DNA of 64,000 nt from a virus, in the IMG/VR virus record IMGVR_UViG_3300017783_000003, positions 52,793 to 116,792 of that record; one strand, 5' to 3'. Under the pieces are notes generated by a model, which worked only from the letters and a program-made list of their open reading frames with translations, did no database searches and was not told where the DNA came from. Of this stretch, positions 1-64,000 are shown in pieces; position 1 is the stretch's first letter, and each line of letters starts with the position of its first letter. The position numbers and the translations under genes were made by a program.

Positions 1-884
1 CATATAATTCTCTCCGTCGTATCAATGAGTCTGAGATTGATATCAGTGTTGCTTACTTCGATGAAGCACATAATGGCGTACGCAAAGACTTTTTTGATTA
101 TGTCAGTGTTTGTAATGCTGACAACTATTATTACTTCACTGCTACTCCTAAGTACAGAAAGAATGGCAATGGTATGAACAATCATATCGTCTTCGGACGT
201 GTGATTGCTAATATACCTGCACCAGAACTTGTAGAACAAGGCAGCATTCTTCGTCCTACTATTGATATCCATGAGGTTGACATTGAGAGATGTAAGACAA
301 ATGCTGCTGAGAATGATGCAGATACCTTAATCAACATGATTGACAGACTGGACGCCAGAAACGCCCAGAAGGTCCTTGTTGCTGCTCCTAGCACAAAGGT
401 ACTGTGGAACATGTTATCGACCACACAAGTCCTTACAGACCTGTCTCAGCGTGGTTACGATGTTATGCACATCACCAGTAAGCATGGTGCATATGTTAAT
501 CAACAAAAAGTAACCCGTGATCAGTTTTTCCAGACTCTTAATGAATGGGGTGCTGATCATGAGCGTAAATTTATTATCTTCCACTACAGCATTCTATCTG
601 AAGGTATCAACGTGCAGGGTCTGACTCACACAATTCTCCTTCGTAATCTCCCCATCATTGAGATGGCACAGACTATCGGTCGTGTGATTCGTCTTAACAA
701 GGAAGATTCTGCTGATATTCAATCTGGCAAGATTGCTGCTGGTAACTTCTCCATGTATCGCAAGCGTACTGGGTTTGTTACTGTACCTGTATTCAAAAAC
801 TATGGTAAGAATACTCGTCAACGTTTGAATGATGTGGTCTCTACTATCTTTGATAAAGGTGAACCCGCTATTGATATTAAATAG
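1..884 (+). CDS. Superfamily 2 DEAH-box helicase, 3' part (5' end outside window)
   Basis: An open frame runs in from the left edge (codons in frame 3) to the TAG at 882-884. It encodes the ATPase motif II DEAH (about base 63), motif III as TAT in 'YYFTATPK' (about base 135), and near the C-terminus 'SEGINVQGL' and 'QTIGRVIR', which match motifs V and VI of SF2 helicases. Walker A must lie upstream of the window. The shape fits the UvsW or type III restriction-subunit-like helicases of T4-like cyanophages, which act in recombination, fork remodelling or DNA translocation. Which subfamily it belongs to cannot be settled from the C-terminal half alone. Confidence 0.85.
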   Translation, partial: YNSLRRINESEIDISVAYFDEAHNGVRKDFFDYVSVCNADNYYYFTATPKYRKNGNGMNNHIVFGRVIANIPAPELVEQGSILRPTIDIHEVDIERCKTNAAENDADTLINMIDRLDARNAQKVLVAAPSTKVLWNMLSTTQVLTDLSQRGYDVMHITSKHGAYVNQQKVTRDQFFQTLNEWGADHERKFIIFHYSILSEGINVQGLTHTILLRNLPIIEMAQTIGRVIRLNKEDSADIQSGKIAAGNFSMYRKRTGFVTVPVFKNYGKNTRQRLNDVVSTIFDKGEPAIDIK

Positions 885-902
885 TATAGTTGAAGGATGT
901 AT

Positions 903-1121
903 ATGTATGAATCATTAAATTGTTTTGAAGAGGCACTTAAACACTTTGGAACCCGTGTTGAAATGATTACATGTATGGAGATGGCACGTAAGATCTCTTC
1001 TGAGGATGCATACCAAATGATCAAAGATGAACTGAAAGCAGTTAAAAAATGTCGTAAACATTTTAATATACAAAAAAAAGCAATCGAGTATTTGAGTTTT
1101 GAAGATGATGATAATATATAA
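903..1121 (+). CDS. Small conserved-type phage protein, unknown function
   Basis: About 72 residues, mostly helical and charged, with no membrane segment. Two in-frame ATGs occur, at 897 and 903. The Shine-Dalgarno-like GAAGGA at 892-897 would touch the first, so 903 is the better start. It begins 18 bases after the helicase stop and its end overlaps the next gene, as in co-translated phage operons. I do not recognise a family. Confidence 0.6.
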   Translation: MYESLNCFEEALKHFGTRVEMITCMEMARKISSEDAYQMIKDELKAVKKCRKHFNIQKKAIEYLSFEDDDNI

Positions 1122-1359
1122 TAATTGGTTATGGTTCTGTGCTCTTGTACTTTTAGTATATGTGTTCGCAAGTGATCGAAATGTTTCCGACTACATAGTA
1201 TTGAGAATTAAATTAGTATCAATAAACATTAAAAGATATTGGTACATTATTCAATTTCATCCTAGCAATAAAATCTCTCGTTGGTTTTTTGAGAGGCGCT
1301 TACGTAAATTAATTAAATCTTTTGATAATGAAATTCACCGATCTGATCTGGACAACTGA
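1105..1359 (+). CDS. Small single-pass membrane protein
   Basis: About 84 residues. A TTG at 1099 could extend it, but ATG 1105 is more likely. An N-terminal hydrophobic stretch (about residues 7-22, 'WLWFCALVLLVYVF') is followed by a basic, Arg/Lys-rich tail, the topology of an inner-membrane peptide with a cytoplasmic C-terminus. It overlaps the genes on both sides by tens of bases. No family is recognised; it could modify the host envelope, but that is only a guess from topology. Confidence 0.55.
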   Translation: MMIIYNNWLWFCALVLLVYVFASDRNVSDYIVLRIKLVSINIKRYWYIIQFHPSNKISRWFFERRLRKLIKSFDNEIHRSDLDN

Positions 1360-1957
1360 CAATGCACTGAGTGCTTCTTTTTGTAAGAAAACTATTAAAA
1401 AATTTGAAGAGCGTGTAGAAGACCAAAAACATGGTATTGTTGGTGGAGGATATGTTCCGAGTATAAAGAGATCTACAGACCTTCATATATCAGGAAACGA
1501 TGCTTGGACTATTGAAGATAAAGTGTTTTATGAATCTCTCAACAAACACTATGACATATACAGAAAACATGTAAACCATAGTGGTTTGTATGAAGAAATG
1601 GGGAGAAATTGTAATGATGTTGGTTATCAATTACAAAAGACTGTTCCAGGAGAATATTATCATTGGCATCATGATTCAATTCCAGAATGGAATATACAAA
1701 TTGAGACACTATCAAATCGTATTGTAACTTTCATTTGGTATCTTAATGATGTTACTGATGATAATGGTGGTTACACTGAGTTTATTGATGGGACAAGAAT
1801 ACAACCAAAGCAGGGTAAAATGCTATTTTTTCCCTCTACTTGGAATTATGTGCATCGAGGAGTTTCTCCTGTTGATGAAATTAAGTATATTTGTACTGGA
1901 TGGATGTACACAGATTTTACTATTTTCTCTCAAAACCTCCAAGTAACGGGAGGTTAG
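1328..1957 (+). CDS. 2OG-Fe(II) oxygenase, prolyl 4-hydroxylase-like
   Basis: 209 residues from ATG 1328; an in-frame TTG lies six bases upstream. The double-stranded beta-helix signature is clear: HxD at about residues 114-116 ('HWHHDS'), 'RIVTFIWYLND', a Gly-rich turn before 'TEF', then 'MLFFPSTWNYVHRG' with the distal iron His at about 176 and a Lys about ten residues on that could bind 2-oxoglutarate. Such enzymes hydroxylate peptides or small molecules using Fe(II), O2 and 2-oxoglutarate. It overlaps the membrane-protein gene upstream and is followed directly by another small gene. The substrate is unknown. It is one of six such enzymes in this window. Confidence 0.85.
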   Translation: MKFTDLIWTTDNALSASFCKKTIKKFEERVEDQKHGIVGGGYVPSIKRSTDLHISGNDAWTIEDKVFYESLNKHYDIYRKHVNHSGLYEEMGRNCNDVGYQLQKTVPGEYYHWHHDSIPEWNIQIETLSNRIVTFIWYLNDVTDDNGGYTEFIDGTRIQPKQGKMLFFPSTWNYVHRGVSPVDEIKYICTGWMYTDFTIFSQNLQVTGG

Positions 1958-1958
1958 C

Positions 1959-2342
1959 ATGGGAATGTTTGATATTGTACGTTCATCGTACAAATTGGGT
2001 AAAAAATTTGAAGGTGTCAATCAAACAAAAGATATTAGATGTGATGGTGGATCATTAATAGAACATTGGATTGATCCATCTGGTAAACTGTGGATGATTG
2101 ATACTTCTGATACACAAGATTTTGTTCTTGATGAAGACAATCTGTTATATTATAGATGGGAACCAAATGGTAGACATGGTAGAGTTACACCACTATACAT
2201 CACAGGATCTGTTAAAATCTATCCAGAGAAATATTATGGTCCACCACAAGACCTTCCCACATGCACTATCAATTTTATTGGTGGCATTATAAAATCATTC
2301 AGTTTACATCCAAAACACTATTATGAAATTCATTGGACTTAG
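1959..2342 (+). CDS. Conserved-type phage protein, unknown function
   Basis: 127 residues starting one base after the oxygenase stop, with a good ribosome site (GGGAGG, 1948-1953). A second ATG at 1965 is possible. The sequence is beta-rich, with 'HWIDPSGKLWMIDTSDTQDF' and 'YRWEPNGRHGRVTPLYITG', and a compact aromatic C-terminal half. It overlaps the following carbamoyltransferase gene by 20 bases, so the two are probably translationally coupled. No family or catalytic motif is recognised. Confidence 0.65.
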   Translation: MGMFDIVRSSYKLGKKFEGVNQTKDIRCDGGSLIEHWIDPSGKLWMIDTSDTQDFVLDEDNLLYYRWEPNGRHGRVTPLYITGSVKIYPEKYYGPPQDLPTCTINFIGGIIKSFSLHPKHYYEIHWT

Positions 2343-3822
2343 ATTATGTGAGCATGACTCTAATGTTACTTACACTGATGGAGTAAAGGTAAGATATTAT
2401 AAATTAGAACGTGACTCACAAATCAAACACCATGGATATGATGATCTGACATCATGGAGTTATCTTATCAAACGATGGGACATTACACCATCTGAAGTGG
2501 ATGCTATTGGTATTGTCATTGATGGTGATCAGTATCCAGATCTCAAGATTGATGAGTCTATTACTCATCAATATATTGATATACCTGATTTTGAAAGATT
2601 AGGGTTTGAATGTCCAGTGCATAGAATAGACCATCACATGGCACATGCTTTAAGTTTGTGGACAGAAGGTGAAGAAGCACATTTAGGCATGGTATTTGAT
2701 GGGTTTGGTGATGACAATGCATCACACTCTATATTCTGGAATACTGATAGAAGAACAGTATATAATAATGATGATTGCATGAGTCTTGGACAGATCATGC
2801 CACATTATGCAGGAAACTACATGAATATTGAAGGCAGTCCTTATGATCTTGCTGGTAAATTGATGGCATTGAAGGGATTCTCTAAGATATTAGATAATAA
2901 TCATTTACTTGGTCAATTAGAATGCTTATCAATTGAACATCTTAATCATGTATGGGGTGTGTATGGATTTGGAAGGATGTCATGGGAGCGTAAATGTGAT
3001 TTCATTGGTTTATGGCATGAAGCAACTGAACGCATTTTTGCAAAATACTTTGCTTCGCAAGATGCATATACAATATCATTTAGTGGAGGTGTTGCACAGA
3101 ATACATTAATCAATACTGCCATTAAAGATGCATGTGCTCTTAGAAATAAAAGATTAATTGTACCACCACATAGTAGTGATGAAGGTCTTAGTCTTGGTAT
3201 TGTAGAATATCTTAGACAACACCATGACCAGGAAGAGTTTGACCGCACTGGTTTCCCATTCTGGCAGGATGATGAGGTTCCAGACAGTGTGCCATCAGAT
3301 AAAACTATAAACGAAGTTGCACACATGCTTGCAAATGGTGCTATAGTTGGATGGTATCAAGGACATGGGGAGGTTGGATCAAGAGCACTAGGCAACCGTA
3401 GCATACTAATGGATCCATCAATAAAAAATGGTAAAGACATTATAAACAAGAAAGTTAAGCATCGTGAGTGGTTTAGACCATTTGGTGCATCTATTCTTGA
3501 AGATGATGTTGATATCTATTTCAAATGGACGGATCCTTCGCCATATATGTTATATGTTGCTAATACAAGAGAACCTGATCGATTTCCATCTGTTGCACAT
3601 ATAGATGGGACATGTAGAATACAAACTGTTGATCAATCACATACACATTTTCATAGATTGATTGACAAATTTAAAACTATCACAGGAATGCCAATGTTAT
3701 TGAACACATCATTAAATAATAATGGTAAACCTATTGCAGGACACATTCAAGATGCTGTAAATCTATTACATACATCTGAATTAGATTGTGTAGTTGCTGG
3801 TAACGAGATTATTAAACGATGA
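2323..3822 (+). CDS. Carbamoyltransferase, NodU/HypF/TobZ family
   Basis: 499 residues. The N-terminal Kae1-like domain shows 'HDSNV' near residue 11, the metal-binding 'HHMAHA' at 104-109, 'VFDGFGDD' at about 124-131 and 'SGGVAQN' at about 254. The C-terminal YrdC-like region carries 'GEVGSRALGNRSIL' at about 349 and 'REWFRPFGASIL'. The family transfers carbamoyl from carbamoyl phosphate via a carbamoyl-adenylate, usually to a sugar hydroxyl (Nod factor, antibiotics, LPS). The length is near normal and the motifs are intact, so it is probably active. In a cyanophage the target may be a glycan or lipopolysaccharide. A 2OG oxygenase lies two genes upstream. Confidence 0.9.
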   Translation: MKFIGLRLCEHDSNVTYTDGVKVRYYKLERDSQIKHHGYDDLTSWSYLIKRWDITPSEVDAIGIVIDGDQYPDLKIDESITHQYIDIPDFERLGFECPVHRIDHHMAHALSLWTEGEEAHLGMVFDGFGDDNASHSIFWNTDRRTVYNNDDCMSLGQIMPHYAGNYMNIEGSPYDLAGKLMALKGFSKILDNNHLLGQLECLSIEHLNHVWGVYGFGRMSWERKCDFIGLWHEATERIFAKYFASQDAYTISFSGGVAQNTLINTAIKDACALRNKRLIVPPHSSDEGLSLGIVEYLRQHHDQEEFDRTGFPFWQDDEVPDSVPSDKTINEVAHMLANGAIVGWYQGHGEVGSRALGNRSILMDPSIKNGKDIINKKVKHREWFRPFGASILEDDVDIYFKWTDPSPYMLYVANTREPDRFPSVAHIDGTCRIQTVDQSHTHFHRLIDKFKTITGMPMLLNTSLNNNGKPIAGHIQDAVNLLHTSELDCVVAGNEIIKR

Positions 3823-4031
3823 ACAAAACCTTTATCACCACAGTACAACAGTATGGCAACACGGAAGACTACTTCATCGAAATCCCCGAAGAAATCACCA
3901 AAGAAAACGGATGGGAAGAAGGTGACACGATCGATTGGAAAATCGAAAACAACACCATCATCATTACCAAAGTCAAAGAAACCGACACCAACACCAAGGA
4001 AGAGGAAGACAACAAAGAAACAACCATTTAA
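3819..4031 (+). CDS. AbrB/MazE-like small protein
   Basis: 70 residues overlapping the carbamoyltransferase stop by four bases (ATGA). Residues 15-52 ('DYFIEIPEEI', 'GWEEGDTIDW', 'NNTIIITKV') match the swapped-hairpin SpoVT/AbrB pattern of short DNA-binding or antitoxin proteins, and a very acidic tail follows. No toxin partner is recognisable next door. A second open frame covers 3853-4031 in another phase; the domain match argues that this frame is the real one. Confidence 0.7.
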   Translation: MNKTFITTVQQYGNTEDYFIEIPEEITKENGWEEGDTIDWKIENNTIIITKVKETDTNTKEEEDNKETTI

Positions 4032-4035
4032 GGTC

Positions 4036-4224
4036 ATGAATAGTAGGAAGAAAGAACTCTTCCCATGGATAGAAACATTCCCATACTTCCTGCAAGATCT
4101 TACTGAGAATAAAAAATGTTGGTTTACATGTGAAGAACATGCTGAGAAATATGTTGATAGATATAACTGTAAATATAAACTCTACAAATACACAGGAACA
4201 TATATAAAAGAACCTGTGGTATGA
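4036..4224 (+). CDS. Small conserved-type cyanophage protein, unknown function
   Basis: 62 residues from ATG 4036, preceded by a close AAGG (4030-4033). The core 'FPWIETFPYFLQDLTENK' is followed by 'CWFTCEEHAEKYVDRY', which looks like a compact folded domain with two Cys. The frame is open back to an ATG at 3853, which would add a 61-residue Lys/Ser/Pro-rich tail, but that part overlaps the AbrB-like gene out of phase and is probably an artefact. Function is unknown. Confidence 0.65.
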   Translation: MNSRKKELFPWIETFPYFLQDLTENKKCWFTCEEHAEKYVDRYNCKYKLYKYTGTYIKEPVV

Positions 4225-4228
4225 AATA

Positions 4229-4369
4229 ATGCAATACGAGGACTTACAAGACTACATTACATCACTTGAGGACAGGATTTATAGATTAGAGGAAGAGGAT
4301 GTTGTCACATCTAATCTCTTGTATGAATTAGAAAATAGACTGACCATTTTAGAGAAGGATAATAAATAA
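4229..4369 (+). CDS. 46-residue coiled-coil peptide
   Basis: ATG 4229 to TAA 4367-4369. The peptide begins 'MQYEDLQDYITSLEDRIYRL' and keeps heptad-spaced Leu/Ile among acidic residues throughout, so it should form a helix or coiled coil. It starts just after the previous stop. It may be a small binding partner or scaffold; nothing more specific can be said. Confidence 0.6.
   Translation: MQYEDLQDYITSLEDRIYRLEEEDVVTSNLLYELENRLTILEKDNK
4362..4368 (+). promoter_or_regulatory. T4-type late promoter-like motif
   Basis: ATAAATA (preceded by TA) overlaps the stop of the coiled-coil gene and lies 28 bases before the ATG at 4397. T4 late promoters have TATAAATA at -10 and no -35 element. The motif is short and the context AT-rich, so confidence is low. 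Confidence 0.3.
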
Positions 4370-4396
4370 CGTTGTAATAGTTCATTTATATTAATT

Positions 4397-4525
4397 ATGA
4401 ATACTTTTTTAACAATTATTGCCACTAGTGTTATTTCTGTAGGTGGTTGGGAAATTGCTCATGGAGCATTTCATCTAGATGGCATTAATATCCATTGTCA
4501 CACAGATATTTGTCATTCTCACTAA
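4397..4525 (+). CDS. 42-residue His-rich membrane peptide
   Basis: ATG 4397 to TAA 4523-4525. A hydrophobic N-terminal half ('FLTIIATSVISVGGW') is followed by a His/Cys-rich tail ('AHGAFHL', 'HCHTDICHSH') with five His and two Cys in the last thirteen residues or so. The layout suggests a membrane-anchored or exported peptide that could bind a metal. A strong terminator follows. No family is recognised; it could also be a chance frame. Confidence 0.5.
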   Translation: MNTFLTIIATSVISVGGWEIAHGAFHLDGINIHCHTDICHSH

Positions 4526-4552
4526 TTATAGACAGTTTAAGAACTGACACAT

Positions 4553-4576
4553 GGGGGGCAGACGCCCTCCTTTTTT
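4553..4576 (+). terminator. Rho-independent terminator
   Basis: A 7-bp stem (4553-4559 with 4564-4570, one G-U pair) with loop AGAC is followed directly by six T. A second small hairpin, CAGTT-TAAG-AACTG at 4533-4546, lies just upstream. Together they end the first transcription unit before the small-gene cluster. Confidence 0.85.
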
Positions 4577-4591
4577 GTGTGTATATTATCA

Positions 4592-4813
4592 ATGTCTGCT
4601 ATATACATCATGCAACTAACTTCCGATGAATGTGACTTCTTGATTGAACTTCTTCAACGTGCTCTCCCGAGTGACGTGGAAGAATGTGAGAAATTCTTTG
4701 AGGTTGACGCCCTGGTTATTCAGGGTAAACTGTGGGACCAGTCTGAAGAACAGACTCGGTTCCGTTTTGATGATGTTTCTTTTGATGATGTCTGTGAAGT
4801 TCTCCACCGTTGA
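4592..4813 (+). CDS. Small acidic phage protein, unknown function
   Basis: About 73 residues from ATG 4592; ATG 4610 ('MQLTSDECDFLIELL') is an equally good start and neither has a clear ribosome site. The protein is helical and acidic ('SDVEECEKFFEVDALV'). It is the first gene after the terminator and overlaps the next gene by 29 bases. Similar tiny acidic proteins fill the early regions of T4-like cyanophages. Function unknown. Confidence 0.6.
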   Translation: MSAIYIMQLTSDECDFLIELLQRALPSDVEECEKFFEVDALVIQGKLWDQSEEQTRFRFDDVSFDDVCEVLHR

Positions 4814-4988
4814 CAACAAGGTTCTCACTCAACTTATTGAGAACCTTGACATTGCTATTAAAAAATGTTATGATGAGCCCCAGAACGATCCTGACTGCGG
4901 GTATGCTTATGCCACTGGTTACGCTAGTTCATGTATGACAACCACTAAAGAAATTCTCTCTCATGTATTACACTCTCAAGCAACTTAA
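4785..4988 (+). CDS. Small phage protein, unknown function
   Basis: 67 residues from ATG 4785 (ATG 4788 also possible). The same frame is open back to 4644, but that part lies inside the previous gene. A helical N-terminus ('NKVLTQLIENLDIAIKKCY') is followed by 'GYAYATGYASSCMTTTKEIL'. It overlaps the genes on both sides by 26-29 bases, which suggests coupled translation. No domain is recognised. Confidence 0.6.
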   Translation: MMSVKFSTVDNKVLTQLIENLDIAIKKCYDEPQNDPDCGYAYATGYASSCMTTTKEILSHVLHSQAT

Positions 4989-5262
4989 AGAATTTGTAGA
5001 CGATAGATTACAATTATTTCCAGAGGAAAGTCCTATTGCAATCTATTACCTCTTGCCTGAAGACATTACTGCAAAACATCATATCACTGGTGAAACTATC
5101 AGTGTGACTAATGAGCAGAAAAATCTTATGCTACAAAAGATTGGTAATATGGGAGAACCTGATCAAATTATCAGTCATGCTAAGTATGAAGAAATTGACA
5201 AGATTACATCACTATTCCAAAGCACTTTAGTTGAAGAAGAACCCAACACCGATGATGATTAA
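4963..5262 (+). CDS. Small phage protein, unknown function
   Basis: 99 residues starting 'MYYTLKQLKEFVDDRL'. It is mixed alpha/beta, with 'FPEESPIAIYYLLPEDI' in the middle and a strongly acidic end. There is no signal peptide or membrane span. It overlaps both neighbours in the small-gene operon. No function is suggested by sequence. Confidence 0.65.
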   Translation: MYYTLKQLKEFVDDRLQLFPEESPIAIYYLLPEDITAKHHITGETISVTNEQKNLMLQKIGNMGEPDQIISHAKYEEIDKITSLFQSTLVEEEPNTDDD

Positions 5263-5506
5263 TCTAGACAGTCTAACACATGAGTTTAAGGAGCAACTTG
5301 CGGAAGACTGTGAAGACTATCTTCTTCACAGACATATTCCGCTACACTCACACAGTTATGATAACATCATCCGTCAAGCATTTAAGGAAGGTTATCAAGT
5401 AGATCGCTTTGATCGGTTTGTTAACAAACCTTATGCTAAAGTTTCCGCTGCTTCAGATCAAAATGTAGCACTGACTGAACTTAGAGAAATGTTTGACGCT
5501 CTATGA
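5252..5506 (+). CDS. Small phage protein, unknown function
   Basis: About 84 residues from ATG 5252 (ATG 5255 also in frame). Helical, with 'EFKEQLAEDCEDYLLHRHIP' and 'IIRQAFKEGYQVDRFDRFV'. The start lies inside the last codons of the previous gene. No recognisable domain. Confidence 0.6.
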   Translation: MMINLDSLTHEFKEQLAEDCEDYLLHRHIPLHSHSYDNIIRQAFKEGYQVDRFDRFVNKPYAKVSAASDQNVALTELREMFDAL

Positions 5507-5521
5507 TTACGGAATAATCAC

Positions 5522-5725
5522 ATGAACCACGGACCCCACTATCAAATCTTGCATCTACCCACAAATCAACCTATTAGATACAAGGGTGATATTGGGTTCA
5601 ATTCTTGTGATGAAGCAAAGAGAGTGATGAATGAATTTCATAAGGAAGAGATTAACGGTAGATTGGAGACCAATGTAAGATATAATGATTGTCGCATAGT
5701 TGCAAGACACGGTTATCTATTCTAA
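5522..5725 (+). CDS. Small phage protein, unknown function
   Basis: 67 residues. Alternating strands and helices ('HYQILHLPTNQPIRYKG', 'CDEAKRVMNEFHKEE', 'RYNDCRIVARHGYLF') suggest a small alpha/beta fold. It starts 15 bases after the preceding stop without a strong ribosome site. No family is recognised. Confidence 0.6.
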   Translation: MNHGPHYQILHLPTNQPIRYKGDIGFNSCDEAKRVMNEFHKEEINGRLETNVRYNDCRIVARHGYLF

Positions 5726-5805
5726 CCACTTGCTGAACTGTCCACTCAATCGCCATAGGGCATGAAAATGCTCTATATTATATTCATACCAAAGGGAACC
5801 ACCCA

Positions 5806-6213
5806 ATGAACACCACACTCACCAATGAACTTGTGGAAGACTACACAGTCATGTTGTGTGATGCTCTCTACATGAACTTCAAAGAGTACCAGATCCGTGC
5901 TCACAAGCGTAGCATCGCTAATGACATCAACATGGACTATCATCAGTCCAAGATCGATTACATCATGGACAATGGTGCAGACATCGAATTCTATGTTAAG
6001 CGTGGTCGTCGTTACCTGAAGGTCATGATGAAGGATAGTGGTGGACATGGGTCTGTTCATGCCTTCATTGATCGTAGCAGTGGTAATGTGTTTAAACCCG
6101 CATCTATCAATGCACCAGCGAAAGGAATACGCTATAATATCCTTAAGGAAGGCGATCGTGAGTATCTCTACACTCATGCCGACTGGTCTGGTGGTTATCT
6201 GTATGTCAGATAA
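5806..6213 (+). CDS. Conserved-type phage protein, unknown function
   Basis: 135 residues. An N-terminal helical part ('ELVEDYTVMLCDALYMNFKE') is followed by a beta-rich half ('RRYLKVMMKDSGGHGSVHAF', 'FKPASINAPAKGIRYNIL') and the end 'YLYTHADWSGGYLYVR'. Codon use is more GC-rich at third positions than in its neighbours, which often marks a well-expressed phage gene. An 80-base gap upstream holds a weak hairpin (5758-5773, GAAA loop) and AT-rich sequence that may contain a promoter I cannot define. Function unknown. Confidence 0.7.
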   Translation: MNTTLTNELVEDYTVMLCDALYMNFKEYQIRAHKRSIANDINMDYHQSKIDYIMDNGADIEFYVKRGRRYLKVMMKDSGGHGSVHAFIDRSSGNVFKPASINAPAKGIRYNILKEGDREYLYTHADWSGGYLYVR

Positions 6214-6248
6214 TCAACACATTTTCTACACAATTCACTGATTTTATC

Positions 6249-6437
6249 ATGCAATTTCAAAAGAAACCTTTCCCTCTTGGCACCAGCAATCCTTACATTG
6301 TACGTGGCATCATTGGTTCTCATAAATGGGAACTAATCATTCGTGAATCACGTATTCGTATTGGCACTTATGCTAGTGAAAACGATGCTATTGATGTGCG
6401 TCGTATCATGCTCCGTCGTGAAGGTTACGACGCATGA
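6249..6437 (+). CDS. Small basic phage protein, unknown function
   Basis: 62 residues, basic and beta-rich ('PYIVRGIIGSHKWELIIRES', 'RIRIGTYASENDAIDVRRIM'). It resembles short AP2-like or nucleic-acid-associated strands, but the match is too loose to name a domain. Its stop overlaps the next start by four bases (ATGA), so translation is coupled. Confidence 0.6.
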   Translation: MQFQKKPFPLGTSNPYIVRGIIGSHKWELIIRESRIRIGTYASENDAIDVRRIMLRREGYDA

Positions 6438-6574
6438 TTTGTGAAGTAAAACTGTACAAGGCAGGCAAAGTATTTGTCGAGACTGTACATGCAAGTAACT
6501 ACCAAGATGCAAGAGAAACTGCTCTTGCACGTAACCCTAATGCTAGTATTGTAGGTGTCACTGCTAAACTTTAA
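6434..6574 (+). CDS. 46-residue conserved cyanophage peptide
   Basis: ATG 6434 to TAA 6572-6574. The pattern 'EVKLYKAGKVFVETVHASNY', then 'ARETALARNPNASIVGVTAK', is a small beta-alpha-beta unit that I recall as recurrent in T4-like cyanophage genomes, always uncharacterised. The ATGA overlap with the upstream gene and the one-base gap to the next ATG support expression as part of this operon. Confidence 0.7.
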   Translation: MICEVKLYKAGKVFVETVHASNYQDARETALARNPNASIVGVTAKL

Positions 6575-6575
6575 C

Positions 6576-6737
6576 ATGGTAACCACACTCTCATACAATG
6601 AGTCAGAATTTCTGATCTCTGCTATGCAACATCTATCCACAAAGAATGAGGCATTTCTACAACAGCAATGTGATGTAGACTCATCTAACCTGTACCAGAA
6701 ACTACTCAACATCATGGAGATTCAATGTGATGAATGA
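6576..6737 (+). CDS. 53-residue phage peptide, unknown function
   Basis: ATG 6576, one base after the previous stop. The peptide is helical ('YNESEFLISAMQHLSTKNEA') with no membrane segment. It overlaps the next gene by eight bases. No family is recognised. Confidence 0.6.
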   Translation: MVTTLSYNESEFLISAMQHLSTKNEAFLQQQCDVDSSNLYQKLLNIMEIQCDE

Positions 6738-6864
6738 AGAACAACTGGACATCCTACAGCAGTATGAAGACGGAGACATTGATTGTCTCTTTGTCAAAGC
6801 AATCGAAGAAGAAGCAGCACGTCTTGAAGTAACAGTTGATTACTTCATGTACGAGTTTCTCTAA
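6730..6864 (+). CDS. 44-residue acidic peptide, unknown function
   Basis: ATG 6730 to TAA 6862-6864. Highly acidic and helical ('NEEQLDILQQYEDGDIDCLF', 'EEEAARLEVTVDYFMYEFL'). It starts inside the previous gene and its stop is embedded in the late-promoter-like CTAAATA at 6861-6867. Function unknown. Confidence 0.55.
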   Translation: MNEEQLDILQQYEDGDIDCLFVKAIEEEAARLEVTVDYFMYEFL

Positions 6865-6891
6865 ATAAATCCATTCAGACACTGAACTATC

Positions 6892-7044
6892 ATGGTCGTA
6901 TCAACGGAACAAGCAAACTCTCTCATTCACGAAATGGAAGATCTAGTTAAATTTCTCCAAGATGAAAATGCAAGACTAAGAGTCGAGAATACGATCCTAA
7001 AGGATCAAGCGGACCTACCTGCGACTTTAGAATATGATTGTTGA
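6892..7044 (+). CDS. 50-residue leucine-zipper-like peptide
   Basis: ATG 6892 to TGA 7042-7044. Residues 9-40 carry heptad-spaced hydrophobics ('EDLVKFLQDENARLRVENTI') typical of a short dimeric coiled coil; this looks like the zipper part of a bZIP but without an obvious basic region. It overlaps the following gene by 11 bases. Confidence 0.6.
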   Translation: MVVSTEQANSLIHEMEDLVKFLQDENARLRVENTILKDQADLPATLEYDC

Positions 7045-7291
7045 TGTAGTACATGATTTCGATAAACATCTCCAATCAGGACATGTTTATGAACTTAACA
7101 TTGATTTGCCCATGAGTGACGGGGAGAGTGACACTTTCTATTCCGTCAACACATATGTTATTGCGTCATCACCCGAACAAGCACACTACATTGCTGCCTG
7201 TTTGTATCCAGACTCTCTCAGCATATGCTATGAAGAACAACCGATCACCGAGCGAAGATATGTATCCAGTCGGAGCACATGTGAAGATTAA
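7034..7291 (+). CDS. Small phage protein, unknown function
   Basis: 85 residues, with a beta-rich core ('GHVYELNIDLPMS', 'FYSVNTYVIASSPEQAHYIA') resembling the small alpha/beta peptides that are common in this operon. Its end overlaps the next gene by about 60 bases in another frame. Function unknown. Confidence 0.55.
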   Translation: MIVDVVHDFDKHLQSGHVYELNIDLPMSDGESDTFYSVNTYVIASSPEQAHYIAACLYPDSLSICYEEQPITERRYVSSRSTCED

Positions 7292-7433
7292 TGGTGTTCT
7301 TGGTCGTGTAGTCTTTTCTGATCCAGAATTACATACTATGTCTATCTGTATTCATGAACATCCTACTGACAGAAGCAAGAACACATGCCTTATCCATCAA
7401 CCAGGACTCTCAAACGTTATTGAACCAGCATGA
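7230..7433 (+). CDS. Small beta-barrel-like phage protein
   Basis: 67 residues from ATG 7230; ATG 7260 gives the tighter 57-residue core. That core, 'YPVGAHVKINGVLGRVVFSD', then 'TMSICIHEHPTD', resembles a small SH3-like barrel. The frame is open upstream to 7116, but that stretch lies within the preceding gene. The stop overlaps the next start (ATGA). Confidence 0.55.
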   Translation: MKNNRSPSEDMYPVGAHVKINGVLGRVVFSDPELHTMSICIHEHPTDRSKNTCLIHQPGLSNVIEPA

Positions 7434-7573
7434 CTTATCAAGAAGATCTCACTGTCGATTATTACAATGACGAAACACTTCGTCTCAAGATCCTACATGA
7501 AGCAGAGGAAATGATCTGCTACCAACCACAAGAAGATGAAGACCTGATTCAACTGCTTGACAATTTCGATTAA
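7430..7573 (+). CDS. 47-residue acidic peptide
   Basis: ATG 7430 to TAA 7571-7573. Acidic and helical ('DETLRLKILHEAEEMICYQP'). Its last codons also contain the -35 and spacer of a consensus sigma-70 promoter (7557-7585), so the coding end is overlaid by regulation of the next gene. Confidence 0.6.
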   Translation: MTYQEDLTVDYYNDETLRLKILHEAEEMICYQPQEDEDLIQLLDNFD

Positions 7574-7585
7574 CTCTGCTACAAT
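7557..7585 (+). promoter_or_regulatory. Consensus sigma-70 promoter
   Basis: TTGACA at 7557-7562, a 17-base spacer, and TACAAT at 7580-7585, preceded by TGC (extended -10-like). The predicted start near 7592 lies just upstream of the AGGAGG ribosome site of the 7613 gene. This looks like an early promoter for the host polymerase. Confidence 0.75.
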
Positions 7586-7612
7586 CTGAAGACACCACTC
7601 TAGGAGGAACCC

Positions 7613-7849
7613 ATGGTCTATGATGACTGTATGTACATTGTTGTAGGAAATATAGCGTTGGCGATAGACTACTCTGGTACAGCAATTTCTGCAGACATCA
7701 TTCAAGATGGTGACGTGGAATATGTTGACTGGGATGGTGCTGATCCTATTGATTGGATTGACCTACCACCAACACAATATGAATATTTTAAATCTTGTGT
7801 AGACTTCCTACAACAATTCTCTAACCAACCACAGGTATTCACTAAATGA
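7613..7849 (+). CDS. Acidic phage protein with very strong ribosome site
   Basis: 78 residues, acidic ('DIIQDGDVEYVDWDGADPID'), with an N-terminal beta stretch 'CMYIVVGNIALAI'. It carries the strongest ribosome site of the region (AGGAGG 7602-7607, 5-base spacing) directly behind a near-perfect sigma-70 promoter, so it should be made abundantly early in infection. The low charge and DNA-mimic-like acidity are suggestive, but I recognise no family. It overlaps the next gene by four bases. Confidence 0.7.
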   Translation: MVYDDCMYIVVGNIALAIDYSGTAISADIIQDGDVEYVDWDGADPIDWIDLPPTQYEYFKSCVDFLQQFSNQPQVFTK

Positions 7850-8064
7850 GACCATCCATTGTTGCCGATCACTTGAAAGAACTTATGGTTATTGTGGATG
7901 ATAAACCACAACCTAGAGAAGATCTCTCTACTAGAGAAAGAACTCTCTATTGGAGATATCATGGATATTTCCCTAATGAGTTTGCAAGAGCAGTTGCTGA
8001 CATGATTGCTCCTAAGAAATTTATCTCTTATGATCATCTTCAGAATGTACTGACTTATGAATAG
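7846..8064 (+). CDS. Small phage protein, unknown function
   Basis: 72 residues, helical, mixed charge ('SIVADHLKELMVIVDD', 'RTLYWRYHGYFPNEFARAVA'). The ATGA overlap with the strongly initiated upstream gene suggests coupled translation. No domain recognised. Confidence 0.65.
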   Translation: MRPSIVADHLKELMVIVDDKPQPREDLSTRERTLYWRYHGYFPNEFARAVADMIAPKKFISYDHLQNVLTYE

Positions 8065-8260
8065 TAAACAAACAAAAGAACAAGAGTCTGTTTCTAGACA
8101 GTCTGACCAAATCCTCCTATATTTCCAAGATCGTTTCCAAGAACTTATGGAAGATGATCGTATGGAAGATGCTATCGCCATTGGTGATGAATACTTAGAG
8201 TGGATTAAAGGTGATGATGATACTGTCTTCCTATATTACAATGAACACGAACTTAAATGA
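8057..8260 (+). CDS. Small phage protein, unknown function
   Basis: 67 residues, amphipathic helices rich in Gln/Glu/Asp ('SDQILLYFQDRFQELMEDDR', 'AIAIGDEYLEWIKGDDDTVF'). It overlaps the previous gene by eight bases and the next by four. No family recognised. Confidence 0.65.
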   Translation: MNSKQTKEQESVSRQSDQILLYFQDRFQELMEDDRMEDAIAIGDEYLEWIKGDDDTVFLYYNEHELK

Positions 8261-8847
8261 TTGACCTGTTTCCCACACCACTCTACATTGAACCAATTAC
8301 AATAGAAGAAAACAATTGGGATAATATACGTATGGAGTCGTGTGGGAATGGTCTCACATCTGTTAGTCGAAACATTTTAAATATTCTCCCACTGTTAACT
8401 CAACAAGTATACTATCATATAGATCAATACTTACAGTTGACAGGACATAAGACAAAAATTAATATTACATCATCATGGTTGAACTTTCATCGTTACATGG
8501 ACTATGCTCAAACTCATTACCATTCTAACTCAATCATCTCTGGTGTGATATTCATTGTAATACCACCTAACAGTGGTAATTTCTGTATTCGTAAACCACA
8601 CTCATTTACCAAAGATTTCTCTATGGTAACTAAACTGAATACAACACATGATACATCATACAATACAGAAGAATTCATACTTAAACCAATGAATAATACC
8701 ATTGCATTGTTTCCTTCTGTACTACAACATGATGTAACACCTAATTACACTGATCATACTCGAATTACCTTAGCATTTGACTGTGTACCAGCAGAATTAT
8801 GCACATCATATGGTAACTCACCATTAAACATCAGTTATTATTCTTAA
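8257..8847 (+). CDS. 2OG-Fe(II) oxygenase, TIGR02466-like
   Basis: 196 residues. Opens 'LFPTPLYIE', typical of the family. Metal-site segment 'THYHSNSIISGVIFIV' (His 87 and 89) and distal 'ALFPSVLQHDVTPN' (His 158) with 'TRITLAF' (Arg 169, 2-oxoglutarate contact). These match the putative 2OG-Fe(II) oxygenase family that is frequent in marine phages. The substrate is unknown. It ends the small-gene operon; a long non-coding interval follows. Confidence 0.85.
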   Translation: MIDLFPTPLYIEPITIEENNWDNIRMESCGNGLTSVSRNILNILPLLTQQVYYHIDQYLQLTGHKTKINITSSWLNFHRYMDYAQTHYHSNSIISGVIFIVIPPNSGNFCIRKPHSFTKDFSMVTKLNTTHDTSYNTEEFILKPMNNTIALFPSVLQHDVTPNYTDHTRITLAFDCVPAELCTSYGNSPLNISYYS

Positions 8848-8930
8848 GAATGTTTTTACACAGTTACTCAGTATACTCCGTAAAGGCACTCCGTAGTGAC
8901 TGTAAGGGTTATTTGTGATACACTTTGAGG

Positions 8931-8965
8931 TTTTCAACAGGGTCTGTGGAAAAACCTGTGGAAAA
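8931..8965 (+). promoter_or_regulatory. Cluster of cyanobacterial DnaA-box-like sites
   Basis: TTTTCAACA at 8931-8939 on the + strand and TGTGGAAAA (reverse complement TTTTCCACA) at 8945-8953 and 8957-8965, the last two exactly 12 bases apart. TTTTCCACA is the DnaA-box form reported for Synechococcus oriC. The first two sites also form a near-perfect dyad. The arrangement in a non-coding AT-rich interval fits an initiator-protein site, but the last copy also sits 29 bases before TATTGTA (8994), so it may instead be a promoter element. Confidence 0.4.
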
Positions 8966-9070
8966 CTAAATGTATTAAAAAACATAGGTAATGTATTGTA
9001 ATGTACGGAGGTCTAGTTGCCTTAGCACGCCAGTCACCGAAAGTCAAGGAGCAATATGACAGTCCTCCAA

Positions 9071-9113
9071 GTGGCACAGAGACCTTGACAAACCCTCGGA
9101 AATCGAGTATATT
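9071..9113 (+). promoter_or_regulatory. Sigma-70 promoter with upstream GTGGCAC box
   Basis: TTGACA (9085-9090), 17 bases, TATATT (9108-9113). GTGGCAC at 9071-9077 ends 30 bases before the -10 element, the same position as in the promoters at 9710, 10712 and 11540; the would-be left arm (9056-9062) keeps TGACA. It should drive the 9236 gene or a short RNA ending at 9207. Confidence 0.65.
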
Positions 9114-9166
9114 GGGTACATCGAGGTTGAGGGATTGGCAACTTTCCTAAAAGTTCGATAAATCAG

Positions 9167-9207
9167 AAATCTCAAAAACTTAAAAAGTTTAAATAATGAG
9201 ATTTTTT
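9167..9207 (+). terminator. Terminator-like or attenuator hairpin
   Basis: AAATCTCA (9167-9174) pairs perfectly with TGAGATTT (9197-9204), enclosing a smaller AAACTT/AAGTTT stem, and a short T run follows. It lies about 85 bases after the predicted start of the 9085 promoter and before the 9236 gene, so it could release a small RNA or attenuate the gene. Confidence 0.5.
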
Positions 9208-9235
9208 AATTTTAAAAGTTAACCATTAACCATCT

Positions 9236-9472
9236 ATGACTTCTTTCACTAATTTGACTTCATCTGCTATTAACAAAGTAGAAGTAAATGACAGTAATGT
9301 TATGATTACTTACACTACTAGTGGTAATGAATACAAATATGCTCTAAATGGTATTAATAGTGTTGATTTTGTCAATACTATGAATGATATTGTCCAAAAT
9401 GGTCGTTCTGTTGGCAAATTCGTCAACAAATCGATCAAAGAGGACAAAACTCTTCAGATTATCTCAATCTGA
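9236..9472 (+). CDS. KTSC-domain-like protein
   Basis: 78 residues. 'SSAINKVEVNDSNVMITYTT', then 'NEYKYALNGINSVDFVNTM' and 'GRSVGKFVNKSI' fit the KTSC pattern (Ser-Ser-x-Ile start, beta strands, Tyr-x-Tyr, helix, then the variable KTSC-like tail). KTSC domains are short, widespread and of unknown role, often fused to or near nucleic-acid enzymes. It is preceded by the promoter at 9085 and the hairpin at 9167-9207. A second, more divergent relative may be encoded at 12298. Confidence 0.7.
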   Translation: MTSFTNLTSSAINKVEVNDSNVMITYTTSGNEYKYALNGINSVDFVNTMNDIVQNGRSVGKFVNKSIKEDKTLQIISI

Positions 9473-9474
9473 CT

Positions 9475-9481
9475 CTAAATA
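9475..9481 (+). promoter_or_regulatory. Late promoter-like CTAAATA
   Basis: CTAAATA directly after the stop of the KTSC-like gene and 21 bases before ATG 9502. The same string, at similar distances, precedes several structural genes in this window. Confidence 0.35.
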
Positions 9482-9501
9482 GTACACAATTTCACCGAAC
9501 A

Positions 9502-9663
9502 ATGGCAAAATCGAGTCAAAAATACACTGAATCCCCTAAAGAAACCTTTCGGGATGATTACGAGGATTTCGGTTATCAAGTCCAGAATAAGAAGCGTTAT
9601 TCAAAAAGAAATAAACGCAAATCTAAATTCAAAGACGATGATGTGTACGCAGACTATGAATGA
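9502..9663 (+). CDS. 53-residue Lys/Arg-rich protein
   Basis: ATG 9502 to TGA 9661-9663. Strongly charged and low in hydrophobics: acidic N-terminal half ('FRDDYEDFGYQVQ'), basic middle ('NKKRYSKRNKRKSKFK'), acidic end. Likely disordered, possibly nucleic-acid binding. No family is recognised. Confidence 0.55.
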   Translation: MAKSSQKYTESPKETFRDDYEDFGYQVQNKKRYSKRNKRKSKFKDDDVYADYE

Positions 9664-9709
9664 TACCAAAGTATGATGAATGATGCATCCCACCCAACCA
9701 GTTCTAGAG

Positions 9710-9752
9710 GTGGCACACAGTCGCTTCCAGAGGGGTCTGGTGGGACTATTGT
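9710..9752 (+). promoter_or_regulatory. GTGGCAC-type promoter
   Basis: GTGGCAC (9710-9716), 30 bases, TATTGTA (9747-9753), 6 bases, AGTCAA (9760-9765). The -10 heptamer and AGTCAA at the same distance recur in the promoters at 10697 and 11525. ATG 9778 lies 25 bases after the -10 hexamer, as in the other two. The left arm of the dyad is poor here. Confidence 0.55.
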
Positions 9753-9777
9753 AGACAAGAGTCAACCAACGAATTCA

Positions 9778-9945
9778 ATGAAGGACTACGGCAACGGCAT
9801 CCACGCTTCAAGTGACTGGTTAGCAGACATTGCTCGTCAGTGCATTGAGCGTGAGATGATGCAACGTCAAGCACGTCTAGCATCATACAAAGATGACGAT
9901 GACAGTGGACAGTGGGGAATCTGGAACATCAGCGACAGACATTGA
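9778..9945 (+). CDS. 55-residue phage protein, unknown function
   Basis: Start placed at ATG 9778 because a promoter with a predicted transcription start near 9759 lies just upstream; the frame is open back to 9673, but that segment is Gly/Ser/Thr-rich and overlaps the promoter. The protein has a helical core ('SDWLADIARQCIEREMMQRQ') and an acidic tail. Function unknown. Confidence 0.55.
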   Translation: MKDYGNGIHASSDWLADIARQCIEREMMQRQARLASYKDDDDSGQWGIWNISDRH

Positions 9946-9987
9946 CCCCTGACCCTGTAGACTAATCAAGTAAACAAACACAAGACC

Positions 9988-10209
9988 ATGAACGACACGC
10001 TGATCAACTTCCGAGACGAAGCACTCCGCCTAGTGGAAGAGGGACACGATGCCCAGCACATGTTGCTCTGCTGCTTAAAGTACATGAGTCAGGATGATGT
10101 TGAGGACATGCTTAAGATGAATGAATTCATGAATCCTCCAGAAATGGAAGAAGATGAAGATGATTGGTTTACTGATCCTAACAGTGTTGCAAGTTATCAT
10201 CATTATTGA
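9988..10209 (+). CDS. Small acidic phage protein, unknown function
   Basis: 73 residues. Helical first half ('INFRDEALRLVEEGHDAQHM', 'CCLKYMSQDDVEDMLKM'), very acidic second half with 'EMEEDEDDWFTDPNSVASYH'. The middle part resembles other short cyanophage proteins with 'MSQDDVEDML'-like helices. A terminator follows at 10227. Confidence 0.65.
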   Translation: MNDTLINFRDEALRLVEEGHDAQHMLLCCLKYMSQDDVEDMLKMNEFMNPPEMEEDEDDWFTDPNSVASYHHY

Positions 10210-10226
10210 AAACTTGTAAAAGTCAG

Positions 10227-10266
10227 AAAGTGAGATTTTTAAGAAAGTTAATTATCTCACTTTTTT
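10227..10266 (+). terminator. Terminator-like hairpin
   Basis: AAAGTGAGAT (10227-10236) pairs perfectly over 10 bp with ATCTCACTTT (10254-10263) around a 17-base loop, followed by more T (10264-10266). It closes the 9988 transcript. Confidence 0.6.
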
Positions 10267-10503
10267 CAATATTAAACTTTAAACATATTCTTTTACTATT
10301 AAACTTTAACTGTTAAACTATAATAAGAAAATAGATTATTAAATAACAATATATTAACAATATACAATATATTACTAATATAAACATACTGTCTATTACT
10401 AATACTAACTCTCTAAGTATTACTAATACAAACTCACTGTCTATTACTAATACTAACTCACTGTGTATTAGTAATACTAATCCAATCTAATTGCATTCTT
10501 ATT
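10267..10503 (+). other. AT-rich intergenic tract
   Basis: No gene is seen. The first hundred bases hold repeated TTAAACTTTAA-like strings; the rest is the 24-bp tandem array described separately. GTATTA-G-TAATAC (10465-10477) is a perfect small palindrome at the array end. Confidence 0.6.
10369..10488 (+). repeat. Tandem array with 24-bp period (about 4.8 copies)
   Basis: Four full units start at 10369, 10393, 10417 and 10441, with a partial fifth at 10465. Consensus is (c/g)TATTACTAATACTAAC followed by TCACTGT. The units at 10417 and 10441 differ at two positions. The array ends 15 bases before the 10504 gene. A second 24-bp-period array sharing CACTGT lies at 12655. Confidence 0.85.
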
Positions 10504-10689
10504 ATGAACCCAACTCTAATGATTTCACTCCTCCGTAAAGGAAGAAATGGGGAAGAAATCCTCTCCATTCTTGATATCATCACCGACAATCCTAGCACCA
10601 AAGTGATGCAAACTGTCGAGGCGTTAGGTGACACTATCTCTCGGGGAGTTAGTATCAATCAAGGTAGTCCAGAACCCGTGGAAATCTAG
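10504..10689 (+). CDS. 61-residue phage protein, unknown function
   Basis: Starts 'MNPTLMISLLRKGRNGEEIL' and continues with a helical 'SILDIITDNPSTKVMQTVEA' and a Glu/Pro-rich end. Basic then acidic; no membrane segment. It is first in the cassette between the two 24-bp arrays. No family recognised, but the length and codon use look genuine. Confidence 0.6.
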   Translation: MNPTLMISLLRKGRNGEEILSILDIITDNPSTKVMQTVEALGDTISRGVSINQGSPEPVEI

Positions 10690-10696
10690 TTACCAT

Positions 10697-10753
10697 GTGA
10701 CACTAATACTAGTGGCACAAACATTTACTTTTTGGGTGTGGATGCTGTATTGT
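10697..10753 (+). promoter_or_regulatory. GTGGCAC-type promoter with dyad operator
   Basis: GTGACAC (10697-10703), 8 bases, GTGGCAC (10712-10718) make a 22-bp dyad with one mismatch. TTTACT (10724-10729) could act as -35, then 18 bases and TATTGTA (10748-10754), then AGTCAA (10761-10766). Layout is the same, base for base, as at 11525. Confidence 0.7.
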
Positions 10754-10782
10754 AGTTTCAAGTCAAACAATTGTTTAAAACA

Positions 10783-11511
10783 ATGCTTCGCTTTTCACAC
10801 GGTAACGCAAAACTTAACCGTAACACGGTTATTTTCAACTTGCCTGCAGGATTCACTTGCCCTGGTGCTTTAAATTGTCTCTCAATGGCGGTTTTAGGTG
10901 ACAACGGCAAAAGGACAATTAAAGACGGTAAATTCACTGAATTCCGTTGTTTTGCTGCCTCCAGTGAGGTTCAATACGACGCAGTTTATAACAACCGTCA
11001 AGACAATTTCAAAACAATTGTTAAAGCATTGCGTGATGGAAATGCTGCTGATCTTATTAACGAAGGTTTGCAGAATGCACGTAAGAAAGCAACAACTAAG
11101 GTCAGGATTCACGAGTCTGGCGATTTCTTCAATGCCGAGTATTTGATGGCGTGGGTGTTAGTTGCACAGCACAATCCTGATCTTAAGTTTTACTGCTACT
11201 CAAAGAATCTTCCACTATTTGTTGGTTTGCAGTTGCCCTCTAATTTTTACTTAACAGCATCATATGGGGGTAAGTTTGACAACTTAATCGATGACGGGTT
11301 GTTTACACGTTACGCTAAAGTTTTCATGTCTGAAGATGATGCAAACCGTGCGGGTCTTAAAGTAGACTCACAGGATAATTCTTGCTTCGAGAATGGTCCT
11401 TTCGCCCTGTTAGTTCATGGTACTCAACCCAAGGGATCTGACTGGGGGAAAGCATCACGAAACAACCGCAAGATTCAGAAGGCAAAAGTAAAACAACCTG
11501 TTGCCGCTTAA
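10783..11511 (+). CDS. GP88-like phage protein (PF17338 type)
   Basis: 242 residues from ATG 10783, placed 30 bases after a -10 element. Features of the 'Gene product 88' family are visible in order: 'LRFSHGNAKL', 'NLPAGFTCPGALNCLSMA', 'EFRCFAASSEVQYDAVY', 'VRIHESGDFFNAEYLMAW', 'LKFYCYSKNLP', 'NFYLTASYGGKFDNLI', 'YAKVFMSEDDANRAGL' and a final Lys-rich tail. The conserved Cys pair and His/Asp (ESGDFF) suggest a metal site or enzyme, but the family function is not known to me. It has its own dyad promoter, so it is regulated apart from its neighbours. Confidence 0.75.
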   Translation: MLRFSHGNAKLNRNTVIFNLPAGFTCPGALNCLSMAVLGDNGKRTIKDGKFTEFRCFAASSEVQYDAVYNNRQDNFKTIVKALRDGNAADLINEGLQNARKKATTKVRIHESGDFFNAEYLMAWVLVAQHNPDLKFYCYSKNLPLFVGLQLPSNFYLTASYGGKFDNLIDDGLFTRYAKVFMSEDDANRAGLKVDSQDNSCFENGPFALLVHGTQPKGSDWGKASRNNRKIQKAKVKQPVAA

Positions 11512-11524
11512 GTGTAAACAATGT

Positions 11525-11581
11525 GTGCCACATGTATTTGTGGCACTAACATTTACCATTTGATTTTAAATCGTGTATTGT
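11525..11581 (+). promoter_or_regulatory. GTGGCAC-type promoter with perfect dyad
   Basis: GTGCCAC (11525-11531), 8 bases, GTGGCAC (11540-11546): a perfect 7-bp inverted repeat. TTTACC (11552-11557), 18 bases, TATTGTA (11576-11582), 6 bases, AGTTAA (11589-11594). Many positions match the promoter at 10697, including AACATTTAC after the right arm, so one is probably a copy of the other. Confidence 0.75.
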
Positions 11582-11606
11582 ATATACAAGTTAATCAATT
11601 CTTTAC

Positions 11607-11816
11607 ATGTTGACCGCAAACTGGGCAGTTCAACCATCATCATGGAGCAATTTTGATCCTCACGGGTGTACGTGGGCAACCGACATTAATCACGCCTATC
11701 GTTTATTCAGTGCATGGAGTGAGGATGTAACAGTGTGGATTATTCCTCACAATGGTAATCCTTACCGTTGGACCACTAAGTTATACATAGAGGGGCAAAA
11801 AGATATTTCAAACTAA
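11607..11816 (+). CDS. 69-residue protein, unknown function
   Basis: Start ATG 11607 sits 26 bases after the -10 hexamer. Trp-rich ('WAVQPSSWSNFDPHGCTWAT', 'WSEDVTVWIIPHNGNPYRWT') with alternating strands and helices; it may be a small alpha/beta fold like those of phage-encoded host-takeover proteins, though that is only a resemblance in style. No known family. Confidence 0.65.
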   Translation: MLTANWAVQPSSWSNFDPHGCTWATDINHAYRLFSAWSEDVTVWIIPHNGNPYRWTTKLYIEGQKDISN

Positions 11817-11822
11817 TATCCA

Positions 11823-11879
11823 AAACGGTAGCAACCGATACCGTTTCACGGTTGCACCCTGCATCAAAACTGCTATGAT
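11823..11879 (+). promoter_or_regulatory. Sigma-70 promoter with NtcA-box-like dyad
   Basis: AAACGGTA (11823-11830), 8 bases, TACCGTTT (11839-11846): a perfect 8-bp inverted repeat containing GTA-N8-TAC, the NtcA/CRP-family core. TTGCAC (11852-11857), 16 bases, TATGAT (11874-11879), with TGC before it. A second inverted repeat GCAACCG/CGGTTGC (11831-11837/11849-11855) overlaps both the dyad and the -35. The dyad centre is 39.5 bases before the -10, against 40.5 in the two preceding promoters; classic NtcA-activated promoters have a shorter gap. Confidence 0.65.
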
Positions 11880-11891
11880 ACGGATAAGCGA

Positions 11892-11910
11892 GGGGGGAGG
11901 AAACAACCCC
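11892..11910 (+). other. G-rich leader element of the 11937 gene
   Basis: A run of six G (11892-11897) followed by AGGAAACAA and CCCC can form a short hairpin or hide the GGAGG inside its loop. The downstream CACTTTCTTT is also found before the 12298 gene, where a similar but stronger G/C hairpin occurs. A leader control role is inferred only from the similarity. Confidence 0.35.
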
Positions 11911-11936
11911 ACCGCCTAACACTTTCTTTAGATTTC

Positions 11937-12239
11937 ATGATCGCTTCAACTCGTTTCTTCGTTCTCACTAACAACGCAGAATCTCTTGCTCACGCTGTCA
12001 TCAACAACCCCAAAATTGTTGGACGCCGCCGTGCTGCTATGCTCTTTAATCTTGCCTTCTTGGGTAACACTAAAGCAGAACGAAAATTGGGTCGTGATGC
12101 ACTCAAATCCGCTGCAAAAGCAGCGAACCGTCATAAAGTTTTCTTTCGTGGCGAGGTGTTACATAGTGACCGTGTTTTCAACAAAGCATCAAACGCTAGG
12201 TTGCAGAATTGGGCACAAAATGTTAACACCCCTGTCTAA
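11937..12239 (+). CDS. 100-residue basic protein, unknown function
   Basis: Start ATG 11937; transcription should begin near 11886. Strongly basic and helical, with 'AHAVINNPKIVGRRRAAMLF', 'TKAERKLGRDALKSAAKAAN' and 'NKASNARLQNWAQNV'. Rich in Ala/Arg/Lys/Asn, so nucleic-acid or ribosome binding is plausible. No named domain is recognised. Its dyad promoter suggests control by a dimeric regulator. Confidence 0.65.
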   Translation: MIASTRFFVLTNNAESLAHAVINNPKIVGRRRAAMLFNLAFLGNTKAERKLGRDALKSAAKAANRHKVFFRGEVLHSDRVFNKASNARLQNWAQNVNTPV

Positions 12240-12255
12240 GGGTTAGCATCACATA

Positions 12256-12271
12256 GGGGGAGCAATCCCCC
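12256..12271 (+). other. GNRA-capped leader hairpin of the 12298 gene
   Basis: GGGGGA (12256-12261), loop GCAA, TCCCCC (12266-12271): a 6-bp perfect stem with a GNRA tetraloop in the 58-base gap before ATG 12298. No T run follows, so it is not a standard terminator. It may protect the mRNA 5' end or control initiation. Confidence 0.5.
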
Positions 12272-12297
12272 ACCTATTAATCACACTTTTCTTTCAA

Positions 12298-12573
12298 ATG
12301 TCTCTCTCCTTCGATATCGCTGATTCCATGATCTTTCGTGAGTTCAGTGATAGTGAATCATCTGCAATCCATTGTCTCTCAGTGTTACATAACAACGTAA
12401 CAATTGGATTCAAAAGTGATATCTCAAAGCAGTATATCTTCCGAGGTAGTGTTAAGTTTATCGCACACATTCGTGCCCTCTTAACTAACTGGAATTCCGA
12501 TGAAATTAGCATCGGTTCAGTGATAGCGAAAGCACGTAAATCAGGAGATCTCGAAATTATCAACAATTTCTAA
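12298..12573 (+). CDS. Small KTSC-like or related phage protein
   Basis: 91 residues. 'SESSAIHCLSVLHNNVTIGF', then 'KQYIFRGSVKFIAHIRALLT' and 'SDEISIGSVIAKARKSGDL' parallel the KTSC layout (Ser-Ser-Ala-Ile, beta strands, Tyr-x-Phe, helix, Ser-Ile-Gly/Gly-Lys tail) seen at 9236, but are more diverged. A perfect terminator lies 28 bases after the stop, closing the cassette. Confidence 0.6.
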   Translation: MSLSFDIADSMIFREFSDSESSAIHCLSVLHNNVTIGFKSDISKQYIFRGSVKFIAHIRALLTNWNSDEISIGSVIAKARKSGDLEIINNF

Positions 12574-12601
12574 TCTCTTATCTATTAATAATAGACAGTA
12601 G

Positions 12602-12629
12602 GCGATGTATTCTTTACATCGCTTTTTTT
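12602..12629 (+). terminator. Rho-independent terminator
   Basis: GCGATGTA (12602-12609) pairs perfectly with TACATCGC (12615-12622) around TTCTT, followed by seven T (12623-12629). Confidence 0.9.
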
Positions 12630-12654
12630 ATGTGTAAAAATATAATGTTAATCA

Positions 12655-12714
12655 GCACTGTTTAATTATAATTACATAGCACTGTTTAATAGTTATTACA
12701 CAGCACTGTTTAAT
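12655..12714 (+). repeat. Three direct repeats with 24-bp period
   Basis: GCACTGTTTAAT occurs at 12655, 12679 and 12703, exactly 24 bases apart, with partly conserved 12-base spacers. The CACTGT core and the period match the array at 10369-10488 on the other side of the 10504-12573 gene cassette. Confidence 0.85.
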
Positions 12715-12815
12715 TAATAACACAGTTAATCGTTATTAGCCCTTAATTGTTATTAAGCCCGAGCGCCCCCAAAAAAGTACCTTCTTTCTAAGCTATAAAC
12801 GTTTCCAGACGCTCG

Positions 12816-12822
12816 ATAAATA
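12816..12822 (+). promoter_or_regulatory. Late promoter-like ATAAATA
   Basis: GATAAATA (12815-12822) lies about 60 bases before ATG 12885 and next to the right arm of the CGAGCG/CGCTCG repeat. It matches the T4 late -10 in seven of eight positions and would begin the tail and baseplate block. Confidence 0.45.
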
Positions 12823-12884
12823 TTAAGAGGAAATCCCAATCCAAAAAAATTCGCCCAGAAAAAAATACCCCCCAGAGTCGAGCA

Positions 12885-13103
12885 ATGAAAAACCGAGTTA
12901 CTTACAAGACTAAAGATGGTTCATTGAAAGAGCAAGTATTCGACGACTTCAATGAATTCGCAGATCTCGTACAGGATGCGGCAGTGGATTACTTCGCCAC
13001 TGGCATGGTGCCTGAGATGAGTGTACTAAGTCAATACGATAATATGACAAAACAAGAAAAGGTGACTAATAATGAGCAACCAGAAAGAGAATTCCTTGAC
13101 TGA
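12885..13103 (+). CDS. 72-residue phage protein, unknown function
   Basis: Starts 'MKNRVTYKTKDGSLKEQVFD', followed by 'EFADLVQDAAVDYFATGMVP' and an acidic end. It is preceded by a late-type promoter motif and overlaps the next gene by 32 bases, so it probably belongs to the late baseplate operon. No family is recognised. Confidence 0.6.
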   Translation: MKNRVTYKTKDGSLKEQVFDDFNEFADLVQDAAVDYFATGMVPEMSVLSQYDNMTKQEKVTNNEQPEREFLD

Positions 13104-13248
13104 GAGGATTGAGGCACTCGAAAATGTGCTCATGAATTTAAAGTTAATGTACAAACCCCCTGGCGGGGAGCATAAAAATATCACAGAATACTTAGATACG
13201 GTGGAGGAACGATTAAATGCCCTTTCTAGTCGGCAAGACATCAGTTGA
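13072..13248 (+). CDS. 58-residue coiled-coil protein
   Basis: ATG 13072 to TGA 13246-13248, overlapping genes on both sides by about 32 bases. Two amphipathic helices ('LTERIEALENVLMNLKLMY' and 'ITEYLDTVEERLNALSSRQD') around a Pro/Gly turn suggest a small helical hairpin or oligomeriser. Role unknown; it sits just before the PAAR-like gene. Confidence 0.6.
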   Translation: MSNQKENSLTERIEALENVLMNLKLMYKPPGGEHKNITEYLDTVEERLNALSSRQDIS

Positions 13249-13585
13249 TACTGCTGAGACTGATGGAAACTGCATATATCCTGCAAAGCCCTTGGGCGGG
13301 GCACCTACCGTGTCTCCGAATGTCTTTGTGAACGGGTCACCGTTAGAAAGTTATGACGTTACGTCAGTACCTGACCAAGTTGATGGTATCAAAGTCAACC
13401 CATTGATTCCAGTACCGTGTATACCTGGAGTTAGGGTGGTGACTCCTGCTGTGAACCTTACAGTGTTTATAAACGGCACATTACCTGCAGTGCAGGGAGA
13501 TGATTCATCTAGGGTGGGTGGTATACCGAGAAAAATTGTAGGACCGTTTCAGCATCTGAATGTTCATATTGGATCTAACTTATGA
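13217..13585 (+). CDS. PAAR-like spike-tip protein (tentative)
   Basis: 122 residues. Short beta repeats with 'PTVSPNVFVNGSPL' and later 'VNLTVFINGTLPAVQGDD', plus many Pro, Gly and Val, resemble the PAAR-repeat proteins that cap the T4 gp5 spike (gp5.4). Two Cys and few His are visible, so metal binding as in classic PAAR proteins is uncertain. Position just upstream of baseplate genes supports a tail-tip role. Confidence 0.5.
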   Translation: MPFLVGKTSVDTAETDGNCIYPAKPLGGAPTVSPNVFVNGSPLESYDVTSVPDQVDGIKVNPLIPVPCIPGVRVVTPAVNLTVFINGTLPAVQGDDSSRVGGIPRKIVGPFQHLNVHIGSNL

Positions 13586-14088
13586 GTTTAATATATTATG
13601 ACCAAGTATTTGAAGATTTAAAAGATCTCGAATATATTTGTAGGACGAGAGAGTGGGTAAAGCATGAGAGACATGTAGAGCGTATGAGTTGTGCTCTAAG
13701 ACCTTCTGAGCGTCTCGATCCTCATGAGATATACAATGTGTATACAAAGTATATTGGAGAGTACCATACATTCAAATTAAACCCAAGCAATGTCGATTGT
13801 AAGTTAGCACAATACAAAGTAGGACAGTCCATGGGATGGCATGATGACTATGGTAGTCCTATTCCATATACAAATCAAAAGAATCCAGGTGGACGTAGAC
13901 AAATTACGAGTATTACTTATATTAATGACGATTATGATGGAGGTGAGACAGAATTTAAGAATGGTACGTTAATTACTCCGAGGGCAGGATACACTCTTAT
14001 ATTCCCGTCACACTGGTCGTTCAGGCATAGAGGTAAGGAAGTAACCAAAGGGACCAAATGGATCTTTGTAGAGCACCTGTGGGGTTGA
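13582..14088 (+). CDS. 2OG-Fe(II) oxygenase, prolyl 4-hydroxylase-like
   Basis: 168 residues. HxD as 'GWHDDYG' (His 87, Asp 89), 'RRQITSITYINDDYDGGETE', then 'LIFPSHWSFRHRGKEV' with distal His 149 and 2-oxoglutarate-binding Lys nearby (156 or 159). These are the full signature of the P4H/PiuC-like fold. It overlaps the PAAR-like gene by four bases and precedes baseplate genes, so it could act on a virion protein or on host metabolism; substrate unknown. Its stop codon overlaps a sigma-70 -35 box. Confidence 0.88.
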   Translation: MSLIYYDQVFEDLKDLEYICRTREWVKHERHVERMSCALRPSERLDPHEIYNVYTKYIGEYHTFKLNPSNVDCKLAQYKVGQSMGWHDDYGSPIPYTNQKNPGGRRQITSITYINDDYDGGETEFKNGTLITPRAGYTLIFPSHWSFRHRGKEVTKGTKWIFVEHLWG

Positions 14089-14114
14089 CAGGAGCGTTAT
14101 GGGCGTGTTATACT
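14085..14114 (+). promoter_or_regulatory. Sigma-70 promoter
   Basis: TTGACA (14085-14090), 18 bases, TATACT (14109-14114). The -35 overlaps the stop of the oxygenase gene. A late-type CTAAATA follows at 14127-14133, giving a tandem early plus late arrangement before the 14141 gene. Confidence 0.7.
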
Positions 14115-14126
14115 GAGCGAGTTCAA

Positions 14127-14133
14127 CTAAATA
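14127..14133 (+). promoter_or_regulatory. Late promoter-like CTAAATA
   Basis: CTAAATA 8 bases before ATG 14141. If used as a T4-type -10, the start would fall close to the ATG, giving an almost leaderless mRNA. Confidence 0.35.
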
Positions 14134-14140
14134 GTAAGTT

Positions 14141-14287
14141 ATGGCAAAACGTCCGTCGCTCACATCAAATGGTGTTTTTATCGAGTCTACTCCAAAGAAG
14201 TCTAGGCAGGGTCAAGGAAAGAATACAAAGTATGCAGCGTCTTCTAGGAATGGAGCAAAGAAGCCTTATAGAGGTCAGGGTAGATGA
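14141..14287 (+). CDS. 48-residue basic conserved cyanophage protein
   Basis: ATG 14141 to TGA 14285-14287. 'MAKRPSLTSNGVFIESTPKK' followed by a Gln/Gly/Lys/Arg-rich tail ('KKPYRGQGR'). I recall this short protein as recurrent in T4-like cyanophages beside the baseplate genes, always uncharacterised. Very basic, likely disordered and nucleic-acid binding or virion-associated. Confidence 0.75.
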   Translation: MAKRPSLTSNGVFIESTPKKSRQGQGKNTKYAASSRNGAKKPYRGQGR

Positions 14288-14696
14288 GTGGATTCGCCGT
14301 TTAACGAAACCCCAATTCAAAATGGGCGGATATAGCATCTGTCCATATGCTAGTAATGCCAAATATATTGTAATAGAATCGACAATTAGCGATGTCACTC
14401 CAGTTGTTGGAGTCGATGTCGCTATTTTTGTAATCAATCATGATATTACATTTGATCATTTGGTAGATTGGCGGAACTCGTTAAATAGGAGATATAAAGA
14501 TTATATCTTTCTTGAGGATCACAAAGACGATCCCACTTTTATTAATGGAATTCAGACAAATTTCAACAAGGGAAATTTGATGCTTTGTCAAGAACGTACG
14601 GGTCTTTTAAAAGCAAGGAATACTTTGTCTAAAACAGAGTATTACGAATATTGGTCAACCGAAATGCATAGGAGGATTGTTAAAGATGGCAAATAG
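14250..14696 (+). CDS. Conserved-type cyanophage protein, unknown function
   Basis: About 148 residues. The start is uncertain: ATG 14250 inside the previous gene is chosen, while the conserved part begins at 'VDEWIRRL' (about 14280) with no nearby ATG. Recognisable pieces are 'GGYSICPYASNAKYIVIE', 'VAIFVINHDITFDHLVDW', 'FLEDHKDDPTFINGIQTNF' and 'GNLMLCQERTGLLKARNTL'. The pattern matches an uncharacterised family found in marine bacteria and phages. The frame is also open upstream to 14058, but there it overlaps better genes. Confidence 0.6.
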   Translation: MEQRSLIEVRVDEWIRRLTKPQFKMGGYSICPYASNAKYIVIESTISDVTPVVGVDVAIFVINHDITFDHLVDWRNSLNRRYKDYIFLEDHKDDPTFINGIQTNFNKGNLMLCQERTGLLKARNTLSKTEYYEYWSTEMHRRIVKDGK

Positions 14697-14859
14697 TCCA
14701 ACAGACGTGAGTAGCGAATTTATCGAAGCGGGGATGACTCTGATATCACAACCAGCGAGCGACCGCTGGTTGAAGTTATCGAGTGACCGCAAAAAAACGA
14801 GGGAATTAAATCAGTTTCTTAGCAAATCAGAATGGAACGATGGATACGTTGGGAAATGA
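14686..14859 (+). CDS. 57-residue phage protein, unknown function
   Basis: ATG 14686 with AGGAGG at 14670-14675 (10-base spacing). 'MANSPTDVSSEFIEAGMTLI' and 'SDRWLKLSSDRKKTRELNQF' are its main parts; helical and charged. It overlaps the upstream gene and is followed by CTAAATA and gp25. May be a small structural or assembly protein. Confidence 0.6.
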   Translation: MANSPTDVSSEFIEAGMTLISQPASDRWLKLSSDRKKTRELNQFLSKSEWNDGYVGK

Positions 14860-14862
14860 AGA

Positions 14863-14869
14863 CTAAATA
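14863..14869 (+). promoter_or_regulatory. Late promoter-like CTAAATA
   Basis: CTAAATAATAA begins at 14863, four bases after the previous stop and 22 before the GTG start of gp25. Confidence 0.45.
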
Positions 14870-14890
14870 ATAAGAAACGTTTTGTGTCCA

Positions 14891-15283
14891 GTGCCGCAAT
14901 TTCAGACTTTCAAAGATCTTTCCATCACTTTTAGAAAGCATCCCATCACAGACGACTTGATTGTTGTCAAAGGGGATGCTGCAATTAAACAAGCGGTTGT
15001 CAATTTATTATTGACTAATCGTGGGGAAAGACTCTTTAATTCTGAAATTGGGTCTGGAATTACCAATTTATTATTTGAACCTCTAGATTATGGTACTGCA
15101 GCGTTAGTAAACGCAGAAATTACACGAACTTTAGAAGATTACGAACCAAGAATTCGTATCGAAACTCTAACAGTTGTGCCTAACTTTGAAGATAATGGTT
15201 TTGAAGTAGGTCTTGAATTTGAAGTTGTCGGTCGTGATGATTTACCACTAAACGTAGAATTCTTCTTAGAGAGATCACGATAA
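14891..15283 (+). CDS. 25: gp25-like baseplate wedge subunit
   Basis: 130 residues from GTG 14891, which gives the expected 'MPQFQTFKDLSITFRKHP' start. The family core 'AAIKQAVVNLLLTNRGERLF' and 'ALVNAEITRTLEDYEPRI' is intact, as in T4 gp25 and the related VgrG/lysozyme-like sheath-initiator proteins. gp25 sits at the wedge core and nucleates sheath polymerisation. It abuts gp6 with no gap, as in other T4-like cyanophages. Confidence 0.92.
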   Translation: MPQFQTFKDLSITFRKHPITDDLIVVKGDAAIKQAVVNLLLTNRGERLFNSEIGSGITNLLFEPLDYGTAALVNAEITRTLEDYEPRIRIETLTVVPNFEDNGFEVGLEFEVVGRDDLPLNVEFFLERSR

Positions 15284-17077
15284 ATGCCATACGCACAAGT
15301 CTCAAATTTAGATTTTGATGATATCAAGGTAGCACTCAAAGATTACTTGAGAGCACAGACTGATTTCACTGATTACGATTTTGAAGGATCTACCTGGAGC
15401 GTCCTGCTGGATGTTCTTGCTTACAATACATATTACACAGCATTTAACACTAACTTAGTTGTTAACGAGTTGTTCTTGGACTCTGCGAGTTTAAGAGACA
15501 ATGTAGTTTCAATCGCTAAACAACTAGGTTACTCACCTAAGTCTGTAAGCGCCCCTATGGCGTCCATAACCTTCGAGGCTACCTTTGCTACCACATCACC
15601 CTCTGTCGCTGTTCTAAGGGCAGGTAGTGCCTTTACAACGGTCTTTGATGGCACATTATATCAGTATACTATTCTAGATGACGTATCAGCACCTGTATCT
15701 AACGGTGTTGCAACTTTCCAGAACGTTCAGATCTATGAAGGGTCTTTGATCAAAAATTCTTACCTTATTAATACAGCACTTAAGTCTACTCGTTACCTAA
15801 TCCAAAATCAGGGTGTAGACACTTCTAAGTTAAGAGTTAAGGTTTTTCCACAACAAGGATCGACTGCGTTTAATTATTTCAAACCAGCAGCAAATATTTT
15901 AGATATTAACTCCCAGAGTGATGCATACTTCATCAATGAGATTGAAGATGAGAATTATGAACTTTTCTTTGGTGACGGTATTCTAGGTAAGAAATTAGAA
16001 AATGGACAGTTTGTTGAGGTTCAATACCTCGTTTCTAATGGAGCAGCAACAAATGGAGCAAAAACTTTCGTATTCAATGGTGTAATTGAAGATAAAAATG
16101 GAAACCCTTTCCAGTTAAGCACTACAATCACCTCAGTGACCCCTGCAACAGGCGGAGAGGCGGTTGAAACCATTGATAAGATCAAGTACAACGCTCCACG
16201 TTTCTACGGCACACAGAACCGTGCGGTGACCGCTCAGGACTATGCCGCTATTGTAAGAAATATTTACCCATCGGTTGCAGACATCATCACATATGGTGGT
16301 GAGATGGAGCAACCTCCAGAATACGGCAAAGTTAAGATTGTCGTTAAACCATCTAATAGTGATTTACTGTCTTCGTTTGTTAAAAACGAAATTAAGACAG
16401 AATTAAAGAAATATATGGTTGGATCTGTCATTGCAGACATTATCGACCCCTCTATTTTATATGTTGAGTTAACTTCCAAAATTTTCTATGATGGACAGAA
16501 GACTACTCTAATTGGTGAGGAGATTGTATCTAAAGTTAGATCTACTATTGAAAATTACATTGAAGTCTCTAATACAGAAAAATTCAATGGCAAATTCAGA
16601 TATAGTAAGTATGTTGGTGTTATTGACGATGCCGACAGAGCAATCAATTCAAATCAGACTTCAGTCATGATGAGAAAGGATTTTTATCCTTTTATCAATT
16701 CTACAACTTATTACGAAGTTTGTTTTCAAAATGCTTTCTATCAAGATTGTGACGAACCTTCCGTTGTATCTACTGGGTTTAGAATCTCCGAATACCCAGA
16801 CTATACCGTATATTTTGAAGATAGGGATGGCAGAATCGTCCTATATAGAATAGATGAATTTAATGGTCTAAAACTAGTATTAAATGATAATGCTGGTTAC
16901 GTGAAGTATGATGAAGGTGAAGTTGTAATAACTGATTTAACTGTTATTAAAGGGTCTTTTGAAGATAATAAAATTTCTATTAGAGTTCGTCCTTTAAGTA
17001 ATGATATCAATGCCTTGAGAGAAGTTTATCTGGACGTTGATATGTCCCAAAGTAAGTTCACTGCATACAAAGAGTAA
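15284..17077 (+). CDS. 6: gp6-like baseplate wedge protein
   Basis: 597 residues, close to T4 gp6 (660). The N-terminal part carries 'STWSVLLDVLAYNTYYTAFN' and 'FLDSASLRDNVVSIAKQLGY', and the central part has 'RAVTAQDYAAIVRNIYPSVA', all typical of the gp6/baseplate J fold. gp6 dimers form the inner baseplate ring that holds the wedges together. Translated directly after gp25 (ATG right after its stop). Confidence 0.92.
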   Translation: MPYAQVSNLDFDDIKVALKDYLRAQTDFTDYDFEGSTWSVLLDVLAYNTYYTAFNTNLVVNELFLDSASLRDNVVSIAKQLGYSPKSVSAPMASITFEATFATTSPSVAVLRAGSAFTTVFDGTLYQYTILDDVSAPVSNGVATFQNVQIYEGSLIKNSYLINTALKSTRYLIQNQGVDTSKLRVKVFPQQGSTAFNYFKPAANILDINSQSDAYFINEIEDENYELFFGDGILGKKLENGQFVEVQYLVSNGAATNGAKTFVFNGVIEDKNGNPFQLSTTITSVTPATGGEAVETIDKIKYNAPRFYGTQNRAVTAQDYAAIVRNIYPSVADIITYGGEMEQPPEYGKVKIVVKPSNSDLLSSFVKNEIKTELKKYMVGSVIADIIDPSILYVELTSKIFYDGQKTTLIGEEIVSKVRSTIENYIEVSNTEKFNGKFRYSKYVGVIDDADRAINSNQTSVMMRKDFYPFINSTTYYEVCFQNAFYQDCDEPSVVSTGFRISEYPDYTVYFEDRDGRIVLYRIDEFNGLKLVLNDNAGYVKYDEGEVVITDLTVIKGSFEDNKISIRVRPLSNDINALREVYLDVDMSQSKFTAYKE

Positions 17078-17082
17078 TCTAA

Positions 17083-20000
17083 ATGGCATCCGTTACGACT
17101 AGGAATATTTCTACTCTTATTGAGAGTCAGTTACCTGCTTTCATTGCAAGTGAGTACGAAAGTTTTTCTAAATTTGTAGAGAAATATTACGAACATTTAG
17201 AAACCAGAGGTGGACCTCTAGACATCATTACGAATGTCACAAAATATCGTGATATTAACTTCTATGAAAAGAATCTCCTAAAGCAAACCACAAAGGTCAC
17301 TCAGTTTGTTCAGGAAGCAGCAACCACTATTACTGTTGAGGATGCATCATCATTTCCAGAAGAGAATGGATATATCAAGATTGGAAACGAAATTTGTTTA
17401 TATAAAAGTAGAACTGATACAGAATTCTTAGAAGTTAGTAGAGGCATCAGTGGAAATACCACTCTTGGTGACTTGTATGGAGAGTCTAACTTTGTTACTA
17501 CCCAGGCAGAACCTCATTATGTAAACAATGAAGTTTACAATATCAGTAATCTGTTCTTGTATGCTCTGGTAAAGAACTTTGAATCTCAGTATCTTGGAGG
17601 ATTCCCAGAAAAGTATCTTAAGGGTGAAGTAGATAAGAGAACCCTGATTAAGAATATCAGTAGTTTCTATAAGTCTAAAGGTACTGATAAGTCTATCAAG
17701 TTTATCTTCAACGCTATTGTAGCGAAAGACGAAGAGGATATCCCCGAGGTATACAATCCTAAGGACTATACTTTAAAAGCATCAACTTCCGACTGGATCA
17801 GTAATTACAGTCTCAAAGTAAAAATTCTGTTCGGAGACTCGCAAAATCTAGTTGGCAGAAAGATTGTTCAGCGTAATCAAGATAATTATGCTTCTGCCGT
17901 AGTAGATGCCGTAAGATATGGTGGTGCTAACGGTGTATTTGAAGTTATTCTATCACCATCTTCTATTAATGGAAATTTTGATATTGCAGCACAAACAACA
18001 CTGAAGACAGACGTTAACGTTGGTGCTGGAGAGGGAGATAGAGTAGATGTTGGTTCTACTACTGGTTGGACAGGAAAGCAAGGAACATTTGTTATTAACA
18101 CAGAGAATTTCACATTCAATGATAAGAATGTAACTCAATTTATTTTATCAGGCAGATCAAATCCAAATACTACTCACATTGCTGGAACTCCTGTTTATAG
18201 TGGCGACAGTATCACCGCAGAAACAGAGAATGGCATTATCAGTCTTCTTGCACTGGGTCTAGTATATAATATCAACCCAAGTTCTCCACAACCATATTCT
18301 ACTAGTGGTGATAAAGTTCAAATCTCTAAACCTGGATTTGAGTCAGTACACCCCGCTATTGATGGTTCGGATTGGTTTGTTAACTATAACTACAGAAAAG
18401 CATTCTCTCCACTAAATTCAGCAATTTCTTCGGTAATTAACAATCTAAATTCTGATGTCTCTGCGATTTATGAAGATGATCAGTATTTTTATATCTGCTC
18501 GACTGGATATCCTCATCATGCTATATTAAAAGAAACTTCTCCTGTCAATCTAGTTGACGGTAAACTATTAAAACTTATTAGAAAATATCCTTCTAATACC
18601 ACAGAAATTTACGAAACCTCTAAAAGAGACGTTGCTATATTCCTTGATGGTTCTACGGCATTTGGATATCGTGATAATGACGAAATTGCTGTTGGAAAAA
18701 TTGTTTCTACTAATTTAGTAAACAAAGGTGTTGGATATCAGTCTGCACCTTTTGTACTGATTAACAACGAACCTTACAAGGCAACTGCTATTGTAGCAGG
18801 TGAAGTTATTCAAAGTATCAGAATTGATGAAGAAGAGGTGTATAATGCCGATCCAGAGATCACTATTACTTCTGGTAGAGGAGCAAAAGTAAAACCAATT
18901 GTAACCTCTGGTGAAATTACAAGCATTATCGTCACGGAACCTGGAGAATATTATTCTTCACCTCCGCAGATTAGAATCTTTGATGCTCTAGGAAAAGGTT
19001 CATTTGCGGAATTTGAAGCAGTATTAACTACAGATGGACGACTTGCCTCATGTAAGAAGATCAATGGCGGACGTTTATACAATAGAAACACCCTAATTGT
19101 TGATATTGTATCTGTTGGTAGTGGTGCTTATGCGGAAGCATCCGTAAAAAGATGGATTAAAGATCGTTACAAATTGCATTTCAGTGAACTTGACGATAAC
19201 AATGGTCTTACTGTTGATGAGTATAGCGGAAGAGGTAAGCAATATGCGGTAATTGCCAACCCAGGAAACTTGAGATATCGTCTTGGAGACAATATTAATA
19301 ATGTATTGTCCGAAAACCCCGCACCACATACACACTCACCAATTATTGGATGGGCATATGATGGCAATCCAATATATGGACCATATGCTTATTCTAATCC
19401 TGGAGACGCTAATTCCACTATTGCTAGAATGAATAGTGGTTATGTACTACAGAATAACAGAGTTAATGGTCCAGACATCAATCAATATGAAGTCGGAACA
19501 TTTATTGATGATTGGAAGTGGACTCCTTCTGTCAATAGCGGCAAGACTGAATTAGATGCTAACAATGGTAGATTTTGTGTTACCCCCGAGTATCCATCTG
19601 GTACATATGCATACTTCATAAGTATTGATGCTAACGGAGATCCAAAGTTCCCATATATCTTGGGTTCTAATTTCTACTCTCTACCTGTTGACTCCAACTA
19701 CAATTCCAAGATGAGTCAGGATGACCTTCCTAAGAATGTGAGAAGACTTAGATCAGATACTCTGGATGTCAATGGTATTGATACTCTTGCTACTATTGCG
19801 GATGTAATTAAGGGCAATATTAATAAAGCATATGCAGATGCTTCCGCAGAAACGTTCTCTATTGGTAGTGAACTGTTTGTAGACAATGATGGTTCTGGTG
19901 GTTCTGGAGCAAAAGCATTAGTTTCTGAGGTAACTGGAGAACCAGTTGTCAATTTAGAGTCGATTGATACTAAAGCAACTATCATCGACACAGTAACTTC

Positions 20001-23000
20001 TGCGTACTTTTTCGCAGGCGATACGGTTTATCAGGGAGAAGGTGTAACTCAGACAGAATTGATTACGGACAACCGAGTTGTTACCGCATTTGAATTCTCA
20101 AGTTCTCCTGATGTAAAAGTTGTTAATGACCTTATTCTCCAACCACCCGATGGAGAATTCCGTGTTATCAAAGAAATTGTTTCAGACATTGTTCAAGGTG
20201 AGGTTATCGGTGACGTTGTAAACAACAACAGAGTGGTGCTTAGGAACGTCCAGGGCACGTTTGATTCCACTATTCCTATCTTTGCTGCCATCAAGGTCGT
20301 AAACCTGCTCCTAGAGACAGATGCAACGTACTCTCAGGGTGCAACCTTATCTTTGATCAATGATGAATCAGGATTAACGTTTGCGACAGGTAAAGTTGTA
20401 GATGGGACATTTAAACAAAATTCAGTTAAGATCAGAATTCAAACTGGCGATTTCTTCAATGATGAAGGGTATACTGTAAAGAGTGATGTCCTAGAAGATA
20501 CTTCAAAATCTATTGTTATCTCCACATCTTCCCTTAGTGAGAATATCCAAGTGGTTTCCACTAATGATAATGTTGCTATGATTCAGACTATCGGGGAGCA
20601 TAATCTGGGTGAAGGTGATAAAGTAAATGTTAATATTTTTCCAGAAGATAACGAAACAACTACAACATATTACGTAAGAAAGAGACTCTACCAAACAGTC
20701 AAAATTGACTCTATATCTATTTCTTCTAACATTAAAGATACTGGTATTGGTAGATTTGATTTGATGAATAGTGGTTCTGGTTATCAAGAAGGTTCGTACA
20801 GTAATGTGGAACTATATTTTCAAGATCAAACCAAAGTCAGAAGAAATATTGGTAGACCTGGAGATCCCAACAATGCTAGAGCAAACATCACTGTTTATAA
20901 TCTAGGTGGTGGATTTGGTCGTGTAAGTTTCATTGAATTAGTAAACAAAGGATCTGATTATAGAAAAGGTGATATTCTTACAGTAGATGACGAAATTTTA
21001 AACAGAAGTCCTGATACCACTTCTTCCCAACGCTTAACGTTATTCGTAGATCACTCTGGTTTTGGCGCAGATGAAACTATTCTGAACGTATCTTCTGCCA
21101 CAGACATCTCTAATGAAGATGTATTGAGAATTGGACGAGAGATTGTTAAAGTAACTGCGGTAAATCGTCAAGATAATCAACTAACTGTTATTAGAGGAGA
21201 AAATAATACTGACGCTATTGATCATTACAACAATCAACCGCTTGAAATTGAAGAGTCTTCTTATAAATTAGATACAAATTATCAACCACTTGGATCTGAT
21301 ATCAACAAACCTTATGTTGTTAATTACGACGAATCTACTCGTACTCTAATTACAGCATTCAACTACACTACAGCATCGCCAATTACGTTCCTACAGAGTA
21401 GCATTTTCTTCGATCAAAATGTTCCTTCAAAGTTTGTTCGCATTAAATCTATAGAGGAGTCACAGTATAAACTAGAGTTTAGTACAGATAATATTAACTT
21501 CACTGTTAATCCACAGATTGAAGTTCAAAAATACTATAATTATGTGTTTGATACTAGTCATCCTTCAATGAACAACACGTTCTTGGATTTTTCTGCTAGT
21601 GTAAACTATAATCTACTAACTTCCGAAAAATCAGTAAGCACAAATCTTCCTGGAACTGCAGGAGCGTTTGTTTCCTTGAAACTAGGTTTTGGTCCTAATA
21701 TCAGTACGAACACTTATGAAAATGAAGTACCTGTCAATTTCAACAATTACTATTACTTTATTAAAGCTTCTGATAATGTAAACACTGATGGTGCTTCTTT
21801 AAAAGTTATTCAAGATCCTCTTGCAGGTGAGCAAAGGGTTGTTTACTCCACCAGTAATAGATTTGTATATGAACTTTCTTCTATTCCTCAATTTGATGGT
21901 ACTGGAAATGTTTCATATACAACAAGTGGTGCATTTGCTATCGGTAATATTTCTAATATTGGTATTATTGACACGGGATCTAATTATACTGAACTACCTA
22001 TTTGTAAAGGTGTACTTCCAACAATAACATATCAAGCAGAAACAGAAACAATTATTGACACATCTAATGGTAGTATTGGTTCTGTACGTGTTATCAATCA
22101 AGGTGTTAACTATTCAAAACCAATTGCTTTAGTAACTAATGGTGATGGCACTGGAGCAAGGTTTGATTGTCTTATTGAAAATGGAAAAATTAAATCTATC
22201 CTCACTCTTAATGGTGGAAGAGATTACACATTTGCTGAAGTAAAAGTATTTGAATCTGATGTAGACATTTTCTTTACTAGTAATAATATTGGTATTCCTA
22301 AAAATGCTAAGATTATTAGATCTGGATACGGTTATACGTCTGACTATACTACACTACCAAAATTTACTTCTACATTAGTATTAGCACTAAAAGATTTTGG
22401 CGATACTGTGTTTTTCAGTGGAGAAGAAATCAAACAGTATGTAGATGGTGTTGTTGTAGCAAAAGGTAGAGTAACTAAGAACGGATGGAGAATTGGAAGT
22501 AACCTTCTCAAATTAGAAAACGTTGTAGGTATTTTTAGAGAGAATTCTCTTATTGAAGGATTTTATTCTGGAAAGAGTGCAACTATTGTAAAACAGATTG
22601 CGACAGATTTTACTTCTGATCTTAGAACATATTCTGATAACCTTGGTAGATATAATTCAGAAAGAGGTCACCTTAGTAAGAATTCACAGAAACTAGCAGA
22701 TTCTTATTTTTATCAGGATTATTCTTATGTAGTTAGATCTAAGTCTTCTATTGATGTTTGGAGAGACTTAATTAAAGAAACTACTCACCCAGCAGGATTT
22801 AAACTGTTTGGTGAGATGATTATTGAATCTGAGGCACAAAGTGCAATGCCTCAAGAATCTAGAGTTATCGAAACTCATTCATTTATTAATTTAGAACCAA
22901 AAAATATCTCTGTTGTAGATACTAAGAAATTTGTTAAGCAAAGTATTATACTTTCTACTGGTCTCAACATCCAACGTGGTATTGGTTCAGTTTCAGTTGA

Positions 23001-26000
23001 TACTTTTGATACTGGAGAGACTGTTGCTAAAGAATTAATTCTTGACAGACCTTTCAATGGTGATTATAATGAGGATAGTGGCGTTCTTTTTGGAGACACT
23101 GTATACACTCTAATTGATCCCAGAGAAGGTACAGCATACACTCCATACAGCGAAAACGGTCTTATTGTAACTATCGATGGTGTACTACAAGAACCTGGAG
23201 TATCTTTCACGATTGATCGTAATAAAATTGTATTCTCAGAACCTCCTCTTGGACTTAGAATTGCAGAGGGTCAGGAAGTTGTAGCACAAAAGTTTTATTG
23301 TTTATCAATTAAATTTAAAGATAATAAACTTAACGATCAATACATTAGAAAAATTGCAAGTATTAGTGACCAGTTTGATGGATCTAAAACTTTATTCAGT
23401 CTATACAATGAAGATGGTACTATTGTTAAAACATTACCTAATGAAAAATTAATTGTTACTCTAAATGGCGTTTTACAAAGAGCACGTAAGGATGAAGAAA
23501 ATCCTTTTGGTAATTCTTATGCAATTATTAGATCTGTAGATCCAAATAGAACCGATCAAATTCAATTCACCGAACCACCTATTAGTCATGGTGAATTGTA
23601 TGAAAGCACTGATGATATCAATATCGCTGAGAAGTGCTTCATTTATAGTGTAGGTTCTTATACACGTCTTGTAATTGATGAGAAAACTATTAAGTATAGA
23701 GGGCAAGGTCCATTCCTTCTTAGAGATGAAGTTACAAATGATGTCGTTAAAGTTGACAGTCCAGAGTATGCTGTCGTCTTTGTAGACGGTGTTCTACAGA
23801 TTCCTGGTAAGTCTTACAATATTGTGGGACCGACCATTACATTTGATGCTCCTTTATCATATTATGAAGAAGAAGATGGAACTTTCTTCCCTCAAAAAGT
23901 TGATATTCTTCTTTTATATGGAAGAGATAAAGAAAAATCTTTAACATTCTTTGATTACGAACCAGACACCTTCCTTGCTGAAGCAACGGTAAAAATTTCT
24001 AATGCATTATCAGATGCTAGTTCTTCTAGCGATTTGGGTAATTTAGAAAATTGGTTTATTAACAGAGTACCTAATGATGTAAAATTAAATCAAAAAAATG
24101 ACACTCTTGGTAAGATCAAGCGTGTAGCATTTGAAGATGAAGTTATTGATGGAACTGCATATAGAACATTATCTCTACTAATTGTTACACCATACTTCTT
24201 TGATCTTAAATATGGATCAGATGATCTAGATTTTTACTTTGACGATCCAAAAACTGGTTCGACAATTATTCTACCAATTGAAAATGGTTTCTTGCCTGGA
24301 CCTGGAAATATTCCTACGCAAGTTAGATCAGTCAGTTTTCAAACCGATTCTGATGGCAATCCTGAACTAGGTTTAGATCTCCCATCATGGTTGAAAGGAA
24401 CTGAATTAGGTTATCAAGCATATCTCAATAAGTCTTCACTATATGCCAATCTTAGTATTGGTGACCTAATCCGCATTGATGGTGAAAAAACTTATAGAGA
24501 AGTTTTAGATCTTCCTGATAAAGTTAAATCTAAACAGTTTAACAAAAATGAATACTTATCTTCGGACATTTATGCAAATATTAAGACTACCAATTATAAT
24601 GATATTGTAAGAGGTGCAGGTCTTGCTATCACTGCAGAGATTGATGCCAATGGTTCTGTTACTAAGTTAAATTGGAATCGTAGGGATCTTAACTTATATT
24701 TTGAGAATGATATTCTCATTCAATCTTCGGCATATCAGTATTTCACTCCACCTATTGTTGAATTCATCCCAACAACCAATGCTGGTGGTGGTGCTAAAGC
24801 ACAGGTTATTGCTACTGGCGGTAACATAATTGATCTCGTCTTACTTGAAGGTGGTTATGGGTATGAAGAAGTACCTAGAGTTCGTGTTGCAAGAGGATTC
24901 GATAGAATCAAAGGTAATACCAGAACTATTAAGAGTACATCTATTCTTGATATCTCTCCACCAATTTCATTCCCTGCAGATCCAGGTGCTCGCAACTCGT
25001 CTAGTGGTGGTGGCGGAGAAAGTGGTAGAGGAACTGGTACATATCTTGCTACTTACACCGAAGTTGTAATCAGTCAGACAGGTGAAGCGGGTGAGTCTTT
25101 ATTCATCTATGTTGACCTTAGTTCAGTAGTTGGCAACTTAGATACAACCAAACAGATTACTATTATACCAGCAGCAGGAGCAACTACTGTTTCTATGCCA
25201 TCTGCCAGCATCAATGAAAGTGAAGTTGCATTTACTGGCATTGAGAAATCTGTCAGTAGCAGTGTTCGGGTCTTCCAACCTGCAGAAATTAACATCTTCA
25301 CTGATCCAGTTCCATTCTCTGGTGTTCAGCAGGTTGAAAGCACGGCAACTGTAAGTGATGTTTCAACACAAATCACCACTACTTTACCCGCTACAGTTAT
25401 TACTGAAGCAGTTTATCAAGTAGACACAGCATCTATTAATGATGTTGGAGCATTCTTGGATGCACCCGTCGAGATCGATGATACAATCATCTTTGTACCA
25501 AATACTAGAAGGTTCCCTCAAGCAAGTAGACTTCTTATTGGTAAAGAGATTGTTACTTACACAAAGACTAAGCAAGACAGATTCATGTATGTCGAAAGAG
25601 GAACTTTCGGCACTACAGCAGAATTCCATAATGCAGGTGATTATCTCAGACATCTACCAGAACTCATCAGTGTTATTCCTATTGGTAATATTGAAGTCTT
25701 TACTATCGAGACTTCTGTTCGTGTCCAGGAAAGTCATACTCAAGCAACAACAGTTACCGCTACAAGTTTTTCGGATGTTAAGTCTGTAAGCGAACTTGAG
25801 TTTACAACTCAGATTGAGCGTGAAACTCAAATTGAAGAGAAATATGAAGGATTCTTCGTATCAGAAGAAGTTATTGTTATTCCTCCTGAATTTATTACTC
25901 CTACTATTACTACTATTCATAATAGTAAGAGTGAAGTTAAGTCGGTTATTCCTCCTGCTGGCATTGAAGGTGCGGTATCTTCTGGTGTAGTCACCTTAGA

Positions 26001-28044
26001 AGATACTACTATCAGAATTGTCAATACGTTTGATCTTGGTATCAACTACGACATTATCGTATCTAAGCAGATTGTTTCTGAAACTGACTACGATTTCTCT
26101 TCTGTAACATCACTGAAGACTACTGTTACTAAGACAGTCAACTCTCAGGATCAGTTTATTAATGTAGTACAACGTGAACTTGACTTTACTGAGTTTAATC
26201 ACTCTATCGTTATTACCGCTGAAGTTAATGACATCGATTCAATCACTTCAGTTCTACCTGGAGTTGAGGAAGTAAATCGATTTATTGTTTCTACTTACGC
26301 CACAAGTGAGTCTGATATCAAGGCATTTAATACTGAGTGGAAACAAACTGCACAACTGACTCAACGTGGTGCAATTGAAGATAATGTATCACTAATTAAT
26401 GTAACATCTGATGTCCCAACTCTCAATGTTGAGGTTCTTCAGATTGAGACCCTCACCGAAATTCAGAAGATTACTCATACCCGTGTAACTCTTTCTGAAA
26501 GGGAAGAAGTACTTGAGGCACTAACTTCTGCGTCTGTAGTTGGCGTAGAGGTCACTGGCGTTGGTGTGGAAGGAATTGTATCTTCCGCTAGAATTGATAC
26601 CAATGCCGTTAGAGAGTCTCTCAAAGTTTTGAGACTTGATATTAATCATGAATTAGTAATCTCAACAGAAGTGGTTAGAGATCCATTTGAAACTGACTAT
26701 CAGCAGACTGTTACATCCAACTTCTTTAGAGTTGAATATGAAGCAACTGTAGTACAAGGCGGCGTAGACATCTATGCCGATCCATCTGTTAAAGTAGTAA
26801 GTAGTCAACATATCATCAAACCTCAAGTTGATATTGCAACTAATAGTCAGGTTACTACTACAATCCAAAGCATTAACAAGCAGGTTACTATCAAACCCGC
26901 TGATTCTATTATGGCGGTGGAGGTTGAATACGGAATTACCCGTGTCTTCTACTTCAATGCACCTCCATTAGAACTTGCTTCTATTGAAGAAGTTACAATT
27001 ACTGGTGTTGATAGGCAAATTTCAGTTGGTACAATAGTAAGAGAAAGTGCTGAAAGTATTCTTTCTTCACAGACTACTGCAGTTAATGATAATTTGAGTG
27101 CTATTGCAAGCACAGTCGTTTCCTCAAATTATGAAACTCATCATACAGTTGCAAATACTGTTACATATGACATTGATACGACGATTAGAGCATCCTCTAC
27201 TACCATCACGGATCAGGTAGATTCCTTAGATACTACATCTTCATTGATGACAGTTTCTAAGACTGCTGAGATCCCTGCGTTCTTCACTATTGAACCTACA
27301 GTCTTCTCTAGACTTACCGCAACATCATCAAATATTGTTGCTACTACACGACCAGATGAGATTCAGCATACCATTAGTATTACTACTGGTCTTGCTGCAG
27401 ATGAAGATCAGCAAGGTGCATCTAGAGAAATTGATTACGAAATTGGTATTCTCGACTTCTTCACTGAACTATATGTTCTACCTCCGAAGATCAAGACGAG
27501 AAATCAAGGCGAGTTTGACCTTGGCGATCCTATCAATGAGGTCTTCACTAGAGAGCAAGGAATTATTCTTGTTCTTAACGCCAATAGAGCCCGTGAGGAG
27601 TTCTATGATGGATACACAGTGGGTAATGCAGGATTTACTATGACAGGATTTGAAAATAACATGATGATTGATACTGGTGCTTTTAGAGTATCAGGTGATA
27701 TCGCTGCTATCACTATGATGTTCCCTGATATGACTATTCAGGACTTCACCGAAAGGCGTAGTTCTGCTGTAACCATGACTGGAGAACGCTTCAATATGGG
27801 TATTCCAACTATTAATGAGATTGGATCGGTTCTTTCCGCATCTATTACAAATGAGACAAGTTTGGATATAAATAATGCGGGTCCCTTCCCAGATTCTGGA
27901 CTAATTCTCATTGGAACTGAATTGATTAAGTATACCAGCAAGTCTGGCAATACATTGCAAGATCTAACAAGAGGATATGAGGGAACCGTTTCTGTGGGTC
28001 ATTCCGCAGGAGACTATGTGAGAACATTTGGATCTTCTAGTTGA
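17083..28044 (+). CDS. Giant gp7-position baseplate protein with YHYH domain
   Basis: 3653 residues, about three and a half times T4 gp7 (1032), placed between gp6 and gp8 where gp7 belongs. The N-terminal 300 residues look like cyanophage gp7 ('SEYESFSKFVEKYYEHLE', 'SKGTDKSIKFIFNAIVA'). A YHYH domain lies at about 743-850 (His 749 and 751, 'GWAYDGNPIYGPYAY'). Five copies of a roughly 50-residue module with 'IGxExixY...RG..GT' are scattered from residue 90 to the C-terminus, and three 'DGVLQxPGxSY' beta repeats occur near residues 2030-2260. Residues about 2650-3450 are Thr/Val/Ser-rich degenerate repeats. Likely a structural wedge protein with an extended surface arm. No catalytic function is claimed. 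Confidence 0.82.
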   Translation: MASVTTRNISTLIESQLPAFIASEYESFSKFVEKYYEHLETRGGPLDIITNVTKYRDINFYEKNLLKQTTKVTQFVQEAATTITVEDASSFPEENGYIKIGNEICLYKSRTDTEFLEVSRGISGNTTLGDLYGESNFVTTQAEPHYVNNEVYNISNLFLYALVKNFESQYLGGFPEKYLKGEVDKRTLIKNISSFYKSKGTDKSIKFIFNAIVAKDEEDIPEVYNPKDYTLKASTSDWISNYSLKVKILFGDSQNLVGRKIVQRNQDNYASAVVDAVRYGGANGVFEVILSPSSINGNFDIAAQTTLKTDVNVGAGEGDRVDVGSTTGWTGKQGTFVINTENFTFNDKNVTQFILSGRSNPNTTHIAGTPVYSGDSITAETENGIISLLALGLVYNINPSSPQPYSTSGDKVQISKPGFESVHPAIDGSDWFVNYNYRKAFSPLNSAISSVINNLNSDVSAIYEDDQYFYICSTGYPHHAILKETSPVNLVDGKLLKLIRKYPSNTTEIYETSKRDVAIFLDGSTAFGYRDNDEIAVGKIVSTNLVNKGVGYQSAPFVLINNEPYKATAIVAGEVIQSIRIDEEEVYNADPEITITSGRGAKVKPIVTSGEITSIIVTEPGEYYSSPPQIRIFDALGKGSFAEFEAVLTTDGRLASCKKINGGRLYNRNTLIVDIVSVGSGAYAEASVKRWIKDRYKLHFSELDDNNGLTVDEYSGRGKQYAVIANPGNLRYRLGDNINNVLSENPAPHTHSPIIGWAYDGNPIYGPYAYSNPGDANSTIARMNSGYVLQNNRVNGPDINQYEVGTFIDDWKWTPSVNSGKTELDANNGRFCVTPEYPSGTYAYFISIDANGDPKFPYILGSNFYSLPVDSNYNSKMSQDDLPKNVRRLRSDTLDVNGIDTLATIADVIKGNINKAYADASAETFSIGSELFVDNDGSGGSGAKALVSEVTGEPVVNLESIDTKATIIDTVTSAYFFAGDTVYQGEGVTQTELITDNRVVTAFEFSSSPDVKVVNDLILQPPDGEFRVIKEIVSDIVQGEVIGDVVNNNRVVLRNVQGTFDSTIPIFAAIKVVNLLLETDATYSQGATLSLINDESGLTFATGKVVDGTFKQNSVKIRIQTGDFFNDEGYTVKSDVLEDTSKSIVISTSSLSENIQVVSTNDNVAMIQTIGEHNLGEGDKVNVNIFPEDNETTTTYYVRKRLYQTVKIDSISISSNIKDTGIGRFDLMNSGSGYQEGSYSNVELYFQDQTKVRRNIGRPGDPNNARANITVYNLGGGFGRVSFIELVNKGSDYRKGDILTVDDEILNRSPDTTSSQRLTLFVDHSGFGADETILNVSSATDISNEDVLRIGREIVKVTAVNRQDNQLTVIRGENNTDAIDHYNNQPLEIEESSYKLDTNYQPLGSDINKPYVVNYDESTRTLITAFNYTTASPITFLQSSIFFDQNVPSKFVRIKSIEESQYKLEFSTDNINFTVNPQIEVQKYYNYVFDTSHPSMNNTFLDFSASVNYNLLTSEKSVSTNLPGTAGAFVSLKLGFGPNISTNTYENEVPVNFNNYYYFIKASDNVNTDGASLKVIQDPLAGEQRVVYSTSNRFVYELSSIPQFDGTGNVSYTTSGAFAIGNISNIGIIDTGSNYTELPICKGVLPTITYQAETETIIDTSNGSIGSVRVINQGVNYSKPIALVTNGDGTGARFDCLIENGKIKSILTLNGGRDYTFAEVKVFESDVDIFFTSNNIGIPKNAKIIRSGYGYTSDYTTLPKFTSTLVLALKDFGDTVFFSGEEIKQYVDGVVVAKGRVTKNGWRIGSNLLKLENVVGIFRENSLIEGFYSGKSATIVKQIATDFTSDLRTYSDNLGRYNSERGHLSKNSQKLADSYFYQDYSYVVRSKSSIDVWRDLIKETTHPAGFKLFGEMIIESEAQSAMPQESRVIETHSFINLEPKNISVVDTKKFVKQSIILSTGLNIQRGIGSVSVDTFDTGETVAKELILDRPFNGDYNEDSGVLFGDTVYTLIDPREGTAYTPYSENGLIVTIDGVLQEPGVSFTIDRNKIVFSEPPLGLRIAEGQEVVAQKFYCLSIKFKDNKLNDQYIRKIASISDQFDGSKTLFSLYNEDGTIVKTLPNEKLIVTLNGVLQRARKDEENPFGNSYAIIRSVDPNRTDQIQFTEPPISHGELYESTDDINIAEKCFIYSVGSYTRLVIDEKTIKYRGQGPFLLRDEVTNDVVKVDSPEYAVVFVDGVLQIPGKSYNIVGPTITFDAPLSYYEEEDGTFFPQKVDILLLYGRDKEKSLTFFDYEPDTFLAEATVKISNALSDASSSSDLGNLENWFINRVPNDVKLNQKNDTLGKIKRVAFEDEVIDGTAYRTLSLLIVTPYFFDLKYGSDDLDFYFDDPKTGSTIILPIENGFLPGPGNIPTQVRSVSFQTDSDGNPELGLDLPSWLKGTELGYQAYLNKSSLYANLSIGDLIRIDGEKTYREVLDLPDKVKSKQFNKNEYLSSDIYANIKTTNYNDIVRGAGLAITAEIDANGSVTKLNWNRRDLNLYFENDILIQSSAYQYFTPPIVEFIPTTNAGGGAKAQVIATGGNIIDLVLLEGGYGYEEVPRVRVARGFDRIKGNTRTIKSTSILDISPPISFPADPGARNSSSGGGGESGRGTGTYLATYTEVVISQTGEAGESLFIYVDLSSVVGNLDTTKQITIIPAAGATTVSMPSASINESEVAFTGIEKSVSSSVRVFQPAEINIFTDPVPFSGVQQVESTATVSDVSTQITTTLPATVITEAVYQVDTASINDVGAFLDAPVEIDDTIIFVPNTRRFPQASRLLIGKEIVTYTKTKQDRFMYVERGTFGTTAEFHNAGDYLRHLPELISVIPIGNIEVFTIETSVRVQESHTQATTVTATSFSDVKSVSELEFTTQIERETQIEEKYEGFFVSEEVIVIPPEFITPTITTIHNSKSEVKSVIPPAGIEGAVSSGVVTLEDTTIRIVNTFDLGINYDIIVSKQIVSETDYDFSSVTSLKTTVTKTVNSQDQFINVVQRELDFTEFNHSIVITAEVNDIDSITSVLPGVEEVNRFIVSTYATSESDIKAFNTEWKQTAQLTQRGAIEDNVSLINVTSDVPTLNVEVLQIETLTEIQKITHTRVTLSEREEVLEALTSASVVGVEVTGVGVEGIVSSARIDTNAVRESLKVLRLDINHELVISTEVVRDPFETDYQQTVTSNFFRVEYEATVVQGGVDIYADPSVKVVSSQHIIKPQVDIATNSQVTTTIQSINKQVTIKPADSIMAVEVEYGITRVFYFNAPPLELASIEEVTITGVDRQISVGTIVRESAESILSSQTTAVNDNLSAIASTVVSSNYETHHTVANTVTYDIDTTIRASSTTITDQVDSLDTTSSLMTVSKTAEIPAFFTIEPTVFSRLTATSSNIVATTRPDEIQHTISITTGLAADEDQQGASREIDYEIGILDFFTELYVLPPKIKTRNQGEFDLGDPINEVFTREQGIILVLNANRAREEFYDGYTVGNAGFTMTGFENNMMIDTGAFRVSGDIAAITMMFPDMTIQDFTERRSSAVTMTGERFNMGIPTINEIGSVLSASITNETSLDINNAGPFPDSGLILIGTELIKYTSKSGNTLQDLTRGYEGTVSVGHSAGDYVRTFGSSS

Positions 28045-28052
28045 TTTATCAT

Positions 28053-28066
28053 TATAAATATAAATA
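28053..28066 (+). promoter_or_regulatory. Double T4-type late promoter
   Basis: Two overlapping perfect TATAAATA octamers (28053-28060 and 28059-28066) in the 57-base gap before gp8. T4 late promoters use exactly this -10 with gp55 sigma. Confidence 0.7.
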
Positions 28067-28101
28067 ACCAAATACAAAAACGTTTCTAAGAGAGATTTTC
28101 A

Positions 28102-29931
28102 ATGGCCGCAATTATTTCAGATAAATTTCGCATTTTTAATGCGAAACAATTCCTAGAATCTCTATCTGAAGGCTCCTCCGATACGGGCAACGAGCGTACA
28201 AGAATGTACTTCTTTGTTGGTCGTCCTCAACGCTGGGATGCTTACGTAGAGATCTATAACCAGAACGACACAGCTTTCGTAGCAGGTAACGAAGTTTATG
28301 TTGGTGCTAACTATGCTGCTGCAACCTTTAAAGGTGTAGTAAGAGCAGTATACGAAGATTCCATTTTACTTTACAACATCGGACCTTCTACTACTAGCGT
28401 ACCTGCAGCAGGTTCAACCCTTAAGGGTTACAATGGCACTGCAGACACTAATGCTGAAGCTATTTCTGGTGTTTACCGCTATGCTACCGAGGACGTTCCC
28501 CCCGTACCTCTCGACAACCAAAAAGAAAAATTCGATCTGTACGACGACATCATCGCTGCTAAGCGTATTACTGATGACTTCGCCCGTGCAGTTATCCGTC
28601 GCTATAACTGGGATCTAGTTGCTAATCCTAAGTTCGACATGTGGAAACCTGACTATTCCTCTACTCCTGGTAGCGGTGGTCAAATTGGTAAAACTGCAGC
28701 AACTGGCGCTACATCTATTGGTGAAGCGAAGTTCTATGTAATCAACTCCCAGTACGAAGTATTCAAGTGCCTCTATAACGGCGAGAATCCTTCCAATCCT
28801 TCTGGTCAGAACGCAACCGACGAACCCAAGACTACACCTTCTGCTGGTCAAGGTTCGTATGCTAGCAATATCTTCACCGAAGAAGCTGGCAATGCTGGTT
28901 ATATCTGGAAGTATATGTACACCATTCCTACGAATGATGTTCTTCGCTTCCTCTCTACTGACTTCATGCCTATTGTTGCTGCTTCGGATCCAACCCGTCA
29001 AGCAACTGAAGCAGCAGCAGTCAATGGCAGCATTGACGTTGCTCTAGTAGAATCCGCTGGTGCTAACCTCCCCAACGTTATCCACTATGCTCCTGTCCTC
29101 GGTGATGGAACTGGTGGTAAGGTCAAGATTGTTGTAACTGCTCAGGCAATCACTGCAGCAACACTTGAAGATGCTGGTTCTGGATACACCTACGCATCTG
29201 TAGCACTTAAGACTGGTACTGGTTCTGGTGCTACTGCATACGGTATCTTCAGCGATTCTGCTTTGACTAGTAGTGTAACTGTCGGAAGTACCGCATCTGG
29301 TGCTGTTGAAGTTGTTCTTCCTCCCCAAGGTGGACATGGTTCTGACATGGAGTTGGAATTGAACGCTAAGCGTATCATGACCAATATCCGTCTAACCTAT
29401 GCTGAAGGTTCTGGTGACTTCCCCGTTGACAACGACTTCCGTCGTATCGGCATCCTCAAGGATCCATATGTCTTCGGCAGCACAACCTTCGCAACTGTTG
29501 ATACCGTTAACGGTCTGTATGCAGTCAAGTTGAACAGTGCTTCTTCTAACTACCAGCCTGATGAAACTATCGAGCAGACTGTAGCAGGTGGTACTGCTAA
29601 AGGTACTGTTGTTTCCTGGACCCTTGACAGTGGTTCAACCACTGAAGGTGTTCTGAAGTACATCCAGTCTCCCGACCTCCACGCAGACAACGGCGTTGTT
29701 CGTGCGTTTGAGAGTGATGCAGGTAACTCAGTCAATGGTGGAACTTCTCTAACTGCAGCAACCGTTGACACTGCTGATAACAGCAATGTCCTTGGAGTTC
29801 AGTTTGCAAGTGGTCTTGCAAACCCCGAGATTGCTGCCAACTCTGGTGAGATGATCTACGTCGAGAACCGTCGTTTGATCACCCGTGCTCCTGACCAGAT
29901 TGAAGACATCAAACTTGTCATCGAGTTCTGA
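28102..29931 (+). CDS. 8: gp8-like baseplate wedge protein
   Basis: 609 residues against 334 in T4 gp8. The N-terminus 'SDKFRIFNAKQFLESLSE' and 'RMYFFVGRPQRWDAYVE' matches the gp8 family, and 'EAGNAGYIWKYMYTIPT' is also characteristic. The longer C-terminal half contains a Gly-rich beta module ('GSGYTYASVALKTGTGSG') also found in the neighbouring giants. Codon use is richer in C-ending codons than in the adjacent genes, hinting at high expression. It has its own late promoter and is followed by a perfect terminator, so it can be made independently. Confidence 0.88.
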   Translation: MAAIISDKFRIFNAKQFLESLSEGSSDTGNERTRMYFFVGRPQRWDAYVEIYNQNDTAFVAGNEVYVGANYAAATFKGVVRAVYEDSILLYNIGPSTTSVPAAGSTLKGYNGTADTNAEAISGVYRYATEDVPPVPLDNQKEKFDLYDDIIAAKRITDDFARAVIRRYNWDLVANPKFDMWKPDYSSTPGSGGQIGKTAATGATSIGEAKFYVINSQYEVFKCLYNGENPSNPSGQNATDEPKTTPSAGQGSYASNIFTEEAGNAGYIWKYMYTIPTNDVLRFLSTDFMPIVAASDPTRQATEAAAVNGSIDVALVESAGANLPNVIHYAPVLGDGTGGKVKIVVTAQAITAATLEDAGSGYTYASVALKTGTGSGATAYGIFSDSALTSSVTVGSTASGAVEVVLPPQGGHGSDMELELNAKRIMTNIRLTYAEGSGDFPVDNDFRRIGILKDPYVFGSTTFATVDTVNGLYAVKLNSASSNYQPDETIEQTVAGGTAKGTVVSWTLDSGSTTEGVLKYIQSPDLHADNGVVRAFESDAGNSVNGGTSLTAATVDTADNSNVLGVQFASGLANPEIAANSGEMIYVENRRLITRAPDQIEDIKLVIEF

Positions 29932-29953
29932 TCTTTTCAAACATATCTTTCAG

Positions 29954-29982
29954 ATCCCCCGAGAAATCGGGGGATTTTTTTT
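29954..29982 (+). terminator. Strong Rho-independent terminator
   Basis: ATCCCCCGA (29954-29962) pairs perfectly with TCGGGGGAT (29967-29975) around a GAAA tetraloop, followed by T to 29982. Confidence 0.95.
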
Positions 29983-29989
29983 ATCCCTG

Positions 29990-29996
29990 CTAAATA
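29990..29996 (+). promoter_or_regulatory. Late promoter-like CTAAATA
   Basis: CTAAATAATAG begins at 29990, eight bases past the terminator, and would start the transcript of the DUF4815 gene. Confidence 0.5.
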
Positions 29997-30035
29997 ATAG
30001 AGGGAAACAGGATCAACTAGAGAGACTCATTTACG

Positions 30036-33000
30036 ATGCCACAGAAGACTAACCTAAACGTATCTCCATATTTTGATGATTTTGATACTGACAAGAATTT
30101 TTACAAGGTTCTTTTTAGACCTGGATATTCTGTGCAAACTAGGGAATTAACATCCCTACAGTCTATCCTACAAAACCAAATAGAAAGTTACGGTAAATAT
30201 CGATTTAAACAAGGACAATTAGTAATACCTGGCGAAGTGGGTTTGAACAACAGACTCAATTTTGTCAAGCTTTCTTCTGTTTCCGAAGTTGCTGTAAATG
30301 AAAACGGTGCTATTGTCTACAAAAAATATGACATTAAGCAACTAATCGGATCCACCTTGAGAGGCATCAACTCTGGAGTCTCTGCTGTAGTTGTTGAAGT
30401 TAAATATGCAACAGAAGAATCTGCAGATCTCATTTTTGTAAATTACATCAACAGTGGCGATGATGGGAATGAATCCACTTTCAGACAAGGCGAAACTTTA
30501 GAAGTTGTTGGTGGTGTCAATACTCCCCTGTTAGTTGTTGGTACTGACGGAAGTGTATTGCCAACATCAATTCAAATTATTGATCCTGATACTGGAGATA
30601 ATTCTTCTCTCAGCAGTCCTGCAATGGGATATGCAACTGCATTAAAAGTAGAAGAAGGTATTTACTTTGTTAATGGATTTTTTGTTCGCAATGACGAACA
30701 ATTAATTGTTCTCAATAATTACTACGATAAAGCCTCTGTTAAAGTAGGATTTGCTATTGTAGAAGATATTATTACTCCAGAAGAAGATGCTTCTTTGTAT
30801 GATAATGCAAGAGGATACTCAAACTCTTCTGCCCCTGGTGCTCACCGACTTAAAATTAAATTAGAACTTAAGAAGTTTGAATATAAGGCACTAACAGATA
30901 AAAATTTTATTCAGATTATTCAGATCAAGAATGGTGTAGTTGAAAAGCAAATTAAACCTGCAGACTATACTCTTCTTGAAGAAACTTTAGCAAGAAGAAC
31001 TTATGACGAATCTGGCGACTATGTAGTTAAAGATTTTACTATTGATACTAGAGAGTATTATCAACGTAATGGAAACAATGGTATTTACAAGCAAGGAGAT
31101 AATGGACTTGTAAAGGGTCTTTCTGCAACAGAAGCAGAAACAAAACTTGTTGTTAGTGTAAGTCCTGGTAAAGCATACGTACGTGGATTTGAAATTGTCA
31201 ACAAAGAAGTCAAATATCTTACTATTGAGAAAGCTAGAGATACTTTAACTAGAGATAATGTAACTGTTAAATCTAGAGGTGCTTCTGCATTTAAAGTTAG
31301 TAACGTATATGGAACTGTACCTCTCAATACTGTTGCTGGAGAACTGAGTGCATATCCAGACGTATATTTGAATGCAGTATTTAATGATGGTAGTATTGGT
31401 TTTAATGGTCTAGAAGAAGAAACTAGTTATAAATTTACTACCTCCAGACGTGCAATTGAGTTTGGATTGGATAAGGGTCTCAAGACCATTATGATTAACG
31501 TTACTGAGGGTAATGCAGATCCAGTAGTAAAATCAGACTTCCCAACTAAACTATGGTATGTAAAATCTAGAAGTGGTAGTACACCAACGTCTGCTGGGTA
31601 TATTGATATTGTAGCATTCTCTAATGCAAACGATATTAATGTTGCAGGCACAACTTCATATTTTGTTGAAGCAACTATCTATGGAGAAAGATCTGTTCTG
31701 GATGAGTATTTTGTTGAGTATGATGAAGGTGATCCATCCAAGTATAGAATTTTGTATAAAACTGAAGCGGATGTTCTGCCTCCAGAAGGATACACCCCAG
31801 AGCTTTCTTATGGTAGATTGGTTTCATATACAAACACAATTACCCCTACTATTGGTGTAGTAAAACCAAAAGATTTCAGTCTATCTGATAGACCTGACGG
31901 ATTTAGTCAAGACACAGATAAAATTATTTCCAGAGGAAAATCTGGTGTAAACGCACAACCATATAGTGGTATCTTCAATTTTGGATACTTTAATCCAACA
32001 TTCTTTACTAGAATAACCTTAGAGACCACACCAGCAGAAGGATTTGGATCTGGTAAATATATCTACGGCAAGACCAGTAATGCTGTTGGAGTCATTGAGA
32101 ATGATCTAAGTTCTAACTATAGTAGTGGTTCTAAATTATTTGTCACAACAATTGCAGGTCAGTTCCATTCGGGAGAAACCATTTTTGATGAGCAAGGATT
32201 CTCAATCAAAATTGCAAAAGACAATACAATTTCCCACTTCATTTGCACAAAGCGTGGTACTGGATATGGTAGCGACGACTCTACCAGTCTTTTTATCAAT
32301 GGCAATGAGATCAATAATTCTAAAGTAGCACCAAGAACTTCTGGTCAAGGAATTTATAGAATCGAAGTTCTAGATCGTTCTGCTCTTAGAGAAACTTTTA
32401 TTGCACCACCACAAGTTAAAGCATTCCCAATTCAAGAATCTGCGGCAAACAATCCATCAGTTATTCCAGTTCTGTATAAGAATACTGTTCTAACTTACAC
32501 CCCGCAGAATGTCAAATCTCTGCAGTCTACTTATAATAATTACAAATTTACTGCAGACGTTGATTTTTCTAAAACAAAATATTCAGATTATAGACCTATC
32601 ACCAACTTTAGTTTCTCTGGTAAGCAGGGTTCTAAATTCCTTGAGTGTAGTGGTTTTGGAGCAAATCTATCTAAAGACCTTATTCAAGGTGATATCATTC
32701 AGTATACTGATGGCGATGATAATATTGTCAAGAATATTGTTCAATGGACTAGTGATGCAGAAGGTACAGTTAAATCTAGAATCTATTTAACTTATTCATT
32801 GAGAGATGATGTTACAAACATTTCTGTTGTTAGAGTAAGACCTTTAGTATCTAATGTAAATGCTTCATTAATTTTTCCAACTGGAAGTAAGCAAATTGCA
32901 TCTCTAGTTAGAGATAGTTCTGATACAAAAATTAAATACTATGTTAGAAAAGATTTTACTTCTGATCTAAATGCTGCTGGCGGTGTCATCACCTTCACAG

Positions 33001-36000
33001 CACAACTTCCTGTAGGATTCCAAAGATTTGTTGCTTTTAATGAAAATGCTTATGTTCTCACAGTTCTAGAAAAAGGAGATTCTGATGTTGTAGAAACTGG
33101 TGATATTGTATACATTGATCCTAAATTTGTATCTATTAATTCATCTACTTCAGATAGCACAGGAGTAACAGCAGGTTCTCTTGTTATCCAAATGCCACAG
33201 AACTTCTTTGGTATTGGTCTCACCGTATATCCAAAATTAAAACTTACTGCTAGTGTTGAGATTGATCAAGCTAAACCAAGACTCAAGACTGCTATCAGAA
33301 ACCAAAGGATCGTTATAATCTCTGGCGGAGACCGTGTTATTCCTTTGCGTGGTTCTGACTATGATGGTGTGGCAACCGCCATTCTTTCATATTCAGACGC
33401 ATTCAAACTAAGATATGTTTATGAAGGTTCTTCAACTACACCACCTGATGTAGATTCTGCGGGTAATCTTATTAGTGGAACCGATGTAACTTACAAGTTC
33501 TCATTCGATGATGGTCAAAGAGATACCTTGTATGATGTTTCGAGATTGGTTCTTAAACCAGGATTTGAATCCACCCAAGGTCAACTTGTCGTTGCATTTG
33601 ATTATTTTGAACATTCTTCAGGAGATTTCTGTACTGTAGATTCCTATACTCATGAAGCAGGTGTAGAAGGTAGTGAAGTTCCTTCATTCAACTCTTCTGT
33701 ACATGGCATCGTCTCACTAAAAGATGTTCTTGACTTTAGACCTAAAGTAGATTCTTCTACTACTGTTACAGGTTTCCAAGATGTCTCTATACTGTCTAAT
33801 CCTTCTGGTGCTAGTTACATTAACTTTACTGGGGACTCTGGTGTTACCGCTTTAACTCCAGCATCTGATCCTGGATTAGAGTACAGCATGTCCTTCAGTG
33901 AAACTCAATACTTAGATCGTATTGATGGTATCTTCTTAAATAAAAAAGGAGAATTTGTTGTTAAGAAAGGAAATGCTTCTCTAAATCCAGCAAAACCAGA
34001 TAACGTAGATGATGCTATTACTATTGCATATCTACATATTCCAGCGTTCACTAAGAGCAACAAAGATGTTCGTATCGTTCCCGTAGATAACCGTCGTTAT
34101 ACGATGCGTGACATCGGTAAATTAGAGAAGCGTATTGAACGTTTAGAGTATTACACTACTCTCAGTATTCTAGAGCAACAAACTCTTAATATGCAGATTA
34201 AGGATACTGTTGGTTTCGACAGATTCAAGTCTGGTTTTATTGTTGATAATTTTGAAGGTCATGGAATTGGTAATATCATTTCCGAAGACTACAAATGTTC
34301 TATTGACACCCAACAGTCTGTTTTACGTCCATCCGTAAAAGAGAACAGTATTAATCTTAGAGAAGTTAATACTAGAAATGATCAAAGATTAATCTCTGGA
34401 TATGTAAATAACTCTAATGTTATTACTTTACCATATACTTCTCTAAAATTACTTGGTAATGAATTTGCTACAAAAACTATTAATCCAAATCCTTTCGTAG
34501 TTATTCAATACGTAGGTGACTGCAGTATCTCCCCAACCATTGATCAATGGTACAACACAGATATTGCACCTCTTGCTCTAAACACAAATACAAATCATTA
34601 CGCTATTTTCCAGGCAAAAAATGATGTTAGAGACGCTATTGGAAGCATCTTTAATTCGTTCATTGTTAATTGGACTGGTTCTGATTCTTCATTGATGTCA
34701 ATTAACTCATTCGCAACAGTTACTTCAGACAAAGTTGAATCTTTCGTTCAAAAAGCAAACATTGCTAGTTCTTCTAACGTAAGTCCACAAAACAATGAGA
34801 TTGCTAAAGGTGTAACCACCAAGACTGTTAATGGAGTTAAAGTTTCTTCTTCCTTAGAGTTCTTTGCACGTTCTATTCCAGTCTTCTTTAAAGTACAAAG
34901 ATTAAAAGCAGATACTAAATTAAATGTATACATTGATGGAAGAAGTGTAAATCCATGGGTAGTACCCGATAGCAACTTCAGTGGCATTGCAGGAAACTCT
35001 CTCACCACATTTGGTTCCGAACTTAAAACTAACAGCAATGGTGATCTAAGTGGTATGATTCTTATCCCATCTGGTTATGAACCAGTATCTAATTCTAGAT
35101 GGTATGGAAATTCTGACAATGTAGATTATAATCTTGCTTCCGAAGAAATCTATATTGCTGCTGGCGAGAAAACAATTACATTTACAGATACTGATAACTA
35201 TGATAACAAATCCGAGTCCAACTCGTATGCTGACGTAATATTCTATTCCACTGGAATCATTCCAGAAAATCCCTCATCTATTGTTTCTACCACAGCAGCA
35301 TACTTCAAAGCAAATGAAGGTGTTCAGTCTGTAAATAGTAACACTGATAAAGAAGTAAAACCAAACCCACTTGCCCAAACTTTCAAAATTGAAAACTTTA
35401 GTGGTGGTTGTTTCACAACTGGCATTGATCTGTTCTTCAAGAACAAAGATACTTCTATTCCAATTAAGACTTATCTAACCAATGTTGATACTGGAAAACC
35501 AGGCAAGCATGTAATTCCAGGTTCTACTTCAATTAAGTATCCAGAAACATATCTCAAAATTTTCGTAACTGGAGATAATGATACAATCTCTATTAAGAAA
35601 AATGAGTTTGTAAAAGGTTCTGCCACAAATGCTTCTGGTCCTATCCTAAGAGTTTTTGATAAGAACAATATTCAAGTTGGTGACGAAAATTCACTACAGT
35701 TCCAATTAAACAAAGAACAAGTATATACACTTATTTTAGAAAATCATAATGGAATTTCCTTTATTGCTAACGAGCAACTTATTATTCCTTCTGTTACTGA
35801 ATACAACAATACTAGAAATAAGGAAGTCTTAATTAACATTGCCAAAGATTCTGGAAAACTTGTTGAATTACAAGTAGAACAGACTGGATCTAATTATGAA
35901 ACTGCAGCAATAACTATCGAAAGTCCACAACTTCCAGGTGGATCTACTGCTACAGGTAACATATATGTATCCGATGGTCAGATTTATTCTTCTGAACTAG

Positions 36001-38117
36001 TTCTTTCTGGTCGTGGATATACAGAAGCACCTTCAGTTGTTATTAAAGGTGTTGGTTTAGGTGCTGGTGATGCTATCATTACTTCTAGGATTGAGATTGA
36101 TACTCCTGCAGTAAGAATGGGTGTTGCAACTGATGCAAATGCAGATACTCCTTCTACTGTACCAACACACTTCGATTTCAAGCATCCTGTATATTTACAA
36201 AATGACACTGAGTATGCTTTAGTTGTAGAAACAGATTCTATTGAATATGATCTCTGGGTATCTAGACTTGGAGAGACTGAAGTTGCTACAAGTACAACTG
36301 TCAATTCACAACCATTATTAGGTTCAGTATACAAGTCTCAAAATATTGATAACTGGACTGAAGATTTATTTGAGGATATTAAATTTACTCTTTACAGAGC
36401 AGAGTTTGATACCAGTTCATTTGCTCAACTTCTACTAACTAATGAAGACCTTGGATTTGAAAAACTAGATAGCGATCCATTTGAGTCTAGTGTAAGATCT
36501 AACTCAAACGCTACTTCAGATCTCTTTAAAAATAATAATAAACTTATTAAAGTATTCCACAGAGATCATGGATTTGAAGATACTTTATCTTCAGTATACT
36601 TTAGAGGATCTGAAGATACTGGCGGAATCTCTTCTACTGTCTTGAATGCTAAATTATTTACTGTAAAAAATTCTGGTCTAGATAATTATGTTATTGAACT
36701 TCCAAGTAGAGCAGGTTCCAGTCTATTCGGTGGTGGTGATAAAGTATTTGCTACCTACAATAGAAAGTATGAAAAATTATACGCACAAATTTCCTACTTA
36801 CAACTAGAAGGAACTACTATTGACACTGAAGTTGAGACCACAAATATTACACCTTTAGATTCCAATTCAGTCAACTTCCCGTCTTATACTCAATCTACTT
36901 TTGAGAAAACGTTCCTAAATCAAGAGCATTTCTTCACTAATCAAAAGATTATTTCTTCTAAGATTAATGAAACTATGAATAATGTTGACAGATCTCTAAC
37001 TTATAAAATTAATTTGACCTCCACAGTTTCGTATCTGTCTCCAGTAATTGATCTCAATATTGCTTCAGTAAAAACATCTACAAACAGAATTGATAATTCT
37101 ACAGGTCAAGAGAAAAGATTTGGTAAAAAATATCAGAAACTTACTTTCCTGCCTGTTTATAACTTAGGATTAAATGTTACACCAACAGGTGCAGATACTA
37201 CAGTTCTTGTTCCTGGTGTAACATTAGAGGGTGTTACTAGTCAAGCATCAGGAACACTTCTATCTTACGATAGTAATATTGCTTTAATCTCACTAACTTC
37301 TTCAGTTCTCTTTAAAACGGGTGAAATTTTGATCGCCAAGAATCTTGGTGGTGTCAGACTTACTGGCATTTCATTATCTGTATCTACCCAAAATGAGCAG
37401 AAGTTTAGTTTCACCGAAGGTACTAATGTATTCTCCTACTTCCCATCAAATTTCAATTATAACTATGCCAACATTATTGACGGTAAAGTTATCTCTTGGG
37501 ATTCCGATGAGAAAGAACTCATAGTAGAAAACCCATATGCTCCTATTGATGGTAATTATGACAGTGCTATTCTCAAAGATAGTAATTTTGTAAGAAAGCA
37601 AGAAGATCAAGAATCAGATATCTTTAGAGTTGGAGATATTGTCAAGTCTCAAGATGATTATTATGTAACTATCACTGGAGCAAATTTTGAAAATGGTGCT
37701 GACTTCACTGCCGAGACTGATTCCAAAAATAGTTCTTCTCTTGCTAAGTATGTTTCTAAAGAAGTTTCTATCAATGAACCAGGAACTTCAATCGACGTAC
37801 GTTTAACAGTTAATGTTAAAACAAGAGAAAATATTCAAGTTCTTTACAAAACTAAAGAAACATCTGCTCAACTTAATTTTGAGGATATTAACTGGACTTA
37901 CTTTAATGACACTGGATATTCCGATAACAACGATCTAGCAACTGCTGAGAATTCTATCTCTGCAATTGCCGAAGATCAAGCATCTTATCAGGAATATAAA
38001 TTCAGTGTACAAGATATTTCCGAGTTTACTTCTTTTGCAATTAAAATTGTTATGAAGTCCGATGATCCTGCGTATGCACCCAAGATCCAAGATATGCGAT
38101 CAGTAGCTTCCTACTAA
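30036..38117 (+). CDS. Giant DUF4815-type virion structural protein
   Basis: 2693 residues. The N-terminal 'NVSPYFDDFDTDKNFYKVLF' and 'RELTSLQSILQNQIESYG' are the hallmark of the DUF4815 tail/baseplate proteins of marine T4-like phages. The middle has long beta regions, 'FRPKVDSSTTVTGFQDV' and a helical linker 'RDIGKLEKRIERLEYYTT' (about residue 1350). Two Gly-Tyr modules ('GSNYETAAITIE', 'GRGYTEAPSVVIKG') lie at about 1950-2020. The C-terminus is beta-rich ('SFAIKIVMKSDDPAYAPKI'). It probably forms part of the peripheral baseplate or short fibre connection, as T4 gp9-gp11 do, but no direct homology to these is visible. Confidence 0.85.
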   Translation: MPQKTNLNVSPYFDDFDTDKNFYKVLFRPGYSVQTRELTSLQSILQNQIESYGKYRFKQGQLVIPGEVGLNNRLNFVKLSSVSEVAVNENGAIVYKKYDIKQLIGSTLRGINSGVSAVVVEVKYATEESADLIFVNYINSGDDGNESTFRQGETLEVVGGVNTPLLVVGTDGSVLPTSIQIIDPDTGDNSSLSSPAMGYATALKVEEGIYFVNGFFVRNDEQLIVLNNYYDKASVKVGFAIVEDIITPEEDASLYDNARGYSNSSAPGAHRLKIKLELKKFEYKALTDKNFIQIIQIKNGVVEKQIKPADYTLLEETLARRTYDESGDYVVKDFTIDTREYYQRNGNNGIYKQGDNGLVKGLSATEAETKLVVSVSPGKAYVRGFEIVNKEVKYLTIEKARDTLTRDNVTVKSRGASAFKVSNVYGTVPLNTVAGELSAYPDVYLNAVFNDGSIGFNGLEEETSYKFTTSRRAIEFGLDKGLKTIMINVTEGNADPVVKSDFPTKLWYVKSRSGSTPTSAGYIDIVAFSNANDINVAGTTSYFVEATIYGERSVLDEYFVEYDEGDPSKYRILYKTEADVLPPEGYTPELSYGRLVSYTNTITPTIGVVKPKDFSLSDRPDGFSQDTDKIISRGKSGVNAQPYSGIFNFGYFNPTFFTRITLETTPAEGFGSGKYIYGKTSNAVGVIENDLSSNYSSGSKLFVTTIAGQFHSGETIFDEQGFSIKIAKDNTISHFICTKRGTGYGSDDSTSLFINGNEINNSKVAPRTSGQGIYRIEVLDRSALRETFIAPPQVKAFPIQESAANNPSVIPVLYKNTVLTYTPQNVKSLQSTYNNYKFTADVDFSKTKYSDYRPITNFSFSGKQGSKFLECSGFGANLSKDLIQGDIIQYTDGDDNIVKNIVQWTSDAEGTVKSRIYLTYSLRDDVTNISVVRVRPLVSNVNASLIFPTGSKQIASLVRDSSDTKIKYYVRKDFTSDLNAAGGVITFTAQLPVGFQRFVAFNENAYVLTVLEKGDSDVVETGDIVYIDPKFVSINSSTSDSTGVTAGSLVIQMPQNFFGIGLTVYPKLKLTASVEIDQAKPRLKTAIRNQRIVIISGGDRVIPLRGSDYDGVATAILSYSDAFKLRYVYEGSSTTPPDVDSAGNLISGTDVTYKFSFDDGQRDTLYDVSRLVLKPGFESTQGQLVVAFDYFEHSSGDFCTVDSYTHEAGVEGSEVPSFNSSVHGIVSLKDVLDFRPKVDSSTTVTGFQDVSILSNPSGASYINFTGDSGVTALTPASDPGLEYSMSFSETQYLDRIDGIFLNKKGEFVVKKGNASLNPAKPDNVDDAITIAYLHIPAFTKSNKDVRIVPVDNRRYTMRDIGKLEKRIERLEYYTTLSILEQQTLNMQIKDTVGFDRFKSGFIVDNFEGHGIGNIISEDYKCSIDTQQSVLRPSVKENSINLREVNTRNDQRLISGYVNNSNVITLPYTSLKLLGNEFATKTINPNPFVVIQYVGDCSISPTIDQWYNTDIAPLALNTNTNHYAIFQAKNDVRDAIGSIFNSFIVNWTGSDSSLMSINSFATVTSDKVESFVQKANIASSSNVSPQNNEIAKGVTTKTVNGVKVSSSLEFFARSIPVFFKVQRLKADTKLNVYIDGRSVNPWVVPDSNFSGIAGNSLTTFGSELKTNSNGDLSGMILIPSGYEPVSNSRWYGNSDNVDYNLASEEIYIAAGEKTITFTDTDNYDNKSESNSYADVIFYSTGIIPENPSSIVSTTAAYFKANEGVQSVNSNTDKEVKPNPLAQTFKIENFSGGCFTTGIDLFFKNKDTSIPIKTYLTNVDTGKPGKHVIPGSTSIKYPETYLKIFVTGDNDTISIKKNEFVKGSATNASGPILRVFDKNNIQVGDENSLQFQLNKEQVYTLILENHNGISFIANEQLIIPSVTEYNNTRNKEVLINIAKDSGKLVELQVEQTGSNYETAAITIESPQLPGGSTATGNIYVSDGQIYSSELVLSGRGYTEAPSVVIKGVGLGAGDAIITSRIEIDTPAVRMGVATDANADTPSTVPTHFDFKHPVYLQNDTEYALVVETDSIEYDLWVSRLGETEVATSTTVNSQPLLGSVYKSQNIDNWTEDLFEDIKFTLYRAEFDTSSFAQLLLTNEDLGFEKLDSDPFESSVRSNSNATSDLFKNNNKLIKVFHRDHGFEDTLSSVYFRGSEDTGGISSTVLNAKLFTVKNSGLDNYVIELPSRAGSSLFGGGDKVFATYNRKYEKLYAQISYLQLEGTTIDTEVETTNITPLDSNSVNFPSYTQSTFEKTFLNQEHFFTNQKIISSKINETMNNVDRSLTYKINLTSTVSYLSPVIDLNIASVKTSTNRIDNSTGQEKRFGKKYQKLTFLPVYNLGLNVTPTGADTTVLVPGVTLEGVTSQASGTLLSYDSNIALISLTSSVLFKTGEILIAKNLGGVRLTGISLSVSTQNEQKFSFTEGTNVFSYFPSNFNYNYANIIDGKVISWDSDEKELIVENPYAPIDGNYDSAILKDSNFVRKQEDQESDIFRVGDIVKSQDDYYVTITGANFENGADFTAETDSKNSSSLAKYVSKEVSINEPGTSIDVRLTVNVKTRENIQVLYKTKETSAQLNFEDINWTYFNDTGYSDNNDLATAENSISAIAEDQASYQEYKFSVQDISEFTSFAIKIVMKSDDPAYAPKIQDMRSVASY

Positions 38118-38314
38118 TGTACATACAAGTTGAAGGACACGAAAATTTAGTTAGAGATTCTTCTACTGGAGCAATTATCAACAAAGATAAAATCTCTGGT
38201 AGGAGAGTCTCATCTGAGTTTTACAGTATGAAACATGACATAAATACATTGAAGGAAGAACTATCTGAAATCAAACAACTTCTTAGAGAGATCGTAAGAG
38301 ATGCCAGCAATTAA
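38117..38314 (+). CDS. 65-residue coiled-coil virion-associated protein
   Basis: Starts at the last base of the preceding stop (TAATG), a classic coupled junction, and overlaps the next start by 14 bases. N-terminal 'MYIQVEGHENLVRDSSTGAI' with 'NKDKISGRRVSSEFYSMKHD', then a helix 'INTLKEELSEIKQLLREIV' of zipper type. Short proteins of this shape sit between structural giants in cyanophages and may be chaperones or connectors. Confidence 0.7.
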   Translation: MYIQVEGHENLVRDSSTGAIINKDKISGRRVSSEFYSMKHDINTLKEELSEIKQLLREIVRDASN

Positions 38315-41300
38315 TGTAGCTAAAACAGATACCTTTGAAATTCAAAGGCAAAAAATTAATACGATATCAGAAAATGTATTTGCATTTGCTGCTGGTGGTA
38401 GTGATCTTGCTACAGGCAATCTGAAGTTGGGTGATGGTGAAAAGGATGTCCCATCGCTGGCATTTACTTCAGACTTGCAGTTAGGTTTATACAAATCATC
38501 GCAAAACACAGCGACATTTGTTAGTGCAACAAAAAGAATTTTTGAATATAATAATGTAGGCTCTGTTTATTACAGAGATTTTATTATCAGGAAGACTACA
38601 CTATTTAATGAAGGAATTGAAATTCAATCAGTAGGTCAAAACTACGATGTAGGTAGTTACGAAGACATCTCTGCTTTTGGTGGTACTGGCGAGAGTGGAT
38701 CGTTTAACATCAATGTTGCTGAATATTCTGGTTCTACTATTTCTGGTAGTAACTACGTATTCGTCGGTGCTGAAGGTGATGATCAATATAGTAATGTACC
38801 ACTGCAAGGAGGTAATGGATCTGGCAATTTGGTCAACCTCACTTTTTCTAGTGGAGGATTTAGTGAAACTACAATCCAGCAATATGGTACTGGATATCAA
38901 GTAGGAGATGTTCTTACTCTACCACCATCACAATCTGGTGTTTCTGGTACAGTTACAGAAGAACAAAATAATATAGCGGTATCTAGTATAGCTGGTATCG
39001 TCGAGGGTATGATAGTAACCCAAACTGGTGGTGCAGGTGCTTTTGTAATACCAGAAGATATTGATGGCAACCCTTCAGATATTGTCGTTACTGGCGTTGA
39101 TGCCGAGAATACTGAGATTCAGGTAAACACCACTGCATCATCTTCAGGATCTGTAACATTAACTCTATCAGTTCCTTGGGGTAATTCTGGTAGTGGTTAT
39201 TCATACACCGTTGATAAACTTGGTGTTATCAACCAAATATCTGTTAATAACCCTGGTAATGGTTATGCAGGTGGTGATGTACTATCAGTAAATCCTCTGG
39301 ACTTAACAGCATTTATTGATTACACAGTAACTACAGTTGAAGGTCAAGTAATTAACTTTACTGTAAACGTTCCTACTAATGCGTTTTCAGTAGGGTCAAC
39401 TATTAGTACAGTTGATCCATCCGATAGTGAAGCAATTGCAGCATCGGGAGATGTACTAGAAGTCACTATATCTGGTGGCGCTATCACAAGTATTTTAGTT
39501 TCATTTACAGAAGGTAGTAGTGACGCTGGTTATAATGTTACTGGTAATGGCACATACACTGTAGATTCTGTAGACAATGCTGCTAGATATCAGATTGATA
39601 CCACAGAAGATCAAAGTAACCCTCAATTATATCCAAATTTAACTTTATATAAAGATAACAAATATAGATTTGATGTTTCTAATGTTGGATCTCATCCATT
39701 CAAATTCAGTATTCATCAAGATGGTATTCACGCAGGATTTGAAGAAACTGTAACTCTTAGTGATTCTTCTGCTGATATCACAGTAGCAAGTTCTACTGGA
39801 TTACTTGTTGGCATGTCGGTTACAACAAACAACAGTGCTAATGAAACAGGTGAAGTGGCAGGCGATACTGTAATTGAAGCAATCAATGGAAATACAATTA
39901 CATTATCCGATATTCCACAGGTTGCTGGATCTGCTGTTCTTGTATTTGCTGGTGTTCAATATGATGAATCGGAAGTTAGTTATGCTGACGACTACGTAAT
40001 TATTATACCAGAATCCACTACACCAACACCTTTATATTACTACTGTGGTATACACCCAAAAATGGGCGGTACTGGCACACTTACTATCGACTACAACAAT
40101 CCCAAAACCTTTGGTACTGGATTTGAAGTTCTTGCAAGTGAAGTAGAAGCAGTTGATGTTATTACTGGTTCTGTTGCTGATGGAGAGTTTAATGTTTCTT
40201 CTATTACTGGTACTGATGTAACAGTAGAAAACATTCAAACAACAAATATTACTGGCACTGAAGCACAATTTACAAGAACAGTTACTCCAGAAGTTGCATT
40301 AGAAGTAAACGCAGATAAAAGTTCATTAACTACTATCACTGCTTTAGGTGGAGAAATAATTCTTGGTGGTACATCTTTAAGTCTTGGCGACAATTTTACT
40401 GTCAATGCGGATACGGGAACTCTTAATACTAATGGTATTCTCAAGACTACTAACAAACTCAACATTAATGATTTTTTAAATATTGTTGATAATACTATTT
40501 CTGCTACCACTAATAATAGTATTTTCATTGTTCCTGCTGCTGGTAAAATTACTAAAATTGATTCTGCAACAGCACTGATTATTCCTAAAGGTAACACAGC
40601 AGCAAGACCTCTTGTAGGGCAGGTACAAGACGGTGCAATCCGTTTTAACAGCGAAACGAACCAGTATGAGGGTTATAGCGAAACAACGTCTTCCTGGTCC
40701 TCCCTGGGCGGTGTTAGAGACCTTGACGGTAACACATACATCGATGCAGAAGCATTCCCAGGCGCAAATGATAATACTCTGTATTTTTATAATGATAATG
40801 TTAACACTTTACAAGTAACAAGAAATTTTCTAGACTTTAGAAATACTAAAAAAATCAAATCTGCAAATACTACAGCACCAGAATATAGTAATTGGTTTGC
40901 TAACATTCCTGTAACAGTTACCACACCCACAACAAAACTCAAGTATAGAAACAATATATTTGAAGTTACTGTTGGTGGGGTAACAGCAACATCTGGAAAC
41001 GAACCATCTGATACTAGTGGAGATGAATTTATCAATGGTACAGCAACTCTAAAATGGATTGCTTCTGCTGTAGATGCCCTCACATTCCAAGAAATTTCTG
41101 AAGTTCGTATTGACCCATTTGGAGATACTCCACTTGTTATTAGTGGAGAACTTCGCTTTCTTAATAATGTAGTTTCTACAGATATTAATGATTTAGTTAT
41201 TAGACCAAATTCTGGTAAAAAAGTTTCTATTGATGCAGCAAGTTCTCTTAAAATTCCTGTTGGTGATAACAACCAAAGAGGTGCTGCAGTAATAGGTTCT

Positions 41301-42128
41301 ATCAGATTCAATACAGACATTCTCCAGTATGAGGGTTATGACGGTAACAACTGGTCCTCTCTTGGTGGCGTACGTGACGTTGATGGTAATACTTACATCA
41401 TTCCAGAAACTGCTCCTGGTCTAAATGAGAATACTTTATTCTTCTACAACAACGGCGTAAACACTGTTAGAGTTACAGAGAACGAATTTGTATTTGATGG
41501 TATTGAAGATATTTTCTCTTCCACGACAGATAATCTAAACATCAATGTAGAAAGTTTAACTTTTGAGGATGGTGCTCTTGTACTTGAGCACAGTGTACTT
41601 ACTGATACTTATCTTTATACAACTAGAGAGAACTTCGACATTGGCATGTCTCAAGGTCTCACTATTGATAAGTTCTTGAGACTGTCTAATACAGGTGACA
41701 TTAAATATAATGTAAACTTCCCTAACGGTGGTGGTGTTCCAGATTATCTAACTTTAGTTAGTGGTGATTTAAAAACGGTTGAATTTGCTGATATAAGAAT
41801 TTTATCTTCTGTCGCATCTCTTCAAAAAGGAACAAACGATAGTTATGGGTTTGAAGTTTACAAGTCTACCGATAAAGGAGCAAGGATTCTAGTTACTGTT
41901 CACAATACCACAATAAACGAGAAAGAACAAGTTGAACTTTCTGTTATAGATAATGGTACAGATATTGTATATTCCGATTACGGTAACATTAAAACAGGTA
42001 GTGAACTGTTTACAGCATCCTTTGATTATAATGCACTAAACAATGTTAGGGTTAACATAACTCTAAATTCAAGTTTAAGTCTTGGAAATCTTTGTAATGT
42101 AACAATCACAAGTTATGTAAATAAGTAA
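38301..42128 (+). CDS. Fibre-like structural protein with cupredoxin domain
   Basis: 1275 residues. N-terminal 'FEIQRQKINTISENVFAFA' and 'PSLAFTSDLQLGLYKSS' are typical of cyanophage fibre proteins. Residues about 440-600 hold a cupredoxin-like domain: 'NLTLYKDNKYRFDVSNVGSH', His 465 and 'YYYCGIHPKMGG' with Cys 582, His 585 and Met 588, the ligand set of a type 1 copper site. An inserted beta module separates His 465 from the Cys. Two repeats of 'IRFNxxxxQYEGY...SSLGGVRDxDGNTYI' follow at about 780-830 and 1000-1050. Likely a tail fibre or surface protein; copper binding is an inference from ligand spacing. Confidence 0.8.
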   Translation: MPAINVAKTDTFEIQRQKINTISENVFAFAAGGSDLATGNLKLGDGEKDVPSLAFTSDLQLGLYKSSQNTATFVSATKRIFEYNNVGSVYYRDFIIRKTTLFNEGIEIQSVGQNYDVGSYEDISAFGGTGESGSFNINVAEYSGSTISGSNYVFVGAEGDDQYSNVPLQGGNGSGNLVNLTFSSGGFSETTIQQYGTGYQVGDVLTLPPSQSGVSGTVTEEQNNIAVSSIAGIVEGMIVTQTGGAGAFVIPEDIDGNPSDIVVTGVDAENTEIQVNTTASSSGSVTLTLSVPWGNSGSGYSYTVDKLGVINQISVNNPGNGYAGGDVLSVNPLDLTAFIDYTVTTVEGQVINFTVNVPTNAFSVGSTISTVDPSDSEAIAASGDVLEVTISGGAITSILVSFTEGSSDAGYNVTGNGTYTVDSVDNAARYQIDTTEDQSNPQLYPNLTLYKDNKYRFDVSNVGSHPFKFSIHQDGIHAGFEETVTLSDSSADITVASSTGLLVGMSVTTNNSANETGEVAGDTVIEAINGNTITLSDIPQVAGSAVLVFAGVQYDESEVSYADDYVIIIPESTTPTPLYYYCGIHPKMGGTGTLTIDYNNPKTFGTGFEVLASEVEAVDVITGSVADGEFNVSSITGTDVTVENIQTTNITGTEAQFTRTVTPEVALEVNADKSSLTTITALGGEIILGGTSLSLGDNFTVNADTGTLNTNGILKTTNKLNINDFLNIVDNTISATTNNSIFIVPAAGKITKIDSATALIIPKGNTAARPLVGQVQDGAIRFNSETNQYEGYSETTSSWSSLGGVRDLDGNTYIDAEAFPGANDNTLYFYNDNVNTLQVTRNFLDFRNTKKIKSANTTAPEYSNWFANIPVTVTTPTTKLKYRNNIFEVTVGGVTATSGNEPSDTSGDEFINGTATLKWIASAVDALTFQEISEVRIDPFGDTPLVISGELRFLNNVVSTDINDLVIRPNSGKKVSIDAASSLKIPVGDNNQRGAAVIGSIRFNTDILQYEGYDGNNWSSLGGVRDVDGNTYIIPETAPGLNENTLFFYNNGVNTVRVTENEFVFDGIEDIFSSTTDNLNINVESLTFEDGALVLEHSVLTDTYLYTTRENFDIGMSQGLTIDKFLRLSNTGDIKYNVNFPNGGGVPDYLTLVSGDLKTVEFADIRILSSVASLQKGTNDSYGFEVYKSTDKGARILVTVHNTTINEKEQVELSVIDNGTDIVYSDYGNIKTGSELFTASFDYNALNNVRVNITLNSSLSLGNLCNVTITSYVNK

Positions 42129-42129
42129 G

Positions 42130-42639
42130 ATGGCAACAAACATTACAACCTTTGATTCCGTACATGGTTTTTCTGTTGGCAACACCACTGTAGTCAATGA
42201 AACTAACGATGCACGAAATCTAAATAGTCTAGAATTAAAAAATCAACTCTTTCTTGATAGTGCAGCAACAACATATATTCTTAGAGGATTGAACACTGCA
42301 GTTCTTTCTTTAGACGATGTTGGTTCTCAAATTACCTTACCTACTGACACCATTAATTTTATTACAGCACATATCATTGGAGTTAATGATAGCGGTGGCG
42401 GAAACATCTCAAAAAAATTTGAGTCTATCGTAACCAATAATGCTGCAGGTCAGGTGCAGATACTTTCTACCATGGAAACTATTATCAAAGATAGTATTCC
42501 ATTAGGTCAAGATTGGACATGTGTTCCTTTTGATTCAGGAAGTGCTAATAAATTTAGTTATTCGACAGTTAGAGCAGGTACTACCAACGAAATTAAGTGG
42601 GTAGCAGTAGCACAAGTCATTAGTATTGAATGGACTTGA
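42130..42639 (+). CDS. Virion-associated protein, unknown function
   Basis: 169 residues one base after the previous stop. Beta-rich, with 'TTFDSVHGFSVGNTTVVNET' at the N-terminus and 'INFITAHIIGVNDSGG' in the middle; the end is 'EIKWVAVAQVISIEWT'. A small Ig- or jelly-roll-like fold is plausible. Located between two fibre genes, it may be a fibre connector or decoration. Not assigned to a named family. Confidence 0.7.
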   Translation: MATNITTFDSVHGFSVGNTTVVNETNDARNLNSLELKNQLFLDSAATTYILRGLNTAVLSLDDVGSQITLPTDTINFITAHIIGVNDSGGGNISKKFESIVTNNAAGQVQILSTMETIIKDSIPLGQDWTCVPFDSGSANKFSYSTVRAGTTNEIKWVAVAQVISIEWT

Positions 42640-42641
42640 TG

Positions 42642-42648
42642 CTAAATA
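42642..42648 (+). promoter_or_regulatory. Late promoter-like CTAAATA
   Basis: CTAAATATAC, three bases after the preceding stop and 37 before the ATG of the 3491-residue gene. Confidence 0.45.
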
Positions 42649-42684
42649 TACTATAGGATTATCCCCACCACCAGCGAGAGAGAA

Positions 42685-45600
42685 ATGAGTTTTCAGTTTA
42701 ATTCTGATAAGGAAATTTTAAGGGCGGTTAACCCATCAGTTATCGCAGACCAATCTTATACGATTCGTGCTGGAACTGGGTCAACAGAAAAAGAAATATT
42801 TAGAGCACAGTTAGACTCAGTAACCAACTTACCTAGAGTTGGTATTAATAGAACTGGTAAAAGAGTTGAAAGAATTGATGTTCCTGATGGACAAGGTGGT
42901 AGTGGGTACACCTTAGTTCCTTCAGTTGAATTATCTGCTCCAACTTTAGATGGTGGTCGTCAAGCATTAGCATCGGCTGCAATTTTTAATGGTGAAGTTA
43001 GTGCAATTATTGTTGATGATCCAGGTGATGGTTACGAACTAGCACCAACGGTAGAAGTTACTGGTGGTAATGGTGTAGGTGCTGTTGGTATTTCATTCCT
43101 AGATACCGTTGATTTTGAACTTGATATTAATGGTGCTATTAGAACATCAACGTCTATCATTTCTGATACGGCAAGAATCCTAAACCTTGATATTGATAAT
43201 TTTATCACTCCAGATGCTAATTTTAGAGCACCTAATTTAAAAACTTATATCAATAATACTGGTGTCCTCTGGGCACCAAGTGTTATTGTACTAAAAAATA
43301 CATTTAGATATTTTGGTGGTAATATATATCAGGTACTTGAAACTGGTACTACTGGAACTGCTGCTCCCACACATAACGATGGTATTGAATTAAACGGAAC
43401 TGCATCCTTAAAACATGTTGGTTTCCGAATTGTTGATGATACCCAACCGTTCTTTGAAGAAACTGGAGAAGCGGGGGTATATCCAAGGTCTATCACTCCA
43501 TTGCTTGGTGATAAGTCCGATAAGATTGCAACTACTGAATACGTCCTCAACCTAGCAACGAATGACGTTGGTGGTCGTGTTTACGTTTCACAGCAGATTG
43601 GTAGTGACGACAATGATGGTCGTTCTGCTGTTGCTCCTGTAAGAACAATTAAAAAGGCATGTCAGGAAGCATGGAAAACTCCTGGCGTCAAAGAAACGAT
43701 TATCGTTGCTGGTGGTGACTATCTAGAAGATAACCCAATTTCCATTCCCCCAGACGCATCGGTTGTTGGTGATAACCTACGTTTGGTTCTCATCCGTCCA
43801 GCCAATCCAAGAAAGCACATTTTCAAGTTTGGTGATAAAAACTACGTTACTGGTGTTACTTATCGTGACCAAATTGATTCCAATGGTGATTCTGTCGCAA
43901 CTTGGGACTTTGCGATGGTCTTTGACGACAAGCAAAGAATTGATATCGACACTTCCTCAAACGGAGACTTTGGATTAAGTTTCCCAGTTGGTCATCAAAT
44001 CTTTGGTCCTAACCGTGAAAGAGTTACTTTCCAAACAAACACTGGTTTAAACCAACTTGTAGCAGGTCTATCTTTACGAGGTGTCAACACTGGTTCAACC
44101 GCATTAATTAATGAAGTAACATTCAATCAAGTTACAGGTGTTCAAGCATACATTTCGGGTACTGCTAATATTGAAATCCTGAGTGGTTCTTTTATCTCTG
44201 GCGAAACATTTGAATACTTTATTGTTACCCCATACACACCAACAGATGTAACTTACGATCCTCAAACTGGTATCTCTCAGTTTACTGTTCCAAACCACGG
44301 TTTTGCTGACGGTGATAAGATTCGCATTAATATCGAATCTCTTGGATATACCTGTGATATGGATGGTAACACCAATATCAAATACTATCCAAGATCTTCT
44401 GACCCTGCAGCAAACCAGTTTTTAACTATCAGTGCTGCAACAACTAATACATTTGAACTTGATGTAGGCGATTCACAAAATATTAATCATCAAGTATCTT
44501 ATGCAACATATGATACCGCATCTGGTGTTGCTGTTCTAACTATTGGTACACATACTCTAGGTGTAGGAACTTCAATCAAACTAAGAACGGAATCTCTTGG
44601 ATTCTCATGTTCTAAAGATGGTTATTCTAGTGTCCACTTCTATCCAAGGGCTACTGACCCAGCATATGATACTGCGATAGAAATTTTAGAAGTAACCTCA
44701 ACTACTATCACAATTAATGTAGGTGCATCTGGACCTGACGATCAATATGTACATGCATATGATAGTTCGTTAGCAAATGCTGTTATCTCTGGTGGTAATT
44801 ACCCCCATACATTTGTATCTGCAAGAGCAAATGCATTAGATTACTTAGATTCGGAATTTGAGTTTGTTTCTACTGACATTCAGTCAATTAGAGCAGAAGG
44901 TGAAATTGTATTTAGCAATGATCCAGGGGAGGTAGAATATCCTATTCCTAGGATTGACTTCTCTTTACAAGGAACTGCCGAAGTTGCTACTGGTGGATTT
45001 GAGTACGGATGGGATGGTGGTGGTCCAGAAGATCTGGGTGGCATTGTCTTCTATACTAATGAACTAATTGGTAGACAAAATGTTCATGATTTAAAAAATG
45101 GTCAAGAAATTTTAATTGAAGGTCTTCCTACTTCTAGTCCTGATTTATCATTCCTGAATGGCAGGCAAAGGATTTATAAAGTATTAGAAGATGCTGACGG
45201 TCGCTGCAGGCGTTTTGTAATTCCTAAGAAGACTAGTGTTATTACAGATTCTGATTTTGAACCTGGCAATCTAGCAAAAGTTACTTCAGCATCCAAGTCA
45301 ATAACAATGACATTGCTGAACTCGCCAAATAAATTTAATATGGCGACACCTGTAGCAAGAAGATTCCAAGATGCTTCCCTACAAATTAGAAACAACTTAG
45401 ACTACATTGCAGACGAAGTTGTTGGTAGAGTTAATGATGAATTTAAAAAAGAATACTTTGCTGCATATGATGTAGATGGTACACCATCACAACAATTTAC
45501 TCCCACAAATGTAACATATGATCCCGCTACAGGAGAGTCAATATTTACTGTTAATAATCATGGTCTTGTCGAGGGAGATGGTGTAAAGATTGAGGATGAT

Positions 45601-48600
45601 TCGATTGTGTTTACTTGTGCCATGGATGGCAACAACACCGAACATACCGCACCTCAGTCACACCACTATTCAAGTGGAAAAGCTCTGCCTATTATATCAA
45701 AAACTACCAATACATTTACTGTAAATGTCGGTGCTTCTGGTCCCGATCAGGTATACACTCCAACTGGAGCAACATATGATCCAGCAACTGGAGATCTGGT
45801 TTTAACCATTGGAGCACACCAACTTACACCAGGCGAAGGTATTGTCATTGACGACAATTCTTTGTTCTTCAAATGCACAATGGATGGTAATGACACTGCC
45901 AAGTCATACCCACGTCCTGGACACGACCTCTTTTCACAGAGATCTATCCCCATCAAAGAAATTTCAGAAACCACTATTACATGTAATGTTGGTGCTTCTG
46001 GGGGTAATAAGTATTACCAACCATCTGCTGTAAACTATGACGCTAGTAATGGTGACATGACTGTCACTGTAGGACAGCATGGTCTGCAAGTAGGTAAGCA
46101 TGTTGTTCTTGAAGACAACTCATTCACATTTACTTGTGATTTTAATGGCGATGGTAATACAACTCCAAAGTCATATCCACGTCCTGGATCTGATCCTTAT
46201 GCAGGTAAGTCGATCGCCATCACTGATGTTGGTTACACTTCTCACACTCCAACAGATGCAGTTTATGATGCTGCTGCTGGAACCATTCAATTCACCATGG
46301 CAAGTCATGGATTCTCCGATGGTGATTACATCATGGTTGAGGATGGATCTCTAGAATACACATGTGTTCTAGATGGAAATACTATTATTAAGGCATATCC
46401 AAGAACTAACTATGATTATGCAAGTAACCGTTACTTTGAGATTTCAAACGTAACTCAAAATGGATTTAGAATTGACATTGGCGCTTCTGATTACACGGGT
46501 ACTCACACCCTAATTAATATTGATCCTGATTCAATTAGAAGACAAGATGGTACATTTACCATTAATGTCGGAAACGCAGGTTCTGCAGCAGGTTCTACTC
46601 ATGTATTTGTAAGTGCTCAACCTGGAGCAATTAAATTTGAACCACAGTCCTTCCATACGTTCATAAGTGCTACGGCAAGTTCTGTTAAGCATCTACCACA
46701 GTCTGCACACACATTTGTAAGATCAGCAGCTAATTCTCTATCTATTGGTGGTGACGAGTTTAAACTATTCCTTGGACCATCCAGATTCATTCACGACTAT
46801 GTAAGTGGTGGAACAGTAACTTTCGGTGGATCTTCTTACAATATCACGAGTTTTACTTATGATAATATCGTAACTGGTTCTGCTACTATCACAACTGATA
46901 GTTCTATTCCAGGACTAGCAAACGATAGTATTGTACAACTTGCAGACATCTTACTTGAATGTACTGTCGATAACGTAGTTACTCAAAAGACATATCCAAG
47001 TTTCAACATTCCTGTTAGTGATAATAAGTGTCGTAGAGATATCAAGCATTTCTTGAATGCTGTTATCCGTGACCTTGAATATGGAAGCAACTATAATGTA
47101 ATTGATGCTGCTAAAAAATATATTCAAGGTACGCAAATTGCTACCTATATTGACAATGAAATTATTCAAACTGTACGTGCAATTGAGTATGCTAGAGAAC
47201 TAGCAATCTTTGCAATGCGTAAATGGAGAACTGGTACAGGTCTACCAACAGATCCAGTTTACACGTCACAGTATACTTCTTTAACTAGATATGTTGACGC
47301 ATCAATCTTAGAAGATCTAACAGAACCTGGAGTTGAGCATTGTGCAAACGTTAAGTCAGCAATCAATGTTCTGTCATATCTGTTTGTTGATGTTCTCACT
47401 AATGATGCAAATGGCACCAAGTTAGACGCAGGTTATCTAATTGCTAGAAATAGAGATTTTATTGCAGATGAAGCATTAGGCAAGACAGAATCTCAGTATC
47501 CAACTCTTGGTTTGGGTGACGTTAATCAAAGAAAATGTAGAAGAGATATTAATTATATTATCACTTCTCTAATTAGAGATATTATTCTTGGTGGAAATGC
47601 TGCTATTGTAACCAATGCAGAAGAATACTATAGTGGAACTATTTTAACTGGCATTCCAGAAGCACAGAGAGATGAAACTATCTATGCTTTTGAGCAAGTA
47701 AGAGATCTCTGTATCCTCGCTATGAGGAATTGGAAAACTCTCGGTGGTAGTGGTTCAACATACGCTCCAGTACATTCCCCAATCCCATTGTTCACTGATT
47801 CCAGCATCTTAGTTGACCAACTAGGAACTCCATATTGTGCAAATATCGAATCTGCGATCACAACTTCTTTCACACTACTGAACGATATTCTTCGTGGAGA
47901 CATTGCTCCTGGTGGTACAGTCAAGAACTTCGGCACACTTCTAGATACAGTTGATCTCTATAGTTATCCAGATGTAACCATCTATGATGCTAATGGTACT
48001 GTTCTAACACCACGTTCTGACTATGATGACTTCCCAATTATCGAAGCTTCTCCATATACACAGAATGCTTCTATTATTTCGTTCTTGGGTGGTGGCGGTG
48101 CTCTAATTGACGGTTCTAGAGTTAAGCAACCCAACTGCCCATTCCCAGGTCTGGAACTTGATGGTTCAGCAACATTCCCCAATCAGGGTAAGTCGATGGT
48201 TGCTGCGGCATTCACGATTGTATCCTTCGGTGGTATTGGATATAAAGTTATTAACGATGGTTACACTCAGTTGGTTTCGGTCTTCGTTATCTTCTGTTTC
48301 GATGGCGTTCTATCTGAGTCTGGTGGTTATGCATCTATCACCAACTCCGCAACTAACTTCGGTATATATGCTCTACGTGCTATTGGATTTAGAGATGAAG
48401 CATATGTATTTGACGTTGGTACTATCACTAACGTATCTGCTACTCCAACTGGTAGAACAATCTTTACTGTTGATGGTCTTGGAAGAGAACCTCTTGAGCA
48501 TTATGTCATTAAGATTGATGGGTTCGAGAATGTAAGTGCTGAAATTGAGTACTTTGTTGAAGCAGTTGATGCTGTAACAGTTGGTCCTCCTTTCTCAGCT

Positions 48601-51600
48601 CAACTCACAATCGACTCTGGTTCTGGTGGTGGTGCAGAGTTTAAGAATATCTCTACTCAGCAAGCAGTAACTACAACTTCTCTACAAGGAGAAACACTCA
48701 GACTACACAGACCATCTATTGTTAACTCGTCTTCACATACGTGGGAATTTGCGGGATCAGGAACTAACTACAACTCTCTACCTGAGAACGGTGGAACTAA
48801 AGTTGAAGCAAACGAACAGGTTTCTGAACAGTATGGTCGTGTATATGTCTCTGGTACTGACGAACTAGGCGACTTTAAAGTTGGTGTTTTCGCAAGAATT
48901 GAAAACAGAACTGGTAACATTACCTTCACAGGTACGGTTACAATCTCGGAAGTTGAATTCTTAAAACTAAAAGGTGGTGACGTTGTTGTTACTGGTTTCG
49001 ACGCATCGAACACACTAGGTGGTGCTAACTCAACTGACTCTAAACTACCTACACAGAAAGCAGTTAAAGACTACATTACAAATAATCTTGGACCTTTCAT
49101 CAACAAACCATACTCCACGAACGCAGTTCCTAGAGCATTGGTTGAACTTACTGATTCTGGTAAGATTTCTGTTGACCAAATCCCAGCACTAAGACCTTTC
49201 CAAGTCTTCACAGTTGCAGATGCAACAGAAAGAACTTCTATCGAAGGAGCACTTGCTGGTGATATTGCTATCCAACAAGACACATCAACTTCATTCATTC
49301 TTAATAATGATCTAGACAGTCTGTTTGTTTCTTTCCCTGTTGATCCTACAATTTCATTCACACTGGGTGATATCTTCACTGGTTCAACATCTAGTGCTCA
49401 AATTCAAGCCACTGAGTATAGACAAGGTTCTATATTCCAGATCATTATTACAGATCCTGGTTCTGGTTACACCTCCCCTCCTGTTATTACAATTAGTGGT
49501 GGACAACCAGCTGCTGGTAATATCCAAGCCGCTGCTGTAGCAGAGATTGCTAATGGTCAAGTTGTTGTTGTTGAAATCACTGAATTCAACGGTTTAGTTG
49601 GTGGTAAGGGATATACAGTACAACCAACAGTTACATTCTCTGCTCCATCTGGTTCTGGAACACAAGCAACAGGTAATGCTTTAATTGAGAACAGACTTTA
49701 CGGAGATATTGTTAACAGACAGAAGATGAGTGAGGCTGACGTTATTCAGTCTAGTGATCTTCCTCCAGTAAATATCAACGTTACTAGAGTTGTTAACACG
49801 TCTGCAAATGATACTAACAACTGGGTATCTCTATCATCTGATCAGATTGCAGCAAACCAGATTGCATCTGGTGTTATTGAAACTGCTCGTTTGGCAATCA
49901 ATTCTGCCGCTGCAAACTCATTCACGTTCTTACGTGGAGACCAATCATATGCTCTTGCAGTTCAGTCTTTGAAGGGTGCTGAGACTAGATACTTTGCTAC
50001 ACTATTCAGTGATGCGAGTATTGGTAGTCAGCAGTTAATCTTCACCACTAACGCAGATACATTACTTGGTCACGAAGTTGTGGCTAATATAGTTGGTATT
50101 CAAGCAAACACAAGTATTCAAGGTGTTCTGACAACTGGCGGTCTAACAACCGTATCTATGTCCAACCCATTGATGGCAACAATTCCTGCGGGAACTGTCA
50201 TTGAATTCCAACGTGGTGCTTCTCCAATCACTTTCGAGTCTTCTTATACTCAAGGTAGTTTTGTAGACAACATTGTTATTGCTGATGGTGGATCTGGTTT
50301 CACTGATGGTCAATATTTCTCTCAACTTCTAAGCGGTGGTACGGGCACAGGTCTAAAAGGAAACATTATTGTTTCTGGTGGTGAAATTACTGAACTTACC
50401 GTAACTGACGGTGGATTAAACTATAATGCCGACTTTAACGTCACATCTTTACCTGCAGATGTTGGATCTGGTGTTGGTCTTATTTTACAAGCAAAAGTCA
50501 GTACAGTTAACAAACAGTATGCTAATGTTTCTATTGACATTCTTCGTGCTACTGATCAAACTATTACTGCTGATAAGTATGGCACAATTGGTGTTGCTAG
50601 GTTTAGAAAAGAACAGTTTGAAATTGGTGAAGCTGGAAATGGTTCGATTCGACTAAAAACTGGTGCCGATAGTCTTCTTGATGCTGACTTACTAGATGGT
50701 GTGCAAGGTGCTTACTATCTAAATGCTTCAAACCTGAACTCAGGTACTCTGCCATCAGACCGTATGGCAGGTACATATAATATCAGTATCTCAGGTCAAT
50801 CTGGTAATACCCTGAGACTTATCACTGGTACAACTAACCCAACGTCTTCACCATCTCCCAACCTGTTCTCTGCTGGTATTATTGCTTCCACCAGAAACAA
50901 TACTGCGGATGGTCTGCTTGACGGTGGTTCAAGACACCTAGTAATGACGATCAGGAACTTTGGTTCTGGATTCGATGCTACTGGTGGTGGCGCTAGACAG
51001 TTAGGTTTCACAGATAATGACAACATGTGGATCCGTGGTTCTGGAACCACTCTTGATGATTGGGGTTCATGGGCTAAGGTTTGGACCTCCATTAACGATG
51101 GTCCTGGTACTGATCTTGATGCAGATAAACTAGATAACCGTCAAGGTATCTGGTATCAGAATGCGTTGAACATGAACTTTGGTTCTCTATCTGACAATAG
51201 ACTTCCAGATTATTTCACTGCCAAATCTGTTAAAGATAGTATTGATCTCTTAGCAAATGCTGGAAAAATTAGATATAAAATTTATATCTCTGGTAGTATT
51301 TTAACTTCTACTCCATTCTTGCCTGGTAATCCAGTCAATTTGTACAACAACCTCGCACAAGCTGTTGGTGAGATTCAAATTACTCAAATTATTACTAACG
51401 ACGAAAGCGACAACTTTAATGATTACACAATCATTTATGGTGTACTACAGTCTGGTACTTTTGTTGGCGCAGAAACGATTGGCGTAGCAAACAACCGTGT
51501 TATTTTCAATGACTTTACTGTAGATTCTGCGGGAACTTTCCAGGTTGCAAGACTTGAAAGTGATGGTGGTACTGCTAACCTCAGACTTGGTAGAAAAGAT

Positions 51601-53160
51601 GGAGTTGCTTCTTCGCCAGGTATTTACTTCAGATCTTCTACAGATGCAGCAGCAAACTATAATACTGCTATTATTGCAACTGGTGGTAGTGGTACAGACT
51701 CAAGTGGTACTTTAGATGTTCAGGTTGTAAATTCTGATGGTTTCTCAATCAACGGCAATACAGTTTGGAATACTGGTAACATCACATTCAATACAACTAG
51801 TGTGGCATCGACTGGTGTTATTCGTGATGCTAGTGGTGGATTTGGTTCTGGAACTATTACATTAGATGCTGGTTCTGAAATTGTAGGTTCTTCTTCACTA
51901 AACGTACTGAAGTCTGGTGATACAATGTCTGGTCCGTTGATTATCACGGGCATTCTTGAATCAGCTCAAGCACTAAGTATTTCTGGTCGAGGAGACTTCT
52001 TAAGCAACATTACAGTTGCTAAAGATATATCAGTTGCAACCGACACTTTATATGTTGATTCCTCAGATAGACGTGTCGCTATTGGTCACAACAATCCATT
52101 ATCACTCTTCCATGTCATCAGTCCTAATGATGGATCTTTAGAAGGTCTTGATGCTTGGGCAATTTTTGAAGAACAGACTAATAACCATGGAAGAATTCAA
52201 TTTGGTTATTCTTCTGGATCTCCACAGATCGGACTTAGTGATAGAACAGACGATCAATTCTGGGCATTAGGTGCGGACGATTCGGATGTAGGTTACTTCA
52301 CTGTTTCCTTTGACGGAACTTCTGTTCCAACAGTCGCTTCATCTGCTTCTACTGGATCTAATTCTGGTGCAGTTAGATTACAACTTAGCAGCACTGGCAC
52401 ATTGTTCTTAGGAACATCTGGAACAACTGCTACTGATTACAAACTACATGTTGCTGGTAACATCTACACTTCAACAAAACTTCTTATTAATGATGCCTCG
52501 AACAATAACGGTGCTCCAATCGAGTTCAAAGGATCTACTGGATTCAGGAACTTCAGAATTGGTAACCAGTTAGTTGGAGATGATATCTTCGAGATCTCAC
52601 CTTCCGACACTGCTGGTGGCGTTGACTGGAGTTCAACTCCTGCTTTGGCAATCCTGGGGTCATCTAATCAAATTGCAATCAACACCACTAACTTTAGTGG
52701 AACCGATCCAGAAGATAGCACTGAAAGAGAATATCAACTCAACGTTCAGGGTGACGTTAACTTCAATGGTCAATTGTTCCAGAACAATGCGGAGTTTGTT
52801 ACTTCACGTTGGACTGAATCCGCAAATGAGACTGATATCTTTAGAGCATCTAAAGTTTGGATCAATGCTGATCCTACTGTATCTGGATTTACTGGAAATC
52901 CATCTTATGGACTGCAGGTTTCTGCAAGTCTGGGAATCGATGGAGCTACATTCAGCAGTGGTGCAAATACAGATGTATTCTATGTTAACGGTGATCGTCA
53001 GTATATTGATACTTACGGAGTCTTCAAGACTAATAGAAACGTTATTAATGAGAACATCACAATTCCAGCAAATACCAACGCTATGAGTGCTGGTCCCTTG
53101 ACTATAAATAATAATAAGACAATCACCATTTCTGCAGGTTCTTCCTGGTCCGTCGTATAA
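42685..53160 (+). CDS. Giant tail-fibre-like structural protein
   Basis: 3491 residues. N-terminal 'NSDKEILRAVNPSVIADQSY' is the typical start of the giant cyanophage fibre proteins. Gly-Tyr modules occur at about 73-140 and 2250-2330. 'GGRVYVSQQIGSDDNDGRSA' and 'VRTIKKACQEAWKTPGVKE' (about 297-335) look like the entry into a pectin-lyase-like beta helix. Six repeats of a 'H.l..Gd.v.i...s..fTC.mDGN...k.YPR' unit span about 518-1268. The C-terminal third has fibre motifs ('TQKAVKDYI', 'VWNTGNITFNTT', 'KLHVAGNIYTSTKL'). No C-terminal peptidase or chaperone is evident. Likely a long tail fibre or baseplate spike arm that bears or anchors the adhesins encoded next. Confidence 0.82.
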   Translation: MSFQFNSDKEILRAVNPSVIADQSYTIRAGTGSTEKEIFRAQLDSVTNLPRVGINRTGKRVERIDVPDGQGGSGYTLVPSVELSAPTLDGGRQALASAAIFNGEVSAIIVDDPGDGYELAPTVEVTGGNGVGAVGISFLDTVDFELDINGAIRTSTSIISDTARILNLDIDNFITPDANFRAPNLKTYINNTGVLWAPSVIVLKNTFRYFGGNIYQVLETGTTGTAAPTHNDGIELNGTASLKHVGFRIVDDTQPFFEETGEAGVYPRSITPLLGDKSDKIATTEYVLNLATNDVGGRVYVSQQIGSDDNDGRSAVAPVRTIKKACQEAWKTPGVKETIIVAGGDYLEDNPISIPPDASVVGDNLRLVLIRPANPRKHIFKFGDKNYVTGVTYRDQIDSNGDSVATWDFAMVFDDKQRIDIDTSSNGDFGLSFPVGHQIFGPNRERVTFQTNTGLNQLVAGLSLRGVNTGSTALINEVTFNQVTGVQAYISGTANIEILSGSFISGETFEYFIVTPYTPTDVTYDPQTGISQFTVPNHGFADGDKIRINIESLGYTCDMDGNTNIKYYPRSSDPAANQFLTISAATTNTFELDVGDSQNINHQVSYATYDTASGVAVLTIGTHTLGVGTSIKLRTESLGFSCSKDGYSSVHFYPRATDPAYDTAIEILEVTSTTITINVGASGPDDQYVHAYDSSLANAVISGGNYPHTFVSARANALDYLDSEFEFVSTDIQSIRAEGEIVFSNDPGEVEYPIPRIDFSLQGTAEVATGGFEYGWDGGGPEDLGGIVFYTNELIGRQNVHDLKNGQEILIEGLPTSSPDLSFLNGRQRIYKVLEDADGRCRRFVIPKKTSVITDSDFEPGNLAKVTSASKSITMTLLNSPNKFNMATPVARRFQDASLQIRNNLDYIADEVVGRVNDEFKKEYFAAYDVDGTPSQQFTPTNVTYDPATGESIFTVNNHGLVEGDGVKIEDDSIVFTCAMDGNNTEHTAPQSHHYSSGKALPIISKTTNTFTVNVGASGPDQVYTPTGATYDPATGDLVLTIGAHQLTPGEGIVIDDNSLFFKCTMDGNDTAKSYPRPGHDLFSQRSIPIKEISETTITCNVGASGGNKYYQPSAVNYDASNGDMTVTVGQHGLQVGKHVVLEDNSFTFTCDFNGDGNTTPKSYPRPGSDPYAGKSIAITDVGYTSHTPTDAVYDAAAGTIQFTMASHGFSDGDYIMVEDGSLEYTCVLDGNTIIKAYPRTNYDYASNRYFEISNVTQNGFRIDIGASDYTGTHTLINIDPDSIRRQDGTFTINVGNAGSAAGSTHVFVSAQPGAIKFEPQSFHTFISATASSVKHLPQSAHTFVRSAANSLSIGGDEFKLFLGPSRFIHDYVSGGTVTFGGSSYNITSFTYDNIVTGSATITTDSSIPGLANDSIVQLADILLECTVDNVVTQKTYPSFNIPVSDNKCRRDIKHFLNAVIRDLEYGSNYNVIDAAKKYIQGTQIATYIDNEIIQTVRAIEYARELAIFAMRKWRTGTGLPTDPVYTSQYTSLTRYVDASILEDLTEPGVEHCANVKSAINVLSYLFVDVLTNDANGTKLDAGYLIARNRDFIADEALGKTESQYPTLGLGDVNQRKCRRDINYIITSLIRDIILGGNAAIVTNAEEYYSGTILTGIPEAQRDETIYAFEQVRDLCILAMRNWKTLGGSGSTYAPVHSPIPLFTDSSILVDQLGTPYCANIESAITTSFTLLNDILRGDIAPGGTVKNFGTLLDTVDLYSYPDVTIYDANGTVLTPRSDYDDFPIIEASPYTQNASIISFLGGGGALIDGSRVKQPNCPFPGLELDGSATFPNQGKSMVAAAFTIVSFGGIGYKVINDGYTQLVSVFVIFCFDGVLSESGGYASITNSATNFGIYALRAIGFRDEAYVFDVGTITNVSATPTGRTIFTVDGLGREPLEHYVIKIDGFENVSAEIEYFVEAVDAVTVGPPFSAQLTIDSGSGGGAEFKNISTQQAVTTTSLQGETLRLHRPSIVNSSSHTWEFAGSGTNYNSLPENGGTKVEANEQVSEQYGRVYVSGTDELGDFKVGVFARIENRTGNITFTGTVTISEVEFLKLKGGDVVVTGFDASNTLGGANSTDSKLPTQKAVKDYITNNLGPFINKPYSTNAVPRALVELTDSGKISVDQIPALRPFQVFTVADATERTSIEGALAGDIAIQQDTSTSFILNNDLDSLFVSFPVDPTISFTLGDIFTGSTSSAQIQATEYRQGSIFQIIITDPGSGYTSPPVITISGGQPAAGNIQAAAVAEIANGQVVVVEITEFNGLVGGKGYTVQPTVTFSAPSGSGTQATGNALIENRLYGDIVNRQKMSEADVIQSSDLPPVNINVTRVVNTSANDTNNWVSLSSDQIAANQIASGVIETARLAINSAAANSFTFLRGDQSYALAVQSLKGAETRYFATLFSDASIGSQQLIFTTNADTLLGHEVVANIVGIQANTSIQGVLTTGGLTTVSMSNPLMATIPAGTVIEFQRGASPITFESSYTQGSFVDNIVIADGGSGFTDGQYFSQLLSGGTGTGLKGNIIVSGGEITELTVTDGGLNYNADFNVTSLPADVGSGVGLILQAKVSTVNKQYANVSIDILRATDQTITADKYGTIGVARFRKEQFEIGEAGNGSIRLKTGADSLLDADLLDGVQGAYYLNASNLNSGTLPSDRMAGTYNISISGQSGNTLRLITGTTNPTSSPSPNLFSAGIIASTRNNTADGLLDGGSRHLVMTIRNFGSGFDATGGGARQLGFTDNDNMWIRGSGTTLDDWGSWAKVWTSINDGPGTDLDADKLDNRQGIWYQNALNMNFGSLSDNRLPDYFTAKSVKDSIDLLANAGKIRYKIYISGSILTSTPFLPGNPVNLYNNLAQAVGEIQITQIITNDESDNFNDYTIIYGVLQSGTFVGAETIGVANNRVIFNDFTVDSAGTFQVARLESDGGTANLRLGRKDGVASSPGIYFRSSTDAAANYNTAIIATGGSGTDSSGTLDVQVVNSDGFSINGNTVWNTGNITFNTTSVASTGVIRDASGGFGSGTITLDAGSEIVGSSSLNVLKSGDTMSGPLIITGILESAQALSISGRGDFLSNITVAKDISVATDTLYVDSSDRRVAIGHNNPLSLFHVISPNDGSLEGLDAWAIFEEQTNNHGRIQFGYSSGSPQIGLSDRTDDQFWALGADDSDVGYFTVSFDGTSVPTVASSASTGSNSGAVRLQLSSTGTLFLGTSGTTATDYKLHVAGNIYTSTKLLINDASNNNGAPIEFKGSTGFRNFRIGNQLVGDDIFEISPSDTAGGVDWSSTPALAILGSSNQIAINTTNFSGTDPEDSTEREYQLNVQGDVNFNGQLFQNNAEFVTSRWTESANETDIFRASKVWINADPTVSGFTGNPSYGLQVSASLGIDGATFSSGANTDVFYVNGDRQYIDTYGVFKTNRNVINENITIPANTNAMSAGPLTINNNKTITISAGSSWSVV
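44238..46490 (+). repeat. Six coding repeats with TC-x-MDGN-x-YPR core
   Basis: Protein repeats in the 42685 gene, 70-90 residues each. Two lie at about 44238-44735 and four at about 45501-46490. Each starts with 'TYDPATG'-like strand text, then His-Gly and Gly-Asp, then 'FTCxMDGN' and 'YPR', and ends 'VGAS'. The single conserved Cys per copy and Asp/Asn-rich loop may bind Ca2+ or form cross-links. Copies differ enough to be old. Confidence 0.75.
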
Positions 53161-53166
53161 AAAACT

Positions 53167-53919
53167 ATGAGTACAATATTTGTAAATAGTATCAAGGCGT
53201 CTACTGGCAATACTGTGACCATTCCAAATGGTCATGCATTGCAAATAGGTACTAAAGTCCTTGACCAAAACGCTATTCTGCCAACAACAACTGGCAACGA
53301 GGGTAAATTAATTTACTCGGATGGAACTAGCTTCATTTATTCTGATTATGGTGCTAGTAATATGATAACGTTTACTGCAAACGGAACGTATACACCTTCG
53401 CCATCTACTAGATTAGCATATGTAAGAGTTGTCGGTGGTGGAGGCGGAGGTACTAGTTATTCGGAAACTGGTGGATCTGGAGGATATGCTGAAGGTTACA
53501 TTAGTATGGATGGTGTTAGTAGTGTAAGCATTACTGTCGGTGGTGGTGGTAATGGTACTACTTACTCTGGTGCATCTGCACAAGGAGGAACAACATCATT
53601 CGGATCTTACCTTTCTGCTACAGGAGGAAATGGTGCCAATTCTAACCACAGACATTGTGGTGGTACTGGTGGACTAGGATCTGGTGGTATGCTCGCCATC
53701 TATGGCGGTGGTGGTTGTGGTCACGGTCGTTATAATGGTAAAGGTGGAACAAATTACTTCGGTGGAGGGGGTCCAGGTGGACATCCAAACGGAGGAAGAT
53801 ATGCAAATAACAACCAAGAGATTGCTGCTCCTGGTGCGGGTGGTGCCTGTGGATGGGCTGGTAGTCATGGAGGAGCAAAAGGTAAAGGCGGTCTCGTCGT
53901 AGTAATGGAGTACATGTAA
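53167..53919 (+). CDS. Glycine-rich adhesin-like protein, copy 1
   Basis: 250 residues. N-terminal part 'MSTIFVNSIKASTGNTVTIP' attaches to fibres in many marine phages; 'GKLIYSDGTSFIYSDYG' follows. From residue about 90 to the end it is a Gly-rich domain ('RVVGGGGGGTSYSETGGSGG', 'NHRHCGGTGGLGSGG', 'GGHPNGGRYANN') like the polyglycine-II adhesins (T-even gp38 type). The conserved 'HRHCGG' is shared with the two following genes. It probably sits at a fibre tip and binds the host receptor. Confidence 0.75.
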   Translation: MSTIFVNSIKASTGNTVTIPNGHALQIGTKVLDQNAILPTTTGNEGKLIYSDGTSFIYSDYGASNMITFTANGTYTPSPSTRLAYVRVVGGGGGGTSYSETGGSGGYAEGYISMDGVSSVSITVGGGGNGTTYSGASAQGGTTSFGSYLSATGGNGANSNHRHCGGTGGLGSGGMLAIYGGGGCGHGRYNGKGGTNYFGGGGPGGHPNGGRYANNNQEIAAPGAGGACGWAGSHGGAKGKGGLVVVMEYM

Positions 53920-53920
53920 A

Positions 53921-54679
53921 ATGTCAGTATTAAGAGTAAACGAAATTAGGTCCCAAGCGGGAACAACAATTAGCATTCCTAATGGACACGAGCTAAGTCT
54001 TGATGGGACTATTCTCAATAGCAGTTCAATGCCGCCACCAATCAGTGGCAATCCAGGAACATTTTTAAAAAATGTTGCTGGCACTCCATCATGGACTGCG
54101 GTAGGACCATTTAGAATTGTCACATTTACTGGATCCAGTACATATATACCATCTCCTGGTGTAACTAAAATTCTAGTTAGAATTGTCGGTGGTGGTGGAG
54201 CTGGATCTGGAGTTGGTGAAGGTGGTGGAGCTGGAGGATATGCTGAAAGAATTATTGACATTGCTGGGGTCTCTCAGGTAAATGTCACTATTGGATTGGG
54301 TAGTTTATCTTCAACTCAATACTCTTCTGCTGCTGGCGGTGGAGGAACAACATCATTCGGATCTTACCTTTCTGCTACTGGTGGACATGGTGGCAACCAA
54401 GATCATAGACATTGTGGTGGTATTGGTGGTCTAGGATCTGGTGGAGATATGAATTTATATGGTGGCGGTGGAGCTGGTCACCAATACTATGCAGCATGTA
54501 CTGGAGGAGTTTCTTTCTTTGGTGGGTCTGGTCCTAGTGGATATCCTAACGGAGGAACATATGCTCTAAATAATAGTGCTAACGCTGCTTTTGGTTGTGG
54601 CGGATCTCCTGGTTACCATACACAACAGCAAGGAGCTTATGGTAAAGATGGTATTGTTGTAGTCTATGAGTTTAAATAA
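53921..54679 (+). CDS. Glycine-rich adhesin-like protein, copy 2
   Basis: 252 residues, one base after the previous stop. Same plan as copy 1: 'MSVLRVNEIRSQAGTTISIP', linker 'FLKNVAGTPSWTAVGPF', then Gly-rich loops and 'DHRHCGGIGGLGSGGDMN'. Bases 54341-54378 are identical to 53584-53621 in copy 1, although surrounding DNA has diverged, which suggests recent exchange or strong constraint. The tip loops differ, consistent with altered receptor range. Confidence 0.75.
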   Translation: MSVLRVNEIRSQAGTTISIPNGHELSLDGTILNSSSMPPPISGNPGTFLKNVAGTPSWTAVGPFRIVTFTGSSTYIPSPGVTKILVRIVGGGGAGSGVGEGGGAGGYAERIIDIAGVSQVNVTIGLGSLSSTQYSSAAGGGGTTSFGSYLSATGGHGGNQDHRHCGGIGGLGSGGDMNLYGGGGAGHQYYAACTGGVSFFGGSGPSGYPNGGTYALNNSANAAFGCGGSPGYHTQQQGAYGKDGIVVVYEFK

Positions 54680-55441
54680 ATGTCAACATTAAATGTAAAT
54701 CAAATTGAATCCTCTCAGGGTGGTGTAGTCATCATCCCAACTGGATACACTCTAGCAGTAGGCGGTCTTCAAATTAATGAAGATAGTATGCCACCATCAC
54801 CTTCTGGAAATTCCAACAAAGCATTGTATACTGATGGTAGTTCTATCTCATACAATCTTGCTGGCCCAGATAACATTAGAGTTTTTAATTCTAGCGGACA
54901 GTATATTCCACCCGCAAACGTAACTAAATTTTTTGTTATGGTTGTAGGTGGTGGTGGTGCTGCATCTGGATACTCAGAATCTGGTGGTGCTGGTGGATAT
55001 TCTGAAAAACTATTAACTCCAGCTGATATTGGATCTTCTATTCAAGTAACTATTGGTTCTGGAAGTACATCTTACGCCACATATTCTGGTGCTGCAGGAG
55101 CAGGATCTGCTTCATCTTTCGGCACTCTTCTTACTTCATCAGGTGGTCTAGGTGGCAATCAAAGTCATAGACATTGTGGTGGAGTTGGTGGAGTGGGATC
55201 TGGTGGAGACCTAAATATTTACGGTGGCGGGGGTACAGGACACACCTACTATGGCGTTGGTCATGGTGGGGGAAGTTACTTCGGTGGGGGAAGTCCGTGT
55301 GGACACCCTAACGGTGGTAACTATGCATATAATCAAAGAGATCGTGCTGCTCCTGGTGCAGGCGGTGCTGGTGGTTATAGAAGAAATAACCACGGATCAA
55401 CTGGTAAAGATGGCATCGTAGTCATCTATGAGTACATCTAA
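54680..55441 (+). CDS. Glycine-rich adhesin-like protein, copy 3
   Basis: 253 residues, starting immediately after the previous stop. 'MSTLNVNQIESSQGGVVIIP', 'LYTDGSSISYNLAGPDNIR', Gly-rich loops, 'SHRHCGGVGGVGSGGDLN' and 'SPCGHPNGGNYAYN'. It keeps the conserved Gly scaffold but has its own loop residues. Three adhesin genes in a row imply that each can be mounted on a fibre, alternately or together. Confidence 0.75.
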   Translation: MSTLNVNQIESSQGGVVIIPTGYTLAVGGLQINEDSMPPSPSGNSNKALYTDGSSISYNLAGPDNIRVFNSSGQYIPPANVTKFFVMVVGGGGAASGYSESGGAGGYSEKLLTPADIGSSIQVTIGSGSTSYATYSGAAGAGSASSFGTLLTSSGGLGGNQSHRHCGGVGGVGSGGDLNIYGGGGTGHTYYGVGHGGGSYFGGGSPCGHPNGGNYAYNQRDRAAPGAGGAGGYRRNNHGSTGKDGIVVIYEYI

Positions 55442-55447
55442 TAAATA
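55441..55447 (+). promoter_or_regulatory. Late promoter-like TAATAAATA
   Basis: ATAAATA at 55441-55447, overlapping the stop of adhesin copy 3 and 25 bases before the next ATG (55472), preceded by TA. Confidence 0.45.
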
Positions 55448-55471
55448 TATAAAGGAATAACGTTTACTATC

Positions 55472-55921
55472 ATGAAAAGAGTTTTACTTGATTTTAGGGG
55501 TATCATCAACGAAGTTGTAGACCCTGGACAGGAATTTGATGTCTATGACGGACCAGATTCAACTATTAAGTGGGTCACATGTCCTCATGCAGATGTCACT
55601 TCACAGTGGCATTGCTGCAACGGTGAGTGGATTTCCCCAGAAAATAAATTAAATGATGACCACGATCTCCAAAGACGTATTGCATATGGGGACCTCGGTG
55701 ATCAACTTGATATGCTATACAAAGATATCAAGGCAGGAAATCTTGAGAATGGTTCTTGGGTCCAACGTATTGATCAAGTAAAAGCATCTATCGATACTCA
55801 ATCTACTTGGGAAAGTAGTTCTGAGTATGCTCAGTTGAAAACAATTCACTTCCATAGTGAATCTGATCCTGCTTGGAATCATTTACCTGAAAGCGCACTA
55901 ACACCTCCAAACATTATCTGA
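55472..55921 (+). CDS. Conserved virion-region protein, possible fibre assembly factor
   Basis: 149 residues. The first half is beta-rich ('FDVYDGPDSTIKWVTCPHAD'), with 'QWHCCNGEWISPEN'. The middle 'RIAYGDLGDQLDMLYKDIKA' with 'WVQRIDQVKASI' is a helical motif found in many phage proteins encoded next to tail fibres. A chaperone or small structural role is likely. It has an upstream late-type motif and a good AAAGGAAT ribosome site. Confidence 0.7.
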   Translation: MKRVLLDFRGIINEVVDPGQEFDVYDGPDSTIKWVTCPHADVTSQWHCCNGEWISPENKLNDDHDLQRRIAYGDLGDQLDMLYKDIKAGNLENGSWVQRIDQVKASIDTQSTWESSSEYAQLKTIHFHSESDPAWNHLPESALTPPNII

Positions 55922-55936
55922 TATTAATTAGTTGTT

Positions 55937-57538
55937 ATGAAAGTAAAAACAGTATGTATTGTCGGGGGTGGATCCTCGGGATGGATGACTGCTGCTGCTC
56001 TGGCGAAGAATTTACCAGATCTCAGAATCATGTTGATCGAGTCTCCAAACGTCCCCACACTTGGAGTTGGTGAATCTACTCTTGGGCATATCAATAGATA
56101 TCTTTACTCTGTTGGTATGCTCGAAAAAGATTATGAGTGGATGCCCGAATGTGATGCTACGTATAAAGTATCAATTCAATTTACAGATTTTAAAGAAAAA
56201 GGTCACTCATTTCAATACCCATTTGGTGAGGTAGATGCTACAGAAGTAGGTACAATAGATAATTATTACCACCTCATTCAATTAGATCCAAAGTATCCTT
56301 TAGACTACTCACAATTCCACAATCCAATCACTTATCTTACGGATACAAATAAGATGGTTGGTAATAGAAATATTATTAGAAATTTCGACTTTAAGTGGGA
56401 TACAGCGTATCACTTCGACGCAATTAAATTTGGAAATTATTTAAGAGATAAAGTTGCTATCCCAAATGGTGTTATCCACATCAAAGATGATGTAATTGAA
56501 GTTATTCCTAAGCAGGATGGGAATGGTATAGATTGTTTAATAACTAAAAACTGCCCTACGATGAGAGTTGAAGCAGATTTATTTATTGATTGCACTGGAT
56601 TTAAATCTTTATTGCTTGAACAAACATGTAAATCTAAGTTCATCAGTTTTGAAAAAGATCTTCTAAATGATCGTGCTATTTCATGTAGACTGCCTTACAC
56701 AGATAGAAAAAAAGAGATGGTCAACTACACAGACTGTCATGCTTTATCTTCTGGATGGGTCTGGGAAACTCCCCTGTGGAATACTAGAGGAACTGGTTAT
56801 GTACACTCTTCTAAATTCATTTCTCTTGATGATGCTAAAAGAGAATTTAGAGATCATCTAGCAACTAAAGTTGGTAAAGAAAAAGCAGAAGAACTTGAGT
56901 TTCGTGTCATTGACATGAAGCATGGTAAAAGAGAAAAGGCATGGGTAGGTAATTGTGTTGGTATTGGATTATCATATGGATTCTTAGAACCACTAGAGTC
57001 TACAGGTCTTTACACAACACATGAAAATATTCTTAATTTAATTGATACTTTAGAAAGAAGAAATGGATACATCACGAAAATAGATCTTGATGGTTTCAAC
57101 TATGCATGTAACTTCACCCTGGAGTCTATGCGTTCGTTTGTTGCTATGCATTACGTATTGTCACAGAGACGTGACAGTGCATACTGGAGACATTATGCTG
57201 ATAATGTAGAGATGGTTCCTTATGACAAAATTGTAGACGATAAGGTTATATCACCAAGACTTTATAAAGAGTTTCTACATAATGTAAATGTGGCACATGC
57301 TCAAAGTGATCTAGAAGGAACACTTTACATTGCCGCTGGTTTGGGGTATAATCCTATTGGACGAACAGAAGTAAATTATAGATGCTATGAGAAGAGGTTG
57401 TCTGATGCAGATTTCGTTCGAGGCATTGGCAAAAAAATTCTCAACTATAAAAAACAAGTTTTTGAAAAACTAGAAAATTGTCCAACTACCTTTGAATTTA
57501 CTAGAGATTATGTTTACGAAAGGAAAGAAAAAACCTAA
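55937..57538 (+). CDS. FAD-dependent halogenase (tryptophan halogenase family, VirX1-like)
   Basis: 533 residues, near the normal family length. Rossmann FAD motif 'GGGSSG' (residues 10-15), 'GVGESTLG' (43-50), the active-site Lys candidate in 'ECDATYKVSIQF' (Lys 77), the family 'WxW' segment as 'GWVWETPL' (about 272) and 'FLEPLESTGL' with the conserved Glu (about 349). All features needed for flavin and hypohalite chemistry are present. Family members use FADH2, O2 and halide; the Syn10 cyanophage enzyme VirX1 iodinates many aromatic substrates. The substrate here is unknown. It is encoded between fibre adhesins and three 2OG oxygenases, so a virion protein or host surface compound is a fair guess. 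Confidence 0.9.
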   Translation: MKVKTVCIVGGGSSGWMTAAALAKNLPDLRIMLIESPNVPTLGVGESTLGHINRYLYSVGMLEKDYEWMPECDATYKVSIQFTDFKEKGHSFQYPFGEVDATEVGTIDNYYHLIQLDPKYPLDYSQFHNPITYLTDTNKMVGNRNIIRNFDFKWDTAYHFDAIKFGNYLRDKVAIPNGVIHIKDDVIEVIPKQDGNGIDCLITKNCPTMRVEADLFIDCTGFKSLLLEQTCKSKFISFEKDLLNDRAISCRLPYTDRKKEMVNYTDCHALSSGWVWETPLWNTRGTGYVHSSKFISLDDAKREFRDHLATKVGKEKAEELEFRVIDMKHGKREKAWVGNCVGIGLSYGFLEPLESTGLYTTHENILNLIDTLERRNGYITKIDLDGFNYACNFTLESMRSFVAMHYVLSQRRDSAYWRHYADNVEMVPYDKIVDDKVISPRLYKEFLHNVNVAHAQSDLEGTLYIAAGLGYNPIGRTEVNYRCYEKRLSDADFVRGIGKKILNYKKQVFEKLENCPTTFEFTRDYVYERKEKT

Positions 57539-58322
57539 GGTTCGTTTCCATTCCTTAGTCCCCGCTGTCAAAACACTGTACCCTATCACACCTTCTTCTA
57601 AATTGAAGAGATCGTGGCAGGAACCTGAGCAAAAAGAATATAAAGAAAAAGTTTCTAAGTGTCCCTTTTCTTTTATTTTAGATACTGGGGAGCAAATTGC
57701 TCACAGGTCTGTTGGCAAATGTCCCTCTGTCAATAGTCTATTGTCTTCTGGTTATGTTGTATCAGCTCCAGCAGATTTTAAAGTGCATATTGTAGATGGA
57801 AAAATGCAAATACAATGTGGACAAATTATCCCAGGTGCTGAGTATGTTGGATTTCATGATGGGGATCATGGTAAATGGTTAAAAGATTCTACTAAAGATG
57901 TCTGTATGGATGAAGTGATCAAAGTAAACACTCCATGGAGAGTGACTTCTAGTGATCCAGATATTGTATTCTTACAGTTAAAAGTTCCTTTTCTACAAGA
58001 AGAAAGGTTTACAGCAATTACAGGAGTATTAGATCCTCGCCATGCATATGAAATCAATCCTCAGATGTGGTGGCACTTGACTGAAGATGGTGTTACTACA
58101 ATAGAAGCAGGAACACCTCTAGCGATGTATCTACCTATTTCTAGAAAATTGCTTGGTAATGATATTGAATTTCTGATAGAAGATGCAGATGAAATAGATT
58201 TAAAAATGGAATCCGAAATGATGTATGCTGGAAATCATAAATTTCTAGAACTGGATACATTGACTTCAAGAATAAAACGCATCTTTAAAATTCTCCAAAA
58301 ATATCATGCAATCAAATATTGA
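57510..58322 (+). CDS. DUF6065-like protein
   Basis: 270 residues from ATG 57510, overlapping the halogenase by 29 bases. 'KCPFSFILDTGEQIAHRSVG', 'LLSSGYVVSAPADFKVHIVD', 'VNTPWRVTSSDPDIVFLQLK', 'FTAITGVLDPRHAYEINPQM' and 'TIEAGTPLAMYLPISRKLL' follow the DUF6065 pattern, a beta-sandwich protein of unknown role often encoded with halogenase-like and oxygenase genes. No catalytic residues can be named. Coupling to the halogenase gene suggests joint action, for instance substrate binding. Confidence 0.7.
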   Translation: MFTKGKKKPKVRFHSLVPAVKTLYPITPSSKLKRSWQEPEQKEYKEKVSKCPFSFILDTGEQIAHRSVGKCPSVNSLLSSGYVVSAPADFKVHIVDGKMQIQCGQIIPGAEYVGFHDGDHGKWLKDSTKDVCMDEVIKVNTPWRVTSSDPDIVFLQLKVPFLQEERFTAITGVLDPRHAYEINPQMWWHLTEDGVTTIEAGTPLAMYLPISRKLLGNDIEFLIEDADEIDLKMESEMMYAGNHKFLELDTLTSRIKRIFKILQKYHAIKY

Positions 58323-58911
58323 ATTATTTTCAATCACAGTTAATAGATCTCAAATTTTATTACCAGAAAAAGAAAGACAAGAGTGTATCAAATCTATCTA
58401 CCATATTTGTAATGAACCTCCAAAGTATTTTTTTCCTGGAGAAGATGGACAATCTACAGGGTCTAGAGATTTAAAGTTACATTCAAGACCACAATTTGCA
58501 TCTCTATTCCTAAAAATTCAAGAACGTGTAGAAGCATATTGGAAACAATTGTTATACACTACAGAACTACATCCAACCCTATTTGATTCTTGGGCAAACA
58601 TTCATACGAAAGGAAACTGGACTATGCAACACTGTCATAATGACGGTTACTGGGGATCATCTCACATCTCTGGTGTGTATTATGTAAATAAAAATATTAA
58701 TGAAGTTGATATTGAATTTATTGATCCATTAGATATGATACATAGATTAACCCCAGCACAAAATATGATGGGGATTCATTCTAAAGCAACTTCTTTTCAA
58801 ACACAAACAGGTGATCTTGTTCTTTTTCCTTCATGGTTGAGTCACAGAGTAAACAAGAACAAATTTGACGAAGACCGTATTGCTATTTCATTTAATTTTA
58901 AAGGTATTTAA
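58306..58911 (+). CDS. 2OG-Fe(II) oxygenase, TIGR02466-like
   Basis: 201 residues, overlapping the previous gene by 17 bases. Metal segment 'MQHCHNDGYWGSSHISGVYY' (His 109 and 111), then 'LVLFPSWLSHRVNKN' (distal His 180) and 'DRIAISFNF' (Arg 191). It is the same family as the 8257 gene but clearly different in sequence. Part of the halogenase cluster; substrate unknown. Confidence 0.87.
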   Translation: MQSNIELFSITVNRSQILLPEKERQECIKSIYHICNEPPKYFFPGEDGQSTGSRDLKLHSRPQFASLFLKIQERVEAYWKQLLYTTELHPTLFDSWANIHTKGNWTMQHCHNDGYWGSSHISGVYYVNKNINEVDIEFIDPLDMIHRLTPAQNMMGIHSKATSFQTQTGDLVLFPSWLSHRVNKNKFDEDRIAISFNFKGI

Positions 58912-58912
58912 T

Positions 58913-59527
58913 ATGTTATGTTATGAACAAAACAATTTTTTAGGTGAACATTTGCATACTCATGTACGTGAATGTATTATGCATAAAGATTACCCTTGGT
59001 TTTTTCTTCCTGACATTACTAGAGAACTTCATTTAGATGACGATGATTATGCTCAACCAGGATTTCAACACACTCCCTTTAAAGGATACCACCCCACGTC
59101 AACCTTTTACGATTCCATTTCTTTTCTTCCAGGATTGATTGGTAGGAAAATTGAAGAACTTACAGACTATAAATTTGAGAGACTGTTATTAGACCGACTT
59201 AGAGTAGGTCTCAATATTCCATTGACTAACGAAAGTAGAAAGTTTAATCTTCCATACAATTATCCTCATCTTGATTGTGACGCAAAAAGACAAGGCGTCC
59301 GAAAACATTGGACTGCATTGTATTATGTAAACAATTGTGATGGTAATACTTTTATCTTTGAGGAAACTGAGAAGCAAGATAAATGTGAAGACTATACTAT
59401 TGCTCATTCCATTGAACCAAAACCAGATAAGTTACTTATTTTTGATGGTGAACAATACCACGCAAGTTCAAGTCCAATAAAAGCAAGCAGCAGAATTGTA
59501 ATTACGGTAAATTTTCATGTTAGATAA
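58913..59527 (+). CDS. 2OG-Fe(II) oxygenase-like protein
   Basis: 204 residues from ATG 58913, one base after the previous stop (an upstream in-frame start at 58865 would overlap). HxD as 'YPHLDCD' (His 119, Asp 121), 'HWTALYYVNNCDGNTFIFEE', then 'LLIFDGEQYHASSSPIKASS' with distal His 183 and Arg 194. Core residues of the beta helix are in place. It is distinct from its neighbours and may belong to a phage-specific subgroup. Overlaps the next gene by 11 bases. Confidence 0.82.
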   Translation: MLCYEQNNFLGEHLHTHVRECIMHKDYPWFFLPDITRELHLDDDDYAQPGFQHTPFKGYHPTSTFYDSISFLPGLIGRKIEELTDYKFERLLLDRLRVGLNIPLTNESRKFNLPYNYPHLDCDAKRQGVRKHWTALYYVNNCDGNTFIFEETEKQDKCEDYTIAHSIEPKPDKLLIFDGEQYHASSSPIKASSRIVITVNFHVR

Positions 59528-60149
59528 AGTTTATTATTTAAAAGGATCAATGCCTAAAGATGTAGTAGATTTTCTTCTCATGCAATTTACTATGATGCAT
59601 GATTGTATGGAAACTACTCAGGGTGTAAGTGGATTTGTAGACCCTACTGTCGGATCTAATAACTTTTCATGGTATGGATCTCTACCATTTGAAACTTCAC
59701 TAGAATATTTTAGACCTTTGTTTGAAAAAACTATTGGTAAAGACTTGCATCCTACGTATTCCTATGGTAGAATATATGGTAATGATAGTTATCTAAATAA
59801 ACATATGGACCGCCAAAGTTCGCAGTGGTCTGCTAGTTGCTGTCTAAGTAAAGATTGTGATTGGCCAATTAGTTTTGAACATGAAGGTGTAATCAAAACC
59901 TTTGAGATGGAACCTGGAGACATGGTTTTATTTCCTGGATCTAGTATCGTTCATTATAGGAATAGATATAAAGGTCAAAAACATGTTCAATTTTTCTTGC
60001 AATATGTTGAGCAAGAAAGTGAGTATTCTCACTTAAAGTATGATACAAGACCATGCTTGGCATCCAGTTTTGAACTGGTAGATCAATCAATCAAAGACGA
60101 GTTAAACCGACAAGTATATACACCACCTGAGGAAGATTATGACATCTGA
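59517..60149 (+). CDS. 2OG-Fe(II) oxygenase, prolyl 4-hydroxylase-like
   Basis: 210 residues. HxD as 'LNKHMDRQSSQWSAS' (His 96, Asp 98), 'WPISFEHEGVIKTFEMEPGD', 'MVLFPGSSIVHYRNRYKGQK' with distal His 146 and Lys 155. This is the third oxygenase in the cluster and the sixth in the window. It overlaps both neighbours by 11 bases, so the cluster from 57510 is one tightly coupled unit. Substrate unknown. Confidence 0.85.
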   Translation: MLDKVYYLKGSMPKDVVDFLLMQFTMMHDCMETTQGVSGFVDPTVGSNNFSWYGSLPFETSLEYFRPLFEKTIGKDLHPTYSYGRIYGNDSYLNKHMDRQSSQWSASCCLSKDCDWPISFEHEGVIKTFEMEPGDMVLFPGSSIVHYRNRYKGQKHVQFFLQYVEQESEYSHLKYDTRPCLASSFELVDQSIKDELNRQVYTPPEEDYDI

Positions 60150-60414
60150 AACTGTTACAGAAGAAACCACTACAGAAGAGATTACATTTGATAGTCTCTG
60201 GGAAACATTCTCAAGTCAATTGCAAGATTGTACTGCCAAATATGATGAATGTGAAAGAAAAATTAATGAAGAAACTGCGTCTTGTACTCGTATTGATTTA
60301 CAAGATTTCAATTCTATAAAAATTGCTAAGCATAAATTAGAAGCAGCACTGGAAGCACTCGACCTTGTTAGAGTCCATTGTTTAAAAATGGATTCTCTAA
60401 TCAATTATAAATAA
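60139..60414 (+). CDS. Helical coiled-coil protein, unknown function
   Basis: 91 residues. Thr/Glu-rich start ('TSETVTEETTTEEITFDSLW'), then two long amphipathic helices with Cys ('LQDCTAKYDECERKINEET', 'AKHKLEAALEALDLVRVHCL'). The stop codon is part of a perfect TATAAATA. It may be an assembly or scaffolding accessory for the neck region. Confidence 0.65.
   Translation: MTSETVTEETTTEEITFDSLWETFSSQLQDCTAKYDECERKINEETASCTRIDLQDFNSIKIAKHKLEAALEALDLVRVHCLKMDSLINYK
60406..60413 (+). promoter_or_regulatory. T4-type late promoter TATAAATA
   Basis: Perfect TATAAATA, embedded in the last codons and stop of the 60139 gene, 28 bases before ATG 60442. Confidence 0.6.
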
Positions 60415-60441
60415 TTTAGTACATCATTTCTCGTTAAAACT

Positions 60442-60627
60442 ATGGACACTGAACAACTTAAGGCAAATTTTGAAGAGCAACTCACCAAAGCAGATCAGCA
60501 GATTGCAGAACTAGAAGCAAATCTGGATAAAGCAAAAGAATATAAATTAAAGTTACAAGGCGGTTTAGAGACTCTTCAACTACTAGAGAAGCAAGCAGAA
60601 GAAGCAGAACCAGCACCTGCAGAATAA
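60442..60627 (+). CDS. 61-residue coiled-coil protein
   Basis: 'DTEQLKANFEEQLTKADQQI' followed by 'AELEANLDKAKEYKLKLQGG' and 'EEAEPAPAE'. A single long helix with heptads; likely a dimeric or trimeric coiled coil. Commonly found just upstream of gp13 in cyanophages. It has its own late promoter and terminator, a monocistronic layout that suggests a high-copy product. Confidence 0.7.
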   Translation: MDTEQLKANFEEQLTKADQQIAELEANLDKAKEYKLKLQGGLETLQLLEKQAEEAEPAPAE

Positions 60628-60635
60628 TCACACTT

Positions 60636-60667
60636 CCCTACCTGATAAATACAGGTAGGGATTTTTT
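60636..60667 (+). terminator. Terminator with a late promoter motif in its loop
   Basis: CCCTACCTG (60636-60644) pairs perfectly with CAGGTAGGG (60652-60660); the 7-base loop is exactly ATAAATA; then A and six T. The loop (with the preceding G) matches the T4 late -10 in seven of eight positions, 30 bases before the gp13 ATG, so this element may both end the upstream transcript and start the next. Confidence 0.85.
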
Positions 60668-60680
60668 GTATGGATAATCA

Positions 60681-61511
60681 ATGGCAAAGCCATCATCACG
60701 CCTAGAACTAATTGATTATTGCAAAAGGCAGTTAGGTGCTCCTGTACTGCAAATTAATATTGCAGATGAACAAGCAGAAGATATCGTTGATACCGCTCTC
60801 CAATTTTATCAAGAGTGGCACTATGACGGTATAGAAAAAATGTATCTGAAACATCAGATTACAGAGGCAGATGAAACTCGGTTCACCGAGAGCAATGAGA
60901 CTTCTTCCACTCCAGATCCAGATACTGCTACCTGGGAAAATAGAAAAAACTTTATTGAAATTCCTGAACATGTTTTAGGTATTTCTAAAGTGTTTGGTGT
61001 ATCTTCTAATTGGGTTCGTAACGACCTCTTTGGTATGAGCAATCAATATTTTTTGATGGATATGTTTTCATTTTCCTCAGGGTTTGCTTTTGGTAAGTTT
61101 GATTTAACAAACTACTACATGATTAAACAATACTTTGAGACTATTGATATGGTAGTCAACACTGGACAACTAGTTCAGTTTAGATTTAATAAACGTCAAG
61201 ATCGTTTGTTTATTGACATTGATGCTAAAAGAGTTACTAAAGATAATTATCTTTTAATTGAATGTGATAGAGCACTTGACCCTGATGAGTTTACTCAAGT
61301 ATATAACGACAGTTTCTTGAAAAGATACACCACTGCTTTGATGAAAAGACAGTGGGGACAAAATTTAATCAAGTACAATAATGTACAACTACCTGGCGGT
61401 CTTACACTCAATGGTCGCCAGATCTGGGAAGATGGCAATAAAGAAGTCATGGAATTAGAAGCGGATATGCCATCCAAATATACTGTTCCACCCATGGATA
61501 TGATCGGATAA
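60681..61511 (+). CDS. 13: gp13-like neck protein
   Basis: 276 residues (T4 gp13 309). 'SSRLELIDYCKRQLGAPVLQ' and 'ADEQAEDIVDTALQFYQEWH' at the N-terminus, 'NFIEIPEHVLGISKVFGVSS', 'NRKRQDRLFI'-like 'FRFNKRQDRLFIDID' and 'LMKRQWGQNLIKYNNVQLPG' are all typical of T4-like gp13. Forms the neck with gp14 after packaging and accepts the tail. Confidence 0.93.
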   Translation: MAKPSSRLELIDYCKRQLGAPVLQINIADEQAEDIVDTALQFYQEWHYDGIEKMYLKHQITEADETRFTESNETSSTPDPDTATWENRKNFIEIPEHVLGISKVFGVSSNWVRNDLFGMSNQYFLMDMFSFSSGFAFGKFDLTNYYMIKQYFETIDMVVNTGQLVQFRFNKRQDRLFIDIDAKRVTKDNYLLIECDRALDPDEFTQVYNDSFLKRYTTALMKRQWGQNLIKYNNVQLPGGLTLNGRQIWEDGNKEVMELEADMPSKYTVPPMDMIG

Positions 61512-61512
61512 A

Positions 61513-62391
61513 ATGCCTACTAGCCCCTACTTTCCAACATATTATCAAGGTCACTCGGGAGAGCAAGACCTTGCACAAGACCTTGCGGACGAACAGATCA
61601 AACTGTTTGGATCTGATATTTATTATCTACCTAGGACTATCTTTAAAGATAGTACACTAGATGATATTATATACTCAAAATTTGAGAACCAGTTCCAAGT
61701 AGAAATGCTGCTGGTAAATGTACAAGGTTTTGGTGATCAATCAGAATTTATTTCTAAATTTGGTTTACGTATCACAGATGAAGTTAAGTTCATTGTCTCT
61801 AGTAGGAGATGGGATGAAACTTCTACAGGTTATGATTTAACTGTACTCGGTAGACCTAATGAGGGAGATTTATTATACTTCCCATTAACACAAGATCTGT
61901 ATGAAATCAAGTTTGTAGAAAGAGAACAACCTTTCTATCAGTTTGGTAAAATTCAGTTCTTGGTAATGACTGCAGAGATCTACGAGGTTGGTAGCGACAA
62001 AATTGATACTGGAGTTGATGATATTGATGAAATAGAAACCTTATTCAGTTCTGCTATTGGTATTACCATGGCAGTTGGTGGCACTACAGACTTTACTGTT
62101 GGTGAAATTGTAACTGGTAGTGTTTCAAATGAGACTGGAGAAGTCAAGTCTTGGGATGCTGTTAATAGAGTCTTGCAAATTATTAACAGAACAGGAACTT
62201 TTGCTACTGGAGAGAACGTCACTGGTAATGATAGTACTGCCGTATGGACTGTTGCGACATACTCCACAATCGAAAATACCAACAGTGAATACGATCAAAA
62301 CTCCTATATAGAAGATGAGGCAGATGATCTCATCGATTGGGGAGAAAGAAATCCCTTTGGAGAATATGGCAATTATATGGATAGTTTCTAA
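61513..62391 (+). CDS. 14: gp14-like neck protein
   Basis: 292 residues (T4 gp14 256). 'SPYFPTYYQGHSGEQDLAQD', 'QIKLFGSDIYYLPRTIFKDS', 'FGLRITDEVKFIVSSRRWDE' are canonical. A Thr/Gly-rich insert at about 175-245 ('IGITMAVGGTTDFTVGEI') is absent from T4 gp14 and looks like the short beta modules of the local fibre proteins. It is encoded one base after gp13 and overlaps gp15 by one base. Confidence 0.92.
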   Translation: MPTSPYFPTYYQGHSGEQDLAQDLADEQIKLFGSDIYYLPRTIFKDSTLDDIIYSKFENQFQVEMLLVNVQGFGDQSEFISKFGLRITDEVKFIVSSRRWDETSTGYDLTVLGRPNEGDLLYFPLTQDLYEIKFVEREQPFYQFGKIQFLVMTAEIYEVGSDKIDTGVDDIDEIETLFSSAIGITMAVGGTTDFTVGEIVTGSVSNETGEVKSWDAVNRVLQIINRTGTFATGENVTGNDSTAVWTVATYSTIENTNSEYDQNSYIEDEADDLIDWGERNPFGEYGNYMDSF

Positions 62392-63194
62392 TGTTAGGAC
62401 CACACTATTATAACGAAGCAATAAGAAAAACTGTGATTGCTTTTGGAACTCTTTTCAACAATATTGAAATTAAAAAAGTGGATCCTACTGTAGGAACTAC
62501 ACTTGAAGTTGAGAAAGTTCCTTTAGCATATGGACCGAAGCAAAAGTTTCTTACTCGTTTGGAACAAAACCCAGACGTTAGTAGAAAAGTTGCTATCACA
62601 ATACCACGTCTCTACTTTGAGATGACTAATGTTGAGTATGATCCTGCTCGCAAGACTTCACCTATTCAAAAATATAGAGCTGTAGTATCAGATGAAGGTA
62701 GTGAAGTAAAGGTTCAGTATGTTCCCGTACCATATAATCTAACATTTGAACTTGGTATTATTGCTAAAAATCAAGATGATGGTCTACAAATTTTAGAACA
62801 GATTCTACCATACTTTCAACCAAATTTCAACGTCACTTTAAATTTCATTCCAGAAATGAATGAAAAAAGAGATGTTGCGTTCATCTTAAATAATATTAGT
62901 TATGAAGATGATTGGGAAGATAGTTTTTCCCAACGTAGAAGTATCACTTGGATATTAAGTTTTACTGCTAAGTCATACATTTACGGACCTTACAGTAACA
63001 GTGGTCTTATCCGTAAGGCAACTATTTACGAATCTCTTGGTGATTTAGAAACCAGTAGAAGAGCAGTTGGTCTTTCTTATCAACCCAAAGCACTGGAAGA
63101 TAAGAACAATGATGGTGAGATTAATACTTTAGATGATGCACTATTAATTGCATCTGACGATTTCGGATTTAATGAGGGCATCGAGTTATTCTAA
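62391..63194 (+). CDS. 15: gp15-like tail completion and sheath stabiliser
   Basis: 267 residues (T4 gp15 272). 'GPHYYNEAIRKTVIAFGTLF', 'RLEQNPDVSRKVAITIPRLY' and 'NLTFELGIIAKNQDDGLQIL' identify the family; 'LPYFQPNFNVTLNFIPEMNE' and 'DDWEDSFSQRRSITWILSFT' continue it. gp15 forms a hexamer on top of the finished tail and docks it to the neck. Confidence 0.93.
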   Translation: MLGPHYYNEAIRKTVIAFGTLFNNIEIKKVDPTVGTTLEVEKVPLAYGPKQKFLTRLEQNPDVSRKVAITIPRLYFEMTNVEYDPARKTSPIQKYRAVVSDEGSEVKVQYVPVPYNLTFELGIIAKNQDDGLQILEQILPYFQPNFNVTLNFIPEMNEKRDVAFILNNISYEDDWEDSFSQRRSITWILSFTAKSYIYGPYSNSGLIRKATIYESLGDLETSRRAVGLSYQPKALEDKNNDGEINTLDDALLIASDDFGFNEGIELF

Positions 63195-63610
63195 TGAGCA
63201 CTTTTGAAAACAACATGGAAGAAGTATTTGACATTGATGTGAGTCCTGCAGGAGAAACAAAACCTGCTGTTCCTAAGAAAAAGGAGACGGACGATCAGAA
63301 GAACGATTATGAATATACCCGTGGGCAATTATACAACCTCATCAGCAAGGGTCAGGAGGCGCTAGACGGGGCGTTAGAGGTTGCTCAGGAGTCTGGGCAC
63401 CCTAGAGCGTATGAAGTCGCTGTGAACGCCATGAAGCAGGTAGCAGACACTACAGACAAATTGTTAGATCTACAGAAAAAGATGAAAGATCTAGACGCTC
63501 CTACTAGAGGTCCATCACAGAACACCACTAACAATCTATTTGTTGGAAGCACAGCAGACCTACAGAAAATGCTAAAGCAAATAAATAAACAAGAAGAGTC
63601 AGGAGAGTAA
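63194..63610 (+). CDS. 16: gp16-like terminase small subunit
   Basis: 138 residues (T4 gp16 164). Acidic N-terminus, then 'YEYTRGQLYNLISKGQEALD' and 'ALEVAQESGHPRAYEVAVNA' with 'VADTTDKLLDLQKKMKDL', the central coiled coil that oligomerises around DNA, and a C-terminal 'STADLQKMLKQINKQEE' for contact with gp17. Starts at the last base of gp15. gp17 would be expected right of the window. Confidence 0.9.
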   Translation: MSTFENNMEEVFDIDVSPAGETKPAVPKKKETDDQKNDYEYTRGQLYNLISKGQEALDGALEVAQESGHPRAYEVAVNAMKQVADTTDKLLDLQKKMKDLDAPTRGPSQNTTNNLFVGSTADLQKMLKQINKQEESGE

Positions 63611-63879
63611 TGAACGTAGTAAAACTTTTGGGCGAAGCAACATTGCTCTCAGACACACCAGATAACATCGACTCTGGAGAAAGAATTCTTCTTCAGCATA
63701 ATCATAATGGTGGTAACGCTCACCTAGTGACAGTCAAAAATGTTGGTGGTGATGTAATTGGTAGTGTATATGTTGCTCCTCATAGACCACTAGTAATCGA
63801 CAAAGAAAGAACTGATACCATGGAAGTAGCAAGTAGTGTTACTGATTTATATGCTACGTCAATATCTCACCAGGGGTAA
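63610..63879 (+). CDS. Conserved protein between gp16 and gp17, unknown function
   Basis: 89 residues. Beta-rich: 'NVVKLLGEATLLSDTPDNID', 'AHLVTVKNVGGDVIGSVYVA' and 'VIDKERTDTMEVASSVTDLY'. The fold looks like a small beta sandwich, as found in minor capsid or decoration proteins. It overlaps the gp16 stop by one base. Role unknown. Confidence 0.7.
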   Translation: MNVVKLLGEATLLSDTPDNIDSGERILLQHNHNGGNAHLVTVKNVGGDVIGSVYVAPHRPLVIDKERTDTMEVASSVTDLYATSISHQG

Positions 63880-63894
63880 TAAATATGAAGTCTT

Positions 63895-64000
63895 TTAAAC
63901 AACTACGTATTGACATCACCGAAGCAGCAGCCTGGACCAAAAAGTCAGGAAAGAAAAAGTCTGGAGGACTCAACGAAAAAGGACGAAAGTCTTACGAAAA
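63895..64000 (+). CDS. DUF6321-like protein, 5' part (runs past window)
   Basis: Start ATG 63895. The visible 35 residues 'FKQLRIDITEAAAWTKKSG', then 'KSGGLNEKGRKSYE' match the DUF6321 start (Trp-Thr-Lys/Arg, 'SGGLNxKGRxSY') of short basic phage proteins. A late-type ATAAAT lies directly before the start. The rest is outside the window. Confidence 0.7.

Follow-up and report, generated by a model that had tools for sequence, protein, structure and literature searches.

Among the viruses that infect the main primary producers of the ocean, T4-like cyanophages are some of the most common. Doron et al. (2016) reportedly found a novel early-gene regulatory element that is conserved in these phages, including Syn9 and P-TIM40. 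T4-type phages are also said to carry promoter-early stem-loop (PeSL) cassettes, the work of Arbiol (2010) and Comeau (2014). In T4, the MotA box is positioned near -30. The P2 Ogr and P4 delta systems use a palindromic site near -55; here, a phage activator touches host polymerase and the -35 element is poor. Cyanomyoviruses have neither motA nor asiA (PMC2984593, PMC5780444). With both factors missing, how T4-like cyanophages order their early transcription is treated in the literature as unsettled. The NtcA/PhoB consensus in cyanophages is GTA-N8-TAC or CTTA-N7-CTTA (PMC3037559).

We analysed 64,000 nucleotides of a viral genome record (IMGVR_UViG_3300017783_000003, positions 52,793 to 116,792), hereafter the window. 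An earlier note on this DNA described four promoter-like sites sharing GTGGCAC, at positions 9071, 9710, 10712 and 11540 of the + strand. These positions were verified, as were the gaps of 30, 30, 29 and 29 nt to the -10 and the words AGTCAA, AGTCAA and AGTTAA found 6 nt past TATTGTA. Further copies of the 7-mer are at 62078 (+), which the note lacked, and at 11525 on the - strand, where it forms the left arm of site 4. The -10 assignment, TATTGTA, stands for three sites; site 1 is corrected to TTGACA-17-TATATT. The proposed dyad, GTGNCAC-N8-GTGGCAC, was drawn too short. Each GTGGCAC box forms the arm nearer the promoter in a 24-bp palindrome, TGTGCCA[C/G]TT-N4-AA[C/G]TGGCACA. From the centre of the palindrome to the start of a sigma70-type -10 (TATTGTA, TATAATA or TATATT) is 40-42 bp, which puts the centre at about -53 relative to the inferred start site. 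Five copies of this element occur in the window: the four sites already listed and a fifth, site A (5722-5779), that had been overlooked.

All five copies are on the + strand. At site A, the operator (CTAACCACTTGCTGAACTGTCCAC; 5722-5745) precedes TATATT (5774-5779), 40 bp from the operator centre, and a gene encoding a DUF7717 protein (PF24835; 5806-6213). Model R1 matches here at 5726-5786 (25.0 bits, E 4.7e-6). P-SSM4 and the gp68-gp69 unit of Syn9 likewise have DUF7717 homologues directly behind the element. At site 1, the operator (TATGACAGTCCTCCAAGTGGCACA; 9055-9078; R1 25.0 bits) is followed by a core promoter (9085-9113) comprising TTGACA (9085-9090) and, after 17 nt, TATATT (9108-9113). 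Operators of this type are also present in Sf-FR1, S-WAM2 and ACG-2014j. In S-CAM3 the region can be aligned and the right arm is degenerate; the -35 and -10 are both kept in S-CAM3 and Sf-FR1. Site 1 is predicted to produce a short structured RNA (9119-9206) with a terminator-like hairpin (9165-9206) at its end. The fold has a z score of -3.1 in the window and -4.6 in Sf-FR1, and a search of Rfam gave no convincing match. The KTSC-like gene starts downstream of the hairpin, at 9236. Direct control of this gene, as previously proposed, is doubtful because the predicted terminator intervenes. Site 2 (CCAACCAGTTCTAGAGGTGGCACA; 9694-9717; R1 22.4 bits) has its TATTGTA at 9747-9753 and a gene start at 9778 (phrog_10986). 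Site 3 (TGTGACACTAATACTAGTGGCACA; 10696-10719; R1 29.2 bits) has its TATTGTA at 10748-10754 and is followed by a GP88 family gene (PF17338, Pfam E 8.8e-40; 10783-11511). Both operators are kept in Sf-FR1. Site 4 (TGTGCCACATGTATTTGTGGCACT; 11524-11547; R1 32.0 bits) has its TATTGTA at 11576-11582 and a gene start at 11607 (phrog_6036).

The repeated motif is a real set of viral gene switches. A profile made from 43 seeds identified 361 distinct sites of at least 15 bits in 2.1 Mb of loci (512 raw matches) and none in the reversed control. An operator-only symmetric PWM, which tests spacing without using the -10, detected 210 operators in ~390 kb versus 11 in reversed sequence. Around these operators, offsets of 40, 41 or 42 bp between the centre and the start of a -10 word accounted for 109 cases on the + strand and 31 on the - strand, where chance predicts 0.64 per offset. 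The distance from operator to -10 is fixed to +/-1 bp, and their relative orientation is fixed too. Together, the profile and spacing tests support a family of promoters that share a single DNA-binding factor; the operator-only scan bears out the earlier view that spacing, rather than the 7-mer alone, is the decisive evidence. The gapped pattern suggested as a check, GTGGCAC-N28-31-TATTGTA, is indeed enriched in the window (three occurrences versus 0 in 100 shuffles) but classifies weakly among 2.9 million viral contigs. Few of the checked matches, among those listed from these contigs, had the dyad or an ATTTAC element. We rejected the pattern as a classifier; it is too permissive and selects many contigs with no dyad. 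The signal is the full operator plus a fixed distance to the -10. The sites also lie in front of genes. Among 32 sites in five annotated isolates, 23 have their end 15-27 nt ahead of an annotated CDS start, an incomplete fit to the annotation. An ORF starts 10-30 nt downstream of 38% of sites; the figure is 6% for shifted controls and 2.7% for controls on the opposite strand.

The element is found in 14 of 15 T4-like cyanophage isolates tested. Model R1 matched 13/13 such isolates of a first panel, and also P-HM2. No R1 match was obtained in T4, the Microcystis phage LMM01 or S-TIM5. Likewise, the sequence model had no match in two T7-like cyanophages, a cyanosiphovirus, S-CREM1 or HTVC008M, a Pelagibacter-infecting member of the Kyanoviridae. 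Most T4-like cyanophage isolates carry ~2-15 copies (Syn9 has 8 model matches), with up to 37 raw matches in contigs, and the genes behind the element fall into at least 89 unrelated protein clusters. The small regulon that had been envisaged is not supported. Most copies are followed at once by a small orphan gene and belong to a single variable region. The copies cluster in such variable (hyperplastic) regions, for example at 46-53 kb in Syn9 and 42-68 kb in P-SSM2. This location, among small genes of unassigned function, hints at early expression.

The -10 hexamer, TANNNT, occupies a fixed place in the family, as for sigma70 promoters. The commonest words are TATAATA and TATTGTA, and the -10 is often extended. 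TTGACA 16-18 nt upstream is not the rule: a 6/6 match occurs in 2-4% of sites. Typically, the best -35 matches 3-4 of 6 positions, somewhat more than in shuffled spacers. Site 1, with its TTGACA, is an exception, and the few sites with a perfect -35, site 1 included, may be able to work without an activator. A sigma54 reading, with TGGCAC as the -24, was rejected by eye as there is no -12 element at the right distance; cyanobacteria are not known to have sigma54. The elements are probably host sigma70 promoters with a dimeric activator on a 24-bp operator centred at about -53, driving small and probably early genes. Briefly, each site would serve host sigma70 RNA polymerase through its -10, a usually poor -35 and the upstream operator. 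A dimeric DNA-binding protein would occupy the operator beside polymerase, which it would recruit or stabilise. Activation would switch on short genes that start ~20 nt past the transcription start. The family is dispersed over the variable small-gene region, and its genes would probably be early ones with roles in host takeover. We infer both that the bound factor activates and that the element-driven genes are early.

The factor would be made by the phage or be a host protein that T4-like cyanophages alone exploit. We sought it by gene presence, setting six positive phages against S-CREM1, HTVC008M and S-TIM5. This revealed no HTH protein and no recognisable DNA-binding candidate. The profile yielded only methyltransferase D12, DUF7717, an Sm-like protein and proteins without assigned function. 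DUF7717 turns up repeatedly as a target, which makes autoregulation possible, though unsupported. S-CAM3 gp215, named as a DNA binding protein, was rejected as the regulator; Pfam identifies it as a pyrimidine-dimer glycosylase. For the phage protein pMarR, no palindromic consensus has been reported for comparison (PMC9692554). Alternatively, phages could recruit a host transcription regulator, as with PhoB or NtcA. That idea is a rival to a phage-made factor and not to the operator reading itself. S-PM2d promoters do make use of host PhoB (PMC10976474), and the lack of a model match in HTVC008M, which infects Pelagibacter, fits a host protein. However, T7-like, siphovirus and S-TIM5 cyanophages grow on similar hosts and gave no model match either. 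A composite pattern, which would catch only a minority of sites, matched 10 times among 84,980 genomes, and no match had a cyanobacterial record title. Furthermore, the consensus here, TGTGCCACTTGTACAAGTGGCACA, centred near -53, differs from the Pho box and from the NtcA site (GTA-N8-TAC near -41.5). Recruitment of a host regulator is rather unlikely. A more ambitious proposal, held with more doubt than belief, is that T4-like cyanophages bring or make a previously undescribed dimeric transcription activator for the palindrome, which would govern many small takeover genes as one large regulon, replacing T4 early and middle control.

A repressor could instead bind the operator to shut early genes off later, the promoters being otherwise plain host sigma70 promoters. 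Some sites, such as site 1 with TTGACA-17-TATATT, are full sigma70 promoters, and a palindromic operator alone cannot separate the two modes of action. Against this, the centre near -53 is upstream of the -35, where activators bind, and a good -35 is missing from most sites. The promoter-proximal half is also more conserved: 13.7 versus 9.9 bits in a contig set whose retrieval with GTGGCAC-containing patterns favours the right arm, and 12.6 versus 9.4 bits in isolates, which were not retrieved in that way yet were located with a model trained mainly on contigs. We consider repression improbable.

The palindrome might also act as RNA. In a PeSL cassette, it would be a stem-loop that terminates upstream transcripts and is tied to an early promoter, with repeats that shuffle genes, as in RB49/T4-type phages. 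The sites do fall in a variable region, and the arms can fold (site 4, -16.3 kcal/mol, z -3.9). In isolates, roughly one site in four carries an additional, terminator-like hairpin in the spacer that separates operator and -10. A near-identical 39-bp stretch is common to a promoter in otherwise dissimilar phages. In addition, the S-PM2 stem-loop at 11369-11391, discussed in the light of PeSLs (PMC4503421), is inside a match at 11350-11408. However, mismatched arms are common, and real arms did not covary when compared with randomly dealt ones (pairing of 0.712 versus 0.705; 0.614 versus 0.640 in isolates). T-rich tails follow only 3% of operators, and the distance to the -10 is constant within +/-1 bp. 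Since the arms do not covary and no U-tract follows, we conclude that the palindrome is a DNA operator, and the hairpin or terminator reading was rejected. The PeSL explanation as a whole is very improbable. With regard to recombination between copies, spacer likeness in contigs is 0.59 within a contig versus 0.47 between contigs; in isolates the values hardly differ (0.39 versus 0.37). Site 4 of the window is missing at the equivalent place in an alignment with Sf-FR1, an 81% identical relative. Chance recurrence of the 7-mer near A+T-rich words, for which the mild enrichment of GTGGCAC alone (9 versus 3.7 expected in the window) and the laxity of the gapped pattern could be cited, is contradicted by all profile and spacing tests, and the 43-seed profile and operator-only PWM already refute it.

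An operator in fixed register is a bait for pulling out the regulator. It also allows the regulon to be listed from any genomic or metagenomic sequence, and it would mark takeover genes among small genes without assigned function.

The putative activator-dependent promoters resemble known systems in part. Like NtcA/PhoB-dependent cyanophage promoters, they combine an extra operator with a sigma70 -10, but the consensus of those promoters is unlike this palindrome. T4 middle promoters (MotA box plus AsiA), which also belong to a T4-like phage, similarly put an activator site ahead of a sigma70 -10. Their sequence and position are different, and their two factors are missing from cyanomyoviruses. 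With PeSL cassettes, the element shares repeated promoter cassettes in a hyperplastic small-gene region and, in a minority, a terminator-like hairpin; the palindrome here, however, acts as a DNA operator that keeps a fixed register with the -10, and is no covarying terminator with a U tail. P2 Ogr and P4 delta provide a mechanism by analogy. The operator centre, 40-42 bp before the -10 start, and the weak promoter are alike, while the operator sequence is not theirs. The element is probably the early-gene element of Doron et al. (2016), which is likewise found across T4-like cyanophages including Syn9, probably upstream of early genes; the two are matched by description. If they are the same, the additions made here are the 24-bp operator, the lack of arm covariation and the phage survey.

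The window's source is a 116.8-kb virus record. Synechococcus phage Sf-FR1 is its closest annotated relative (81% identity across 87% of the first 25 kb). Genes for baseplate gp6 and 2OG-oxygenase identify the virus as a T4-like cyanophage. Three giant + strand ORFs, at 17083–28044 (3653 aa), 30036–38117 (2693 aa) and 42685–53160 (3491 aa), sit in the genome part after baseplate gp6. An earlier note had described promoters with GTGGCAC at 9071, 9710, 10712 and 11540 (sites 1–4), three followed by an exact TATTGTA; all of these were re-found. The gapped pattern exceeds chance, with three matches in the window versus none in 100 shuffles. R1, our sequence-only model of the element, added a single site in the window's own record. 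This copy (5722–5779) precedes a DUF7717 gene. Alignment of orthologous places in Sf-FR1 and S-CAM3 indicated that sites 1–3 are kept in Sf-FR1, where site 4 is missing. Separately, intergenic DNA at 10380–10470, ahead of the gene at 10504, contains repeats like TCTATTACTAATACTAACTC and TATTACTAATAC.

Pattern scans covered 2.9 million viral contigs, and many relatives were among the matches listed. Alignment of 66 diverse copies (alignment A5) showed the operator to be an inverted repeat of 24 bp, TGTGCCA[C/G]TT-N4-AA[C/G]TGGCACA. The promoter-proximal arm is richer in information (13.7 versus 9.9 bits; 12.6 versus 9.4 in T4-like cyanophage isolates). With 22–34 nt permitted between dyad and -10, the gap was 29 or 30 in 46 of 52 distinct matches. 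A profile from 43 seeds identified 361 distinct sites of at least 15 bits in 2.1 Mb of loci; its reversed-sequence control gave no matches.

The strongest test of register was a scan of ~390 kb with a symmetric PWM built from the operator alone, without the -10. This found 210 sites, compared to 11 in reversed sequence. A -10 word started 40, 41 or 42 bp from the operator centre 109 times on the + strand and 31 times on the other, against a chance expectation of 0.64 per offset. Hence, the earlier note was right to treat spacing as evidence. By convention, the -10 is placed at -12 to -7. The measured offsets therefore put the operator centre near -53. An annotated gene start followed 15–27 nt after the end of 23 of the 32 sites in five annotated isolates. 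Across all loci, under strict rules, an ORF started 10–30 nt downstream at 38% of sites (controls: 6% shifted, 2.7% opposite-strand). The downstream genes form at least 89 unrelated clusters, including Kyanoviridae Gp96, phrog_649, DUF7717, DUF7249 and, in the window, GP88. Nearly all lack a known function.

If the palindrome worked as an RNA hairpin, covariation between its two arms would be expected. We rejected this reading: arm positions paired at 71.2%, versus 70.5% with arms dealt at random, mismatched arms in isolates were slightly above chance frequency, and a T-rich tail followed only 3% of sites. A separate terminator-like hairpin lies between operator and -10 in about a quarter of isolate sites, most clearly in P-SSM2. 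Hence, some of these promoters may also terminate an upstream transcript. In a subset of promoters (loci L226, L183, L186 and L028) a short inverted repeat immediately follows the -10, e.g. GAACGGAGTTC, ATTACGAAGTAAT and CATACATGTATG. This repeat may fold into a hairpin at the 5' end of the mRNA or serve as a second operator that covers the start site.

The -35 is usually poor (3–4 of 6). A dimer-sized operator near -53, in fixed register and with a usually poor -35, is what an activator requires. The bound factor would thus activate, contacting sigma70 polymerase from the operator. The genes are probably early. No protein recognisable as a DNA-binding candidate emerged when the genes of six positive phages were compared with those of S-CREM1, HTVC008M and S-TIM5.

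Alignment of site 1 with its Sf-FR1 and S-CAM3 counterparts revealed a sigma70 core, TTGACA-17-TATATT (9085–9113). The predicted ~90 nt transcript (9119–9206) folds strongly (z -3.1; -4.6 in Sf-FR1). This RNA, conserved in Sf-FR1, would have a 5' hairpin followed by a terminator-like hairpin ahead of the KTSC-like gene at 9236. Rfam returned no convincing match for this RNA. Because of the strong fold and terminator-like hairpin, site 1 may yield a phage small RNA instead of driving the KTSC-like gene. Of the regulon proposed previously, the GP88 gene remains element-associated and direct control of the KTSC-like gene is doubtful. Two phrog_4357 paralogues, encoding KTSC-like small proteins, lie ~3 kb apart (9236–9472 and 12298–12573).

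We ran R1 across whole phage records. Matches numbered 8 in Syn9, 7 in S-PM2, 9 in P-SSM4, 15 in P-SSM2, 3 in S-RSM4, 6 in S-WAM2, 6 in ACG-2014j, 2 in ACG-2014d, 12 in S-SRM01, 5 in Sf-CH11, 2 in S-B43, 5 in Sf-FR1, 6 in S-CAM3 and 5 in P-HM2. Six metagenomic or isolate contigs had 8–37 each. In all these counts, some palindromes are matched a second time from the reverse strand. One 89-kb contig (G005; loci L188 and L211) had 37 raw matches. Among the matches listed, these were mostly on one strand in the first 26 kb, and several had spacers that were almost identical, which would fit amplification of the promoter within a single phage. R1 found none in the whole records of T4, Microcystis phage LMM01, S-TIM5, P-SSP7, Syn5, cyanosiphovirus PSS2, S-CREM1 and HTVC008M (a Kyanoviridae phage of Pelagibacter). 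For S-TIM5 and HTVC008M the absence is relative, not absolute, given a few operator-like sites. The operator-only scan found 9 in S-TIM5, 4 of them in register with a -10, versus 3 in reversed sequence. In HTVC008M it found 11, 1 of them in register, versus 2 in reversed sequence. A search of 84,980 genomes of bacteria and archaea with the exact composite pattern gave 10 matches; none was in a cyanobacterial-titled record, which is weak evidence since the pattern is strict.

Cyanomyoviruses lack motA and asiA (PMC2984593). A putative middle promoter was seen in P-SSM4 and Syn9 and not found in P-SSM2, S-PM2 or S-RSM4 (PMC2984593). The present element is probably distinct, because it occurs in all five phages. 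A stem-loop has been noted in S-PM2 at 11369–11391 (PMC4503421). It falls within one R1 match. Doron et al. (2016) reportedly described a novel early-gene regulatory element in Syn9 and P-TIM40, said to be conserved in T4-like cyanophages. We consider it likely that the present element is the same. Hence, the copies in the window are new, and the kind of element to which they belong is probably already known.
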